IMG/VR virus record: IMGVR_UViG_3300007735_000723
Span: 1 to 40,630 of that record
Length of the DNA stretch: 40,630 nt
Direction: 5' to 3' (one strand)
Source of the DNA: a virus
Shown here: positions 1 to 40,630 of the stretch, one piece after another
Position numbering within the stretch: the stretch's first letter is position 1
Layout of the letters: each line of letters opens with the position of its first letter
The notes under the pieces: generated by a model
Databases searched by the model: none
The model's input: the letters and a program-made list of their open reading frames with translations, nothing else
What the model was told of the DNA's origin: nothing
Made by a program: the position numbers and the translations under genes

Positions 1-66
1 ATCCGGGTTTGCTGGGCCAGCTACGTCTGGCCGGCGGTATCCGGCATGTGGACGGGATGTAGATTA

Positions 67-96
67 TTGGACGGGATATGGATTATGGGATATAAT
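67..96 (+). promoter_or_regulatory. Putative sigma70-type early promoter
   Basis: TTGGAC at 67-72 and TATAAT at 91-96 are separated by 18 bases. The ATG of the next ORF is at 106, nine bases after the -10, so the mRNA would have almost no leader. This matches the other early promoters in the window, although the spacer is longer. Confidence 0.5.
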
Positions 97-105
97 AGGG
101 ACAAG

Positions 106-297
106 ATGGACAGGAAAGAGAAAATTTCAAGAAGTTTGAATAAAATTAATGAAAAGTTTCACAGGCTCTTCGATTGGCTGACCTGCGAGGACCTTGGACG
201 GGATTGGGACGGGGTTGGAAACCCATTTGGCAATAATTGTCAAAATAATAAGAAAATTGTCGGACAGGATGGCAAAAAGAACCCCCAAAGTTCTTAA
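106..297 (+). CDS. Hypothetical small protein (63 aa)
   Basis: This is an open frame of 63 codons starting at the ATG that lies nine bases downstream of a plausible TATAAT. The N-terminal half is basic (MDRKEKISRSLNKI) and helical; the C-terminal half is rich in Asn, Gly and Asp and overlaps the GGACGGGAT repeats, so that part may be low-constraint sequence. I recognise no family. The promoter placement favours a real early gene. The repeats, the lack of a Shine-Dalgarno sequence and the odd composition argue for caution. An alternative in-frame start at 46 lies upstream of the -10 and is unlikely. Confidence 0.4.
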   Translation: MDRKEKISRSLNKINEKFHRLFDWLTCEDLGRDWDGVGNPFGNNCQNNKKIVGQDGKKNPQSS

Positions 298-546
298 AGT
301 GGCATAGAGGGGTCTAAAATTGTCAAAATTTTAGAGAATTGTCAATCTGTAGGACGGGATATAGGCGATTGAGGGGGTCAGAGGCCCTGAGAGGTGTCTA
401 AGGGGCTTAAAACGGCTCTGAGAGGCTTTAAAAGCGATTGAAGGGGGTCTTGGAGTTGGTCTGTAACTCATACCTTCTCAAAAATTCTCTAAAATCTTCT
501 ACCCCACTCACTCCCACATCCCCCCACTTTTACCCCCATAGAAAAA
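298..546. other. Non-coding repeat-rich region
   Basis: I find no convincing gene here. It contains a perfect 8-bp hairpin (TCTAAAAT at 313-320, loop of 7, ATTTTAGA at 328-335), two near-identical copies of GCGATTGA(A)GGGGGTC at 365-379 and 434-449, and several CTGAGAGG/GAGAGG motifs. The structure looks regulatory or origin-like, but no function can be assigned. Confidence 0.5.
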
Positions 547-571
547 CCCCCTCAGATTCTCTCTGAGAGGG
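547..571 (-). terminator. Rho-independent terminator (leftward)
   Basis: Read on the minus strand this is a stem CCCTCTCAGA / TCTGAGGGGG with a five-base loop, followed by TTTTTC. It lies about 25 bases after the stop codon of the leftward gene ending at 597 and would end the late transcript from 1306. Confidence 0.8.
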
Positions 572-596
572 CTTTCTGTTCTTGTCTTTAGATAAA

Positions 597-1151
597 TTAT
601 CTTTTGTATCTTGGATCTATTTTTGGCTTGACTGGAATACTTTTTGTTAATCCTGTTGGATTGCCTTCTAGATCAATCCCCGATTGTTTCATAAATCTCA
701 TTGGTTTACCACTATCGGTTTCTTGTTCAGTTGGAATTTTTTCAATTAAATTTGAATCACCTGATTTTGGTAGGCTTCCATATAGTTGATCGTGTGGTCC
801 TACCTTTGGCCTCTTTCCGGGTTTGAACAGATCAATTGGAATTTTTGAAGGATTTGATGGCGTGATTCCGGGTGTGAGTAATGGCGATGGTTTGCTTGGA
901 TCTTTTGGAGTTGGCTCCGGTTTTATTGGTTTTGGTTCTCGGTCAGCCGGTCTTGGCATTCTTCCTGGCAGTATGTAATCAGGTATTGGTTTTCTTATCT
1001 CTAGATCTGTGCCTGATTTTGAATCATATTTTGCCCCCGCATTGATCAAGATGTTTGTGCGTGGCTTTAGGCTGTATTGAACCTCCAAGATATTCAATTT
1101 TTCCTGAAGTTGCTCGGAGAGATTCTTGTAGTAGTTTGTTAGGTAGTGCAT
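597..1151 (-). CDS. Pro-rich late protein with N-terminal coiled-coil module (184 aa)
   Basis: The protein begins MHYLTNYYKNLSEQLQEKLN, a short amphipathic helix, and the rest is low-complexity and rich in Pro and Lys (residues 60-130). The N-terminus closely resembles that of the 468-aa protein at 30441-31847 (MDYLTNFYKSKAESLQEKIN), so both probably belong to one phage-specific family, likely virion or capsid-core associated (inference). A late promoter element sits five bases upstream of the ATG, so its mRNA should be leaderless. The gene lies between another small late gene and a terminator. No enzymatic domain is visible. Confidence 0.75.
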   Translation of the reverse strand: MHYLTNYYKNLSEQLQEKLNILEVQYSLKPRTNILINAGAKYDSKSGTDLEIRKPIPDYILPGRMPRPADREPKPIKPEPTPKDPSKPSPLLTPGITPSNPSKIPIDLFKPGKRPKVGPHDQLYGSLPKSGDSNLIEKIPTEQETDSGKPMRFMKQSGIDLEGNPTGLTKSIPVKPKIDPRYKR

Positions 1152-1156
1152 AAAAT

Positions 1157-1164
1157 TATTTATT
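1157..1164 (-). promoter_or_regulatory. Late promoter element AATAAATA
   Basis: Minus-strand AATAAATA lies five bases before the ATG at 1151. The stop codon of the upstream gene (1160-1162) forms the TAA of the TAAATA core. Confidence 0.7.
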
Positions 1165-1306
1165 CATTCCCATCTGCTTGTTCTTCTTGGGCGGTTCTTT
1201 CATCATCGGTTTCTTCTACTTCGTCCGTTGTATCGGGCTTCTTGAAACCCATTGGCTTGTCGATGTAGAAATCATAATTTTCCAGAAATTCTCTAAATTT
1301 TCTCAT
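1160..1306 (-). CDS. Small acidic late protein (48 aa)
   Basis: This short gene starts MRKFREFLENYDFYIDKPMG and continues into a very acidic, Glu/Asp/Thr-rich tail. It is supported by a late promoter element (CATAAATA) exactly five bases before its ATG and by its stop codon being built into the late promoter of the next gene. I recognise no family; small acidic proteins of this kind occur near phage head genes, but no function can be claimed. It is the first gene of a short leftward late unit and is divergent from the methyltransferase gene. Confidence 0.7.
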   Translation of the reverse strand: MRKFREFLENYDFYIDKPMGFKKPDTTDEVEETDDERTAQEEQADGNE

Positions 1307-1311
1307 GTAGA

Positions 1312-1319
1312 TATTTATG
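1312..1319 (-). promoter_or_regulatory. Late promoter element CATAAATA
   Basis: Minus-strand CATAAATA with five bases (TCTAC) to the ATG at 1306. It lies back-to-back with the early plus-strand promoter whose -35 begins at 1330. Confidence 0.7.
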
Positions 1320-1329
1320 GCGGTTTTGA

Positions 1330-1357
1330 TTGACTTTCTTGTGTGATAGCCTATACT
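1330..1357 (+). promoter_or_regulatory. Early sigma70-type promoter, leaderless
   Basis: TTGACT at 1330-1335, a 16-base spacer, and TATACT at 1352-1357. Six bases then separate the -10 from the ATG at 1364, so transcription should start at or next to the start codon. Confidence 0.8.
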
Positions 1358-1363
1358 TTCCCC

Positions 1364-2533
1364 ATGCGATACCTATCCGTGTGTTCGGGCATTGAGGCGG
1401 CTACCGTTGCTTGGCATCCGATGGGGTGGACTCCGGTTGGGTTCAGCGACATTGAACCTTTCCCCTCGGCGGTGCTTGCCCATCACTACCCGAATGTTCC
1501 AAACTTTGGAGACATGAGAAATTATGAAAATTGGAAAATCAACGAAAAAATCGACCTCCTCGTTGGAGGCACCCCCTGTCAATCTTTCTCAGTGGCTGGG
1601 CTTAGAGGAGGATTGTCAGACCCGCGTGGTGGACTCATGCTCACATACCTTGAGATCGCTCGGAGTCTCAGACCCCGATGGATCGTTTGGGAAAATGTCC
1701 CCGGTGTCCTGTCAGCAGACGGAGGAAGGGCATTTGGTTCCTTCCTCGGGGCGTTGGGGGACTTGGGGTATGGGTGGGCCTACCGGGTCATGGACGCTCA
1801 ATGGGTCAGAACACACCGGCATCCCCATGCCGTCCCGCAACGAAGGCGACGTGTGTTCGTTGTCGGATATCTTGGAGACAGCACCCGTCCCGGAAAAGTT
1901 CTTTTTGAGTCCCAAAGCCTGTCAAGGCATTCTTCATCGCGCAAAAAAGCGGGGCAAGGTTCTACCGAAAATTTTGGAGAATGCGCTGCAACTGTGTGTT
2001 CAAAGTGGAGCAAAGGAACCGGAGGCCCATCCGGGGACGAGTGCCAAAACCTGACTCTTGACGAAGTATCCAAGTCTTTGACCGCTCGGGGTCGTTCAAG
2101 CCACCGTGAGGATTCGGATACCTACATCCCCGTTCCCTACGATCTTTTTCAAATTACTGCACCTCTGAACGGTCAGAGGCGTGAACCCGGTGATCCTTGC
2201 CATACCCTTGCAAGAGACAACGCCTGTCACGCTGCCATCGTTGGTGTTGATGTCTACAACCAAACTGTTGATGGAGGAGTAGCATCCACCGTTACAAATG
2301 CAGCGGGAGGAAGCAATACTACGGGTCCAAAGGTTATTCAGACTCACATGGTTCGCAGGCTGACTCCCCGTGAGTGCGAGAGGCTTCAGGGCTTCCCTGA
2401 TGACTATACGCTCATTCCGTGGCGTGGCAAGCCTGACTGCCCGGATGGACACAGGTACAAAGCTCTCGGCAACAGCATGGCCGTGAACTGCATGGAATGG
2501 ATTGGTGAGAGAATCCAAGCATGTGATGCTTGA
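1364..2533 (+). CDS. DNA (cytosine-5-)-methyltransferase
   Basis: This Dcm/M.HhaI-family enzyme transfers a methyl group from S-adenosylmethionine to C5 of cytosine in DNA. Motif I (SVCSGIEAA, residues 5-12) binds SAM. Motif IV (GGTPCQSFS) contains the catalytic Cys72. Motif VI (ENV, 110-112), motif VIII (QRRRRVFVVG), motif IX (RECERLQGFPDDY) and motif X (ALGNSM) are all present and in order, with a target-recognition region between VIII and IX, so the enzyme looks intact. I chose the second Met (MRYLSVCSG) as start because family members begin there and an early promoter lies just before it; an upstream in-frame start would fall inside the promoter. It could hide phage DNA from host restriction, or protect it from the phage nuclease at 5767; the second idea is inference. 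The target sequence cannot be read. Confidence 0.93.
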   Translation: MRYLSVCSGIEAATVAWHPMGWTPVGFSDIEPFPSAVLAHHYPNVPNFGDMRNYENWKINEKIDLLVGGTPCQSFSVAGLRGGLSDPRGGLMLTYLEIARSLRPRWIVWENVPGVLSADGGRAFGSFLGALGDLGYGWAYRVMDAQWVRTHRHPHAVPQRRRRVFVVGYLGDSTRPGKVLFESQSLSRHSSSRKKAGQGSTENFGECAATVCSKWSKGTGGPSGDECQNLTLDEVSKSLTARGRSSHREDSDTYIPVPYDLFQITAPLNGQRREPGDPCHTLARDNACHAAIVGVDVYNQTVDGGVASTVTNAAGGSNTTGPKVIQTHMVRRLTPRECERLQGFPDDYTLIPWRGKPDCPDGHRYKALGNSMAVNCMEWIGERIQACDA

Positions 2534-2557
2534 CTTGCTCTGATACTGTGCCATACT
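2530..2557 (+). promoter_or_regulatory. Early promoter of the 2681-5305 operon
   Basis: TTGACT at 2530-2535, a 16-base spacer and CATACT at 2552-2557. The -35 overlaps the methyltransferase stop codon. Unlike most early promoters here, it is followed by a leader of about 115 bases before the next clear gene. Confidence 0.6.
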
Positions 2558-2578
2558 ATGCATGTTAGATGAATCATC

Positions 2579-2646
2579 ATCCCCCACAAGTATTCTGGTT
2601 TGCTTTTTTTACATTTCTTCCTGTGATAACCATGCTTGTGGGGGAT
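2579..2646 (+). promoter_or_regulatory. Long inverted repeat in mRNA leader
   Basis: ATCCCCCACAAG (2579-2590) is a perfect inverted repeat of CTTGTGGGGGAT (2635-2646), giving a 12-bp stem with a 44-base loop in the leader of the operon that starts at 2681. A 34-codon ORF (ATG at 2562) runs through it but has no recognisable product. It may be a regulatory hairpin or a stability element. Confidence 0.5.
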
Positions 2647-2680
2647 ATCATTATCCACATTATTGAAAGAAGGAATCGCT

Positions 2681-2875
2681 ATGACTAAGAAGATTGCAAA
2701 GAAGAAGGTCGTCACCAAGCCGCAGCCCATGATCCTGAAGTTGTTTCCTGATCGTGGAGTGATGGGCATCATCACGGATCTTTCGCTCATGACTGTTCTA
2801 ATGTCAGCTGCTGTGATGATGGTCGTTATGGCCGTAATGATGGCTGGCAAGATTACGATCATTGCAGGAAAGTAA
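2681..2875 (+). CDS. Small membrane protein (64 aa)
   Basis: The protein has a Lys-rich N-terminus (MTKKIAKKKVVTK) followed by a Met/Val/Ala-rich hydrophobic segment at about residues 35-53 (LMTVLMSAAVMMVVMAVMM), which should span the inner membrane once. The start is set by a good Shine-Dalgarno (AGAAGGAA) six bases before ATG 2681; the longer frame starting at 2636 lies within the hairpin region. It is the first clear gene of a tightly packed operon leading to the SpeD gene. No family is recognised. Confidence 0.7.
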   Translation: MTKKIAKKKVVTKPQPMILKLFPDRGVMGIITDLSLMTVLMSAAVMMVVMAVMMAGKITIIAGK

Positions 2876-2876
2876 A

Positions 2877-3050
2877 ATGAAAACTGCTACAAACAATAAC
2901 TCCACGATGTATGGCAAGTTGGAAAAGGTCATCGAAAAGTTGGATAACCTTTCTACCAATGTGATTGATGGCACCATTTCCGCCAACTCAATCTATGACA
3001 GAATTGAAAAAATTCGAATGGACATTGAGAAGATTCAGGAGTCTCTGTGA
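2877..3050 (+). CDS. Small coiled-coil protein (57 aa)
   Basis: This protein is almost entirely helical with a heptad-like pattern (KLEKVIEKLDNLST and YDRIEKIRMDIEKIQESL). AGGAAAG precedes ATG 2877. The stop codon overlaps the GTG start of the SpeD gene (GTGA), which indicates translational coupling. It has no recognisable catalytic motif; a role as an oligomerising partner is only a guess. Confidence 0.65.
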   Translation: MKTATNNNSTMYGKLEKVIEKLDNLSTNVIDGTISANSIYDRIEKIRMDIEKIQESL

Positions 3051-3454
3051 ACAATATTGAAAATCCGTTTGGTTATTCCTACTTCTTGGACATGTACGAT
3101 TGCCGTGAAGGTGCGGCAGATGATCTTGAGCTTCACTACCGCTTTCTTGAGCGGATCGTGGACAAGATCGGAATGACTCGGATGAGTCAGCCAATCGTCA
3201 TCCATGGACCCACTCGGTTCGGAAAGGAATTGTATCCAGCCAAGGCTGGAGTGAGTGGATGGGTTCCGCTGATCGAAAGCGGCATTCAGATTCACTCCAT
3301 CGAACCCACTCACTTCATCACCCTTGATGTTTATTCCTGCAACAAGTTTGACAAGAACATCATCTTGGAGTATAGTAAGGAGTGCTTTGGTTTCAAGCAG
3401 CACGAAGAACAGTTCTTTGTGCGTGGCAAGGGATACGGTTCCATTTCTGCATAA
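3047..3454 (+). CDS. SpeD-family pyruvoyl decarboxylase (AdoMet decarboxylase-like)
   Basis: This is a prokaryotic S-adenosylmethionine decarboxylase-type proenzyme (135 aa), which normally self-cleaves at Glu-Ser to create a pyruvoyl group and makes decarboxylated AdoMet for spermidine synthesis. The cleavage site is LIES|GIQIHS (Glu77-Ser78). His83 lies 5 residues and Cys98 20 residues after the serine, exactly the spacing of Ser63, His68 and Cys83 in the Thermotoga enzyme, so the machinery looks complete. It starts at GTG 3047 with the Shine-Dalgarno CAGGAG, overlapping the previous stop. Some SpeD homologues, including phage ones, are reported to decarboxylate ornithine or arginine instead, so the substrate is uncertain. 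No spermidine synthase is present in the window. Confidence 0.85.
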   Translation: MNNIENPFGYSYFLDMYDCREGAADDLELHYRFLERIVDKIGMTRMSQPIVIHGPTRFGKELYPAKAGVSGWVPLIESGIQIHSIEPTHFITLDVYSCNKFDKNIILEYSKECFGFKQHEEQFFVRGKGYGSISA

Positions 3455-3463
3455 GGAAAACAA

Positions 3464-3910
3464 ATGATCGTCAGCAACACTTCAACTCTGTTCAATTCGA
3501 ACGGTCAGTTCTTCAATCGTTCAGAGTATCAGGGATCGTTGTATCAGGAAGTGACCTTTGCCAAGGCACTCAAATGGGACAATCAGTTCACGATCACGGA
3601 ACCTCTGAACGAGGCTCTGTACAACAACACCATATCGAATTATCCCGTTGGTCCCAACAAGTATTTCATGGGATCGTTCGACGGATTTTGGATTCACAGG
3701 ATCTACAACAGAGGAAATCTTGTGATGACGGTTCAAAGCGTGGATCAGGAAATGTTCATTCCCGTTGCCCATGATCGTGTGGAGAGCATTGCAATGGCAA
3801 GTGGGTTCGTAGAACCCATGGGAGATTGTGATCCTCCCGATGTTCCTGCTCCCGGAGTCGTTGCAGTTCTTGGAATCGCTGCTATGTTTGGTATGCGAAA
3901 GAGAAAGTGA
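3464..3910 (+). CDS. Phage protein with a PEP-CTERM-like C-terminal sorting signal
   Basis: The body (residues 1-118) is not recognised. The C-terminus is striking: an Asp/Pro-rich linker, then DVPAPGVVAVLGIAAMFG and a final MRKRK. This has the three parts of a PEP-CTERM signal: a Pro-x-Pro-Gly-like motif, a short hydrophobic helix and a terminal basic cluster. Such signals direct bacterial proteins to the exosortase/XrtA pathway; the VPAPG variant is common in planctomycetes. No N-terminal signal peptide is visible, which is unusual for a PEP-CTERM protein, so it may be tail-anchored or act as a mimic. AAGGAAAA precedes the ATG. The gene lies in an early operon directly after SpeD. Confidence 0.75.
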   Translation: MIVSNTSTLFNSNGQFFNRSEYQGSLYQEVTFAKALKWDNQFTITEPLNEALYNNTISNYPVGPNKYFMGSFDGFWIHRIYNRGNLVMTVQSVDQEMFIPVAHDRVESIAMASGFVEPMGDCDPPDVPAPGVVAVLGIAAMFGMRKRK

Positions 3911-4317
3911 TGTCTGATTACCAGCCCATAGAATACCGCCTGCGCTGCCATACAAAGCGCACCGATCTCCCTGCGGATGTTCTGCGGGATATTGGTGAGG
4001 CTTATGCGGAGATTGAGCGTATTCGTAGGGAAAAAAAAGACCTCAAGGAAGCGCATGATGTCGTGCTTGAAAGGTGGATCGGTCACTACAGGAAGGCGAT
4101 AGAGGAGCGTGACGAGGCTAGGCGGGAGGTGTGCAGGGATGAGGCGTATCGTCCCTCTCCGTCACCACCATGCACGGCAAACCAAGTTGCTGATCGGCGT
4201 GGATGGGACTGTTTCAAAGAAATCGAAAGGCTGCGGAAAGAACTTGACGAGGTAAATAAGGAATGTGATTTGCAGCGCAACATTCCAACCGAAGTGCGAG
4301 ACTGGGATATTCGATAA
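3910..4317 (+). CDS. GWDC-module protein 1 (135 aa)
   Basis: The start overlaps the previous stop (TGATG). It carries helical, charged sequence with an AEIERIRREKKDLKEAH heptad region and one copy of a module that recurs in the next genes: ERDEARREVC, then about 20 variable residues, then RRGWDCFKE. A second coiled segment (IERLRKELDEVNKEC) follows. The module has one conserved Cys at each end, which could bind metal or form a disulfide. I recognise no function. It belongs to a cluster of four consecutive genes with the same parts. Confidence 0.7.
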   Translation: MSDYQPIEYRLRCHTKRTDLPADVLRDIGEAYAEIERIRREKKDLKEAHDVVLERWIGHYRKAIEERDEARREVCRDEAYRPSPSPPCTANQVADRRGWDCFKEIERLRKELDEVNKECDLQRNIPTEVRDWDIR

Positions 4318-4328
4318 AGAGAACATCA

Positions 4329-4514
4329 ATGACTGATAACACAGACATCGTTACATGGCTCCGCAGCATTCTGCACAATGACCGTTCCGTTGAACTTCGT
4401 TGTCAGGAAGCTGCCAATGAGATTGAGCGGTTGCGTGATGAACTTGAAGATGCTAAGATTCAACTCGCAAATATGGAAGAAGATTATTTTAGAATCAGGG
4501 AACACAATGAGTGA
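4329..4514 (+). CDS. Small coiled-coil protein of the GWDC cluster (61 aa)
   Basis: MTDNTDIVTWLRSIL followed by a heptad-rich segment (AANEIERLRDELEDAK). Its start resembles that of the protein at 4769 (MTDDIVDRLRSY) and both contain the AA(N/D)EIE element, so it looks like a shortened paralogue that lacks the RDEARRE..C / GWDC part. It overlaps the next gene by eight bases (ATGAGTGA). Phage proteins starting MTDDIVDRLR are common, but their function is unknown to me. Confidence 0.65.
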   Translation: MTDNTDIVTWLRSILHNDRSVELRCQEAANEIERLRDELEDAKIQLANMEEDYFRIREHNE

Positions 4515-4776
4515 TGTTGATTCAAATGGCGTAGATGTCCTTGACCGATTTCGTGCATATTCAGAGAGGTTCAGACAGTTCAGTATTGCTGAAGAAGTCT
4601 ACTTGGATACTCTTGAATATATCAAACTTGTTCGCAAGGAGCGTGACGAGGCTAGGAGAGAGATTTGTATGATTATGGGTGGCAAGGGTGGTAGATCATC
4701 GCACATCTCCCCGGATGCCATTGACTATGCAAAATCCCGTGGTTGGGATTGTTTCAAGGAGAACACCAATGACTGA
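4507..4776 (+). CDS. GWDC-module protein 2 (89 aa)
   Basis: The N-terminal half is variable (VLDRFRAYSERFRQF). The second half is one copy of the shared module: RKERDEARREIC, a variable stretch, then AKSRGWDCFKEN. It overlaps the next gene by eight bases (ATGACTGA), so the cluster should be translationally coupled. No enzymatic motif is visible. Confidence 0.7.
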   Translation: MSDVDSNGVDVLDRFRAYSERFRQFSIAEEVYLDTLEYIKLVRKERDEARREICMIMGGKGGRSSHISPDAIDYAKSRGWDCFKENTND

Positions 4777-5305
4777 TGACATCGTAGATCGGCTGCGCTC
4801 TTACGCAAATTCCTCAATAGACGGTGGGTGGGCAAGTGTTTTCAAGCCAGACCTAAACATAGCCGCAGATGAGATCGAACAACTCCGCAAGGAGCGTGAT
4901 GAGGCGAGGAGGGAAGTATGTGATATGCATCACCTGACTGGCTTTCTCGGAGGAGACTATGCCAATTCCCGTGGTTGGGATTGTTATTCCAATGGAGAAT
5001 ATAAATTCTCACAGTCTGCAAAAGATTTTGAAGTGTTTCTAAATGGACAGGGAAAAATTATGTCAGAAATAAATGAAAGACTCCGAAAGGAGCGTGATGA
5101 AGCCCGACAGATGTATTGCAAACTGTGGGAACTTCCATGGCGCACAGGTGGTATAAAGAAGGCCAAAGAGCTTGGTTGGGATTGCTTCAAGGATGGTGAC
5201 ATTCAAAGACAAAAAATATTGGATGAAATCACATCCGCAGAGAAGATTAAGAATGATGCTCTTGATCGACTTGCAAAACTTGATGAGGAGTTGGGATTGA
5301 TCTAA
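4769..5305 (+). CDS. GWDC-module protein 3, two tandem copies (178 aa)
   Basis: It begins MTDDIVDRLRSYANSS and contains AADEIEQLRKERDEARREVC followed by ANSRGWDCYSNG (first module), then RLRKERDEARQMYC followed by AKELGWDCFKDGD (second module). It ends in ALDRLAKLDEELGLI, an ending almost identical to the tail region of the protein at 6653-6982. Internal duplication plus the neighbouring copies show local expansion of one building block. Start 4769 was chosen because it overlaps the upstream stop and begins like the paralogue at 4329; the longer frame from 4679 is a shadow. Confidence 0.7.
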   Translation: MTDDIVDRLRSYANSSIDGGWASVFKPDLNIAADEIEQLRKERDEARREVCDMHHLTGFLGGDYANSRGWDCYSNGEYKFSQSAKDFEVFLNGQGKIMSEINERLRKERDEARQMYCKLWELPWRTGGIKKAKELGWDCFKDGDIQRQKILDEITSAEKIKNDALDRLAKLDEELGLI

Positions 5306-5338
5306 AAGGATTATATTCTTATAAATGCAATTGATGAT

Positions 5339-5677
5339 ATGGATGATTCTAATAAAAAATTTAATAAACAAGATTTAATAAAAATTGCAAAGTTGCAAAA
5401 AACTGTTTTAATCGCATTTTGCATCACTCTTGTAACTTGTTGTATCCCAATCTTGGGATTTATCGTTGCTTTATGCAATTTTTATTATTTTTATAAATTG
5501 CTTTGTACAATTAAACAATCACATGCTTGGGTTCACATAATTCTTCTTTTTATTCCACTTATATCTTTGATCGTTTATTTGCATTTTATAATAAAGGCAA
5601 CAAAAATACTTCAACAAAATAACATTCGCGTTGGTCTGTTCGGAGCCAAAATGTTAGACTTTGAAAAAATTAAATAA
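5339..5677 (+). CDS. Membrane protein with three or four helices (112 aa)
   Basis: Hydrophobic segments lie at about residues 22-50 (probably two close helices with a Cys pair, TCCIPILGF) and 65-87. The tail reads ATKILQQNNIRVGLFGAKM. The pattern of a helical membrane domain followed by an 'ATKxL..xGixVGLxGA' tail resembles small bacterial membrane proteins that I associate with planctomycetes and verrucomicrobia; this is from memory and is weak evidence. A weak promoter (TTGATC, 17 bases, TATAAA) precedes it. Function unknown. Confidence 0.6.
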   Translation: MDDSNKKFNKQDLIKIAKLQKTVLIAFCITLVTCCIPILGFIVALCNFYYFYKLLCTIKQSHAWVHIILLFIPLISLIVYLHFIIKATKILQQNNIRVGLFGAKMLDFEKIK

Positions 5678-5683
5678 AAGAAA

Positions 5684-5757
5684 CGGGCATTAGCTCAGCT
5701 TGGTAGAGCGCTTGCTTTGGGAGCAAGAAGTCGTTGGTTCAAATCCAGCATGCCCGA
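5684..5757 (+). tRNA. tRNA-Pro (TGG)
   Basis: Acceptor CGGGCAT pairs with ATGCCCG, D-arm GCTC/GAGC, anticodon stem CTTGC/GCAAG with loop TTTGGGA (anticodon TGG), T-arm GTTGG-TTCAAAT-CCAGC, discriminator A. CCA is not encoded. All arms pair well. Confidence 0.95.
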
Positions 5758-5766
5758 TTAAATGTC

Positions 5767-6369
5767 ATGAATCTTGATTTTCTGGATGATTATTGGATCC
5801 ACAACAGAGTGAGTGCAAATAAACACTTCACAAGACTCAACACAAATTTGATTAAATCTGTTGGGTGTCCGGGTCTTCCGGAAGATAGGATCAAGACCAT
5901 GTACAAAGGAAGCAAAAAGTGGGATCTACATTTTGCCCAAAAGAAAATTGCCATAGAATACAAAACAATTGCATCTGAAAGACAGCAACAATTTGTCGTA
6001 AAAGTTCATGACAACAAAGCACTTCACTCCAATATTGCAAGAAACATTGGAAACAGAATAGAAGAAGCACTTGGCAATTCCAAAGATTTGAAAGATCTTC
6101 ATCCGGACTATAAACTGGGATACATTCTTGTAGTGACAATGAAAAGGGAAGATGGAATGGTCGTCCCAAAGAAAATCATTAAAGAAACCATAGACACATT
6201 TGATAGAATGGTAAAAAACAATGTGTATGATTTTTTTTGTCCTTTGATAACTTTTGGTCCAAAGGATCACGAAGAACTTTCAAAAGATTATTGCTTGAAT
6301 AAATTTATTGAAGGCATAAAAAATTGTCCATCTGTTGAAATATCTCCTTTTGCTGAGTTTTTTGTCTGA
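5767..6369 (+). CDS. XhoI/PaeR7I-family restriction endonuclease homologue
   Basis: A 200-aa protein whose core resembles the PaeR7I/XhoI type II restriction enzymes. KKWDLHFAQKK-IAIEYK supplies a PD-(D/E)xK-like catalytic set (Asp53, Glu64, Lys66). The family signature of an Asn-rich stretch before 'NNRxEEALGxxxD' appears here as NIGNRIEEALGNSKDL (residues 93-108). XhoI and PaeR7I cut CTCGAG; whether this enzyme has the same target cannot be read. No cognate methylase is adjacent, but a C5 methyltransferase lies 3.4 kb upstream. It may degrade host DNA or exclude other phages. The gene begins ten bases after tRNA-Pro and no Shine-Dalgarno is visible, so the start (5767) is uncertain. Confidence 0.8.
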   Translation: MNLDFLDDYWIHNRVSANKHFTRLNTNLIKSVGCPGLPEDRIKTMYKGSKKWDLHFAQKKIAIEYKTIASERQQQFVVKVHDNKALHSNIARNIGNRIEEALGNSKDLKDLHPDYKLGYILVVTMKREDGMVVPKKIIKETIDTFDRMVKNNVYDFFCPLITFGPKDHEELSKDYCLNKFIEGIKNCPSVEISPFAEFFV

Positions 6370-6374
6370 TATGC

Positions 6375-6402
6375 TTGACTAAATCATTTTAAGGAGTACA
6401 AT
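6375..6402 (+). promoter_or_regulatory. Early sigma70-type promoter, leaderless
   Basis: TTGACT at 6375-6380, a 16-base spacer and TACAAT at 6397-6402. Six bases follow before the ATG at 6409. AAGGAG lies inside the spacer, upstream of the predicted start, and so would not be part of the mRNA. Confidence 0.75.
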
Positions 6403-6408
6403 ATAAGT

Positions 6409-6573
6409 ATGACACAGATAATGAAAAAACTTACCATTCCTTTAATCATTCTGTTTGCCATTAATCTCATTGGCTTTGCATTCCACAAGAACTATGAAGG
6501 AGCTGTAGTTGGCAGCACCGTTGGAATGCTTGTGGCTTTCCTTGCTCTTGAGATCAAGGCTAAGTACGAGTGA
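6409..6573 (+). CDS. Small membrane protein (54 aa)
   Basis: Two hydrophobic helices (LTIPLIILFAINLIGFAF and AVVGSTVGMLVAFLALEI) are joined by a short charged turn (HKNYEG), giving a probable helical hairpin in the inner membrane. It is supported by a well-placed early promoter six bases before its ATG. tRNA-Glu begins four bases after its stop and is probably cotranscribed. No family recognised; superinfection or lysis functions are possible but unproven. Confidence 0.7.
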   Translation: MTQIMKKLTIPLIILFAINLIGFAFHKNYEGAVVGSTVGMLVAFLALEIKAKYE

Positions 6574-6576
6574 ATC

Positions 6577-6650
6577 GGTCCCTTCGTCTAGTCGGTCTAG
6601 GACACGGCCCTTTCAAGGCCATAACAGGGGTTCGAATCCCCTAGGGATCA
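6577..6650 (+). tRNA. tRNA-Glu (TTC)
   Basis: The sequence closely follows bacterial tRNA-Glu: acceptor GGTCCCT/AGGGATC, anticodon loop CTTTCAA (TTC), T-arm AGGGG-TTCGAAT-CCCCT, discriminator A. CCA is not encoded. Confidence 0.95.
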
Positions 6651-6652
6651 TT

Positions 6653-6982
6653 ATGAACGACAATTACTACGGAATGCCAATTGAACGTTACGACTTCCTT
6701 ATGGAAGCCGCAGGACCTTGTGCTCACCTCAGCGAAGATGAAATGAAACAAGGGTGGCATTTCTGTGATGACTGGGATTATCTTCTAATCCATGTAAATG
6801 ATGTTGAATTCAATCATTGTAATTGCAAACACATGGAATCTTTCCGCACGGAAGAGCGGAAAAAGGCTCAAGAGGAAAGAAAGGCCAAGTGCAATGAAGC
6901 ATTGGACAGACTAGCCATCCTTGATGAAGAACTTGGCTTGGACAAATTGTTAAGGGATATGAGAGATGACACTACCCGATGA
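6653..6982 (+). CDS. Conserved phage hypothetical protein, GWHFCDDWD motif (109 aa)
   Basis: It starts at the ATG two bases after tRNA-Glu. It contains EDEMKQGWHFCDDWDYLLI, a motif I recognise from small phage proteins of unknown function, followed by FNHCNCKHM, a Cys/His cluster that may bind zinc. The C-terminus (ALDRLAILDEELGLDK) matches the end of the GWDC protein at 4769, so the two share a domain. The longer frame from 6509 runs through the tRNA and is not real. Confidence 0.7.
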   Translation: MNDNYYGMPIERYDFLMEAAGPCAHLSEDEMKQGWHFCDDWDYLLIHVNDVEFNHCNCKHMESFRTEERKKAQEERKAKCNEALDRLAILDEELGLDKLLRDMRDDTTR

Positions 6983-7211
6983 AGAATACTATAGTCTAGT
7001 AGCAGTCAAGAATTTTCTTTACGATCTTATGAATCCTGCACATACGCCAAATGTTTCGTCAGATGTAAGGGACAGGGCGCGTAGAGTGCTGAAGCATTTT
7101 CCAATGCAGCACAGATTGGATGAAATGTATAAAAATCACATAAAACCAAGTAGATCAATTCTAAAGGAATACAATAATGGTGGTGGATGGGGAAAGGGAA
7201 AAGATGAATGA
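6966..7211 (+). CDS. BPSL0761-like hypothetical protein (81 aa)
   Basis: The sequence NFLYDLMNPAHTPNVSSDVR followed by DRARRVLKHFP matches the pattern of a small, widespread phage and bacterial family ('LxDLLxPxxTPxVPxxVRxxAxxLLRHYP', BPSL0761-like). Its function is unknown. It overlaps the previous gene by 17 bases and the next by eight. The C-terminal tail is Gly/Lys-rich. Confidence 0.65.
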   Translation: MTLPDEEYYSLVAVKNFLYDLMNPAHTPNVSSDVRDRARRVLKHFPMQHRLDEMYKNHIKPSRSILKEYNNGGGWGKGKDE

Positions 7212-7386
7212 ACAAAAGTATGTTACCTACAAAGACATGATCATTACATTCTTGTTGATCGCTGCATTTTGGTTTTTTCACACTCTGCAGATGGATCGCA
7301 TGAATGACAAGATCAATGAGTTGAACCTTCGCCTCACTCGTACAGAATACATGTGCTATGGCACCGGACAATCGCAATCTAATTGA
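7204..7386 (+). CDS. Small single-span membrane protein (60 aa)
   Basis: Residues 8-24 (KDMIITFLLIAAFWFFH) form one transmembrane helix, followed by a charged coiled segment (RMNDKINELNLRL). The layout resembles phage spanin or superinfection-type proteins, but there is no diagnostic motif. ATG 7204 overlaps the upstream stop; a purine-rich run (GGGAAAAG) precedes it. Confidence 0.65.
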   Translation: MNEQKYVTYKDMIITFLLIAAFWFFHTLQMDRMNDKINELNLRLTRTEYMCYGTGQSQSN

Positions 7387-7410
7387 TCAATACTATTAAT
7401 TTTCTATATA
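7383..7410 (+). promoter_or_regulatory. Promoter of the homing endonuclease gene
   Basis: TTGATC at 7383-7388, a 16-base spacer and TATATA at 7405-7410. The predicted start lies within or just after the hairpin at 7388-7416. Confidence 0.5.
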
Positions 7411-7416
7411 GTATTG
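7388..7416 (+). promoter_or_regulatory. Hairpin at the ribosome-binding site of the homing endonuclease
   Basis: CAATACTAT (7388-7396) pairs perfectly with ATAGTATTG (7408-7416) around an 11-base loop. The 3' arm reaches the first G of the Shine-Dalgarno GGAG (7416-7419). In T4, such hairpins hide the ribosome-binding site of homing endonucleases on read-through transcripts. Confidence 0.55.
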
Positions 7417-7428
7417 GAGATTAGTTAA

Positions 7429-8193
7429 ATGAATTGGGGCAAAATTTATAGTGACTTAATTACTAAGGCACAAACTCGTTCACATACGACAGAACCAACA
7501 GAAAAGCATCATGCTTTTCCATATCATTGGTTTAAAATTGGACCTAAAAAACATTTTGACTGGTCTATTGTAAAATTAACTAGAAGAGAACATTTTATTG
7601 CACACAAACTTTTATGTCTTATATATCCAAACTGCAAAGAAGCACAAATGGCTGTTTGGAGAATGGTCAATACTTCAAAAAATAGACAAAAATATAATGT
7701 TACTTCTAAAGATTATGAAAAATATAAAATAACTTTTTGTAAAAGTATTAGCGAAGATAGAAAAAATGTAATTAAAGATAAAAAAAGAAGAAATATATGT
7801 TCTGTATCCATGAAAAATTTGTGGAAACAAGAATCATATCGTAAATTGATGTTAAATCTCAGACAAGATCCTATTAAGGATGGACCACGCAGAAACATTT
7901 GTTCACAACAAATGAAAAATAGAAATAAAAACGGATTAAGTGAACAAAGTAAACAAAGAAATAAAAATTTGAATCATATGACAGAAACACAAATAGCGCT
8001 TTTGAGAAAAAATCAAAAACAAGCATTATCAGGAAAGTTGCCAGTTGTATTTCTTGATGGGTCTACTAAATTAGTAACTAAAACTTTTTATCACCAAAAT
8101 AAAGAAAATATTTGTTTTCATGCGTCATCTAAAAAAGCGGCTGAACTACTTGGGAAAACTTTTGTTAAGAAAAAAATTAGATACAAAAATTGA
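7429..8193 (+). CDS. Free-standing HNH-type homing endonuclease
   Basis: The N-terminal domain has HHAFPYHWF and LTRREHFIAHKLL, the His-rich arrangement of phage HNH homing endonucleases whose core reads 'H..P...LTxREHxxAHxLL'. The remaining 150 residues are Lys/Asn/Arg-rich, with repeated short segments (RRNICSVSMKN and RRNICSQQMKN) that look like NUMOD-type DNA-binding repeats. The gene is more AT-rich than its neighbours, as expected for a recently moved element. It lies just upstream of, and overlaps, the SpoU frame, and carries its own promoter and ribosome-binding-site hairpin. Confidence 0.8.
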   Translation: MNWGKIYSDLITKAQTRSHTTEPTEKHHAFPYHWFKIGPKKHFDWSIVKLTRREHFIAHKLLCLIYPNCKEAQMAVWRMVNTSKNRQKYNVTSKDYEKYKITFCKSISEDRKNVIKDKKRRNICSVSMKNLWKQESYRKLMLNLRQDPIKDGPRRNICSQQMKNRNKNGLSEQSKQRNKNLNHMTETQIALLRKNQKQALSGKLPVVFLDGSTKLVTKTFYHQNKENICFHASSKKAAELLGKTFVKKKIRYKN

Positions 8194-8764
8194 TAAAACC
8201 TTTGTTGTAAAAGGTGAAACGAGGAACATCATTGATCACATGGCTTACTGGAAAGATGACGCTATCAGAGCTGATCTTGAGACTAAGCGCCATAACTTTT
8301 CTGTTGTGTGCTGCAACATTGGCAATGATTTTAATATTGCTACCGTCATACGGAATGCTAATGCGTTTCTTGCGAAAGAAGTGGTGATCTATGGGAATAA
8401 GAAATACGATAGGCGAGGGACTGTCGGTACTCATCACTACACCAACTTCCGTCATGTCAAAAGCATTGACAATCTCCAGTCCTACATTGAGGAAACTTTT
8501 TCCAAGCATGAAGGAAAAGTTAAACTATTGGGAATTGACAATGTATGTGAAGCAAAAGACATAAATGCATTTGACTTTGACCCAAGCGTGCATTATATTA
8601 TGATCTTTGGTCAGGAACAGATTGGAGTTCCTGAGAATGTCCTAAGTATGTGTGATGAGCTTTTTTACATTCCCCAGTATGGTTCTGTGAGAAGCATCAA
8701 TGTTGGTACAGCCTCTGGCATCATAATGAACAATTATTGTGCAAAAGTTTGTGTGGGAATTTGA
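8120..8764 (+). CDS. SpoU/TrmH-family RNA ribose methyltransferase
   Basis: A SPOUT-fold 2'-O-methyltransferase for tRNA or rRNA. Visible motifs are DFNIATVIRNANAF (motif 1), IFGQEQIGVPENVL (motif 2) and IPQYGSVRSINVGTASGI (motif 3), in the order expected for the knotted SAM-binding domain. The only in-frame ATGs are at 8120, inside the homing endonuclease, and 8237, and neither has a good Shine-Dalgarno. The stretch before 8237 (GETRNIIDHM) resembles conserved family sequence, so the true N-terminus may have been altered by the endonuclease insertion. The stop codon TGA is also the first bases of tRNA-Gln. An alternative start at 8237 would give 175 residues. Confidence 0.85.
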   Translation: MRHLKKRLNYLGKLLLRKKLDTKIDKTFVVKGETRNIIDHMAYWKDDAIRADLETKRHNFSVVCCNIGNDFNIATVIRNANAFLAKEVVIYGNKKYDRRGTVGTHHYTNFRHVKSIDNLQSYIEETFSKHEGKVKLLGIDNVCEAKDINAFDFDPSVHYIMIFGQEQIGVPENVLSMCDELFYIPQYGSVRSINVGTASGIIMNNYCAKVCVGI

Positions 8765-8834
8765 GGGTTAGTTCAGCAGGTAGAACGTGAGGCTTTGGTC
8801 CTCAATGTCGGGAGTTCGAATCTCTCACCCTCAG
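8762..8834 (+). tRNA. tRNA-Gln (TTG)
   Basis: Acceptor TGAGGGT/ACCCTCA, D-stem GTTC/GAAC, anticodon stem TGAGG/CCTCA with loop CTTTGGT (TTG), T-arm GGGAG-TTCGAAT-CTCTC, discriminator G as expected for Gln. Its first three bases are the stop codon of the SpoU gene. Confidence 0.95.
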
Positions 8835-8846
8835 TTGGAAATTATT

Positions 8847-9125
8847 ATGAAACAAATGAAACCTATCGGCAAATGGATTCTCGCAAAGTCTTTGATTGGT
8901 GGTCAGAAGACCACATCAGCGGGTATTATTTACAATGAAAAGTCCAATTCAAAAGTTATTCCAGCCAAGGTAATTTCTGTTGGCGATAAATTGACAGAAG
9001 ACATCAAAGTTGGTGATACGATTTGGTGGGATGTATCCAAGATCAAAGATGGTCACAATGGCCTTCATGTAGTCCACCAAGATTGGGTAGAATTTTTGGA
9101 GAGAGAAAATGGCAAAGAAGACTAA
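8847..9125 (+). CDS. GroES/gp31-like co-chaperonin
   Basis: A 92-aa protein with the Cpn10 layout: a first strand (MKPIGKWILAK), the mobile-loop region (GGQKTTSAGIIYN), then IPAKVISVGDKL, a 'VKVGD'-like IKVGDTIWWD, and a final strand (HQDWVEFLERE). In T4 and relatives the phage GroES-like protein (gp31) replaces the host co-chaperonin for folding the major capsid protein with host GroEL, so the same role is likely here. The start follows tRNA-Gln; the last bases overlap the next gene. GroES proper is about 95 aa, so the length fits. Confidence 0.85.
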   Translation: MKQMKPIGKWILAKSLIGGQKTTSAGIIYNEKSNSKVIPAKVISVGDKLTEDIKVGDTIWWDVSKIKDGHNGLHVVHQDWVEFLERENGKED

Positions 9126-9423
9126 AAAGAAAGTTAAGACCCTTCCGTTTCGCGTCAGTTCTGATCTCATGTCACTTGATGACAAGCAGTTGCGCGAAAG
9201 GCTTCAGAGAATGCCCGTAAACATTCTTCTTCGTGAACACATGGTTCTCTGCGAGGATCTGGGAAGAATGATTGAGAGAGATCCTGAAGGTTATTACGAC
9301 AACAAGGATTGGGCAAAGCCCTGTGAGATTGTTTACATGATCAAGGAAGAGATCATGAGAAAGTATCACAGTGTAATTGAGCAGATTGAGACTGTAGAAT
9401 ACTTCAGCGATATCGGCTATTAA
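9109..9423 (+). CDS. Hypothetical protein (104 aa)
   Basis: It begins with a basic stretch (MAKKTKKKVKTLPFRV), followed by helical sequence with acidic and basic residues (LREHMVLCEDLGRMIERD). It overlaps the GroES gene by 17 bases, with GAGAGAG upstream as Shine-Dalgarno, so it is coupled to it. No family recognised. It is the last gene of the rightward block; a strong hairpin follows. Confidence 0.65.
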   Translation: MAKKTKKKVKTLPFRVSSDLMSLDDKQLRERLQRMPVNILLREHMVLCEDLGRMIERDPEGYYDNKDWAKPCEIVYMIKEEIMRKYHSVIEQIETVEYFSDIGY

Positions 9424-9427
9424 AGAA

Positions 9428-9452
9428 ACAACCCCGAACTTCTCGGGGTTGT
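9428..9452. terminator. Terminator between convergent operons
   Basis: Perfect 10-bp stem ACAACCCCGA / TCGGGGTTGT with a five-base loop. On the minus strand it is followed by TTCTTTAA, a passable U-tract; on the plus strand no U-run follows. It separates the early plus block from the late minus block. Confidence 0.75.
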
Positions 9453-9482
9453 CGGACCAATAATACTCTTACTGGTGGGGTA

Positions 9483-9809
9483 TTAGTCTTTTTTCTTCTT
9501 TGCCAACTTGCGAAGAGTCAAAGCCAAACGAGCTCTCTTGCCCATCTTGCCGCCCTTTTGTGCAGCCTTTTCAAGTTTGGAAACTGGAATGTCCTTGCCA
9601 GCCTTGATCTTTAGAGCCTTGCGAAGTGCACCTGGCTTTTCAATTGCGGCTTGAATCCACTTCTTCTTTTCTAGAAGAACTTCTTCGTTTAGATCATAAT
9701 CCTCATCTTCAAAGAGGCTGTCGATGATGTCATAAGCGACTTCAAGTTCCTCTGAGAGAACTTGAACGGTGTGAACTAGTTCGGTAAGATGTTTGATGTA
9801 AGGGTCCAT
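9483..9809 (-). CDS. Basic late protein with PGALRKAL tail (108 aa)
   Basis: The N-terminal half is acidic and helical (HTVQVLSEELEVAYDIIDSL), the C-terminal half strongly basic. WIQAAIEKPGALRKALKIK followed by GGKMGKRARLALTLRKL is a signature I recognise from many phage proteins ('KPGALHKxLGV...KGGKxGxRAxxAxTLKKL'); it often sits at the end of virion or DNA-associated proteins. It has a perfect T4-type late promoter, so it is a late product. DNA binding inside the capsid is plausible but not shown. Confidence 0.7.
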   Translation of the reverse strand: MDPYIKHLTELVHTVQVLSEELEVAYDIIDSLFEDEDYDLNEEVLLEKKKWIQAAIEKPGALRKALKIKAGKDIPVSKLEKAAQKGGKMGKRARLALTLRKLAKKKKD

Positions 9810-9825
9810 TGTGTTTTCTTTTCTT

Positions 9826-9833
9826 TATTTATA
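9826..9833 (-). promoter_or_regulatory. Late promoter TATAAATA
   Basis: A perfect copy of the T4 late promoter -10 on the minus strand, 16 bases before the ATG at 9809. The short leader is A-rich (AAAGAAAAG) and may serve as a weak Shine-Dalgarno. Confidence 0.8.
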
Positions 9834-9834
9834 C

Positions 9835-10716
9835 TCAGTCAACATTTCCTACAGGGCCACGAACTAACTTATAATGTGTTTCAGCGGCTTTCATGAAATG
9901 ACCGTGGTGAGGATGTGATTCTTGTGCTGCTCTAGCGGCTTTTGCTTTCTCTTGCGCTGAAATAAGTTTAGATTGCATTTCAGGTTGTGATTGATACACA
10001 AAAGATTGTGATCTTTCCATTCCTTTTTTGCCTGTAACAGGTTTTCCTCCAGCGTAACCCATATGTGCACGATATTGTGCTTGCTTTTCTTCTGCATGAG
10101 CACGGTTCAAAGCGCTTAATTCTTCTTCGGCTGCTCTTGCTGTCAAAGCAACATTCTTATATTCTTTGCTTGGGTATCTCAGTCCCATGTGACCAGGAAC
10201 GTAAAGATCTTCTTCGGCATCTGTCTTTGTGGCAACATTTATTTGTTTCTTTGGATCATCGGTATCGGTGAAACTTACTGTTGCTCCGATATTTTCTTCT
10301 TCGTTCAACTTGACACGTGGGAATCCACCAAAAATTATATTTTCAGAAATTTGAATTCTTGTCCCCTGATCTTTGAAAGCCTTGTGATTCATGTTTTTTG
10401 TTTCTCCTAATAAATTTACTACAGAATTTACTAAATCAGTCTTTGTTGCATTTGCTGCCAATGAGTGAATGCTTGGATTATTGTAATTTGAATTGCCACC
10501 GACTCTGTAAAGAGCTTCTTCTATTTTCTTTCCCATTGCCATCTTGATGGCTCGGTCTTTTGATCCTAGATATTCTTCTTCAGAAGTTTCGATCTTGCCG
10601 TCCTTGTCATAATCCTTGTCGGCCATCTTTGACTTCTTGTGCTTTTTCATTTCCTTTTCAAGCAAATCAATGCGTTGAAGAAGTTGTTCGATAAGTTCTT
10701 TGTTTAAGTCGTGCAT
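9835..10716 (-). CDS. EF-hand-containing virion-type protein (293 aa)
   Basis: After an N-terminal amphipathic helix (MHDLNKELIEQLLQRIDLLE) and a Lys-rich stretch comes DYDKDGKIETSEEEYLGSKD, a canonical EF-hand calcium loop (D-x-D-x-D-G-x-I-x-x-x-E). Short EF-hand segments of this 'DYDxDGK' type recur in late structural proteins of marine T4-like phages. The middle includes GGNSNYNNPSIHSL and VYVPGHMGLRYPSKEY-like sequence; the C-terminus is Ala/Lys-rich and helical. A late promoter lies five bases before its ATG, so its mRNA should be leaderless. A capsid-core or internal head role is inference. Confidence 0.75.
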   Translation of the reverse strand: MHDLNKELIEQLLQRIDLLEKEMKKHKKSKMADKDYDKDGKIETSEEEYLGSKDRAIKMAMGKKIEEALYRVGGNSNYNNPSIHSLAANATKTDLVNSVVNLLGETKNMNHKAFKDQGTRIQISENIIFGGFPRVKLNEEENIGATVSFTDTDDPKKQINVATKTDAEEDLYVPGHMGLRYPSKEYKNVALTARAAEEELSALNRAHAEEKQAQYRAHMGYAGGKPVTGKKGMERSQSFVYQSQPEMQSKLISAQEKAKAARAAQESHPHHGHFMKAAETHYKLVRGPVGNVD

Positions 10717-10721
10717 AATAT

Positions 10722-10729
10722 TATTTATT
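10722..10729 (-). promoter_or_regulatory. Late promoter element AATAAATA
   Basis: Minus-strand AATAAATA, five bases before the ATG at 10716. It overlaps two bases of the upstream gene's stop codon (10728-10730). Confidence 0.7.
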
Positions 10730-11579
10730 AATTTTTTAAACTCAAAAATTCATCTTGTCTGCTCAATACATATTTATTTACTTTATCAAGATAACCCAAA
10801 TTTCTTAGTTCTTTGAATACCAAATTTTCCACAGAGAACTCTCCAGCCTTCTTTAATCCGGCTGAACGCATCTCTCTAAATTTCTTCTTTAATTTATCAA
10901 AAGACTCGTCATTTGAATTAGACGAAATCATGTTGTCAATTTTGTTTATAAAATCCGAAACCTTCAATTGTATTTCTGGGTCCTCCAGATTTACTTCCTC
11001 TAATTTTGGTTCATTCAACCATTGATCTCTCAATAAACTGTATGATCCCTGATTTACGGGAACTTGCTCTGACATGTCTTGAGCATAAATTTCTACATCA
11101 TGATCATAAATTTTTATATCATGCAAATTTGACCAAAGTTGTTTTTTGTCTTTCAAATATTCGTCTAACAATCCTGGACAATCAGCAATTTTAGATTTAT
11201 CTATTAAAATGTGAAGATCGATGTCTGAATATGGTGTGTAATTGAAATTTGCATTTCCACCAACCACAAGAATATCTTCAATTGCTTCATCTGGTATTTT
11301 TGCAAAATTGGCCCAAACTTTTGCTATTTGAAGAAGTTTTTTTCTAACTTCAATTTTTAATACATTATTTTCCCATAAAGCAGGATTCAATACATCATGA
11401 TATTGAAGAGTTAACTTTGAATCTTCTTCAAGAAATTCTTTTAATGTTTTTCTTTTCTTTTTGGAAATCTCAACAGCAGCCAATTGTGCAATGGCTTCCT
11501 TTTTGGTGGAATGTGTTCCAAGAATCTTCTTTCCAGAAGAATCTCTTACTTGCCATTTGTCTCCACGTTTTACAATCAT
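10728..11579 (-). CDS. Nucleotidyltransferase-fold late protein (283 aa)
   Basis: The N-terminal 40 residues (KWQVRDSSGKKILGTHSTKK EAIAQL, split here) form a small domain like those that follow 'Txx-KKEA' patterns. The main domain has DILVVGGNANFNYTPYSDID LH, with a Gly-Gly and an SDIDLH motif typical of the polymerase-beta nucleotidyltransferase superfamily; the Asp-x-Asp-like metal site is SDID. The preceding ALWENNVLKIEVRKKLLQIA is also conserved in marine T4-like homologues as I remember them. The substrate is unknown; DNA-, RNA- or toxin-type nucleotidyl transfer are all possible. It has a late promoter at the leaderless distance, unusual for an enzyme, which suggests a packaged protein. 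Confidence 0.75.
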   Translation of the reverse strand: MIVKRGDKWQVRDSSGKKILGTHSTKKEAIAQLAAVEISKKKRKTLKEFLEEDSKLTLQYHDVLNPALWENNVLKIEVRKKLLQIAKVWANFAKIPDEAIEDILVVGGNANFNYTPYSDIDLHILIDKSKIADCPGLLDEYLKDKKQLWSNLHDIKIYDHDVEIYAQDMSEQVPVNQGSYSLLRDQWLNEPKLEEVNLEDPEIQLKVSDFINKIDNMISSNSNDESFDKLKKKFREMRSAGLKKAGEFSVENLVFKELRNLGYLDKVNKYVLSRQDEFLSLKN

Positions 11580-11584
11580 GAAAT

Positions 11585-11592
11585 TATTTATG
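11585..11592 (-). promoter_or_regulatory. Late promoter element CATAAATA
   Basis: Minus-strand CATAAATA with five bases (ATTTC) to the ATG at 11579. It lies just after the tmRNA terminator. Confidence 0.7.
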
Positions 11593-11597
11593 TCAAT

Positions 11598-11632
11598 AAA
11601 AAACCCGGTTTTTCAGATGCGGGAAAACCGGG
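11598..11632 (-). terminator. tmRNA terminator
   Basis: On the minus strand, CCCGGTTTT pairs with AAAACCGGG and is followed by TTTTTT, a strong rho-independent terminator directly after the tmRNA coding piece and before the next late promoter. Confidence 0.9.
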
Positions 11633-11640
11633 AAACCCCA

Positions 11641-11924
11641 CTGCTTTAAGCAGCCATCCGCATTGGTGCGGCTTTTGTTGTTGCAACTGTTTATTTACGA
11701 CACTCGTTACCCGTGTCGGACATCTCCTTCTTCATTACTCTGTACAAATCGAAACCTATTCAGCCCCTAGTTCCCGAAGCCTAGGACTTCGGGGTTTGCC
11801 CCGCTGCTACGAGGACTTTGCTCGCCATCCCTAAAGAATTGCAGAATCTTTCGGTTAGGCTAATGGAGCCGAGGGGAGTCGAACCCCTGTGTTTGACACA
11901 TTTCAATCCGATATCAACAATGCC
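11641..11924 (-). ncRNA. ssrA: Circularly permuted (two-piece) tmRNA
   Basis: tmRNA rescues stalled ribosomes and adds a degradation tag. Read on the minus strand, the acceptor piece comes first (11924-11864), ending GGGGTTCGACTCCCC then TCGGCTCCA. A spacer (11863-11768) follows, then the coding piece (from 11767), beginning GGGGCTGAATAGGTTTCGA. The acceptor stem pairs GGGGCTG with CGGCTCC and contains the G3-U70 wobble that alanyl-tRNA synthetase needs; the discriminator is A and CCA is not encoded. Part of P2 also pairs (TTTG/CAAA, TACA/TGTG). A pseudoknot-type stem GACAC/GTGTC precedes the tag frame. The order acceptor-spacer-coding is the permuted form. A late promoter element lies five bases before position 11924. 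Confidence 0.9.
11646..11684 (-). other. tmRNA tag reading frame (ATTKAAPMRMAA)
   Basis: The resume codon is probably GCA, giving a 12-residue tag A-T-T-K-A-A-P-M-R-M-A-A followed by TAA. The Ala-Ala end is the usual protease recognition end of tmRNA tags. The stop codon lies in the hairpin CTGCTT/AAGCAG, as in many tmRNAs. The internal residues are unlike tags I know, with Met and Arg just before the end. Confidence 0.8.
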
Positions 11925-11928
11925 AAAG

Positions 11929-12495
11929 TTATTTAGTTGATTTTATGTCATAATAATAATTGTCGTCATCACCGTCTATGACCCATCTATCGCTTTCTCC
12001 TTCACACTTCCAAGACTTGTTATCAACTTTGAAATCTGGTTTTTCCGGAAATGGTTTCGTGACAAAAGACATATTCTTCCAAAAAATTCTGTTGTTTGGT
12101 TGCAGAGAATAATTTCCATTATCCAAGGCAATCATGTGTAAACATTTGTATTGGCTTGGTTCGTTGGAATATGCATTTCTATACCAATCAAAAGTCATTA
12201 TGTAATCACCCCAATGCTCAGACTTATCTTTCATTACGACTTTTGCCCGACAATCAAAAAGTGCATCGTATTTGACTACAGATACATTTTCATGGAAGCA
12301 ATCCCATAACTGCAAATAATCCAAAGGCATTTGGGGAGCATCTGGTTTCCAACAAAGCATGTGTATTGGAACTCTGCTGCGGACTATTCCATAATCAGTC
12401 ATTACATGAAAAGTCATGGCATGACCGAAACAAGACTGAGCCCCAAATACAAGCACTTTGTCAAATTCACCAACATGATTTTCGTGTTGGTACAT
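11929..12495 (-). CDS. Conserved phage hypothetical protein (188 aa)
   Basis: The protein has VLVFGAQSCFGHAMTFHVMT followed by DYGIVRSRVPIHMLCW, a block I recognise from hypothetical proteins of T4-like environmental phages. Its C-terminal part is rich in aromatic residues and Asp and ends in DGDDDNYYYDIKSTK. No catalytic motif is clear. I chose the Met at 12495 because GAAAAGAG lies before it; a frame extension to ATG 12546 is possible and directly abuts the tRNA-like RNA. The stop codon overlaps the late promoter of the tmRNA. Confidence 0.65.
   Translation of the reverse strand: MYQHENHVGEFDKVLVFGAQSCFGHAMTFHVMTDYGIVRSRVPIHMLCWKPDAPQMPLDYLQLWDCFHENVSVVKYDALFDCRAKVVMKDKSEHWGDYIMTFDWYRNAYSNEPSQYKCLHMIALDNGNYSLQPNNRIFWKNMSFVTKPFPEKPDFKVDNKSWKCEGESDRWVIDGDDDNYYYDIKSTK
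11930..11936 (-). promoter_or_regulatory. Late promoter element CTAAATA before tmRNA
   Basis: Minus-strand CTAAATA, five bases (ACTTT) before the predicted 5' end of the tmRNA precursor (11924). It shares two bases with the stop codon of the upstream gene (11929-11931). Confidence 0.65.
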
Positions 12496-12546
12496 GTGCT
12501 CTTTTCTCAAATAACAATAAAAATGATTAATATTAATATTATGCAT

Positions 12547-12738
12547 AAAAAGGTAATATGGGACTTTAACCCATTTTCCAGCTTTTACGCTGGCGCATCT
12601 CTTGTCAAGACCGCGTGTTCACACCACGCCGATTACCGAAAGCGTAGCGAGGGACTTGCACCCATTCTCAACCCTCGGTTCTAGAAACCTAGGTCCATAT
12701 AAGCCTAGCCGTTTATCCTCAGCCGCTTGACTACACGT
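12547..12738 (-). ncRNA. Unresolved structured RNA with two tRNA-like modules
   Basis: There is no gene here. The segment begins exactly five bases after a late promoter element and ends in TTTTT. It contains two modules that each end in AATGGGTNNAAGTCCC, one base away from the standard T-arm GGGTTCAAGTCCC. Module A (about 12640-12735) can pair GTGTAGT with GCTACGC, CTAGG with CCTAG and GGTT with AACC. Module B (about 12552-12637) can pair GGTAAT with ATTACC, CCAGC with GCTGG and ATGGG with CCCAT. Neither has a proper anticodon arm. They look like decayed or specialised class II tRNAs; the true fold is not solved. Confidence 0.5.
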
Positions 12739-12743
12739 AAAAA

Positions 12744-12750
12744 TATTTAG
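12744..12750 (-). promoter_or_regulatory. Late promoter element CTAAATA before the tRNA-like RNA
   Basis: Minus-strand CTAAATA followed by TTTTT; the predicted start at 12738 lies at the beginning of the structured RNA. Confidence 0.6.
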
Positions 12751-12757
12751 TTGTCAA

Positions 12758-12839
12758 TGCGAGCAGAGAGATTCGAACTCCCGTAGGCTATGCCATCTGA
12801 TTTACAGTCAGACCTCGTTGACCGCTTGAGTATACTCGC
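12758..12839 (-). tRNA. tRNA-Tyr (GTA)
   Basis: Acceptor GCGAGTA/TGCTCGC, D-stem CTC/GAG, anticodon stem TCTGA/TCAGA with loop CTGTAAA (GTA), a long variable arm around GGCATAGCC, T-arm GGGAG-TTCGAAT-CTCTC, discriminator A. This is a class II tRNA, as expected for bacterial Tyr. Confidence 0.95.
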
Positions 12840-12842
12840 AAA

Positions 12843-12914
12843 AGCCACTTACTGGATTTGAACCAGCAACCGCTGCTTTACAAAAGCAGAGCTCTACCGT
12901 TGAGCTAAAGTGGC
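12843..12914 (-). tRNA. tRNA-Thr (TGT)
   Basis: Acceptor GCCACTT/AAGTGGC, D-stem GCTC/GAGC, anticodon stem CTGCT/AGCAG with loop TTTGTAA (TGT), T-loop TTCAAAT, discriminator T. It lies three bases from tRNA-Tyr. Confidence 0.95.
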
Positions 12915-12916
12915 AA

Positions 12917-12988
12917 AGCGGATGAAGGGATTTGAACCCTCAACAGCAAGCTTGGAAGGCTAGCACTCTACCATTGAGTTACATCCGC
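12917..12988 (-). tRNA. tRNA-Gly (TCC)
   Basis: Acceptor GCGGATG/CATCCGC, anticodon loop CTTCCAA (TCC), T-arm GAGGG-TTCAAAT-CCCTT, discriminator T, as in bacterial Gly tRNA. The anticodon stem has one T-T mismatch. First tRNA of the cluster. Confidence 0.93.
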
Positions 12989-12998
12989 AAACAACAAT

Positions 12999-13026
12999 AT
13001 AATATACCATAATAATTATAAGTCAA
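12999..13026 (-). promoter_or_regulatory. Promoter of the Gly-Thr-Tyr tRNA cluster
   Basis: On the minus strand, TTGACT (13026-13021), a 16-base spacer and TATTAT (13004-12999). Transcription would start only a few bases before tRNA-Gly at 12988. Confidence 0.7.
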
Positions 13027-13100
13027 CTTTTATCTTGTTGTTTTTCAACAGATCTGGGTTGAGTTGGTCATAATATTGGAGAATGCGTTGTGAGGCTTTT

Positions 13101-13409
13101 TTAGTTTATATTTTCAAATATCGGTTTGTTCAACAAATCATTTTCAGCGTGAGATTTCAAACCACTTTCAAAAAATAATTTAACATTTTCTTCAAGTTCT
13201 TCTGAAAGCCATTCTGTTTTGATTTCTTCGTTTGTTTGTTTTGGAGAAACATAAATCTTTTTAAGAGTTAATTCGCTTGGTTCATAATAATTGTTATTAT
13301 TGATCCAAGTGCATTCATATTCTATTCTTACATATCTTTCAAAAAACAAACTAGATATGTTTTTTGACATTGTGTGGGGTGGAAGATCTATAAAGTGTGT
13401 TTTTTTCAT
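13101..13409 (-). CDS. Hypothetical protein downstream of the tail fibre gene (102 aa)
   Basis: It starts MKKTHFIDLPPHTMSKNISS and has a Tyr/Asn-rich middle (WINNNNYYEPSEL) and an acidic C-terminal helix (EELEENVKLFFESGLK). Small genes directly after a fibre gene are often fibre assembly chaperones, but no motif proves it. GGGTGAT precedes ATG 13409 and contains the stop of the upstream gene; ATG 13421 is an alternative start. Confidence 0.6.
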   Translation of the reverse strand: MKKTHFIDLPPHTMSKNISSLFFERYVRIEYECTWINNNNYYEPSELTLKKIYVSPKQTNEEIKTEWLSEELEENVKLFFESGLKSHAENDLLNKPIFENIN

Positions 13410-13413
13410 TTTA

Positions 13414-16400
13414 TCACCCATATTGATTGAATGTTGTAAATTGCTCTATATTTGCCTTGGTCATGGCTTGCATATCTGCATTAGACCATATGTAATTCCA
13501 ATACATTATTTTTCTTATATGTGTTTGACTGCTTGGTCTATCAGATGCTTGACCAAAGATGGTTGACAAATATAATGTATCATAATTTTGTGAGTATGCT
13601 GTTATACCAGTATATGTGGAAGTTCCAATATTTCCATTTGAACTAATTTTTAATGTGTATGGAGAATAAGAGTACATAAACTTTAATGGAGTATTTATTG
13701 GATAACCATTTTGTGGATAAGGCCAATATGTGATTGTATTTGTTGAACAACTTAAATCTGTTCCCCATCTACTGAGTGTTATAACAGGATTTTCAGACAA
13801 TCTAGCTACCAATGTCTGAGTAAAAAATGCTGAACTGTTTGCTATAGGAAAATCGTAGAAATTTTCTACATCATAAAATATGGTTCCTTGAGTATTTCCA
13901 AACCAAGAAGTGAAACTGCTTCCGCTTATTCTGCAGTTTTCATGGTTTCTAAAACCTCTTGTTGCACCAGATTGTATATATGATGTATAATCAACATAAG
14001 TTAATGGCTCTAGAGGAGCGGGAGTTGAAAATGCTCTCATTCTTTCCTCAACTTGAGCACCCCATATCTCAACAGAATTTCCAGTATTTCCAAGACGGAA
14101 TCCCATATGGAATGGAGAATATCTCATCCCCAATTCTGTCATTGTTAATTCTGATCCTGTTCTTCTCCATTTAGTGGACAAGTTTGTAATTTGTTTCCAT
14201 GTCGTTCCACCATCAATAGTAACAAACAAAGTTTCATTTCCGGTTACTCCACGGAACCAACAACTCCATGTTCCATACACGGTTCCGGTAGTAACGCCAT
14301 TAGTTGCCATAAGCATTGCGTTGGCAGTAGTTGCTGTAAATCTAATTCCATTGGTAAGCCCTGTTGGGGATGTTATTCCAGTTGTTCTTGAAATATTCAA
14401 ATCAATCCAATTGTTATTGCATCCACCGGATGTGGCAAAGGTTTCGCTCCAGTTCAACAAGTTTGTTGCTGATGGTTCGACCATTAGACCTTTTGGTTGC
14501 AATGTATCTTGATCATAGTTCAAACGAGGTTCATTCACAGCAGCAGTTCTTACAATTCCATTTGAATCCAAATAAGTTCCAACAGTGCTTCTAGTACAAG
14601 AAAATCCAGCTCGGATTACTGCATTATTTGAAGTCATACCCAAGAAATCAAAAACTTTAGTTGGTGCAGTATAACCTGGTTCTGGAGGAAGACCCCAAGC
14701 ACTCCATGTCAATCCAACTCCAGCCAATGTTGGGCCACTTGTACTAACCCATGTTCCAACAGGATACCCATCAGCAGAAGACAATGTAACTCCATTGCAA
14801 ATCATGGTGTATCCTGGCTTCACGGTGACTCTCCACCACCAACTATTTCCTGATGTCGCTGGAGCACCATGAGCCATGTAAGTTGAATTCCAATCATATT
14901 CACTGTAATCCGCTGTAGTTAGTGTAAATCCACCCAATCTATCGTTGATATCTTTCAAACATTCATTAAATTGATTTTGTTCACTCACCCAACCTGTCCA
15001 ACCATTTTGATATGCTTGTGTATTTACGAACCAACCGTTGGCATCAGAATTGTAGTTAATAGCCCAATTGGTCAATGCTCCGGTCCAACCCATATCAACA
15101 AACTGTGATGGATTAAAATAACCAAAATATTTTGTTCCCAATAATGCTAAATGTCTAACATAATCGTAATAATATCCACTATGGCCGGGAGTGGTTGAAA
15201 TATAAGCACCTTGCCTTGAATTATATCCTTTTTGTAAATTTGCAAATCCGGATGGTACTCCTGTTTGCCATATTGCATAATTATATTCATCTGTGGCTTC
15301 TCTGAAATAAAGATCAATATTAGAAGCGGTTCCCTTTATCTGCAATCTTGGGTGGGCATAATACGCAGTAAGACCTGCCAAATTATATCCATCATTCATT
15401 ATGGAATAACCGTTTACAAGATCTACAAGTGAAATTTTTAAAGTGCTATTATTATCGATGTCACTGAATGGTTTATTTGGTACGAATTCGTAAGAAATTT
15501 CAGTCCACCCAGAATAACCAGACAAATCTGATGGCCCTGTTCCAAAATATTGTGGCCCAGTTGACGGCAATACTCTTGAGAATGAAATACCTCTTGGATA
15601 ATTATATGACCAAGTTTTGAAATGTTCTATTAACTGTCTGTTTGGTGGAGAAAGTGTTGATCCGGAATTCAAATTCCTGTAATACGAGAATATATAAGTT
15701 ATACCAGCAGTAATTCCATTATAATAATATTGTAAAGAAGAATATGTTGATGGGGACTGATACACTCCTGCAGTCGGGAATATTCTATAAACACTGTCTA
15801 TTTTGTTTATTGGAATAGTAGTAGAACCTTCAATTTCTAGTGATGGATTTCTTACATAGATTTGATAACCCCCAGTAACTGAAAGAGAATTTGGTCCATA
15901 GTAAACATGCATGCCAATTCCACTGGTGCTCGTATTAATCGTGGAATTCGACACAAATCTCCAAGCTACCTTCGTCCAACCAGAAGCACCTACATTATAT
16001 TGTATTGCAGTAGCACCATTTGCAAAACCACCAACAACTGGTAAAATTTGTTGGAATGTAAATCCTGTTGATTCTGTTGTTGATGATGGTCTATTTGGAA
16101 CTGTTAGTGAATCATCACTTGTAGTCCATCTTATGAATCTAGCAAGTGAACCAGTATAGCCTCTGCTCAAATCTATCTCATATGAGAATACATATGTCAA
16201 ACCTGCAGTAAGAGATGGAGCGCTATAAAATAGTGCCACAGATGCTGTGGTTCCTGTTGTACCAACTGTGGTAAATTTAAATGCTGAAGTAGAACCATCA
16301 TATGTGACTCCAATAACATTTGATTTATACCAAATACCACCATTTGGACCTTGTATTACTGGTAATTTCGGTGTAACAACTCTAAATGAAGCGGTAGAAC

Positions 16401-17703
16401 CATTCCAACCAGTAAATCCTGCAAATTCTCCTGTGTATCCCTTTGTTACCGATGACAGATTATATCTATAAGTTGTACTGTGAAGAACTTCGGGTGGGGA
16501 TTGATAAATTCCAGCCCAAGGATATGCAACATAAATTTCATATTCTTTTGTTGCTAGGCAATAAAGTGGTCCAGTCCAATCTACCGATCCTATCCATGGA
16601 GTTAATGGTGTTGAAGGTGAACCTCTTTTTGCACTTCTAGCTTCTGCAAGCGTAAGAACAAATGAAGCCCATGGTCCAAAAGTCATCAATTTATTAAAGC
16701 ATCTGAAATAATTTGTGAATCCACCGACATCCAAATGTTTTCCATCATATCTTTTAACAAAACGAGAATTATTTGTGCCTCTCATTCCACCATACAATTC
16801 GGGTGCTGCTGCGTTTCCACCTGGTTCAAGATGAGGATGAGGAGAACCATCTTGTGGCCAAATTGCATTTCTTTCTCCTTCTGGTAAAAGTGGTTCACCT
16901 TCTTTGAAATAAGTATAATTAGAAGTCAGTGAATTTGGATTGTGCTCCAACATTGCCTGCAAATAAGAAAGTTGAAATGCCTTTGCTTGATATGCATCTT
17001 TTGCAGCCCACCAAGCATAACTATTTGATATGGTATTTGCTTGGTCCGCACTTCCACCCTGAGATTTGTAAATATCATACCAAGAAGTCAATCCAAAATA
17101 TGTTTGTTTATATCTTGGATCATTTCTTAGAGCATTATAAGTTCCGGAATCAACTCCACTTGGTTCATATGGAGTAGATTCATTATCAATAAGAAGTATT
17201 TCTATTAATGCTTGATTTGCTGAAGCGCCTTTCAACCAATCTGATAATAATTGATAAGATTGACAAACACCTCTTATTGGCCAAGGACCGGGATATTGAT
17301 TGCTTAATAATTGTGTTGACCAAATTCCAGTATAACCATTGTAGGATGTTGCAGAAGCTGTATTTCCAATTCCATCACCTACCCAATTATTAGTGTAAGT
17401 ATAGGTATTAAAATTCTGTATACCTCTTCTATAAAGAGGAAGTGAACGTAGTAACCTATAATCATTTTGTGAGACATTTGATAAAGTTAATCCACTGTAT
17501 CTTGTAGAATTTATAAAATGTGATCTTGGCCCAGGTAAAAGTGGACTAATATAACTATTCCCATTGGTAGAATTTATATATGTTATTAAGCCATCTGCGG
17601 AAACATTATAGGTTATTCCCCCATAATTCACAAAAGGTCTAGATTGCCCCAAATCTGGAATTGCTCGGTTTCCTGTTGAAAAATATGGTGAAGCAGTTGT
17701 CAT
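13414..17703 (-). CDS. Large tail fibre / receptor-binding protein (1429 aa)
   Basis: A very long Gly/Ser/Thr/Tyr-rich beta protein. The N-terminal 330 residues include a distinctive region (FGLTSWYDIYKSQGGSADQA) of unknown fold. From about residue 390 there are repeated carbohydrate-binding-like sandwich units marked by AGIYQSPP, AGVYQSPS, GWTKVAWRFVSN, GWTEISYEFVPN and WRRTGSELTMT. GLMVEPSATNLLNWSETF followed by VEIWGAQVEE is a C-terminal fibre module common in phages. The C-terminus (FGQASDRPSSQTHIRKIMYW) resembles LamG/concanavalin-like sandwiches. It probably sets host range by glycan binding. I chose ATG 17703: it overlaps the previous stop (ATGA) and has GGAGAAAA upstream; the frame start at 17730 lies inside the upstream gene. 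Confidence 0.8.
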   Translation of the reverse strand: MTTASPYFSTGNRAIPDLGQSRPFVNYGGITYNVSADGLITYINSTNGNSYISPLLPGPRSHFINSTRYSGLTLSNVSQNDYRLLRSLPLYRRGIQNFNTYTYTNNWVGDGIGNTASATSYNGYTGIWSTQLLSNQYPGPWPIRGVCQSYQLLSDWLKGASANQALIEILLIDNESTPYEPSGVDSGTYNALRNDPRYKQTYFGLTSWYDIYKSQGGSADQANTISNSYAWWAAKDAYQAKAFQLSYLQAMLEHNPNSLTSNYTYFKEGEPLLPEGERNAIWPQDGSPHPHLEPGGNAAAPELYGGMRGTNNSRFVKRYDGKHLDVGGFTNYFRCFNKLMTFGPWASFVLTLAEARSAKRGSPSTPLTPWIGSVDWTGPLYCLATKEYEIYVAYPWAGIYQSPPEVLHSTTYRYNLSSVTKGYTGEFAGFTGWNGSTASFRVVTPKLPVIQGPNGGIWYKSNVIGVTYDGSTSAFKFTTVGTTGTTASVALFYSAPSLTAGLTYVFSYEIDLSRGYTGSLARFIRWTTSDDSLTVPNRPSSTTESTGFTFQQILPVVGGFANGATAIQYNVGASGWTKVAWRFVSNSTINTSTSGIGMHVYYGPNSLSVTGGYQIYVRNPSLEIEGSTTIPINKIDSVYRIFPTAGVYQSPSTYSSLQYYYNGITAGITYIFSYYRNLNSGSTLSPPNRQLIEHFKTWSYNYPRGISFSRVLPSTGPQYFGTGPSDLSGYSGWTEISYEFVPNKPFSDIDNNSTLKISLVDLVNGYSIMNDGYNLAGLTAYYAHPRLQIKGTASNIDLYFREATDEYNYAIWQTGVPSGFANLQKGYNSRQGAYISTTPGHSGYYYDYVRHLALLGTKYFGYFNPSQFVDMGWTGALTNWAINYNSDANGWFVNTQAYQNGWTGWVSEQNQFNECLKDINDRLGGFTLTTADYSEYDWNSTYMAHGAPATSGNSWWWRVTVKPGYTMICNGVTLSSADGYPVGTWVSTSGPTLAGVGLTWSAWGLPPEPGYTAPTKVFDFLGMTSNNAVIRAGFSCTRSTVGTYLDSNGIVRTAAVNEPRLNYDQDTLQPKGLMVEPSATNLLNWSETFATSGGCNNNWIDLNISRTTGITSPTGLTNGIRFTATTANAMLMATNGVTTGTVYGTWSCWFRGVTGNETLFVTIDGGTTWKQITNLSTKWRRTGSELTMTELGMRYSPFHMGFRLGNTGNSVEIWGAQVEERMRAFSTPAPLEPLTYVDYTSYIQSGATRGFRNHENCRISGSSFTSWFGNTQGTIFYDVENFYDFPIANSSAFFTQTLVARLSENPVITLSRWGTDLSCSTNTITYWPYPQNGYPINTPLKFMYSYSPYTLKISSNGNIGTSTYTGITAYSQNYDTLYLSTIFGQASDRPSSQTHIRKIMYWNYIWSNADMQAMTKANIEQFTTFNQYG

Positions 17704-18764
17704 GGTTTTTTCTCCAATTGTGGTCCCCAAATTCTAGTGCTAAGTGTTGGACCACCACCATACCAGAATACACTAAGATTCATTTGTGCTGAATCTGTAT
17801 TGTTGTACCATCTATAAGTAAATCTTGTCCAGCCTGTTGCACCAACAGGAATTGCAACTCTAGCATTTCCAAAACCATCTGGTGTTACTGGAATTACATC
17901 ACCTGTTGTAGAATCGATTTGTATCCATTGATTTGAACCATGCACTGGTCTTTGCAATAGTCCACCCAAAACACTGTTGGATAAATCAAGATAATATGAA
18001 AGAATAAATGTTGCTCCAATTTCTCCAAAAGTTGATTGGCTAAAATCTTTTCTACTTGCATTTCCGGTCGTATATATATCCCAAGCCGTAGTAGTACCAT
18101 CTGGTGCAGTGTAACCAGTTGTTCTTGAATAACCTGATGTTGTTGGCCAACTCCATGGAGATGATGTGGACAGATCAGCAGAACTTGCAAAATAATTTAA
18201 AGTGCTTCCACTAGAAGTATAAGCAATATCATAAGTTGGTTGATATTGATATGACCACGCAAATGAACTTATCAAAGATCTAGATTCTGGCAAGGGAGAA
18301 GGAATAACTTGGGCTTTGATCCTAGAAGACCCATCATAAGAAGAATCCAAAGATGTATCAACAACTTCATCAAAATCTGACATTTCCATAAATGCCGTAG
18401 CCTGTGCTATGGAAATTACATGTCCATTCATGTTTATGTAAACATTTAAACTCGGCACATATGAATAAGCCAACCCATTATAAGTAAATGTCAATGGAAG
18501 GTTATCTGGTTTCTTAGTTTCCTCTACAAGATAATTTTGCTTTGTCCCACTGAAAACTCCACGATTCAAGAATTTTTTTGAAGCTTCAATTATTTTGTTT
18601 GCTTTATTTTCTTTTGGTTTTCCAAAAGATTCCAAAAACATTTCAAATTTTTCTTTTTTCTTTTCTTCTAGAAACTCTTTGCTGTAAAAATAAGTGGGAT
18701 TACCCTGTGGTCCCGGATTTGGCCTGAAAAAATTATCAATAAAAGATTGATTTGGGTGTTTCAT
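17700..18764 (-). CDS. Tail-associated carbohydrate-binding protein (354 aa)
   Basis: The N-terminal 80 residues are charged and helical (FLEEKKKEKFEMFLESF), perhaps for attachment. The rest is a beta-rich module of the same type as in the next gene: WSYQYQPTYDIAYTSSGSTL, TGYTAPDGTTTAWDIYTTGN, GATGWTRFTYRWYNNTD and a final STRIWGPQLEKKP. The 'W-x-x-x-x-x-PDGTxTA' and 'WGxQLE' motifs are typical of phage glycan-binding units. It overlaps the large fibre gene by four bases (ATGA). Its late promoter lies 36 bases upstream. Confidence 0.7.
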   Translation of the reverse strand: MKHPNQSFIDNFFRPNPGPQGNPTYFYSKEFLEEKKKEKFEMFLESFGKPKENKANKIIEASKKFLNRGVFSGTKQNYLVEETKKPDNLPLTFTYNGLAYSYVPSLNVYINMNGHVISIAQATAFMEMSDFDEVVDTSLDSSYDGSSRIKAQVIPSPLPESRSLISSFAWSYQYQPTYDIAYTSSGSTLNYFASSADLSTSSPWSWPTTSGYSRTTGYTAPDGTTTAWDIYTTGNASRKDFSQSTFGEIGATFILSYYLDLSNSVLGGLLQRPVHGSNQWIQIDSTTGDVIPVTPDGFGNARVAIPVGATGWTRFTYRWYNNTDSAQMNLSVFWYGGGPTLSTRIWGPQLEKKP

Positions 18765-18773
18765 AACAGTTAC

Positions 18774-18801
18774 TTGACCCTACAATTTTGCAGGCTATAC
18801 T
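18774..18801 (+). promoter_or_regulatory. Early promoter, leaderless
   Basis: TTGACC at 18774-18779, a 16-base spacer and TATACT at 18796-18801; ATG at 18811. Its -10 overlaps by one base the opposing late element at 18801-18807. Confidence 0.75.
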
Positions 18802-18807
18802 ATTTAG
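18801..18807 (-). promoter_or_regulatory. Late promoter element CTAAATA
   Basis: Minus-strand CTAAATA, 36 bases before the ATG at 18764. The leader contains TAGGG about ten bases upstream of the start. Confidence 0.55.
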
Positions 18808-18810
18808 ATC

Positions 18811-19008
18811 ATGACCAATAAGGAACTTGAGGAATTGATTTACGCTTATGGGGAAACCATGAAGCAAATCGGTCGCTGTGAAACTGATGGAAAAGTAGGA
18901 ATGAAAGAATACAATAAATTAATTTCCGAAAAGGAAAAAATTATTCAAAAGTTTGATTCATATTTTAAATCAAATATAAAAGTCTTAAAAACCTTAAACC
19001 TTACCTGA
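18811..19008 (+). CDS. Small helical early protein (65 aa)
   Basis: MTNKELEELIYAYGETMKQI followed by further charged helix and a Lys-rich C-terminus. It has a textbook early promoter nine bases before the ATG and no Shine-Dalgarno. Its 3' end overlaps the end of the opposing gene at 18994. I recognise no family; small early helical proteins of phages often modify host functions. Confidence 0.7.
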   Translation: MTNKELEELIYAYGETMKQIGRCETDGKVGMKEYNKLISEKEKIIQKFDSYFKSNIKVLKTLNLT

Positions 19009-19203
19009 AAGATAAGATGTACCAAAGGTTTTTTGGATTATTTCATCTACTTTTTCCGGGGCATAACCACGAAGTTTTTCCATAGCTTCTTTTCTAATAG
19101 CCTTCGACCATTCATCCAATCCTTTTTGAGATACATTGGATCCAGTTGATGGCGTTACCACTTGTTGTACATTATACAAATTTCCTTCATTTAATTTATT
19201 CAT
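18994..19203 (-). CDS. Small late protein (69 aa)
   Basis: A short protein with a Gln/Val/Ser-rich N-terminal part and a charged helical second half (KAIRKEAMEKLRGYAPEKVD EII, split). I chose Met 19203 because GATAAATA lies five bases before it; the frame's first ATG (19218) lies inside that promoter element. It ends head-to-head with the early gene at 18811, overlapping by 15 bases. No family recognised. Confidence 0.65.
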   Translation of the reverse strand: MNKLNEGNLYNVQQVVTPSTGSNVSQKGLDEWSKAIRKEAMEKLRGYAPEKVDEIIQKTFGTSYLSGKV

Positions 19204-19208
19204 ATAAT

Positions 19209-19216
19209 TATTTATC
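19209..19216 (-). promoter_or_regulatory. Late promoter element GATAAATA
   Basis: Minus-strand GATAAATA with five bases to ATG 19203. It lies directly against the plus-strand ATG at 19217. Confidence 0.65.
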
Positions 19217-19519
19217 ATGCCAAGAATTAAAAAAACATCTTCTCAGCCAAAAAGAAAACCAAAACCTCCAATTAAAATTGTCAGGCCATTATATCCAGAA
19301 TATATTGAAAATTTTATAAGAGAAGTGGAAATTAAGACTCCTTTTACCGTAAAAATTGACAAATATGGTGAAAAAGAGACATATCATATCGGCATCAATA
19401 AAAAGGAAGGAAAGACACACAGATGTCTTTGGATGGCAAGTTACGTTACTGCAGCAGAACATTTAGTTCATTTTTGGACTTCGGCTGTCGTGCAAAATAT
19501 GAATAATAAATCAATATAA
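19217..19519 (+). CDS. Hypothetical basic protein (100 aa)
   Basis: The N-terminus is strongly basic and Pro-rich (MPRIKKTSSQPKRKPKPPIK), probably disordered and nucleic-acid binding. The body (EVEIKTPFTVKIDKYGEKET, then HRCLWMASYVTAAEHLVHFW) looks folded. TATAAT lies eight bases before the ATG, without a clear -35. Its stop codon is part of the late promoter of the next gene. Function unknown. Confidence 0.6.
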   Translation: MPRIKKTSSQPKRKPKPPIKIVRPLYPEYIENFIREVEIKTPFTVKIDKYGEKETYHIGINKKEGKTHRCLWMASYVTAAEHLVHFWTSAVVQNMNNKSI

Positions 19520-19522
19520 ATA
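19515..19522 (+). promoter_or_regulatory. Late promoter TATAAATA (plus strand)
   Basis: A perfect TATAAATA, eight bases before ATG 19531, containing the TAA stop codon (19517-19519) of the preceding gene. It is one of two late elements found on the plus strand. Confidence 0.7.
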
Positions 19523-19530
19523 TTTGTATC

Positions 19531-19776
19531 ATGTACGACAAATATTTTGTAGCAAATCCCATAACAATTGGTTCAAAAATTCCAAAGCACAAGGGTATTT
19601 TATTTTCTGGTGCAACCAGCACTACCCCCGCAGTCACTCTGCATTTAATTAACAATAACGGTGGTACTTTTACCGTAGGATTGAATGTAAATATGTCTCC
19701 ATACATATTTCCGATGCAAGTTTATGCTATTCCCTCTGCTTTGCCTACAGGCTTGACTGCATTCCACATATCCTAA
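19531..19776 (+). CDS. Small beta-rich late protein (81 aa)
   Basis: MYDKYFVANPITIGSKIPKH, then GATSTTPAVTLHLINNNGGT and FPMQVYAIPSALPTGL. The Thr/Val/Gly-rich, beta-type composition and late promoter suggest a minor virion protein, such as a decoration or tail component. No family recognised. The next gene follows after one base. Confidence 0.6.
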   Translation: MYDKYFVANPITIGSKIPKHKGILFSGATSTTPAVTLHLINNNGGTFTVGLNVNMSPYIFPMQVYAIPSALPTGLTAFHIS

Positions 19777-19777
19777 A

Positions 19778-19984
19778 ATGTCCAAAGAAATCCGCTGCTT
19801 GATCACAAACAAGATCTTGCAGCCTGATGAGTGGTATTGGTATTCATGGGAAATAGAAGCGCCAATATCTGCTCCGGGTATGGTTGAATTAGAAAATCGT
19901 CGTCATGATCCTGACGACGATTTTGCTAGAATGCTTTGGGAAGAATGGGAATGGTCTAGAGAGATCGGCTACCCAAATATTTAA
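19778..19984 (+). CDS. Small acidic Trp-rich protein (68 aa)
   Basis: It contains CLITNKILQPDEWYWYSWEI and RRHDPDDDFARMLWEEWEWS. The high Trp and Asp/Glu content is unusual. It follows the previous stop by one base and its end overlaps the opposing gene by four bases. No function is visible. Confidence 0.6.
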   Translation: MSKEIRCLITNKILQPDEWYWYSWEIEAPISAPGMVELENRRHDPDDDFARMLWEEWEWSREIGYPNI

Positions 19985-20562
19985 CCATTTAACATTTTAT
20001 TGATCTTTTGATTTACAGATTCCATAGGCATCATTGCTGATCTGCCATATGCATCTACAACTTCCACAGATCTTTCTGGTTCTATTGTTTCAGCGTGTCT
20101 GGCTGCAACTCTTTCGGCTCTTTTTTGGGCCTTGTATTTTTCTTTTTGTTCTTTGCCACCTGCTACAGCAAGAGTTCTAGTTTCTTCTCTTGCTTTTGCT
20201 GCAAGTGGGTATGTTGGCAAATTTTCTTTTGTTAAAAAAGGATCGGTATCCAAAAATTCTTCTTCGTCACCAATAATTCCGTCAGAAGCATCTGATGCAA
20301 CTTGATTTGCATTTCCTGCAGGCTTTATATCACCAACAGCATCTGGGTCTTGTCCTTGTAGGCTTGTTAGATTTCTTTTTTCACCTCTAGCAATTTTTTC
20401 AGCTCTGATTTGACTCAAAGTTTGTTGTTGCTCAGGTGTCATCTTTTCTTGGTCATTGCCGCTTTTGGCCTCAGATAACATTTCACGGCCCTTTTGATGG
20501 GCTTCCAATGCTGCTGCGTTCATGGAGTGAATCCAACTGTAATAGCCTTTATTATTCTTCAT
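19981..20562 (-). CDS. Charged late protein (193 aa)
   Basis: MKNNKGYYSWIHSMNAAALE then long Glu/Lys/Ala/Gln-rich helices, an acidic patch (GIIGDEEEFLDTDPFLTKEN) and AARHAETIEPERSVEVVDAY near the end. The composition resembles phage head-core or scaffold-type proteins. Met 20562 is chosen because CTAAATA lies five bases upstream; an ATG seven codons earlier lies within the promoter. The opening 'YYSWIHSMNAAALEAHQKG' is probably a conserved phage N-terminus, but the family is unknown to me. Confidence 0.65.
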   Translation of the reverse strand: MKNNKGYYSWIHSMNAAALEAHQKGREMLSEAKSGNDQEKMTPEQQQTLSQIRAEKIARGEKRNLTSLQGQDPDAVGDIKPAGNANQVASDASDGIIGDEEEFLDTDPFLTKENLPTYPLAAKAREETRTLAVAGGKEQKEKYKAQKRAERVAARHAETIEPERSVEVVDAYGRSAMMPMESVNQKINKMLNG

Positions 20563-20567
20563 AAAAA

Positions 20568-20574
20568 TATTTAG
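20568..20574 (-). promoter_or_regulatory. Late promoter element CTAAATA
   Basis: Minus-strand CTAAATA followed by TTTTT and ATG (20562). It lies two bases from the -35 of the divergent early promoter at 20577. Confidence 0.7.
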
Positions 20575-20576
20575 AC

Positions 20577-20604
20577 TTGACAATCCTTTAGTATATGCTA
20601 ATAT
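20577..20604 (+). promoter_or_regulatory. Early promoter, near-leaderless
   Basis: TTGACA at 20577-20582, a 16-base spacer and TAATAT at 20599-20604, then eight bases to ATG 20613. Confidence 0.75.
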
Positions 20605-20612
20605 ATCAATCT

Positions 20613-20756
20613 ATGAACAGCGCAGGCAAAGGCGATTCTTACAGACCCGTAAACTACAAAGTTTATTGTGAAAATTGGGATAAAATTTTTGGATGTCAGA
20701 AAAAGAAGAAATCAAAAAACTCAGGGAAAAAGTCCAAGAACTCCAAAAAACAGTAA
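20613..20756 (+). CDS. Small Lys-rich early protein (47 aa)
   Basis: MNSAGKGDSYRPVNYKVYCE followed by NWDKIFGCQKKKK and a Lys/Ser tail. The 'GKGDxxRPVxxxxYxxNWDxIFG' pattern is one I recognise from tiny proteins in many phages, with unknown function. It is preceded by an early promoter and overlaps the next gene by 64 bases in another frame. Confidence 0.65.
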   Translation: MNSAGKGDSYRPVNYKVYCENWDKIFGCQKKKKSKNSGKKSKNSKKQ

Positions 20757-20839
20757 TGGAACTTACCAAAGCCAGTGGTAAACTGGCATTGGAAAACATG
20801 GATCTAAAAAAGAAACTTGACAAAAAGAAAAAAAAGTGA
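20693..20839 (+). CDS. Small coiled-coil protein overlapping its neighbour (48 aa)
   Basis: MSEKEEIKKLREKVQELQKT, then TKASGKLALENMDLKKKL and a final poly-Lys run. It is a clean leucine-zipper-like coiled coil. Its first 64 bases overlap the end of the 47-aa gene in another frame, and its last codons contain the -35 of the next promoter. No good Shine-Dalgarno is visible, so it may be expressed by coupling. The coiled-coil heptads argue that it is real. Confidence 0.5.
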   Translation: MSEKEEIKKLREKVQELQKTVMELTKASGKLALENMDLKKKLDKKKKK

Positions 20840-20845
20840 TATACT
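20817..20845 (+). promoter_or_regulatory. Early promoter, leaderless
   Basis: TTGACA at 20817-20822, a 17-base spacer and TATACT at 20840-20845, then six bases to ATG 20852. The -35 lies inside the coding sequence of the coiled-coil gene. Confidence 0.8.
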
Positions 20846-20851
20846 ATAGTC

Positions 20852-21025
20852 ATGCCTAATTCAAAGCAACGTATTACTAACCGTAAGCACAAGCGCCGTC
20901 AGGAAAGACTAAAGCGCCGTAGGGCCCGTAGCCTTATGGATGCAAAGATTGGTACACTCCGAGAGCTTGACCGGATTGGCCAACTTCCCAAGATTGTCAA
21001 GCAAGAGAGATTGCCTAATGGCTAA
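20852..21025 (+). CDS. Very basic small early protein (57 aa)
   Basis: MPNSKQRITNRKHKRRQERL, then KRRRARSLMDAK and a milder C-terminal half (LRELDRIGQLPKIVKQ). The Arg-rich first half could bind RNA or DNA. The leaderless early promoter supports it strongly. It overlaps the next gene by eight bases (ATGGCTAA). Function unknown. Confidence 0.7.
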   Translation: MPNSKQRITNRKHKRRQERLKRRRARSLMDAKIGTLRELDRIGQLPKIVKQERLPNG

Positions 21026-21314
21026 TGCCACACAGATGCCTCTTGAAGAGGTTCGTAAAAAGTTTGATTCTGTAGATTGTTTCTTTACTTATTACGATGG
21101 TGAAAAGTCCACCTTTGATTTTTATGGGACGAACGATACTGGTTTTGAGGTTCGTATTTCTTTGGGTGGATGTCCTGCTTGGATCAAGCACCTTTCATTT
21201 GGACCTAATAATCCTATAAATATCAGTGACGCAATGAGTCGTCATGTTCGTTACATTTCCGTTACAAACAATCACGGAAAAGTTTTGTATGAACAGTTCT
21301 TTGATGTCACTTGA
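21018..21314 (+). CDS. Hypothetical protein (98 aa)
   Basis: MANATQMPLEEVRKKFDSVD, then FFTYYDGEKSTFDFYGTNDT and a mixed alpha/beta remainder (HVRYISVTNNHGKVLYEQFF). The start is chosen at the ATG overlapping the previous stop; the longer frame from 20940 is a shadow of the basic protein gene. No known family. Confidence 0.65.
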   Translation: MANATQMPLEEVRKKFDSVDCFFTYYDGEKSTFDFYGTNDTGFEVRISLGGCPAWIKHLSFGPNNPINISDAMSRHVRYISVTNNHGKVLYEQFFDVT

Positions 21315-21323
21315 AAGGAAATC

Positions 21324-21758
21324 ATGAACAATTCTGATCACAATGATTTTGAACAATGGCAAAATGGGGACTATGAGGAAAATAACCCAAATAATTATTT
21401 TCCATCAAATTTTCCCTTCCATCTCCATTGGAAATATTATGGCCCCAACTCTGCAAAGTTTCGCAAGATGTGGGAGGAAATGAATAAGGGCGATGGACTT
21501 GAAGAACTTGCCAATTATCTTAATTTGAATGACATCTTCAAGCAGAACATGGAAAATGAAATCAATAAGAAGAATGCTTCTCGCAGATCTCCTAAAAAGA
21601 ACACAACGGTAGTTAATTTTACTCAAGAGGAATATATGAAGCTTATTGAGATTCGTGGTTATCTTGCCATCACTGAGCAGTATGCTCATGTAAAGGCTCT
21701 TGACAAAGTTTTGAATCAAATCAAGATGATTCCTTATCCGCCGAAGCAAAAGGATTGA
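21324..21758 (+). CDS. Hypothetical Asn-rich protein (144 aa)
   Basis: The N-terminal half is acidic and Asn/Tyr-rich (YEENNPNNYFPSNFPFHLHW); the second half is helical (TQEEYMKLIEIRGYLAITEQ). AAGGAAATC precedes the ATG. It is cotranscribed with its neighbours and followed after one base by the last gene of the unit. Function unknown. Confidence 0.65.
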   Translation: MNNSDHNDFEQWQNGDYEENNPNNYFPSNFPFHLHWKYYGPNSAKFRKMWEEMNKGDGLEELANYLNLNDIFKQNMENEINKKNASRRSPKKNTTVVNFTQEEYMKLIEIRGYLAITEQYAHVKALDKVLNQIKMIPYPPKQKD

Positions 21759-21759
21759 T

Positions 21760-21981
21760 ATGATTTCTTATAAACCCGGTGAAGGTTATGATGATGGATT
21801 CAAGTGTCGCATGAATGGTGGATCAAAACCACCACACGCAATCAATGGCAGTGATTTATATTGGAAAGAATATGCAATTGGTTGGGACGATGCCGACAGC
21901 AAGATCATAAGTGAAGCAAGAGACAGAAATACTTGCAATAAACCAAAGTGTTGTAAAACTAAAAAGTTTATTCAGGATTGA
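21760..21981 (+). CDS. Hypothetical small protein (73 aa)
   Basis: YKPGEGYDDGFKCRMNGGSK followed by YWKEYAIGWDDADSKII and a Cys-containing tail (NTCNKPKCCKTKKF), which could bind zinc. The 'YxxGYxDG...YxxGWxDA' spacing is common in small phage and bacterial proteins of unknown role. AAGGA lies upstream of the ATG. The stop codon overlaps the start of the terminator stem. Confidence 0.65.
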   Translation: MISYKPGEGYDDGFKCRMNGGSKPPHAINGSDLYWKEYAIGWDDADSKIISEARDRNTCNKPKCCKTKKFIQD

Positions 21982-22004
21982 AAAAGCCCCGAAAGGGGCT
22001 TTTT
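21981..22004. terminator. Bidirectional terminator
   Basis: AAAAAGCCCC-GAAA-GGGGCTTTTT gives a 10-bp stem with a GAAA tetraloop and U-runs on both strands. It separates the rightward early unit from the leftward virion block. Confidence 0.9.
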
Positions 22005-23585
22005 TTATTGCTTCTTCTTAAACAAAGAAGTATATAAATCATTTTCTCCAAACTTTGTATTTGTAAGTTGTGCAAGTTTTTCTGCAAAATTTTCTTTTGC
22101 GCTTGCTTGGAGAACAACATTTCGCCCCACATCAGTTTTATCTTCTTGATAGAATGGAAGGTTTCTTTTAAATGCTTTTTTGATTCCTTCTTTTGCTAGA
22201 CGAGCACTTATTTCACCGATCATTGCAAATTTACCAGGTCTTTTTTTGCTTCCGGATTTCACATAAGCCTTTGATAAAAGTTTTTTGACATTTGGCATAT
22301 GTGAATGATCGACATATTTTACATTTCCATCTTGGTCATGAATAACAACAAAACTATTTTTATCAGGCTTTCCGGTATCAAATTCTGATGTAGGAATTTG
22401 TCTTGGTTTTTTATTATTATCTTGAAATTTACCAGATTTATCTTCCCATCTTCCTCTTGCGCTTTTTGTGTCTATCTTTATTGGCGAATCGGAAACATGA
22501 CTATCTTCAATTGTTAAATCTGGAATTCCGTGAGTTGATACATGGGGAACTGTTGCTTTAAATGATTTTTGCTTCGCTGTAAAAGTAAACACAGCATTTG
22601 ATTTATCTTTTTGATCAGAACCATGAACTTTATTTATAGAAGAATTTAAATGATTTTGAAAATCTTTAAATTTTACTGAAGTCGGGTCTTGTCCTTTTAA
22701 ATGAACAACAATATCATCATCGTCATTTAACTGATGAAGATTTTTTACATGATTAGTTAAAAAATTACCAACTGCTGAGTATTGTGCTTTTGCAATTTTA
22801 TTTAAATTTGCGCGGCCTTGTGACATATCTTCATTTTCAAACAAATAATCAAATAATGATTTATCCACATCCTCCATAAAATTTTTTGCTGGATAAGTGA
22901 TCCAATGTAATTCGTGCTCTCCATTCAAAGGATTTAAAGATTTTACGGCAACCTTTGCACTCTTATTTCTTCTTTGAAATCTTTGCAAATATTTTTTTGT
23001 TTCACTGTCGGGAACATCTGTCCATTTCTTGGCTGCTTTGTATTGAACAAATTCTTCTGGATCAACTTCAAAAATGTCTGAATTTGAAAAGTAATTCGGT
23101 TTCTTTCTTCGCATCAATGGCATTCCCATTTTTGGATCGAAGCCGGCAATACCACCCTGATTGATTGCTTGTGCTGGTGTTCCAAGGGAACCTGCTGCAC
23201 CGCCTCCTGCCCCTATTGCCATGTCTTCCAACAACTCAAGATAACTCAATTCTCCGTTTGTGTTCTGAGTCACTATCCCTTCAACCAAACAATGAAATTG
23301 TTCTTGTGTGATTTTAAACTTTTCAATTTCCTCTCCAAACAATTGAAGAGTTGACATGTAATTTGCTAATTTGGCCTTTGTCGTGCCATATGGCAATTGT
23401 TCAAATATCTTCTTTAATTTTATTACGAGATATTCAAATGCATCTATGCTGCTTTCTGCTTTCAATAGATTTCCATTTTCATCTATTGCTCCACCTTGGT
23501 AGGCGGTCAAAGAAGTATATGGGCTGCTGATTGCTTGCGCCAACTTATAGAAATAGAAAGAGGGTACGTATGTACTGGGTTGCAT
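22005..23585 (-). CDS. Virion-type protein of T4-like phages (526 aa)
   Basis: It begins MQPSTYVPSFYFYKLAQAIS and continues PYTSLTAYQGGAIDENGNLL, a start I recognise from conserved late proteins of marine T4-like phages. A Gly-rich hinge (AIGAGGGAAGSLGTPAQ) follows at about residue 128. The second half is rich in Lys, Asp and Ser (for example HVSDSPIKIDTKSARGRWED), and a restriction-nuclease-like core 'PDLTIED...IKIDTKSARGRWEDK' is possible but not clear. Late promoter six bases before the ATG. Function unknown; internal head protein or maturation factor are options. Confidence 0.65.
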   Translation of the reverse strand: MQPSTYVPSFYFYKLAQAISSPYTSLTAYQGGAIDENGNLLKAESSIDAFEYLVIKLKKIFEQLPYGTTKAKLANYMSTLQLFGEEIEKFKITQEQFHCLVEGIVTQNTNGELSYLELLEDMAIGAGGGAAGSLGTPAQAINQGGIAGFDPKMGMPLMRRKKPNYFSNSDIFEVDPEEFVQYKAAKKWTDVPDSETKKYLQRFQRRNKSAKVAVKSLNPLNGEHELHWITYPAKNFMEDVDKSLFDYLFENEDMSQGRANLNKIAKAQYSAVGNFLTNHVKNLHQLNDDDDIVVHLKGQDPTSVKFKDFQNHLNSSINKVHGSDQKDKSNAVFTFTAKQKSFKATVPHVSTHGIPDLTIEDSHVSDSPIKIDTKSARGRWEDKSGKFQDNNKKPRQIPTSEFDTGKPDKNSFVVIHDQDGNVKYVDHSHMPNVKKLLSKAYVKSGSKKRPGKFAMIGEISARLAKEGIKKAFKRNLPFYQEDKTDVGRNVVLQASAKENFAEKLAQLTNTKFGENDLYTSLFKKKQ

Positions 23586-23591
23586 CTAAAA

Positions 23592-23598
23592 TATTTAG
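23592..23598 (-). promoter_or_regulatory. Late promoter element CTAAATA
   Basis: Minus-strand CTAAATA, six bases before ATG 23585. Its TAA is the stop codon of the upstream gene (23595-23597). Confidence 0.7.
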
Positions 23599-23993
23599 TT
23601 TTCTGCCTGAGAGAGTTTTCTGTCAACTCTGGGATCCGTGTTTAGGACGGAATATCTTACTTCGGGAAAATCTTTGTTTGGAAATTCCAAAAATACAGTA
23701 AAAGATTTTAAGTAAGAATGTAATTTTGGCTCAAGTTTAAAAAATAAAATTCGGAGACATCTTTCTTCCCCGAATACATTTCTTAAAATTATTAGATGGT
23801 TTATTATAAGTCTTTCACGTATAGATTTCAGTGTTTTATGCTTATGAATCTTTTGCAATAATCTTTTTATGTATTTGATTCTTTTTAAATCATCCACAAA
23901 CTCATTCTTGCCGGAGCATTCTGGGTTAAAATAATATCTCTGACAGAATTCCATAAAATTTTCTTCTGTCAGAGAAGTTATATTATTATTCAT
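23595..23993 (-). CDS. Conserved T4-like phage protein (132 aa)
   Basis: The pattern ENFMEFCQRYYFNP then EFVDDLKRIKYIKRLLQKI and RLIINHLIILRNVFGEERCL matches a small protein conserved in T4-type phages near the structural genes ('EFxxDLxRxxYIKRLL...RLILNHIIxLxNVFG'). It is helical, without catalytic residues. The start at 23993 is the first Met of the conserved part; the longer frame to 24068 runs inside the upstream gene. GAAG lies upstream, next to the previous stop. Confidence 0.7.
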   Translation of the reverse strand: MNNNITSLTEENFMEFCQRYYFNPECSGKNEFVDDLKRIKYIKRLLQKIHKHKTLKSIRERLIINHLIILRNVFGEERCLRILFFKLEPKLHSYLKSFTVFLEFPNKDFPEVRYSVLNTDPRVDRKLSQAEN

Positions 23994-24000
23994 TAATACT

Positions 24001-24555
24001 TCAGTGTTGGCAACCACAATCAGATCCTGCCATGTCACTGTTGTACGAAGAAGAGGCAGTTGGAACAATCATCATGTTGACTTTTTTCAAGCCTGATGGC
24101 ATTCTTTGAACATTTACAACAAGATTCAAAGAATGGCCGATTTTTTCCTTGATTCCATCACCTTGTGAGAATCCCTTTACATTCACATCATCATATGGAT
24201 TTTGACCGTAAATACCCAATTGGGGACTACCATATTGAACTAATTCAAATACATTTTCGCCATCATTGATTCTTCCGTCACATTCAAAATCAAAACCGAA
24301 GTGGTTCAATTTTTGTTGGATGATTGAAGTCAACCCATCTGGATCGATGTAATCCTTATTTGAAAATGTGTGAAGAAGAGCATTTATGGCATCAATTGAA
24401 CGAGGAAGTTTTATATTAAACGTTCCCTTATCTGTTAATGCGGATTGGCCAAATTTTCCTTGAGGATCACCGATGTATAGACCGCCACCATTAGTGTGTT
24501 CTGGGGCATTTTCGACTAGTGGATTGATTTTTTGTAGTAATTGCTTGAATTTCAT
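24001..24555 (-). CDS. Late virion-type protein (184 aa)
   Basis: MKFKQLLQKINPLVENAPEH then NGGGLYIGDPQGKFGQSALT. A central block (RSIDAINALLHTFSNKDYID, IIQQKLNHFGFDFEC) is followed by LNLVVNVQRMPSGLKKVNMM and a Cys-containing end (GSDCGCQH). I recall similar late proteins in marine T4-like phages, without known function. CTAAATA lies eleven bases before the ATG, and the leader contains GAAGAGAAG as a possible Shine-Dalgarno. Confidence 0.65.
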   Translation of the reverse strand: MKFKQLLQKINPLVENAPEHTNGGGLYIGDPQGKFGQSALTDKGTFNIKLPRSIDAINALLHTFSNKDYIDPDGLTSIIQQKLNHFGFDFECDGRINDGENVFELVQYGSPQLGIYGQNPYDDVNVKGFSQGDGIKEKIGHSLNLVVNVQRMPSGLKKVNMMIVPTASSSYNSDMAGSDCGCQH

Positions 24556-24566
24556 GGCTTCTCTTC

Positions 24567-24573
24567 TATTTAG
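24567..24573 (-). promoter_or_regulatory. Late promoter element CTAAATA
   Basis: Minus-strand CTAAATA, eleven bases before ATG 24555, leaving a leader of about five bases. Confidence 0.65.
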
Positions 24574-24574
24574 A

Positions 24575-25738
24575 TTAATTTTTGGTGTTTCGATATTTGA
24601 TTACATCAAATAAATCTGGATTGTAAATTTTATCTTGTAGTGTTTTTAATGTATTTTGTGCCAATTCTTCTGCCAATTTTTTCCATTTCCCACCCTTGCT
24701 CTTATAGCACTTTGCAGCCCAAGCATTTGCATAAGCGCTGGGATAAACATCAAATTTTTGTTTGGCTTGAGAAATGCATGATGACCATTTTTTTGGATCT
24801 TTGGGTTTGTTCTTTTTTGCTTCTTCCAAAGTTTCTGCGTCTTCTTTCAACATGGCACTTACTGGTTTTGAACTCCAAGTCTTGCATGCCCAGTATCTTG
24901 CTTTCCAGCGAGGTCCTGGTGTCTCGCAACGATGGCGAGCGCGGAAATTTTTCCTGCGTGCTGGATCATCGCGCTTGATTTCCATGTTAGGATCACCAAA
25001 GTTTACCTTGACCACATTTCCCTTATCATTCTTTACATAAACCTTATATTTCTTGACATCACCGCGCATAATCTTGTTGAGTTTAACTTTTTTCTTTTCC
25101 TCTTCATGAAGTTCAAGCAAATCTCCAAATTCGTTGTATTCTTCACCTTCGTTTACATCAACAAAGCCCATTACTGTTTCTGGGGACATGTCATTTTCTA
25201 TGTGTGCACAGCCCTCTTCATCTGAAAAAATTATGTTGTAGTTACCATTTTCTGTCAATTCAATCATGTCTACATTTAAGAATTGACCAGACTCATTTAC
25301 AATGATGTCAAACGGTAAAAGGTCTTTTGCTTCTATTGATGAAAAAGTCAAGGGTATAACATTGTTTGAATTTTCAGTGAGGAAATAATCAAATGATTCT
25401 TTTAACTTTGTAACACCAGTTTTTACATAAACTGGCTTCTTTCCCTTTGATACGCCGGAACCCTTCTTTCCTCTTCCGGCCTTTCTTTGTGCTGTTCTTT
25501 TTCTTCTAACAAAATTTCCGATATTCTTTTTTCCCAACTTTTCTGCTTTTTGTCTGCTTAGGCATGCAGAGTATGATTCACCTTCTTCTGCATCTCCACA
25601 CTTCCCTACTCGTTCACCTTTGGTGTTATAACGATCCCAGCCCGGACCACCGCCAGCAGATTCTTTATTAAACCACTTTCCGAGTCCAGATTTTGCGTAA
25701 ACTTTTTCAGTTATGTATTCAATGTTTTTGGAGATCAT
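24575..25738 (-). CDS. Mosaic late protein with three small phage modules (387 aa)
   Basis: Residues 15-100 (GKWFNKESAGGGPGWDRYNT, CGDAEEGESYSACLSRQKA) form a DUF5872-like Cys-containing module. Residues 250-295 (GDPNMEIKRDDPARRKNFRA then RHRCETPGPRWKARYWACK) are a second Cys/Arg/Trp-rich module. Residues 317-358 (WSSCISQAKQKFDVYPSAYA NAWAAKCYKSKGG, split) are a third. All three are found separately in virion proteins of other phages, to my recollection. The middle (about 110-240) has a VNEGEEYNEFGDLLELHEEE acidic stretch. The start overlaps the upstream stop (ATGA). Confidence 0.7.
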   Translation of the reverse strand: MISKNIEYITEKVYAKSGLGKWFNKESAGGGPGWDRYNTKGERVGKCGDAEEGESYSACLSRQKAEKLGKKNIGNFVRRKRTAQRKAGRGKKGSGVSKGKKPVYVKTGVTKLKESFDYFLTENSNNVIPLTFSSIEAKDLLPFDIIVNESGQFLNVDMIELTENGNYNIIFSDEEGCAHIENDMSPETVMGFVDVNEGEEYNEFGDLLELHEEEKKKVKLNKIMRGDVKKYKVYVKNDKGNVVKVNFGDPNMEIKRDDPARRKNFRARHRCETPGPRWKARYWACKTWSSKPVSAMLKEDAETLEEAKKNKPKDPKKWSSCISQAKQKFDVYPSAYANAWAAKCYKSKGGKWKKLAEELAQNTLKTLQDKIYNPDLFDVIKYRNTKN

Positions 25739-28095
25739 TTCCAGCTGCCTTTTTTCTGTTTTTCACCTTCTTCATGACCATTATCTGATCTATTCGAAGA
25801 TTTATTTCTTACGCGTAAGTTATTTATTCCTTTGGAACCGTTCTTCCTCAAAGGAATCTTGTGGTCGATGTCCTTTCCATCACCCTTTTTAACAATCCCC
25901 TTTTTCATCATCAGGGCTCTGGCCGCAGTTCTCGCTGCTCTTTGTTTTCTTTGTTTTGCTTTTCCGTGATAATTCTTGTATTCTTTTTTATAATCTCTCT
26001 CGTACTCCTCTGCAACCAATTCAAGAAAAGATATCAATCGTTGTGGATCTTCGGAAACTCTTTGCATTACGCTTTCTAATATTTCCTTGAATGGAGAATG
26101 GTTTTCAATTCCTTCAAGAAGTACGGAAGAATCTTGCATGAACAGCAATTCTTCGGCATCGCTCAACAGTTTAGATTGAACAAGACCAGTCAATACAAAG
26201 TTGTTAGTCAATGCTTCCACCAAAGCATCATTCATCAATACATAAGATTCACCTATTATTTGATTTGCAATTTTTTCATTATTGATAACGGGAATCTTGG
26301 TGACCTTTTTTCCAATTTTTATATAATTGTATTCAATGGCATTTAAGTCCTTTGGCGAGAATCCTGGCAAAAGACTGGCATTTAATGTAAAATCATTGTT
26401 ATCGACTATATTCTTTACAATCAATTCCAAAGGATTGATCTTATTTGTGTCAATCAATATTTCCTTCAGGGAAGGTTTCTTGGATTGTTTCTCTTCGATT
26501 ATCGTTCTGTATTTTTTTAATGTTTGGGCAGAAGATGATTTGTATGTTCCTATGTTGGAAGAGTTTATTACATCTTTTGCAGGTTTTACATCGACATCTG
26601 CTTGTTTAGAAATGATATCGAAGTATTCATCAGTCAATGGGAAAACACCATTGATTGTTACAAGATGATTGGGTGCTTCTTCTGGATTTTTGATATTATC
26701 TCCTCTTAAGTATGTTTTGAGAATGGAAGAAACCATCTCAGATTTTATAAGAGATTTTTCTGAAGATTTAGCACCCTTTAGAAGGGGTTTGGACAACTCC
26801 AACCAACCCTGTCTGTAATTCGACAAAGAAATCAATGGGTTCAAATTACCATTTTCATCTATTGCAGGACCAATATCTTCGCCCTTTGAATTCTTAAATT
26901 TGGTTTTTTGCAATTCTGACTTTAGATTTTCATCAGCCATTATTGCAGGAATCATTTCGTCAGGAATCAACACTGTTGAATACTTTGAACTTTCTTGTTG
27001 TCCTGTTTGAATAATCTCAGCAAACTTCGGATCACTTTCCATCATTTGAGGATTGGACAATGCTCTCATCAATGATGATGCTAACATTCCCTTGAATCCT
27101 TTGTTAGATTGATTGAATTCATTTGTTGACAAAGAAATCTCACCACCACCAGAAATTTTAAATTTATAATTTCCACATTCCATGTCAACAGCACCTTCGG
27201 CATTAACTGCTTTACCACCGCTTTCAATGTTTGATACTAAATTTTGAATGCAATTGTCACCTATTTGTGACAAAATCTTTTGTGCTGTATAAAAAGCCGC
27301 TCTTGTAAATTCCATCGCAGATGGTGACATTGCTGTGTATGTTTGTAGTTCTTGTTCTCCTGCACCCGCTTTCATCTTTGCCAAGAACATTAATGCGTTC
27401 AAAACTTGTTGATTGTATGGAAGATTTGATATTGGACTCAATCCAAACTTTATGGACAAAGCCTCGTAACTCATGTTATCAAAATCTGCATTTGATGGTG
27501 GCTTACGCATCATCTTGAAATATTCTTGACGAACTTCAAGTGGCATTTGGGCCAACTGATCTGGGTTCATCTGAGACATAGCATTGAAGATGTCTTCTTT
27601 GGACATTCTCTTTGCTTTTTTGGTTGGTCTTTCTGCTTCTACTTCCTTTGCTGGTTCTTCTTTTCTTTCTTCGGAAGTTTTTTCTTTTCTTTCTTCTTTT
27701 TCAGAAGGTTCTTCGGGTTTTACATCACCAAAAAGAAGTTTTGATGCTCTTGTTTGTTCAAACTTTGGATCAGCAGTTATTTGTCTGGCCTCTTCGATTC
27801 CCATCACATCTTTGCTTATTCTTTCGTGTTGATTTTTATCAAATGAATCTTTGAAGATCAACTGAATTTTTCCAGATCGTGTTCTTACGGCAATAACTTC
27901 TTTGATAAGTTCTTGCTTTGGCTTTCTTTCTCTTGGAATTTGGCGTGCTCTTTCAGCACGCTTTCTGGCAGCATCTTTGGACTTTAAATCAGTCGCAGTG
28001 GACTTTGCTCTTTCCATGCGGTTAGCAACTCCTGCGGTAGGAGTTTTGGTGCTTGCTGCCTCAAATAATTTTTGTAAAAAATTTGTGAAGTTCAT
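25735..28095 (-). CDS. Large virion-type protein with HNH-like C-terminus (786 aa)
   Basis: The N-terminal 200 residues are charged and low-complexity (KEERKEKTSEERKEEPAKE). The middle is a helical body (MSKEDIFNAMSQMNPDQLAQ and later). The C-terminus has YHGKAKQRKQRAARTAARAL, then KGDGKDIDHKIPLRKNGSKG and INNLRVRNKSSNRS, an HNH-like motif often seen at the end of T4-like virion proteins ('GDGKDVDHxxPLxxGGxNxxxNLRVxxxxxNRS'). Whether it cuts DNA is unknown. A late promoter lies seven bases upstream; the 3' end overlaps the next gene by four bases. Confidence 0.7.
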   Translation of the reverse strand: MNFTNFLQKLFEAASTKTPTAGVANRMERAKSTATDLKSKDAARKRAERARQIPRERKPKQELIKEVIAVRTRSGKIQLIFKDSFDKNQHERISKDVMGIEEARQITADPKFEQTRASKLLFGDVKPEEPSEKEERKEKTSEERKEEPAKEVEAERPTKKAKRMSKEDIFNAMSQMNPDQLAQMPLEVRQEYFKMMRKPPSNADFDNMSYEALSIKFGLSPISNLPYNQQVLNALMFLAKMKAGAGEQELQTYTAMSPSAMEFTRAAFYTAQKILSQIGDNCIQNLVSNIESGGKAVNAEGAVDMECGNYKFKISGGGEISLSTNEFNQSNKGFKGMLASSLMRALSNPQMMESDPKFAEIIQTGQQESSKYSTVLIPDEMIPAIMADENLKSELQKTKFKNSKGEDIGPAIDENGNLNPLISLSNYRQGWLELSKPLLKGAKSSEKSLIKSEMVSSILKTYLRGDNIKNPEEAPNHLVTINGVFPLTDEYFDIISKQADVDVKPAKDVINSSNIGTYKSSSAQTLKKYRTIIEEKQSKKPSLKEILIDTNKINPLELIVKNIVDNNDFTLNASLLPGFSPKDLNAIEYNYIKIGKKVTKIPVINNEKIANQIIGESYVLMNDALVEALTNNFVLTGLVQSKLLSDAEELLFMQDSSVLLEGIENHSPFKEILESVMQRVSEDPQRLISFLELVAEEYERDYKKEYKNYHGKAKQRKQRAARTAARALMMKKGIVKKGDGKDIDHKIPLRKNGSKGINNLRVRNKSSNRSDNGHEEGEKQKKGSWK

Positions 28096-28102
28096 CTCAA
28101 AT

Positions 28103-28109
28103 TATTTAG
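28103..28109 (-). promoter_or_regulatory. Late promoter element CTAAATA
   Basis: Minus-strand CTAAATA, seven bases before ATG 28095; its TAA is the stop codon (28106-28108) of the upstream gene. Confidence 0.7.
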
Positions 28110-28702
28110 CCTTCTGGAGAACCGTTATATTTTTCCAAAGGGTTGTATAATTTGAGGTTTTTGTATGATTTGGCCTTTCCTATGGCCAATTTTCTTAAAT
28201 TTGCATAATCAAGATTATTATTTTTAGCAAACTCGGCTATGCTATCTACATGAATTATTTCGTTTGTGTTGATATCAACAAAAGTTGCAGATTTTGTGAT
28301 TTGAATCTTCTTTTTCTTGGGTGTTTTTTTCTTTGTTCTGGCCCCCTCAGTTTCCTTCACTGGCCGTATTTCAACCGCTGTCCAACCTTTGTAAGTCTTT
28401 CTTTTTCCATTCAAAAGTTCACAGATTTTTACTACGCCAATTTCATGCTGACGGCCAAACTCACTCATATTGGTGAAGAATGTTTTTTCTCCTGTATCTA
28501 CCCGTTTCAACCAATACCCGTTTTCTTGAATTATTGGGCTTTTCCAAATCCAATATCTTCCATCTTGGAGGAAAAATCCACCATTCTTTTCCACGAACAT
28601 TTTTCTAAATTTTTCAGCTTTTGAATTGTCATTCATTTGAGTCCACAACTTGGACCCACGCATGTTTACTTGATCTTCAAGAGTTTTTTGTTCATGGTAC
28701 AT
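28106..28702 (-). CDS. IENR1/NUMOD-like DNA-binding protein without a nuclease (198 aa)
   Basis: The centre (KRVDTGEKTFFTNMSEFGRQ, KICELLNGKRKTYKGW) looks like an intron-encoded-nuclease repeat ('tGExxxFxSxxEaaxxxgixxxxIxxxLxGkxKxxkGw'). A second, weaker copy lies near the C-terminus (INTNEIIHVDSIAEFAKNNN and LRKLAIGKAKSYKNLKLY). A Lys-rich linker separates them. No GIY-YIG or HNH catalytic part is visible, so this may be a domesticated DNA-binding relic of a homing endonuclease. AAGGAAAA precedes the ATG, which overlaps the exonuclease gene. Confidence 0.65.
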   Translation of the reverse strand: MYHEQKTLEDQVNMRGSKLWTQMNDNSKAEKFRKMFVEKNGGFFLQDGRYWIWKSPIIQENGYWLKRVDTGEKTFFTNMSEFGRQHEIGVVKICELLNGKRKTYKGWTAVEIRPVKETEGARTKKKTPKKKKIQITKSATFVDINTNEIIHVDSIAEFAKNNNLDYANLRKLAIGKAKSYKNLKLYNPLEKYNGSPEG

Positions 28703-29351
28703 AATTATTTTCCTTATATCTTTTTATAAGCCCATGAAGATGTCTCACATATTGCAAAGGGTTGCCTTCAAATACCTGTCTAAGACCATCTTCGCATGCA
28801 ATTATGATTGCAAAGTTATCTATGACGGTTTTGGTTCTTTCTTGATACATCAAGGCATAAGCAGTCGCTTGGGCAAAATAGTTGTCGATATCAGATGCTC
28901 TTTTTTCTTTTGTGCTTGCCTTAAAATCGATTATAGAAAGTTTTCCGTTGTATTCCGCGATGCAGTCAACTCTGCCTGCCAATCCAATTATAGATGAAAA
29001 TAATGGCTGCTCTAAAGCAACGATATTGTCAATCTTGTCTATTTCTGGCTTTATTAAAGAAAAAAGTGCTTTTTGCGAAGAATGAACATTGTCAAAATCA
29101 ATAGTTTCATTGTTTAGGTAATCTTCCAAAAGTTTGTGAAACTTTGTTCCTCTGGATGTTACTCTTTTACTTTCTTCTGGATTCTTTGAACGCCATTCAC
29201 TGAAAAACTTTTGTTTTTCCCATCCCACTACCGTAGTTACACTTGGAAATATTCCTTCTGGAGTCTTATAAAACCTTGATCCATTTTGAGATACTTCCTC
29301 TAACTTAAAAGATAAGTCTATTGGTTTATGATTAAATTTTTTTAATTCCAT
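28692..29351 (-). CDS. PD-(D/E)xK exonuclease (MGME1/RecB-like)
   Basis: The order of motifs is typical of Cas4/RecB-type nucleases: SVTTVVGWEKQKFFSEW near the N-terminus, GTKFHKLLEDYL (a His motif), then GLAGRVDCIAEYNGKLSIID FKAS (Asp and Asp-x-Lys catalytic residues) and YFAQATAYALMYQ (the QxxxY motif). Such exonucleases are common in marine T4-like phages and are thought to degrade or process DNA ends during replication and recombination. It stands alone within the virion block and has its own promoter. Confidence 0.85.
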   Translation of the reverse strand: MELKKFNHKPIDLSFKLEEVSQNGSRFYKTPEGIFPSVTTVVGWEKQKFFSEWRSKNPEESKRVTSRGTKFHKLLEDYLNNETIDFDNVHSSQKALFSLIKPEIDKIDNIVALEQPLFSSIIGLAGRVDCIAEYNGKLSIIDFKASTKEKRASDIDNYFAQATAYALMYQERTKTVIDNFAIIIACEDGLRQVFEGNPLQYVRHLHGLIKRYKENNYVP

Positions 29352-29370
29352 TGCACAACTTTATGTAAAT

Positions 29371-29398
29371 AATATACTCCAAATATCATTAATTGCAA
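29371..29398 (-). promoter_or_regulatory. Sigma70-type promoter of the exonuclease
   Basis: On the minus strand, TTGCAA (29398-29393), a 16-base spacer and TATATT (29376-29371), with 19 bases to ATG 29351. It is not a late element. Confidence 0.5.
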
Positions 29399-30439
29399 TT
29401 AAGCAATTCTATAATATTTAGAGTATCTTCCGAGAGCGTCAGCTGCAAGTCCAATATCTCTGCGCTCCTCTGCACCCTTTTCTTCAAATGGTGAACTTTT
29501 TATTTGGGCAGATGAAGTTGGAATAGGAATTACTGGAGGAACTTTAGCCTCTTCTGGTGGTGGCTTACCGGGTTCACCGGGCTTACCTTGTTCGCCAGGT
29601 TTGCCTTCTTCTTTTGGCTTGCCTTCTTCTTTTGGCTTACCTTCTTCACCAGGTTTACCTTCTTCACCGGGCTTACCTTGTTCTCCGGGCTTTGGTGTTT
29701 CCGCTGGCTTTGGCTTAGGAACTTCAGTTGGCTTTGGTGCTGGTACTTCAGATGGGGTACTTGGAGTTTTTGGTGGTACAGTTGGTTCTGGTGGGCGAAC
29801 TGGTGTTGGCTCCGGTGGGCGAACTGGACTTGGTGTTGTTGGTGTTGGAGGAACTACTTCTGGTCCTCTTGGTGGTGTTGGAGTTTTTGGTTTGGGTTGT
29901 TTTGGAACCCATGGCAAATAATCCCATTGTGGCTTTGTATCGGGTTTTGGTGGGGCTGTTGGTGCTGGGGCGGGTGATGGTTTTGGTGGGGCTTCTGGAG
30001 TTGTTACCGTTTTTACGGTTGAAGCCATTTTTTCAGTTTCTGCTGCTATTTCTTTTGCGGTTCGCAATAAAGTTTCATCGGTGGCCGCACCCATTTCCTT
30101 AGAAATGGCATCAATTAAATCTTTTCCTCTTAGACCGTCTTCAAAGTGTTTTGCTGCAGCAATTCTTGCTTGTGCTATTGATTTTTTCAAAGTAGCCTCT
30201 GATGCTGCCTTTGCGGTTGCTTTGGCTGCTGCTTTTGCTGTTGCCTCTGCTGCTGCTTTTGCTGTTGCCTCTGCAGCAGCCTTTCCAGCCTGTGTAAAGA
30301 ATGCTTCTAAACCTGTTTTTACAATAGTACCTACAGATTCTAAAAATAATCCAAATGAATCACATCCTGTTACGGCCTCTTTATTTTTTATTTTAAAGTA
30401 TCTATTTTCTAGAATAGATTGGATTATTTTATTTTTCAT
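29399..30439 (-). CDS. Low-complexity Ala/Pro protein with collagen-like repeats (346 aa)
   Basis: After a short N-terminus come AAAEATAKAAAEATAKAAA repeats (about residues 52-84), a long Pro-rich stretch (PPKPSPAPAPTAPPKPDTK, TPVRPPEPTV) and a collagen-like GKPGEEGKPGEEGKPKEEG block (about 255-300). The last 40 residues are charged. Such repeat organisation suits a flexible internal or fibrous virion protein. The start overlaps the upstream stop region and no good promoter is seen, so it is read from the late unit beginning at 32921. Confidence 0.65.
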   Translation of the reverse strand: MKNKIIQSILENRYFKIKNKEAVTGCDSFGLFLESVGTIVKTGLEAFFTQAGKAAAEATAKAAAEATAKAAAKATAKAASEATLKKSIAQARIAAAKHFEDGLRGKDLIDAISKEMGAATDETLLRTAKEIAAETEKMASTVKTVTTPEAPPKPSPAPAPTAPPKPDTKPQWDYLPWVPKQPKPKTPTPPRGPEVVPPTPTTPSPVRPPEPTPVRPPEPTVPPKTPSTPSEVPAPKPTEVPKPKPAETPKPGEQGKPGEEGKPGEEGKPKEEGKPKEEGKPGEQGKPGEPGKPPPEEAKVPPVIPIPTSSAQIKSSPFEEKGAEERRDIGLAADALGRYSKYYRIA

Positions 30440-30440
30440 A

Positions 30441-31847
30441 TTAATATTTTGGTCCTACAAATCTTGGTTTTGTAGCAGAACCACCTCTATGAATACTTTC
30501 GGCTTCTTTTTTCATAGCAGCCATACTAGCTTCTGCGGCTTTATATGATGGATAGGCCATAGCACCATATACAGCCGCAGGAATTGCTGCTGCTGATCCT
30601 GCGGCCAAAGCAGCACCCATGCCCAGTCCTCTGGCTAAACCCATACCAGTGGCAATAGCACCTTCACCAGCAGCCCATCCTACAGTTGGAGCAACGACAC
30701 CTTTAATGTGTTCGTTTTCTACTCCCAAGGCTTCTAAACCTTTTTCTACAGCCATTTCTCCAGCTATTGCCGCACCTACGGTTCCGGCACCATGTGCCAA
30801 GCCTTTACCAAACTTTTTAAGTTTAGATGTAACTTCAGATCCTTTGTTAACAACTTTTCCACTCTTTGTGCTCATGTCACCCGGTTTTACTTCTGCTTCA
30901 GGAGCAGCACCAGTTTTTTGTGCCATTCTTGCTCTTAGAAGATCTCTTCCCAATGCTGCTCTTTCAGCGACAGTTGGTTTTCCCTTTACAATTACTTTTC
31001 CATCCTTGGTGCTATAAGCACCTTGTGGAACTGGTTTTTCTGGAACTTCAGCAGGCACGGTAACTTTTGCTGGAGCCTCAACTGCTTTTGGTGCAACCTT
31101 TGCTTCAGGGGTCTTTGGAGCCATTCCTTGGCCTCTTTGTCGGTTTACTATGTCTGTTATTGCCTTACCCGCTACCAATCCGCCACCAATTCCCAATACA
31201 GCGGCCTTTGGATCAAGTTCAATGCCTGTTGATGGCTTTGCTTTTTCTTTTGCCCAATCAGGCTTTGCACTGTATGTTCCTTGTGCGACTTCTGCTCCTT
31301 TTGGTTCAACAGAAACTGGACGACCTTCCATATCGGTCATGTGCATTCTTCCAGGTCCTACATCTGTAGGAAGTGCAGTTGGTTTTTGTGTAGTATCGGC
31401 AACCTTCTGTGCTTGTTCTACTTCTTTCTTTGTTGCAACAGCACTGGGAACCTCAGTTGGTTTTCTTGTTGGTGCTGGTTTTTCTTTTGTTTCTACTGGC
31501 TTTGGAGCAATCTTTGCTTGTGGTTTAGGCTCAACCTTTGTTTCAACTTTTGGTTCTGGTTTTTCAGTCTTCTTTTTTTCTCTGCGAGCAAGTTCAGCCT
31601 GAATGTCTTTCCATTCCTGTGACTGTTCTTCATCGGAAACTTTTTGGAATAGACCACCCTTTTTGATGTTTCTTGAACGTTCTCTTAATTCTTGTTCGCT
31701 CCATGCTGCTTGAGATGTGTCACCTGCTCTGAAAGATCTTGCTGGTGGAGCTTGTTCGTTGAGATCACTTAATTGTTTTTCAAGAAAATTAATTTTTTCT
31801 TGTAACGATTCAGCCTTACTTTTGTAAAAGTTTGTTAGATAGTCCAT
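30441..31847 (-). CDS. Low-complexity late protein with Gly-zipper segments (468 aa)
   Basis: The N-terminus (MDYLTNFYKSKAESLQEKIN) is a coiled coil shared with the protein at 597-1151. A long Lys/Pro/Glu-rich middle follows. Hydrophobic Gly/Ala-rich segments occur near residue 215 (AAVLGIGGGLVAGKAITDIV) and at about 385-440 (GAAIAGEMAVEK, GMGLARGLGMGAALAAGSAA AIPAAVYG, split). These could insert into membrane, as phage pilot or ejection proteins do. AAGGCAAG precedes the ATG, which lies after the stop of the 354-aa gene. Confidence 0.65.
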   Translation of the reverse strand: MDYLTNFYKSKAESLQEKINFLEKQLSDLNEQAPPARSFRAGDTSQAAWSEQELRERSRNIKKGGLFQKVSDEEQSQEWKDIQAELARREKKKTEKPEPKVETKVEPKPQAKIAPKPVETKEKPAPTRKPTEVPSAVATKKEVEQAQKVADTTQKPTALPTDVGPGRMHMTDMEGRPVSVEPKGAEVAQGTYSAKPDWAKEKAKPSTGIELDPKAAVLGIGGGLVAGKAITDIVNRQRGQGMAPKTPEAKVAPKAVEAPAKVTVPAEVPEKPVPQGAYSTKDGKVIVKGKPTVAERAALGRDLLRARMAQKTGAAPEAEVKPGDMSTKSGKVVNKGSEVTSKLKKFGKGLAHGAGTVGAAIAGEMAVEKGLEALGVENEHIKGVVAPTVGWAAGEGAIATGMGLARGLGMGAALAAGSAAAIPAAVYGAMAYPSYKAAEASMAAMKKEAESIHRGGSATKPRFVGPKY

Positions 31848-31856
31848 TTGCTTGCC

Positions 31857-32921
31857 TTATATTCTGTATGTTTTTGGTGAAGTTTGTGATGCAGACTGCG
31901 TTCTTGTTCCGGGTTCTATTTTGTTTGCAACTGCTTCTTTTGCTCTTACTTTTTCAGCAGCCTTTGCCAATGAAGCAACGACAGATTCGGATTCCTTCCG
32001 TTTTGCTTCTTTTTCTTCTGGTGTTCTTCTTTTTATTTCAAGAGCACGCTGTTCTTGACGACGAATTTGTTCATCTGACAACCCCGGTGTCTCTTCATCT
32101 TCGGCTTTGAACTTGAGTCTTGCCATGGCTTCTGCATGTCGTTCTCTGCCTCTTTCGGACATCTTACTAACATCTCTGGCACCAAGCCTTGCCATTTGTA
32201 TTTTTGCTTCCTGCTTTTGCATTTTGGCTGCTCTGTCTCTTGCCTTCATGCGAGATGAAACTCTTCTTTCTAGTTCTTCATCTGCAGGCTTTTCAACTTT
32301 TGGCTCAGAAGGTGTTGATGTAGTTGGAGTTAAAGTTGGTTTAGAAGATGGAACACCACCTACTTCCTCTGCTTTTTTTCTCATTGCTTCAATATCATCT
32401 TCTTTGGCTGGTTGAACAACACCACCAACATCTTCCGCTCTTTTTCTCATGGCATCAATGTCATCTGCACCCGAAGCCGTACTGATTGCTTCTCCTGCTT
32501 TTAATCCACCATAAATTGCAGCACCACCCATCATGGCTGCTCCAATACCAGGAACTAGATAATCTTTCATACCTAATTGTGGTTTCATCATTCCTCTTCC
32601 AATTTTTCCGAGCATGGAGCCGATTGAAGCCTCATTTATCATTCGGAAAGAATTGAAATCTTTATTTTTCATGTGTGCTGGAGAAATGGGATCGTATCGT
32701 TTTTCTTCCTTTGCAGATGCATCGATTGCCATTTTTCCGACATTCACAGCATTTGAGTTTCTGTCAAATGACGATTGCGTATAAATTTGATTTTTCCCAA
32801 TGACAGACATTACTGCCGATTTTAAATCAGGTTTTGAAGAAGAAGATTGTACATTTTTTGGATTTCCTTCCATAAAATGCTTGACTTCCCAATAGAATTG
32901 TCTATCTTTCTTATTATCCAT
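31857..32921 (-). CDS. Late protein with Gly-rich helix and internal repeats (354 aa)
   Basis: The N-terminus (MDNKKDRQFYWEVKHFMEGN) matches a conserved opening of late proteins in marine T4-like phages as I recall. A hydrophobic Gly-zipper (YLVPGIGAAMMGGAAIYGGL) lies near residue 121. Two imperfect 22-residue repeats follow (DDIDAMRKRAEDVGGV and DDIEAMRKKAEEVGGV). The C-terminal half is a long charged coiled coil. It heads a three-gene unit of proteins with the same build. The late promoter is ten bases upstream. Confidence 0.65.
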   Translation of the reverse strand: MDNKKDRQFYWEVKHFMEGNPKNVQSSSSKPDLKSAVMSVIGKNQIYTQSSFDRNSNAVNVGKMAIDASAKEEKRYDPISPAHMKNKDFNSFRMINEASIGSMLGKIGRGMMKPQLGMKDYLVPGIGAAMMGGAAIYGGLKAGEAISTASGADDIDAMRKRAEDVGGVVQPAKEDDIEAMRKKAEEVGGVPSSKPTLTPTTSTPSEPKVEKPADEELERRVSSRMKARDRAAKMQKQEAKIQMARLGARDVSKMSERGRERHAEAMARLKFKAEDEETPGLSDEQIRRQEQRALEIKRRTPEEKEAKRKESESVVASLAKAAEKVRAKEAVANKIEPGTRTQSASQTSPKTYRI

Positions 32922-32931
32922 GGCTGTAAAA

Positions 32932-32938
32932 TATTTAG
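32932..32938 (-). promoter_or_regulatory. Late promoter element CTAAATA
   Basis: Minus-strand CTAAATA, ten bases before ATG 32921. Overlapping on the other strand is the region before the HNH gene. Confidence 0.65.
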
Positions 32939-32943
32939 ATTTT

Positions 32944-32951
32944 CATAAATA
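32944..32951 (+). promoter_or_regulatory. Possible late promoter CATAAATA (plus strand)
   Basis: Plus-strand CATAAATA, ten bases before ATG 32962, placed back-to-back with the minus-strand element at 32932. Confidence 0.5.
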
Positions 32952-32961
32952 CTTAAAAGGT

Positions 32962-33450
32962 ATGAAAAAGCAGGTTCTCTTGCTCAACCAAGACAATACC
33001 CCGCTGAATATCATAACCGTTGGCAAAGCCTTTAAGTTGATGTCCAAAGACAAAGTTTGGATTGATGACACTTCTAATGAATATTATGAAGTTGTTTCAG
33101 TATCAAAAATTGTCAAGATTCCCAAAATTTTAATTCTAAAATACTATGTAAAATTGCCTTTTAAGAAGGTTGTTCCAAATAGAAAGAACATTTTCAAAAG
33201 AGACAATTATAAGTGTCAATATTGCAATATTGATCTTTGCGACAAGACGGCAACAATTGATCATGTCATTCCTCGTTCCAAAGGAGGAGCATCCACATGG
33301 GTCAACATGGTTGCTGCATGCAAGGATTGCAATCTTTCCAAAGGAAATAGAACTCCCAAGGAAGCAAAAATGGACCTTAAGACCAAGCCAAAGGAACCTT
33401 CCTATGGATTCTTGTTCGATCACATGCTAATTACTTTTAGAAAGAATTAA
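32962..33450 (+). CDS. HNH endonuclease (McrA-like)
   Basis: A 162-aa protein with the bacterial HNH layout: an N-terminal segment LLNQDNTPLNIITVGKAFKL, then NRKNIFKRDNYKCQYC, TIDHVIPRSKGGASTWVNMV and AACKDCNLSKGNRTPKEAKM. The two CxxC pairs bind a structural zinc and the DH...N...N residues are catalytic. Phage proteins of this form serve as packaging-linked or homing nucleases; near late genes, a packaging or host DNA role is possible. I chose ATG 32962, with AAAAGG upstream; the longer frame starts inside the opposite promoter. Confidence 0.85.
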   Translation: MKKQVLLLNQDNTPLNIITVGKAFKLMSKDKVWIDDTSNEYYEVVSVSKIVKIPKILILKYYVKLPFKKVVPNRKNIFKRDNYKCQYCNIDLCDKTATIDHVIPRSKGGASTWVNMVAACKDCNLSKGNRTPKEAKMDLKTKPKEPSYGFLFDHMLITFRKN

Positions 33451-33451
33451 T

Positions 33452-33757
33452 ATGCCAAACTATTCATTTTCATGTGGAGGCTGCAAACACGAATTTGAGT
33501 TATTCTTGAAGATGAGCGAGAATGACAAACCCACAAAGGAAAAGTGCCCAAAGTGTGGTAAGAAAAAAGTTACCAAAAATTGGGGTGCTCAAAGAAATTC
33601 AATCGCTTTTGATTCCACATTGACTCCCACCAAAGTTTGTGGAAGTGCATGGAATGAAGTAATTTCAAGAATCAAAGGATCTGGTCAGGTTCCAAAGAGA
33701 TTCCATGATCGTCTTGACAACGCTGGCAAGGGGTCGGCTACTCGGTACGTTCGTTAA
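33452..33757 (+). CDS. FmdB-type zinc-ribbon protein (101 aa)
   Basis: Residues 1-45 have MPNYSFSCGGCKHEFELFLK and CPKCGKKKVTKNWGAQ, a CxxC...CxxC zinc ribbon of the FmdB/Zn_ribbon_8 kind found in many phages. The rest is basic and unstructured (SGQVPKRFHDRL). It starts one base after the HNH stop, so it is coupled. Its end overlaps the opposing RuvC-like gene by four bases. Function unknown; nucleic-acid contact is likely. Confidence 0.75.
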   Translation: MPNYSFSCGGCKHEFELFLKMSENDKPTKEKCPKCGKKKVTKNWGAQRNSIAFDSTLTPTKVCGSAWNEVISRIKGSGQVPKRFHDRLDNAGKGSATRYVR

Positions 33758-34293
33758 TTTTTGGTTGCCAGCAAAGATTTCAAAATATAATAACTGTCCA
33801 CAATATCCGTAACTGGATTTGTCAAACTTCTTTGGTTTAAGGTAAAAACTAAGTCGGTGTTAGTCTCTTGGCAGAAGGCTTTGTACATTGCCGCTTTATC
33901 CGCGTTACCTTTGCCCGTAGCGAGTTTCTTTGCTTTGGACGGCTCTATGATGGTCACCGGAACCCCAGCCTTATAGAGCTTATGCTTAAAGATACCCATA
34001 TTCTCTGCCAGATTAAAAACTTTGCCTTTTGATCCGTAGGAATAACCTTCTATGGCGACATCGGAAGCACCAAAACATAAATTTGTTGCCCAATCAGATA
34101 TACTGTCGAATCTATCGACATCGGCCACATATTCCTGAAAACTTTCTCCAGTAATATTTGGAAGAATTTTGTCTGCAAATTTTTTTGTATTTGTAAGATA
34201 ATAAAAAAAGCAGTTTTCAAATTTAAATGGATTACGTTCGTCGTACAAACATAAGCACGGACAGGTTATTGAATAATCGACACCAATCAACAT
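33754..34293 (-). CDS. RuvC-like Holliday junction resolvase
   Basis: An RNase H-fold nuclease: MLIGVDYSITCPCLCLYD carries the first catalytic Asp, VAIEGYSYGSKGKVFNLAEN the Glu with the conserved 'EGYSxGxKG' motif, and DIVDSYYILKSLL the C-terminal Asp pair. NMGIFKHKLYKAGVPV and IEPSKAKKLATGKGNADKAA match phage RuvC-like enzymes that resolve branched DNA before packaging. Met 34293 is chosen because TATAAATA lies 13 bases upstream; the earlier in-frame Met lies upstream of that element. Convergent with the zinc-ribbon gene. Confidence 0.85.
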   Translation of the reverse strand: MLIGVDYSITCPCLCLYDERNPFKFENCFFYYLTNTKKFADKILPNITGESFQEYVADVDRFDSISDWATNLCFGASDVAIEGYSYGSKGKVFNLAENMGIFKHKLYKAGVPVTIIEPSKAKKLATGKGNADKAAMYKAFCQETNTDLVFTLNQRSLTNPVTDIVDSYYILKSLLATKN

Positions 34294-34306
34294 ATGGAAC
34301 ACTAGA

Positions 34307-34314
34307 TATTTATA
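34307..34314 (-). promoter_or_regulatory. Late promoter TATAAATA
   Basis: A perfect TATAAATA on the minus strand, 13 bases before ATG 34293. It follows the structured RNA by four bases. Confidence 0.7.
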
Positions 34315-34318
34315 CTTG

Positions 34319-34410
34319 GCCAAGGAGACGGTGGTTCCTGAGTAGTCTGATGGGTTTATTCTTCGACTGCCCCAAAAGGACTACGTGGAACAAGCCCACC
34401 ATCTCTTGGC
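34319..34410 (-). ncRNA. Candidate rod-like structured RNA
   Basis: No gene is present. The ends form a long helix: GCCAAGAGATGGTGG (34410-34396) pairs with CCACCGTCTCCTTGGC (34334-34319) with one bulge. Inside, GTTCC pairs with GGAAC, GTAGTC with GACTAC and TGGGG with CCCA, leaving a 15-base loop. One pair is U-G on the minus strand but would be a C-A mismatch on the plus strand, favouring minus transcription. A perfect late promoter lies five bases before 34410. A 28-codon ORF runs across but has no support. Confidence 0.6.
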
Positions 34411-34415
34411 AAAAA

Positions 34416-34423
34416 TATTTATA
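34416..34423 (-). promoter_or_regulatory. Late promoter TATAAATA before the structured RNA
   Basis: Perfect TATAAATA on the minus strand followed by TTTTT; predicted start at or next to 34410, the first base of the rod-like RNA. Confidence 0.7.
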
Positions 34424-34425
34424 TA

Positions 34426-34453
34426 AAAATTCTCCTTTTTTGAGGAGAATTTT
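34426..34453. terminator. Terminator after purA
   Basis: AAAATTCTCCT pairs with AGGAGAATTTT; U-runs follow on both strands. It ends the leftward purA transcript. Confidence 0.8.
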
Positions 34454-34459
34454 TTATTT

Positions 34460-35449
34460 TTATTGAGTTATCGATTCTTTGTGTCCTGAGAAATATATCT
34501 TCAGATTAAATCTGCACAATACATCTCTTATGTAATTGTCCATTTCATAAAGTGTCTTAAACTCTATCAGTTGATTTTTATGATACAATCTGTATACACC
34601 AATTTCTTCCAATACATCACATTTATTGATGATGAGAGAAGTACAGCCAGACAACTTAATTGATTCTGTTAACTTATCCAAGTTTAACCAATTTACCAAT
34701 CTCTTTCTTCCGGTAGTTGAACCAAATTCTTGACCCAGTTCAATTATTTTATTAAGAATCGGATCATCCCAAAGGGTTTCTGGGAACAATGGATCGACAC
34801 CACTTTTTGTGTCATATGCCTTTGCAACACCAATTAAATTTCTTATATTATGTGGTGAGAAACCCAATGAACATGCAGAGTATGGCATCGTGCTGCTGCT
34901 TGTTACAAACGGATAATCTCCGTGATCTATGTCAAGCCATACACTTTGTGCTCCCTCGCAAAGAATATCACCATGCAAATTTCCGTCCCACAACCACTTT
35001 TTATCCAATTCTTTCTTTGCTTGAATGCCACAACGCATCATTTTATCAGCATAGCAGGGGGCAATGCCTTGTCCTGTAGTTCCCAATTTTCCTTTGAGAT
35101 TGATCATGTCTTTTTCAATATGCTCATCAGTTATGATGTGTGCATTTGGATGGACTTTAATCAATGATGTGTCAAATCCATTTTCCGAGAGGTATTTTAT
35201 TTCATCAAAAAACTTTTTGATGTGTAATACGCAGCCAGGTCCTATTATGGATTTCTTGTTTTGAAAAACACCACAGGGAATGATGTGTGTCTTGTATTTA
35301 CTTCCATTTATATAAACGGTATGTCCAGCATTTGGACCTCCGTTCCACCGACAGACATAATCATAATCCTTGGCGATTGCATTGGAAATTTTTCCTTTAC
35401 CTTCATCGCCCCACGCCAATCCATAAATCACATCAACATAATTAATCAT
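34460..35449 (-). CDS. purA: Adenylosuccinate synthetase (PurA-type, short form)
   Basis: The enzyme joins IMP and aspartate using GTP, the first committed step to AMP. GLAWGDEGKGK (residues 10-20) is the nucleotide-binding loop with the catalytic Asp15; NGGPNAGHTV holds the catalytic His43; GTTGQGIAPCYADK is the IMP-binding loop; TTGRKRLVNW is near the Asp-binding region. At 329 aa it is much shorter than E. coli PurA (432), like archaeal forms. Asp15 distinguishes it from PurZ, which makes 2-aminoadenine precursors and has Ser there; it may be of the PurZ0 type. AGGATGA precedes the ATG. tRNA-Asn and nrdJ lie upstream in the same direction. Confidence 0.85.
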   Translation of the reverse strand: MINYVDVIYGLAWGDEGKGKISNAIAKDYDYVCRWNGGPNAGHTVYINGSKYKTHIIPCGVFQNKKSIIGPGCVLHIKKFFDEIKYLSENGFDTSLIKVHPNAHIITDEHIEKDMINLKGKLGTTGQGIAPCYADKMMRCGIQAKKELDKKWLWDGNLHGDILCEGAQSVWLDIDHGDYPFVTSSSTMPYSACSLGFSPHNIRNLIGVAKAYDTKSGVDPLFPETLWDDPILNKIIELGQEFGSTTGRKRLVNWLNLDKLTESIKLSGCTSLIINKCDVLEEIGVYRLYHKNQLIEFKTLYEMDNYIRDVLCRFNLKIYFSGHKESITQ

Positions 35450-35470
35450 ATTGTCATCCTAACTTTTGAA

Positions 35471-35543
35471 CTCCTCGGGTTGGGATCGAACCAACGACAT
35501 TTCGCTTAACAGGCGAACGCTACTACCACTGAGCTACCGAGGA
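35471..35543 (-). tRNA. tRNA-Asn (GTT)
   Basis: Acceptor TCCTCGG/CCGAGGA, D-stem GCTC with a slightly irregular partner, anticodon stem TTCGC/GCGAA with loop CTGTTAA (GTT), T-arm GTTGG-TTCGATC-CCAAC, discriminator G as expected for Asn. It lies between nrdJ and purA and is probably cut out of their mRNA. Confidence 0.95.
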
Positions 35544-35550
35544 TTGTGTA

Positions 35551-37440
35551 TCAGACTATCTGACAGCCACCTGCACTGCAGGCAAACTCCTTTGCTGCTT
35601 CGGTGTTGTCTTGTGATTCATACTTCGACAACTCCTTGAAGTTCACCTTTACTTTTGGATGGGCTGCATAAGTAGCAGAATCTATCTGCTCAAATGGAGC
35701 CTGTGCATAGGTGTGGCTATCACCACCGGGCAGGAAAGAGATGCCGGTTGCAACATCAAAGTTTTCCCAAAGCCATTGACCAACTTCAAGGAATTCGCTG
35801 TCCTTGTAGTTTACGGTAATGGATGGCTTGTGTTGGCAATAATGCTCTTGATATGTCTTCCAAAGATCCAAGTGATCCAATGCACGAAGATCTTCGGTTG
35901 TCGTAGTTCCTTTTGGAGCCTTCATAGCAAAAGTAAATACAGCCGTGTTGTTTGGATTGATAACATCATCCTCACAAGGAACTCCTTGATCTTTCATGAG
36001 TTGATAGATCGGATCCTTCTTGTCAATACGAACTCTGCGGTAATAATAATCCGCATAACGAGGATGTAGACCTGATGCTGAATCTACCAAGCAAGAAGTT
36101 GTTCCTTCTGGCTTGACGCAAGTTATTGACTTGCTTGGGTTGATTCCCAACTTTTCTGCCCACTTGAGATTTGTTGCAGTTGCATGATCTCTAAGTGTCT
36201 CAAGAAGTCGGATCAACTTTGGCTTGCCCTCTAGACCACTTGTGAGTTTGTTGTCGTAGATGCCAGTCATGCTAACACCCAACAGACGCTCTTCCTCACA
36301 GTTCTTCTTCCATTCTGGACGAAGATATGGGAACTTCACAAATGTAGATTGAACGGTTCCAATGATTGTTGCAATCTCAATCTTCTTCTTTAGACTTGCT
36401 GCTGTATCGTCTGGACGAACAACCACGGTAGAAAGGTTGCAGAACTCAAATGGCTTCAGAATGATTTCAGAGCATGGATTCGTACCATACTCACAGTTCT
36501 CATCACGACCCCACTTGGCTGCTTGCTCTTGCAATGCCTTGCGGTTGATCATGCCACGCTCTCCGCTGTGGCTGTTGTAAAGAGATGTCCATTCCTCAAG
36601 GAATTGGCCCATGGGTGGACGGCCACGATAAACAGCAGAGTTGTTTGCGTAAGAACGGAAACCTGCCTGCTCCCACCATGCACCGCTCTTGCAAAGAGCC
36701 ATCTCACGATCAGAAAGATCACTGAGAGAAATCATTGCTGACCGGCGTACACCACCAACGATCACTGCATTTGCAATAGCACAGCAGATATCATGGCATT
36801 CAAGTGCGGTCAAACGGCGACCCTGTGCATTGTAGAATACCTTTACAATAAACTTGAATAGATTGTCAAGTGGTGCGGGGCCACTGGCGCGACCACCGAA
36901 GGTCTTGAGTCTTGCTCCTGCTGGACGAATCTTGCTGAGATCCCATTTAACATGGCGACCAGAGTAGAGATTTTCCATGATGAACTTTACGGCATCTCCC
37001 CAGCCTTCCTTGGAGTCTTCCACGACATAGTTGGTATCAAACGACTTTTCAATCTTGTTGGCAACTGAAGGAAGTTTGTCGGTGTATTGATGTTCAACTG
37101 AATAACCAACACCAGTACCATTCATCAGAATTACAAACAGTTCTGCAAATGAATCAAGAGAATCAATTGGAAGATAAGAACAATTGTAAAGACAAGTGTT
37201 GTCGTGATCCAATGCTGGGCCTGCAGTCATTAGGCTTCTCATGGATGGAAGAACCTCAAGATTCAGAATCGCTTGTTTTACATCTGGACGCTCTGCAAGT
37301 TGAGGAACCTTGTCAGTAAAATAATTCCACCAACGATCTACACATTCATCCCAAGTTTCTCTTCTCCCCTCTGATGGTAACCATCTTGAGTAGCGGGAAA
37401 TGAAAATAAACGATTGAAATGGTGATAAAATTTCTGGCAT
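35551..37440 (-). CDS. nrdJ: Class II (B12-dependent) ribonucleotide reductase
   Basis: It reduces ribonucleotides to deoxyribonucleotides using adenosylcobalamin. It is of the single-chain type (629 aa): NTCLYNCSYLPIDS (first redox Cys, 83 or 87), MNGTGVGYSVE, then GTNPCSEIIL with Asn321, the radical Cys323 and Glu325, EFCNLSTVV (second redox Cys334), KPEGTTSCLVDSASGLHPRY and the C-terminal CSAGGCQIV tail that re-reduces the active site. All catalytic residues are present. CTAAATA lies 26 bases upstream; AGAAAGG is the Shine-Dalgarno. It feeds phage DNA synthesis with ThyX and PurA nearby. Confidence 0.95.
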   Translation of the reverse strand: MPEILSPFQSFIFISRYSRWLPSEGRRETWDECVDRWWNYFTDKVPQLAERPDVKQAILNLEVLPSMRSLMTAGPALDHDNTCLYNCSYLPIDSLDSFAELFVILMNGTGVGYSVEHQYTDKLPSVANKIEKSFDTNYVVEDSKEGWGDAVKFIMENLYSGRHVKWDLSKIRPAGARLKTFGGRASGPAPLDNLFKFIVKVFYNAQGRRLTALECHDICCAIANAVIVGGVRRSAMISLSDLSDREMALCKSGAWWEQAGFRSYANNSAVYRGRPPMGQFLEEWTSLYNSHSGERGMINRKALQEQAAKWGRDENCEYGTNPCSEIILKPFEFCNLSTVVVRPDDTAASLKKKIEIATIIGTVQSTFVKFPYLRPEWKKNCEEERLLGVSMTGIYDNKLTSGLEGKPKLIRLLETLRDHATATNLKWAEKLGINPSKSITCVKPEGTTSCLVDSASGLHPRYADYYYRRVRIDKKDPIYQLMKDQGVPCEDDVINPNNTAVFTFAMKAPKGTTTTEDLRALDHLDLWKTYQEHYCQHKPSITVNYKDSEFLEVGQWLWENFDVATGISFLPGGDSHTYAQAPFEQIDSATYAAHPKVKVNFKELSKYESQDNTEAAKEFACSAGGCQIV

Positions 37441-37466
37441 GTTGGCCTTTCTTTTGTTGGTGATCT

Positions 37467-37473
37467 TATTTAG
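37467..37473 (-). promoter_or_regulatory. Late promoter-like CTAAATA upstream of nrdJ
   Basis: Minus-strand CTAAATA, 26 bases before ATG 37440. The leader contains a Shine-Dalgarno, so this promoter does not give a leaderless mRNA. Confidence 0.5.
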
Positions 37474-37512
37474 TTGTTAGAGTTTGCCACGAAACCGGGA
37501 AAAGTGTAGCAA

Positions 37513-37959
37513 TTATTTTCCAATACCTTTTTTATTCAATTCTGAAAAAGCATCAAAACAATTTTCATAAAAAGAATATCTATCATTGGATAAAGGTTGA
37601 TTTCCATTTAAATTTTTTTGTTCTTGAAATTTTAATAAAAGTTTTGCATGTTTTCTTTTACCAATTAACCAAGGTAAAATAGTTTTTGCAAAATTTTGTG
37701 CAGTTGGTCCACTGCATCTCCATTTATATGTGGTTGAATGGTTTTTATTTTTTGATTTATATTCTCTTATAGTTCCACCAAAAGCATTTAAAAATAATTG
37801 TACTATGGATTTATCTCTCATTTGAACACAAGCTTCACATTGAAATGCCCATTTAGTTTTCATTCTGTGATGGTGTCCAGCAATTCGATTTATTCGAAAC
37901 CAACCTTCTCCATCAAATAATCCAGCACAATATGCATAAAATTCATTTTTGTTTTTCAT
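37513..37959 (-). CDS. LAGLIDADG homing endonuclease (single motif)
   Basis: YAYCAGLFDGEGWFRINR is a LAGLIDADG motif with the catalytic acidic residue, followed by a core (QFLLNAFGG-like VQLFLNAFGGTIREYKSKNK, then TTYKWRCSGPTAQNFAKTIL) typical of one-motif enzymes that act as dimers. The sequence is more AT-rich than its neighbours. It sits between thyX and nrdJ, two genes often targeted by phage homing endonucleases. A perfect TATAAATA lies 15 bases before the ATG and AGGCAAG is the Shine-Dalgarno. Confidence 0.85.
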   Translation of the reverse strand: MKNKNEFYAYCAGLFDGEGWFRINRIAGHHHRMKTKWAFQCEACVQMRDKSIVQLFLNAFGGTIREYKSKNKNHSTTYKWRCSGPTAQNFAKTILPWLIGKRKHAKLLLKFQEQKNLNGNQPLSNDRYSFYENCFDAFSELNKKGIGK

Positions 37960-37974
37960 ATATCTTGCCTAATG

Positions 37975-37982
37975 TATTTATA
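37975..37982 (-). promoter_or_regulatory. Late promoter TATAAATA
   Basis: Perfect TATAAATA on the minus strand, just after the thyX stop and 15 bases before the homing endonuclease ATG. Confidence 0.65.
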
Positions 37983-37983
37983 A

Positions 37984-38712
37984 TCATTGTGCAGTCAAAA
38001 CTGTCCAAGACATAGGAAATAAAGGTTTTATAAGTTGATCCAGTGCTTCAGCATATTTTTGAATTTCCCATTGACTGTGGCTATCAATTCGCAATTTATA
38101 AATACGTGCAAAAGCATATAAAGAACCTGTCCATACAAATTCTGTATATGTTCCTTGTGGTAAAATTGAACGTGCCTGCTCTGGAGCAACGCCATCTGCC
38201 AAAAGATCATTGTAGAGTTTGATGCATTCTTTGGCAACAGAATCATATTCCTGACGCATCTTAATACAGAGATCTAGATCTTCAATTTGTCCACTGCTTC
38301 CCTGCTTGGCTCCATTCGTTGGGGCCGACCGCCAAAGTGGAATATATATCTCTGGATCAAATGTAACATATCGTCTGCTTATCTCGTTCATGGTCAATCC
38401 AATCTGGTGCTTGCCAAGTTGGGCACGAACGAATATCGGGCACTTGATTCTCAGTGATATCGTGCAGTGACAGAATGGAGTAAAGTGATTATGCTTTGCA
38501 AGATACTTTATTAGTTTTTGGTCTTTCTCTGCAAGAGAACGAATTGGAACATGGCTATCAGCATAGTCCCAAGAACTTTCCTTGTTGAAAGAAACTCTGG
38601 CAGCATTTACGACACTTAGGTCTGAACCCATGTAATCGACCAACTGCACATGTCCCTTATCCAAAACCTTTACTTCAGTCTGCGCCTTCTCTGTGTTGTT
38701 CATCATCGTCAT
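37984..38712 (-). CDS. thyX: Flavin-dependent thymidylate synthase
   Basis: It makes dTMP from dUMP with FAD and methylene-tetrahydrofolate. The ThyX motif normally reads RHRxxSxNExSxRY; here it is KHQIGLTMNEISRRY, with Lys and Gln at the two Arg positions, a change I have seen in other environmental phages. FTPFCHCTISLRIKCPIFVR precedes it and GVAPEQARSILPQGTYTEF follows, as in the family. I take ATG 38712 (GAAGAAGAAA upstream); nearby Mets at 38706 and 38703, or the frame start at 38742, are possible. It overlaps the acidic gene before it. Confidence 0.9.
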   Translation of the reverse strand: MTMMNNTEKAQTEVKVLDKGHVQLVDYMGSDLSVVNAARVSFNKESSWDYADSHVPIRSLAEKDQKLIKYLAKHNHFTPFCHCTISLRIKCPIFVRAQLGKHQIGLTMNEISRRYVTFDPEIYIPLWRSAPTNGAKQGSSGQIEDLDLCIKMRQEYDSVAKECIKLYNDLLADGVAPEQARSILPQGTYTEFVWTGSLYAFARIYKLRIDSHSQWEIQKYAEALDQLIKPLFPMSWTVLTAQ

Positions 38713-38911
38713 TTTCTTCTTCATCCTTATCAACAAGTTCAACGGTTACTCCTGGCACATTGGTAAAGTCTACGGCATATTGCCTTGCTCTTTCCCACAA
38801 CTCAGGATCCATTTCTTTGATGTACTCACCAAATTTTTCCACAAAAGTTAAATAGGCTGTGCTTGCCTTAAGCATATCTTCTTCAGACATGTCATCGTTG
38901 TCATTTGGCAT
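38675..38911 (-). CDS. Small acidic protein (78 aa)
   Basis: MPNDNDDMSEEDMLKASTAY followed by helical sequence (FVEKFGEYIKEMDPELWERA) and PGVTVELVDKDEEENDDDEQ, a very acidic tail. GGAAGAAAG precedes the ATG, which is one base after the primase stop. It is part of the replication/nucleotide operon; its small acidic nature suggests a regulatory partner, but no family is recognised. Confidence 0.65.
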   Translation of the reverse strand: MPNDNDDMSEEDMLKASTAYLTFVEKFGEYIKEMDPELWERARQYAVDFTNVPGVTVELVDKDEEENDDDEQHREGAD

Positions 38912-38912
38912 T

Positions 38913-39899
38913 TTAAACTTTCTTCCAGTAAGTATATTTCATTTTTGCAATAAGTCCAGAATAAACATTGTTAATTATTAATCTCATTGTTAAATTCTGT
39001 CCAAATGCAAGAACCATATCATTTATGTCTTTTTCTGTGATTTCAGACGGCCAGATTACTACTTTTCTTCCAGCATCAATATATTTACCAATCAATTCAA
39101 CAATCTCTTTGTTTCTTGGCTCGTTGTCGAAGATGAATACCAAATTTGTTTTACTTAATTTTTCAGGTATTTCTTGCAGCCAGCCTGCACCTTGCATCGC
39201 AACTCCATTTGGTATAAACATAGAATCAATTGGACCTTCAGTTACAAACACTGTCTCTCTTGGATTTACTTTATCCAAGTTGTACCAAAGCCGTTCTTCG
39301 CCTTCTCTTTTCAGAGTGATATAACGAATCGCTTCGCCAGTTGGGTCAAGAGAACGGCCTTGAACTCCGATAAGCTCCCCAGAATCATTATAGAACGGTA
39401 TGACGAGTCTGGCTTCACTTGTTCCCTTTCTGTCAAAGGATTGCATGATCTTGCCAAAATCGTTGCAATAATAAAAGTTGCAATATTTGTCTTTAGGAAT
39501 TTCACGGGACTTAACATACTTTATCGCCTTGTGATCACCATTGAGTAGGTCAAGCCTTGTTCCGAGATCAGTAAAGACTTGTTGGCGGGGAGTTTCTTGT
39601 TTTGTTTCAGTTTTTCTTGGATTCTCATCTTTAAACTTTTCAAATGCATATTCTTTTGCGAGCGATGGGCTAATATTTTCAAGTACAGCGTATAGATTGC
39701 AAGAAAAACCGCAATTGTGACATTTGTAAACATAATGGCCTTTGTGCTCAAAGAAGTATCCCCTTGTCTTGGACTTGTTCTTCTTTGAGTCGCCACACTT
39801 GAAACACCTACATGTGGCCAACGAATCTTTTTTCCACTTAAACTTCTCAAGTGTTCCTGAAAGCAGATTCACAAACTTCTTATCAATATATAGAGTCAT
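38913..39899 (-). CDS. DNA primase (T4 gp61-like)
   Basis: It makes RNA primers for lagging-strand synthesis, working with the gp41-type helicase encoded just upstream. An N-terminal zinc domain (CRCFKCGDSKKN and YKCHNCGFSCN) is followed by a TOPRIM-like catalytic core: VTEGPIDSMFIPN has the conserved Glu and Asp, and LVFIFDNEPRNKEIVE holds the metal-binding Asp region. 328 aa is close to T4 gp61 (342). The 5' end overlaps the helicase stop by four bases. Confidence 0.9.
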   Translation of the reverse strand: MTLYIDKKFVNLLSGTLEKFKWKKDSLATCRCFKCGDSKKNKSKTRGYFFEHKGHYVYKCHNCGFSCNLYAVLENISPSLAKEYAFEKFKDENPRKTETKQETPRQQVFTDLGTRLDLLNGDHKAIKYVKSREIPKDKYCNFYYCNDFGKIMQSFDRKGTSEARLVIPFYNDSGELIGVQGRSLDPTGEAIRYITLKREGEERLWYNLDKVNPRETVFVTEGPIDSMFIPNGVAMQGAGWLQEIPEKLSKTNLVFIFDNEPRNKEIVELIGKYIDAGRKVVIWPSEITEKDINDMVLAFGQNLTMRLIINNVYSGLIAKMKYTYWKKV

Positions 39900-40630
39900 T
39901 TGGCTTCTTCAAAAGTCCAGTTGATTGCCTTGTTCTTCTTCTTTCCAAATTGTGGATTGAAAGCCTGTCCATCGGCACCGGAGCCATAACCTTCTTCATC
40001 GGTCTGATTTGAATTTACCAAATTTGAATTTGAATTGTCAACATCAAAGAATTTCATCTTGGACTTGTTTACTCCTACCAAGAACTTTCTGTTCTTGGTT
40101 GTATCGTTTCCACGATTTTTCAACTGCTTAACCATAAGATGTCCAGATTCTGCCAATTCTTCGTTCTCAATCAAGGCAACAAAGAAATCTGCAGTCTGAG
40201 GCAATCCAAAACTCTCTGAAGTGTCTGTCATTTCCATGTCACTGCTCTTTGCACCTTCACGGTTTACTTGTGTGGCAGTCCACAGTGGAATGTTGTATTG
40301 CTTGGCCATTCCACGAAGTTCTTCGGCAATGCCCTTGACATATGTGTAACTGTTCATACCATTACCAAGTTTAAAACGAGCACATGAACAAATGTTGAGA
40401 TAATCAACAAAAATAACATCTGGAGAAAATTTCTTCTTGATCTTCAGCTCCTCAAGAAGATTTCTAAAGTGTGTTACATTTGCCGCAGCAGTCGGGTATT
40501 CTTTGATGATAAGTTTCCCACGACATGTTCTCTTTAGGTTTTCAACCTTTGATTCATACTGCTGCAATGGCATCTGTTCAAGAATATGCATATCGGTGGC
40601 AAGTAGGTTTGCATCGATTCTCCGTGCCGG
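39896..40630 (-). CDS. Replicative DNA helicase (T4 gp41/DnaB-like), 3' part
   Basis: The frame is open to the window edge, so the N-terminal part, including the Walker A loop, lies beyond 40630. Visible are the C-terminal RecA-like core: RRIDANLLATDM, then the Walker B-type DVIFVDYLNICSCARF, the following IPLWTATQVNREGAKSSDM and a ESFGLPQTADFFVALIENEE stretch matching the DnaB sensor region, and the arginine-containing VKQLKNRGNDTTKNR. T4 gp41 ends similarly. It unwinds DNA at the phage fork and loads the primase. Confidence 0.9.
   Translation of the reverse strand, partial: PARRIDANLLATDMHILEQMPLQQYESKVENLKRTCRGKLIIKEYPTAAANVTHFRNLLEELKIKKKFSPDVIFVDYLNICSCARFKLGNGMNSYTYVKGIAEELRGMAKQYNIPLWTATQVNREGAKSSDMEMTDTSESFGLPQTADFFVALIENEELAESGHLMVKQLKNRGNDTTKNRKFLVGVNKSKMKFFDVDNSNSNLVNSNQTDEEGYGSGADGQAFNPQFGKKKNKAINWTFEEAK

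Follow-up and report, generated by a model that had tools for sequence, protein, structure and literature searches.

Superinfection-exclusion lipoproteins, phage T5 Llp among them, are phage proteins that arrive at the cell envelope by means of a host sorting signal, and in T5 Llp this is a lipoprotein signal at the N-terminus. Tails of the PEP-CTERM/exosortase system (EpsH, Xrt; PF07589, TIGR02595) comprise a VPxPx motif, a short hydrophobic stretch, and a basic end, and the VPAPG form of this tail is common in the Phycisphaerae. The published model places the PEP motif where membrane and periplasm meet, with the helix crossing the membrane and the basic end inside beside EpsH (exosortase); a signal peptide is reported for 97% of PEP-CTERM proteins (PMC1569441). 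MYXO-CTERM/myxosortase and GlyGly-CTERM/rhombosortase likewise comprise C-terminal tails through which envelope proteins are sorted or processed (PMC11980579, PMC3237569).

Here, we describe a viral protein that ends in the three elements of a PEP-CTERM tail, in the same order and at similar length. It is encoded in a virus record of 40,630 bases that was analyzed as a whole (hereafter, the window). Unlike PEP-CTERM proteins, it is phage-encoded, lacks a signal peptide, and has a body unrelated to those of the host PEP-CTERM proteins that were found. It also differs from T5 Llp, in that an exosortase-type tail at the C-terminus takes the place of a lipoprotein signal at the N-terminus. The initial annotation had considered that a phage protein entering, mimicking, or blocking the host surface-sorting pathway would be new. 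Within a coverage that excludes most subscription papers, the literature covered by title and by the start of the abstract contains no phage PEP-CTERM protein; the passages considered in PMC12642866 and PMC12078418 describe none.

Results

Gene Setting and Layout

The window codes for a DnaB-type helicase, a primase, a thymidylate synthase, and a ribonucleotide reductase. We read the phage as probably T4-like; its primase is similar to primases from T4-like cyanophages and from phages of enterobacteria. On the + strand, the gene of interest is surrounded by small genes, tRNAs, and genes of metabolism, away from a phage tail gene on the - strand (13414-17730). Other genes in the window include those for a C5 cytosine methylase (1343-2533), a co-chaperonin (Cpn10; 8787-9125), and an adenylosuccinate synthetase-like protein (34460-35449, - strand; PF00709, E 3.5e-84, with a match to the PurZ model that is below its cut-off), together with seven tRNA genes (5684-5757, 6577-6650, 8761-8835, 12757-12988, and 35471-35543). 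A permuted (two-piece) tmRNA gene with the tag ATTKAAPMRMAA was identified at 11555-11954 on the - strand (ARAGORN; Rfam RF04321, 58.7 bits). A permuted tmRNA borne by a phage is notable and is a possible second host marker.

The encoded protein ends in ...DCDPPDVPAPGVVAVLGIAAMFGMRKRK (Table 1). An in-frame stop is present a few codons 5' of the ATG which, together with the AAGGA sequence, makes the start firm and an N-terminal extension impossible. Both sequence and hydropathy confirm what had been noted initially, namely VPAPG followed by a hydrophobic helix and RKRK in a protein without a signal peptide. Several small proteins with a (R)GWDCFKE motif are encoded at 3907-5305 of the window and in its relatives (20 compared loci), and members of this RGWDCFKE family are also found near the gene for the tailed protein in relatives.

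Table 1. Features of the tailed-protein gene and its immediate neighbors in the window.
Feature	Position	Strand	Remarks
Phage PEP-CTERM-like protein CDS, 148 aa	3464..3910	+	without signal peptide; relatives on 33 viral contigs
Body, residues 1-126	3464..3841	+	net charge -7; conserved FMGSFDGFWIH and FIPVAHD (alignment)
PEP-like motif VPAPG, residues 127-131	3842..3856	+	alignment
Hydrophobic stretch VVAVLGIAAMFGM, residues 132-144 (13 residues)	3857..3895	+	helical in each of the two low-confidence models
Basic end RKRK, residues 145-148	3896..3907	+	alignment
AAGGA, ribosome-binding-site-like, before start codon	3453..3457	+	read by eye
Upstream neighbor, S-adenosylmethionine decarboxylase (SpeD-like)	3047..3454	+	PF02675, E 9.2e-15; context only
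Downstream neighbor, coiled-coil-like, RGWDCFKE motif	3907..4317	+	cluster c1, 20 loci; context only

A Viral Protein Family With a Conserved Tripartite End

Relatives of the window protein were identified on 33 other IMG/VR viral contigs and share 36 to 72% identity with it. The alignment comprised 33 rows with the window included and L011 omitted as identical to L012, such that 34 contigs are represented in all. Each of the 33 rows, and each of the 34 contigs when L011 is counted, has kept the VP motif, the hydrophobic stretch, and the basic residues. Body and tail are thus kept together, and relatives that conserve the body without the tail, the pattern named beforehand as contrary to that reading, were not encountered among these rows. 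A single such protein was detected in the window and in each of three relatives that were read almost whole. One candidate locus (L219) was dropped as a chance pattern match, the only one among 22 new stretches in one pattern search, and some phage contigs were dropped because what the pattern had matched there was something other than a tail of the family.

The motif is VPxPG/S in 32 of the 33 rows (VPAPG in 23, VPAPS in four, VPGPS in three, and VPEPS and VPSPG in one each), and the remaining row has VPSAG. A hydrophobic stretch of 12-17 residues immediately follows in every row, compared to 10-14 residues in bacterial tails, and total tail lengths are 22-28 residues (median 24) in phage and 21-26 (median 22) in bacteria. 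The C-terminal cluster contains at least two K/R in all rows and at least three in 32 of 33. A net negative body charge accompanies the basic end throughout the alignment, and a second hydrophobic stretch resembling that of the tail was not detected in any of the 33 rows.

Bacterial Tails and Exosortase

A scan of bacterial contigs with the pattern VPAPG[AV]LAxxG returned at least 120 stretches, and 80 loci were examined. Judged by eye from record names, the 80 listed records included 70 from Planctomycetota (47 of them Phycisphaer-) and five with other names; this supports the initial view that the tail offers a clue to the host, here through planctomycete tails of the Phycisphaerae type. In the listed loci, 83 of 85 pattern matches formed a protein C-terminus that finishes in basic residues. 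A signal-peptide-like N-terminus, under a lenient rule, was present in 72 of the 83 proteins.

A check of candidate hosts for exosortase had also been proposed, and PF09721 was found in all 20 genomes drawn from the listed tail-pattern loci (13 of 13 and 7 of 7), although in one of them, that of L077, the pattern match is not a C-terminal tail. Eleven phage records, a number of them fragments, yielded no exosortase. A profile of the phage family matched 24 of 298 genomes in the class of G011, taken as Phycisphaerae, nearly always by the tail part alone, and 0 of 297 genomes in the class of G420 (Acidobacteria). Those matches inspected in the 298 genomes were host-type tails on unrelated proteins and were rejected as homologs of the body.

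Model Scores and Chance Controls

Searches with PEP-CTERM models gave a divided answer. At full length, the window protein scored 13.1 bits with PF07589 (cut-off 20.7) and 14.2 bits with TIGR02595 (cut-off 16), both sub-threshold. Its last 28 residues alone scored 17.5 and 18.3 bits, respectively, the latter over a TIGR02595 cut-off that was set for whole proteins rather than for isolated tails. The relative L221 exceeded this cut-off at full length (16.9 bits). The outcome named beforehand as refuting, no match by any PEP-CTERM model, therefore did not arise, although the full-length window protein stays below threshold. Among library models at E 1 or better, PF07589 matched 21 of 33 rows and TIGR02595 matched 16 of 33, while MYXO-CTERM, VPDSG-CTERM, and PGAP-CTERM models gave weak matches in a few rows.

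An HMM was also built from the 83 bacterial VPAPG tails, with L075 and L077 of the 85 matches left out by a basic-C-terminus rule. With this HMM, the window protein scored 28.0 bits and 18 of 33 rows scored at least 16 bits; the other 15 scored below 7 bits or not at all. The pattern behind the HMM resembles the tail of the window protein itself, which accounts for the low scores of rows with different motifs. None of the 3,544 control ORFs from phages and none of the 990 decoys with shuffled tails scored as high as 10 bits.

Conservation of the Tail Architecture

Close relatives share similar DNA as far as the helix; past this point their sequences diverge, several of them unrecognizably, and each version nonetheless retains a K/R-rich end. 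Basic ends were defined by a rule (at least three K/R and at most one D/E) that also holds for 4.9% of random sequences read until a stop codon and for 38 of 432 ordinary ORF ends. The rows are kin, so their basic ends are not independent trials, and the ends of L001 and L002, and likewise those of L221, L222, and L233, may be diverged copies. Conservation of basic ends despite differing DNA past the helix offers a direct handle on which parts of the tail are selected.

The proposition that the tail is more constrained than the body did not hold as a rule in Nei-Gojobori counts on 11 chosen pairs, which showed no stronger codon-level constraint on the tail. Several close pairs have more silent as well as more replacement differences there than in the body, and the DNA alignment explains this by turnover just past the helix. 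Amino acids of close pairs likewise vary more in the tail than in the body, so that what has been kept is architecture rather than sequence.

Just past the hydrophobic stretch, DNA diverges in close relatives among L001-L008 and L221-L234, and in L001 and L005 the divergence is located, by eye, just ahead of a tRNA-like sequence. This suggests frequent exchange at the junction where the gene for the tailed protein ends.

Signal Peptide and Body

We judged signal peptides by N-terminal 12-residue hydropathy windows and by the upstream stop in the window. A signal-peptide-like N-terminus was absent from all 33 rows, where the highest 12-residue hydropathy mean was 1.21 (0.38 for the window protein). 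Since a defining feature of PEP-CTERM proteins is thus missing, we do not file the phage protein as one, although it may still work like one.

Sequence relatives of the body were not detected in the phage records, plasmids, PHROGs, PADLOC, or solved structures, nor in bacterial contigs as searched with limited peptide patterns. A weak Pfam match to an RbmA-like FnIII domain in 11 of 33 rows (best E 0.024) stayed below the cut-off and was set aside. The two AlphaFold2 models, in which the body is beta-rich, are of low confidence (pLDDT 48.7 and 48.1), and a Foldseek search with the first returned nothing significant; we therefore claim no fold for the body.

Host Affiliation

The tail points to a host within the Planctomycetota, probably of the class Phycisphaerae. 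A tRNA-Gly in the window is 90% identical to one in the Phycisphaerae class (109 bits, 397 genomes). In the Acidobacteria class, the sole other class compared, the top match reaches 82% (68.9 bits, 299 genomes). Other observations count against a Phycisphaerae host or are neutral to it. The window primase is nearest to that of a Synechococcus phage (44%), the ribonucleotide reductase is nearest to those of phages of several other hosts (up to 55%), and a permuted tmRNA, of which the window has one, was over the cut-off in 0 of 61 genomes of the G011 class (Phycisphaerae). Given the primase and tmRNA results, the host is not proven. A DNA search of positions 1-20000 of the window against the 397 genomes listed mostly tRNAs and the methylase gene, and no spacer could be distinguished among the listed matches.

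Discussion

Mimicry of a host PEP-CTERM tail by the phage C-terminus is, by sequence comparison, well supported. We regard it as an evenly balanced proposition that the C-terminus is a selected mimic and that the protein acts as an exosortase substrate or competitor. Favoring this reading are the presence of the tail in every row, the score of the window protein with the bacterial-tail HMM, the C-terminal place and basic end of nearly all bacterial pattern matches, the bacterial geometry of the tail, exosortase in all genomes checked, basic ends that persist where the DNA past the helix differs, and a negatively charged body joined to a basic end. Weighing against it are the missing signal peptide, full-length scores below curated cut-offs, the 15 of 33 rows that score low with the HMM, the greater amino-acid change in the tail than in the body of close pairs, and the primase and tmRNA results on the host.

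The substrate model is challenged above all by the absent signal peptide, which makes simple sorting in the manner of a host PEP-CTERM protein less likely. A body of about 125 residues without a signal peptide may stay in the cytosol, or may fold before its N-terminal tail could be translocated. The same absence, and a sole hydrophobic stretch at the C-terminus, would be expected of a plain membrane anchor, in which a host-like tail, captured or drifted, keeps a cytosolic body tethered at the cytoplasmic membrane, on its inner side, and exosortase is uninvolved; the freer sequence of the tail relative to the body in close pairs agrees with this as well. Such an anchor, however, needs neither a VPxPG/S motif, yet this is kept in all rows but one, nor a stretch as short as that observed, near the bacterial range, and basic residues at the extreme C-terminus disfavor a tail-anchored, N-inside topology under the positive-inside rule. 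We consider it unlikely, albeit a serious contender. Exposure from outside would also remove the need for a signal peptide if the protein were a packaged virion component or an injected protein whose tail helps it act at the next host's envelope during entry. The position of the gene, among small, tRNA, and metabolism genes and on the strand opposite to the distant phage tail gene, and the lack of a PHROG match argue against this, and we deem it improbable.

The tail could instead be a handle for another host system, such as a rhombosortase- or myxosortase-like protease or a quality-control protease. Weak matches to MYXO-CTERM, VPDSG-CTERM, and PGAP-CTERM models would accord with this, but PEP-CTERM models gave the commonest matches, and bacteria with the same tails have exosortase. 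The phage family shows a likeness to the MYXO-CTERM and GlyGly-CTERM systems in having a C-terminal tail, with only weak matches to MYXO-CTERM, and the signature motifs of both systems differ from that of the phage tail. This reading is very improbable in our estimation. Convergence without function, in which proline, a hydrophobic stretch, and a basic end co-occur by chance, could account for sub-threshold scores at full length, and the basic-end rule taken alone is satisfied by ordinary ORFs. Retention of the tail across the whole alignment, the failure of any control ORF or shuffled tail to reach 10 bits where the window protein reaches 28, and basic ends that persist where the DNA past the helix differs already disfavor it, and it is the least probable of the readings considered.

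With a selected mimic of the host tail as the preferred reading, we infer that the protein inserts into the membrane and contacts exosortase. The hydrophobic stretch would insert into the cytoplasmic membrane and, following the positive-inside rule, leave the basic end on the inside. The acidic body would be carried to, or held on, the outer side independently of a Sec signal peptide, N-tail translocation being one example of how this could happen. Some membrane proteins are known to translocate an N-terminal tail although they lack a signal peptide. Because its end is basic and its body acidic, the phage protein fits the published orientation, with the end inside and the body outside. The PEP-like motif would then be presented to the host exosortase. 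The protein might be processed and sorted outward, where it could, for example, alter the surface of the infected cell or exclude other phages; alternatively, it might occupy exosortase as a competitor. The initial interpretation is partly supported: the PEP-CTERM layout of the end, its conservation across the phage family, and the host clue hold, and the protein may, as proposed, enter, functionally mimic, or block the host pathway.

The titles of the literature on planctomycete phages that could be covered include none on an isolated planctomycete phage. The broader proposition, that T4-like phages of Planctomycetota put a tailed protein without a signal peptide in the host envelope and thereby hijack or jam the exosortase pathway, is plausible but falls somewhat short of an even prospect. 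If true, it would identify a virus family that exploits the exosortase/PEP-CTERM pathway by a signal-peptide-independent route and would provide a small natural probe of how exosortase recognizes its substrates. The tail also offers a host marker for an uncultured T4-like phage group, pointing toward phages that infect Planctomycetota.

What the first reader, a model, noticed from the sequence alone, without database searches (positions are those of the whole stretch)
11641..11924. Phage-encoded permuted tmRNA under a late promoter
The acceptor piece precedes the coding piece, the G3-U70 pair and T-arm are intact, and a full tag (ATTKAAPMRMAA) with a strong terminator follows. Phage tmRNAs are uncommon and permuted ones even more so. 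The late promoter suggests use during virion production. The permuted form is known from alphaproteobacteria, cyanobacteria and some betaproteobacteria, so it may have come from a past host.
Basis: partly seen in the sequence, partly recalled or inferred. Interest (0 to 1): 0.82.

Follow-up and report, generated by a model that had tools for sequence, protein, structure and literature searches.

The report
Two-piece rescue RNA in a phage
A T4-like phage carries its own complete gene for the two-piece version of tmRNA, the bacterial RNA that frees stuck ribosomes; the gene is real and one of a family found in dozens of related uncultured phages, but phage genes of this kind were already known.

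Summary
On the minus strand (11924-11641) lies a complete circularly permuted tmRNA gene: acceptor piece, 96-nt intervening segment (IVS), coding piece, tag ATTKAAPMRMAA, terminator. ARAGORN calls it and Rfam RF04321 scores 58.7 bits (gathering 47). Relatives in dozens of uncultured viral contigs keep it: all 64 distinct genes parsed hold G3-U70 and A73 while pairs 4-69, 5-68 and 6-67 covary. The phage is T4-like (gp23 in related contigs); no SmpB was found in 14 related records, so host SmpB must serve. The 'late promoter' gains support: [A/C]TAAATA lies 11-13 bases before the acceptor piece in 25 of 50 distinct upstream contexts. Timing is untested. A particular past host is not supported: alpha, beta and cyano tmRNA models all score below cut-off, and scans of 85,000 genomes found no copy. 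Permuted phage tmRNAs are published (Melnitz; 53 in isolates), so this is a new member of a known kind. Two features deserve follow-up: the IVS is a conserved, covarying RNA with a loop-loop pseudoknot, repeatedly lost or replaced in relatives; and in 19 of 35 distinct tag regions of relatives one extra base puts the conserved tag in the +1 frame after a near-identical resume context.

The parts
11930..11937 (-). T4-like late-promoter motif ACTAAATA; T4 spacing would put the transcription start at about G11924
   Evidence: the motif recurs at -11 to -13 in 25 of 50 distinct upstream contexts
11864..11924 (-). acceptor (tRNA-like 3') piece: P2 strand, T-arm, 3' acceptor strand, discriminator A73; CCA not encoded
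11872..11888 (-). T-arm AGGGG-TTCGACT-CCCCT
   Evidence: 3 of 5 pairs show changes on both sides, 99.5% of cells paired
11865..11871 (-). 3' strand of the acceptor stem CGGCTCC (U70 pairs with G3)
   Evidence: G3-U70 and A73 in 64 of 64 distinct genes; pairs 4-69, 5-68 and 6-67 covary
11768..11863 (-). intervening segment (IVS), 96 nt, expected by analogy to be removed on maturation; conserved structured RNA
11833..11851 (-). IVS hairpin H1, loop holds CUGCAA; an outer GCC/GGC helix flanks it
   Evidence: covariation; in L202 GCC/GGC reads GGC/GCC (sequence)
11799..11814 (-). IVS hairpin H2; its loop GCAG pairs with the H1 loop CUGC (kissing pseudoknot)
   Evidence: CUGC/GCAG becomes CUGU/ACAG in two sequences
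11773..11793 (-). IVS hairpin H3, loop UCCUAGG with palindromic hexamer; absent in the 71-73 nt IVS class
   Evidence: 5 of 7 pairs with changes on both sides
11761..11767 (-). 5' strand of the acceptor stem GGGGCTG, start of the coding piece (expected RNase P site)
11698..11718 (-). hairpin CGACAC..GTGTCG in the PK1 position
   Evidence: 97.6% of cells paired, 2 pairs with changes on both sides
11646..11684 (-). tag reading frame: resume codon GCA, ATTKAAPMRMAA, stop TAA
11641..11653 (-). hairpin CUGCU-UAA-AGCAG over the stop codon
   Evidence: 100% of cells paired in 41 sequences, one pair with changes on both sides
11598..11632 (-). terminator-like hairpin with T6
   Evidence: sequence; not listed by the scanner because of its long loop

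Best explanation
This is an intact two-piece tmRNA gene of a large T4-like phage. Inferred working: RNA polymerase starting at the late-type promoter motif, or reading through from the tRNA cluster upstream, makes one precursor that ends at the hairpin terminator. Host RNase P cuts before G11767, and host 3'-processing enzymes cut after A11864 and add CCA, releasing the IVS. The two pieces stay joined by the acceptor stem and P2. G3-U70 leads host alanyl-tRNA synthetase to charge it, and host SmpB takes it to ribosomes stalled on broken messages, where it appends ATTKAAPMRMAA (C-terminal AA, as in tags for Clp proteases) and frees them. During infection this would keep ribosomes available when messages are being degraded. 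Shown here: gene architecture; conservation of the alanine-identity pair, tag and helices; position of a late-type promoter motif. Inferred: transcription, processing, charging, tagging, timing and benefit.
For: ARAGORN and Rfam above cut-off; relatives above cut-off in 12 of 14 related records (most of these were chosen because they carry the gene, so this is not a frequency). Covariation of T-arm, P2, PK1 hairpin and post-stop hairpin with shuffle and slide controls; acceptor stem with G3-U70 and A73 invariant in 64 of 64 distinct genes. Tag of 12 codons ending in hydrophobic-Ala-Ala across relatives. Late-type motif at fixed spacing. Same place beside the nucleotidyltransferase-like ORF in the window and in L007, L008, L010, L011. 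T4-like: gp23 in 7 of 14 related records. No SmpB in 14 related records, while 10 of 14 control genomes ring.
Against: No RNA or protein data. The window is a fragment and the host is unknown. RF04321 scores 58.7 bits here, within the 51-82 of its relatives but far under the 113 of Melnitz. One P2 pair is unpaired in most sequences. Relatives differ by one base in the spacing between resume codon and tag, so the resume rule in this family is not understood.
Confidence: 0.85

Rival explanations
1. A decoy or inhibitor of the host's tmRNA: it binds SmpB and stalled ribosomes but tags poorly or differently, damping host quality control, as suggested for the tag-less tmRNA-like RNA of phage DS6A.
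For: A phage tmRNA-like RNA that inhibits the endogenous tmRNA in E. coli is reported (DS6A, in PMC11915505). In 19 of 35 distinct tag regions of relatives the tag is out of the frame expected from the resume context.
Against: The window keeps a full in-frame tag and stop, and tag ends are conserved in relatives of both frames. A decoy would need no tag.
Confidence: 0.09
2. A captured bacterial tmRNA that is decaying and has no role in the phage.
For: The IVS form changes at least 11 times on the tmRNA tree, and CCA is not encoded.
Against: Compensatory changes in the functional helices and invariant G3-U70 over dozens of contigs show long maintenance; no bacterial genome held carries the patterns searched.
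Confidence: 0.04
3. Bacterial sequence wrongly assembled into a viral contig.
For: The window is a metagenome-derived fragment without an isolate.
Against: The same gene sits beside the same ORF in several independent contigs and in related contigs with gp23.
Confidence: 0.01

Closest known systems
Permuted two-piece tmRNA of Methylophilales phage Melnitz (MZ577097; PMC9004378)
   Same: Permuted ssrA in a large phage with T4-like genes; RF04321 match.
   Different: Melnitz encodes CCA, carries tag ANDNYVPVDYALAA, passes the alphaproteobacterial model (106.7 bits) and is followed by a glutamine riboswitch. The window lacks CCA, has another tag and another IVS, and passes none of the three clade models.
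Rfam RF04321 tmRNA_permuted, merged from alpha, beta and cyano models (PMC11915505)
   Same: tRNA-like domain, permuted order and tag; score above the gathering cut-off.
   Different: Clade-specific regions do not match well: beta 37.8 bits (cut-off 84), cyano 31.2 (70), alpha no match in the window.
tmRNAs of Streptomyces, Gordonia and Enterococcus phages (some annotated as tmRNA)
   Same: A short T-arm/acceptor stretch of 27-35 bases is alike.
   Different: The match does not extend beyond that stretch; their gene form was not examined here.

Membership tests
permuted (two-piece) tmRNA | acceptor piece encoded upstream of the coding piece, separated by an IVS | tested here: met
permuted (two-piece) tmRNA | Rfam RF04321 above gathering score | tested here: met
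   58.7 against 47 bits
permuted (two-piece) tmRNA | acceptor stem with G3-U70 and T-arm, conserved by covariation | tested here: met
permuted (two-piece) tmRNA | open tag frame ending in Ala-Ala and a stop | tested here: met
permuted (two-piece) tmRNA | precursor is cut into two mature RNAs, charged with alanine, works with SmpB | not testable with these tools
   needs RNA and protein experiments; SmpB not found in related records
alphaproteobacterial tmRNA (RF01849) | model score above 50 bits | tested here: not met
   no match at E 1 in the window; at most 25.7 bits in relatives
betaproteobacterial tmRNA (RF01850) | model score above 84 bits | tested here: not met
   37.8 bits in the window, at most 53 in relatives
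cyanobacterial tmRNA (RF01851) | model score above 70 bits | tested here: not met
   31.2 bits in the window, at most 42.3 in relatives
T4-type late promoter | TATAAATA-like element about 6-13 bases before the transcription start, used late in infection | tested here: inconclusive
   ACTAAATA, 6 of 8, at fixed spacing; start site and timing not measured

The most novel reading that the evidence does not exclude
The 96-nt IVS is not a passive spacer but a functional RNA module (GCC/GGC helix, two hairpins joined by a loop-loop pseudoknot, third hairpin with a self-complementary hexamer loop) that controls maturation of the two-piece tmRNA or is released as a small RNA. In everything searched it is confined to this phage tmRNA family.
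Probability: 0.2. Interest if true: 0.65.

Novelty: new member of a known kind. Interest (0 to 1): 0.42.

Why it matters
It adds a well-supported family of phage-encoded two-piece tmRNAs, distinct from the alpha, beta and cyano types, with a late-type promoter motif in place. Its relatives give natural material for two questions: how tmRNA sets its resume frame (near-identical upstream context, tag in frame 0 or +1, at least six switches by parsimony, three forced by well-supported branches), and whether an IVS can have a role of its own.

Tried and rejected
Rfam search of the IVS alone at E up to 10 found no riboswitch or ribozyme, so resemblances that I first saw to twister or HDV-like ribozymes were dropped. 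A covariance model of the IVS over 1.2 Mb of related loci found it only inside tmRNA genes. Pairing of the IVS 5' end (AGCCUA) with the H3 loop was considered and dropped because L263 keeps the 5' end but has loop GCUAGC. Scans of species genomes for the PK1 and IVS patterns found nothing. No near DNA relative of the window's 11000-31000 stretch among phage records. Host not identified: gp23 of a related contig is nearest, at 51-54%, to cyanophages, with a Stenotrophomonas phage at 53%. A tree with bacterial permuted tmRNAs was not built because no bacterial sequences were at hand. MAFFT misplaced part of the acceptor 5' strand in alignment A1, so acceptor counts come, not. Tag columns in the tables were read in one frame only and were replaced.

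Full report
What is there. On the minus strand of a 40.6-kb viral fragment (IMG/VR record) ARAGORN finds a permuted tmRNA with tag ATTKAAPMRMAA, and Rfam finds RF04321 at 11646-11924 with 58.7 bits, cut-off 47. Read 5' to 3' on that strand: motif ACTAAATA (11937-11930), acceptor piece (11924-11864), IVS (11863-11768), coding piece beginning with acceptor strand GGGGCTG (11767-11761), PK1-type hairpin, tag and TAA (11684-11646), a hairpin over the stop, and a terminator-like hairpin with T6 (11632-11598).

More than chance. Relatives were fetched through the neighbouring ORF, the ribonucleotide reductase and DNA patterns. In an alignment of 41 distinct genes the stated structure has 89.7% of cells paired (shuffles 83.7%, slid structures 37-45%) and 29 of 65 pairs with changes on both sides (shuffles 11.9). 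Over 64 distinct genes G3-U70 and A73 never change, while pairs 4-69, 5-68 and 6-67 vary with compensation; CCA is never encoded. Single-sequence folding energy is only mildly better than shuffles (z -1.9), so the case rests on the model and on covariation.

The phage. Related contigs encode gp23, the T4-type capsid protein (7 of 14), nearest at 51-54% to cyanophages, with a Stenotrophomonas phage close behind. There is no match to SmpB in the 14 related records; the records may be incomplete. The window itself encodes a ribonucleotide reductase, a DNA primase, an adenylosuccinate synthetase and a tail protein. The host is unknown.

Promoter. TAAATA lies within 45 bases before 12 of 26 minus-strand predicted ORF starts (simple binomial P 4e-12; several of these ORFs may not be genes). 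Before the acceptor piece, [A/C]TAAATA is at -11 to -13 in 25 of 50 distinct upstream contexts, though the sequence around it differs; in most of the others a tRNA or tRNA-like RNA directly abuts. This is the spacing of a T4 late promoter whose start is the first base of the acceptor piece (T4 geometry from general knowledge). In T4 this motif is late; here the timing is inferred. A sigma-70-like site before tRNA-Gly (13026-12999) could give earlier read-through.

Origin. None of the three clade models reaches its cut-off in the window or in eight relatives; beta scores highest in eight of the nine records, and by a hair less than cyano in one. No species genome held contains the PK1 pattern or the IVS pattern, though exact patterns miss diverged copies. 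Blastn of the window's gene against 50,697 phage records matches only the T-arm region. A particular donor cannot be named.

The IVS. In relatives the IVS is 5-6 nt (one clade), 31 nt, 71-73 nt, 95-99 nt, or 122 nt and more. The 95-99 nt form has a GCC/GGC helix, hairpin H1, hairpin H2 whose loop pairs with the H1 loop, and hairpin H3; 11 of 24 pairs show changes on both sides against 5.0 in shuffles. The loop pairing changes from CUGC/GCAG to CUGU/ACAG in two sequences. The H3 loop hexamer is self-complementary in each form read (CCUAGG, GCUAGC, CCCGGG, and GCAUGU with G-U). The shorter forms look like partial losses; the 122-nt and longer forms hold a different, tRNA-like insert. The form changes at least 11 times on a tree of the rest of the gene. 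A module that is conserved where present yet often lost may be a folding aid, a processing signal or a passenger; I cannot tell which. Whether other permuted tmRNAs carry a structured IVS was not tested.

The tag frame in relatives. Upstream of the resume codon nearly all read AAACAGTT|GCA, AAACCGTT|GCA or CAACAGTT|GCA. In 16 of 35 distinct sequences, including the window, the tag is in frame with GCA. In 19 one extra base puts the conserved tag end in the +1 frame (QKIIANELAMAA, QKLIAAPMAMAA, QTMIANKLAMAA). The same tag ends occur in both frames, the extra base is not always in a run of A, and frame 0 often has no sensible end. The frame label needs at least 6 changes on the tree, 3 forced by starred branches. 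How these RNAs set the resume frame is unexplained.

Prior art. Melnitz has a two-piece tmRNA, and its authors found 53 two-piece tmRNAs among 133 unique phage tmRNAs, 50 of them from marine or aquatic phages (PMC9004378). The tmRNA database lists 79 unique phage sequences (PMC11915505). The window is therefore a new member of a known kind, with features that merit testing.

Steps shown: architecture, conservation, covariation, motif position. Steps inferred: transcription timing, processing by host enzymes, charging, SmpB use, tagging and benefit to the phage.

Noticed in passing
relatives L007, L013, L046, L163, L188, L202, L204, L209 and others: In 19 of 35 distinct tag regions one extra base puts the conserved tag in the +1 frame after a near-identical resume context (AAACAGTT|GCA); at least 6 frame switches on the tree.
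   Followed up: partly
window 12645-12738 and 12556-12637 (-): Two tRNA-like elements between tRNA-Tyr and ORF 11929-12546, not called by ARAGORN or by Rfam at gathering scores. The first has T-loop UGCAAGU and is one of 25 distinct sequences of its kind in the loci held, often after a [A/C]TAAATA motif. Best Rfam lead is RAGATH-21 at E 4.4, which is not significant.
   Followed up: partly
L017:830-1144, L018, L232, L206, L236: A different insert of 122 nt or more in the tmRNA IVS, tRNA-like by eye (GGTTAG..CTAACC ends, altered T-arm), with motif GCGTAAAA like the second tRNA-like element of the window.
   Followed up: no
Caulobacter phage CcrColossus JX100810.1, about 132369-132662 (L262:676-969): Unannotated permuted tmRNA missed by ARAGORN (RF04321 83.8 bits, RF01849 53.5 bits) between tRNA-Cys and tRNA-Met; blastn matches at the T-arm in further Caulobacter phage records.
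   Followed up: partly
window ORF starts at 1151, 10716, 11579 (-): TAAATA starts exactly 11 bases before ATG; with T4 late-promoter spacing the transcript would begin at the start codon, that is, possibly leaderless mRNAs.
   Followed up: no
window 34460-35449 (-): Adenylosuccinate synthetase family protein, best PHROG named 2-aminooxy adenylosuccinate synthetase; a PurZ-type role in modified adenine was not tested.
   Followed up: no
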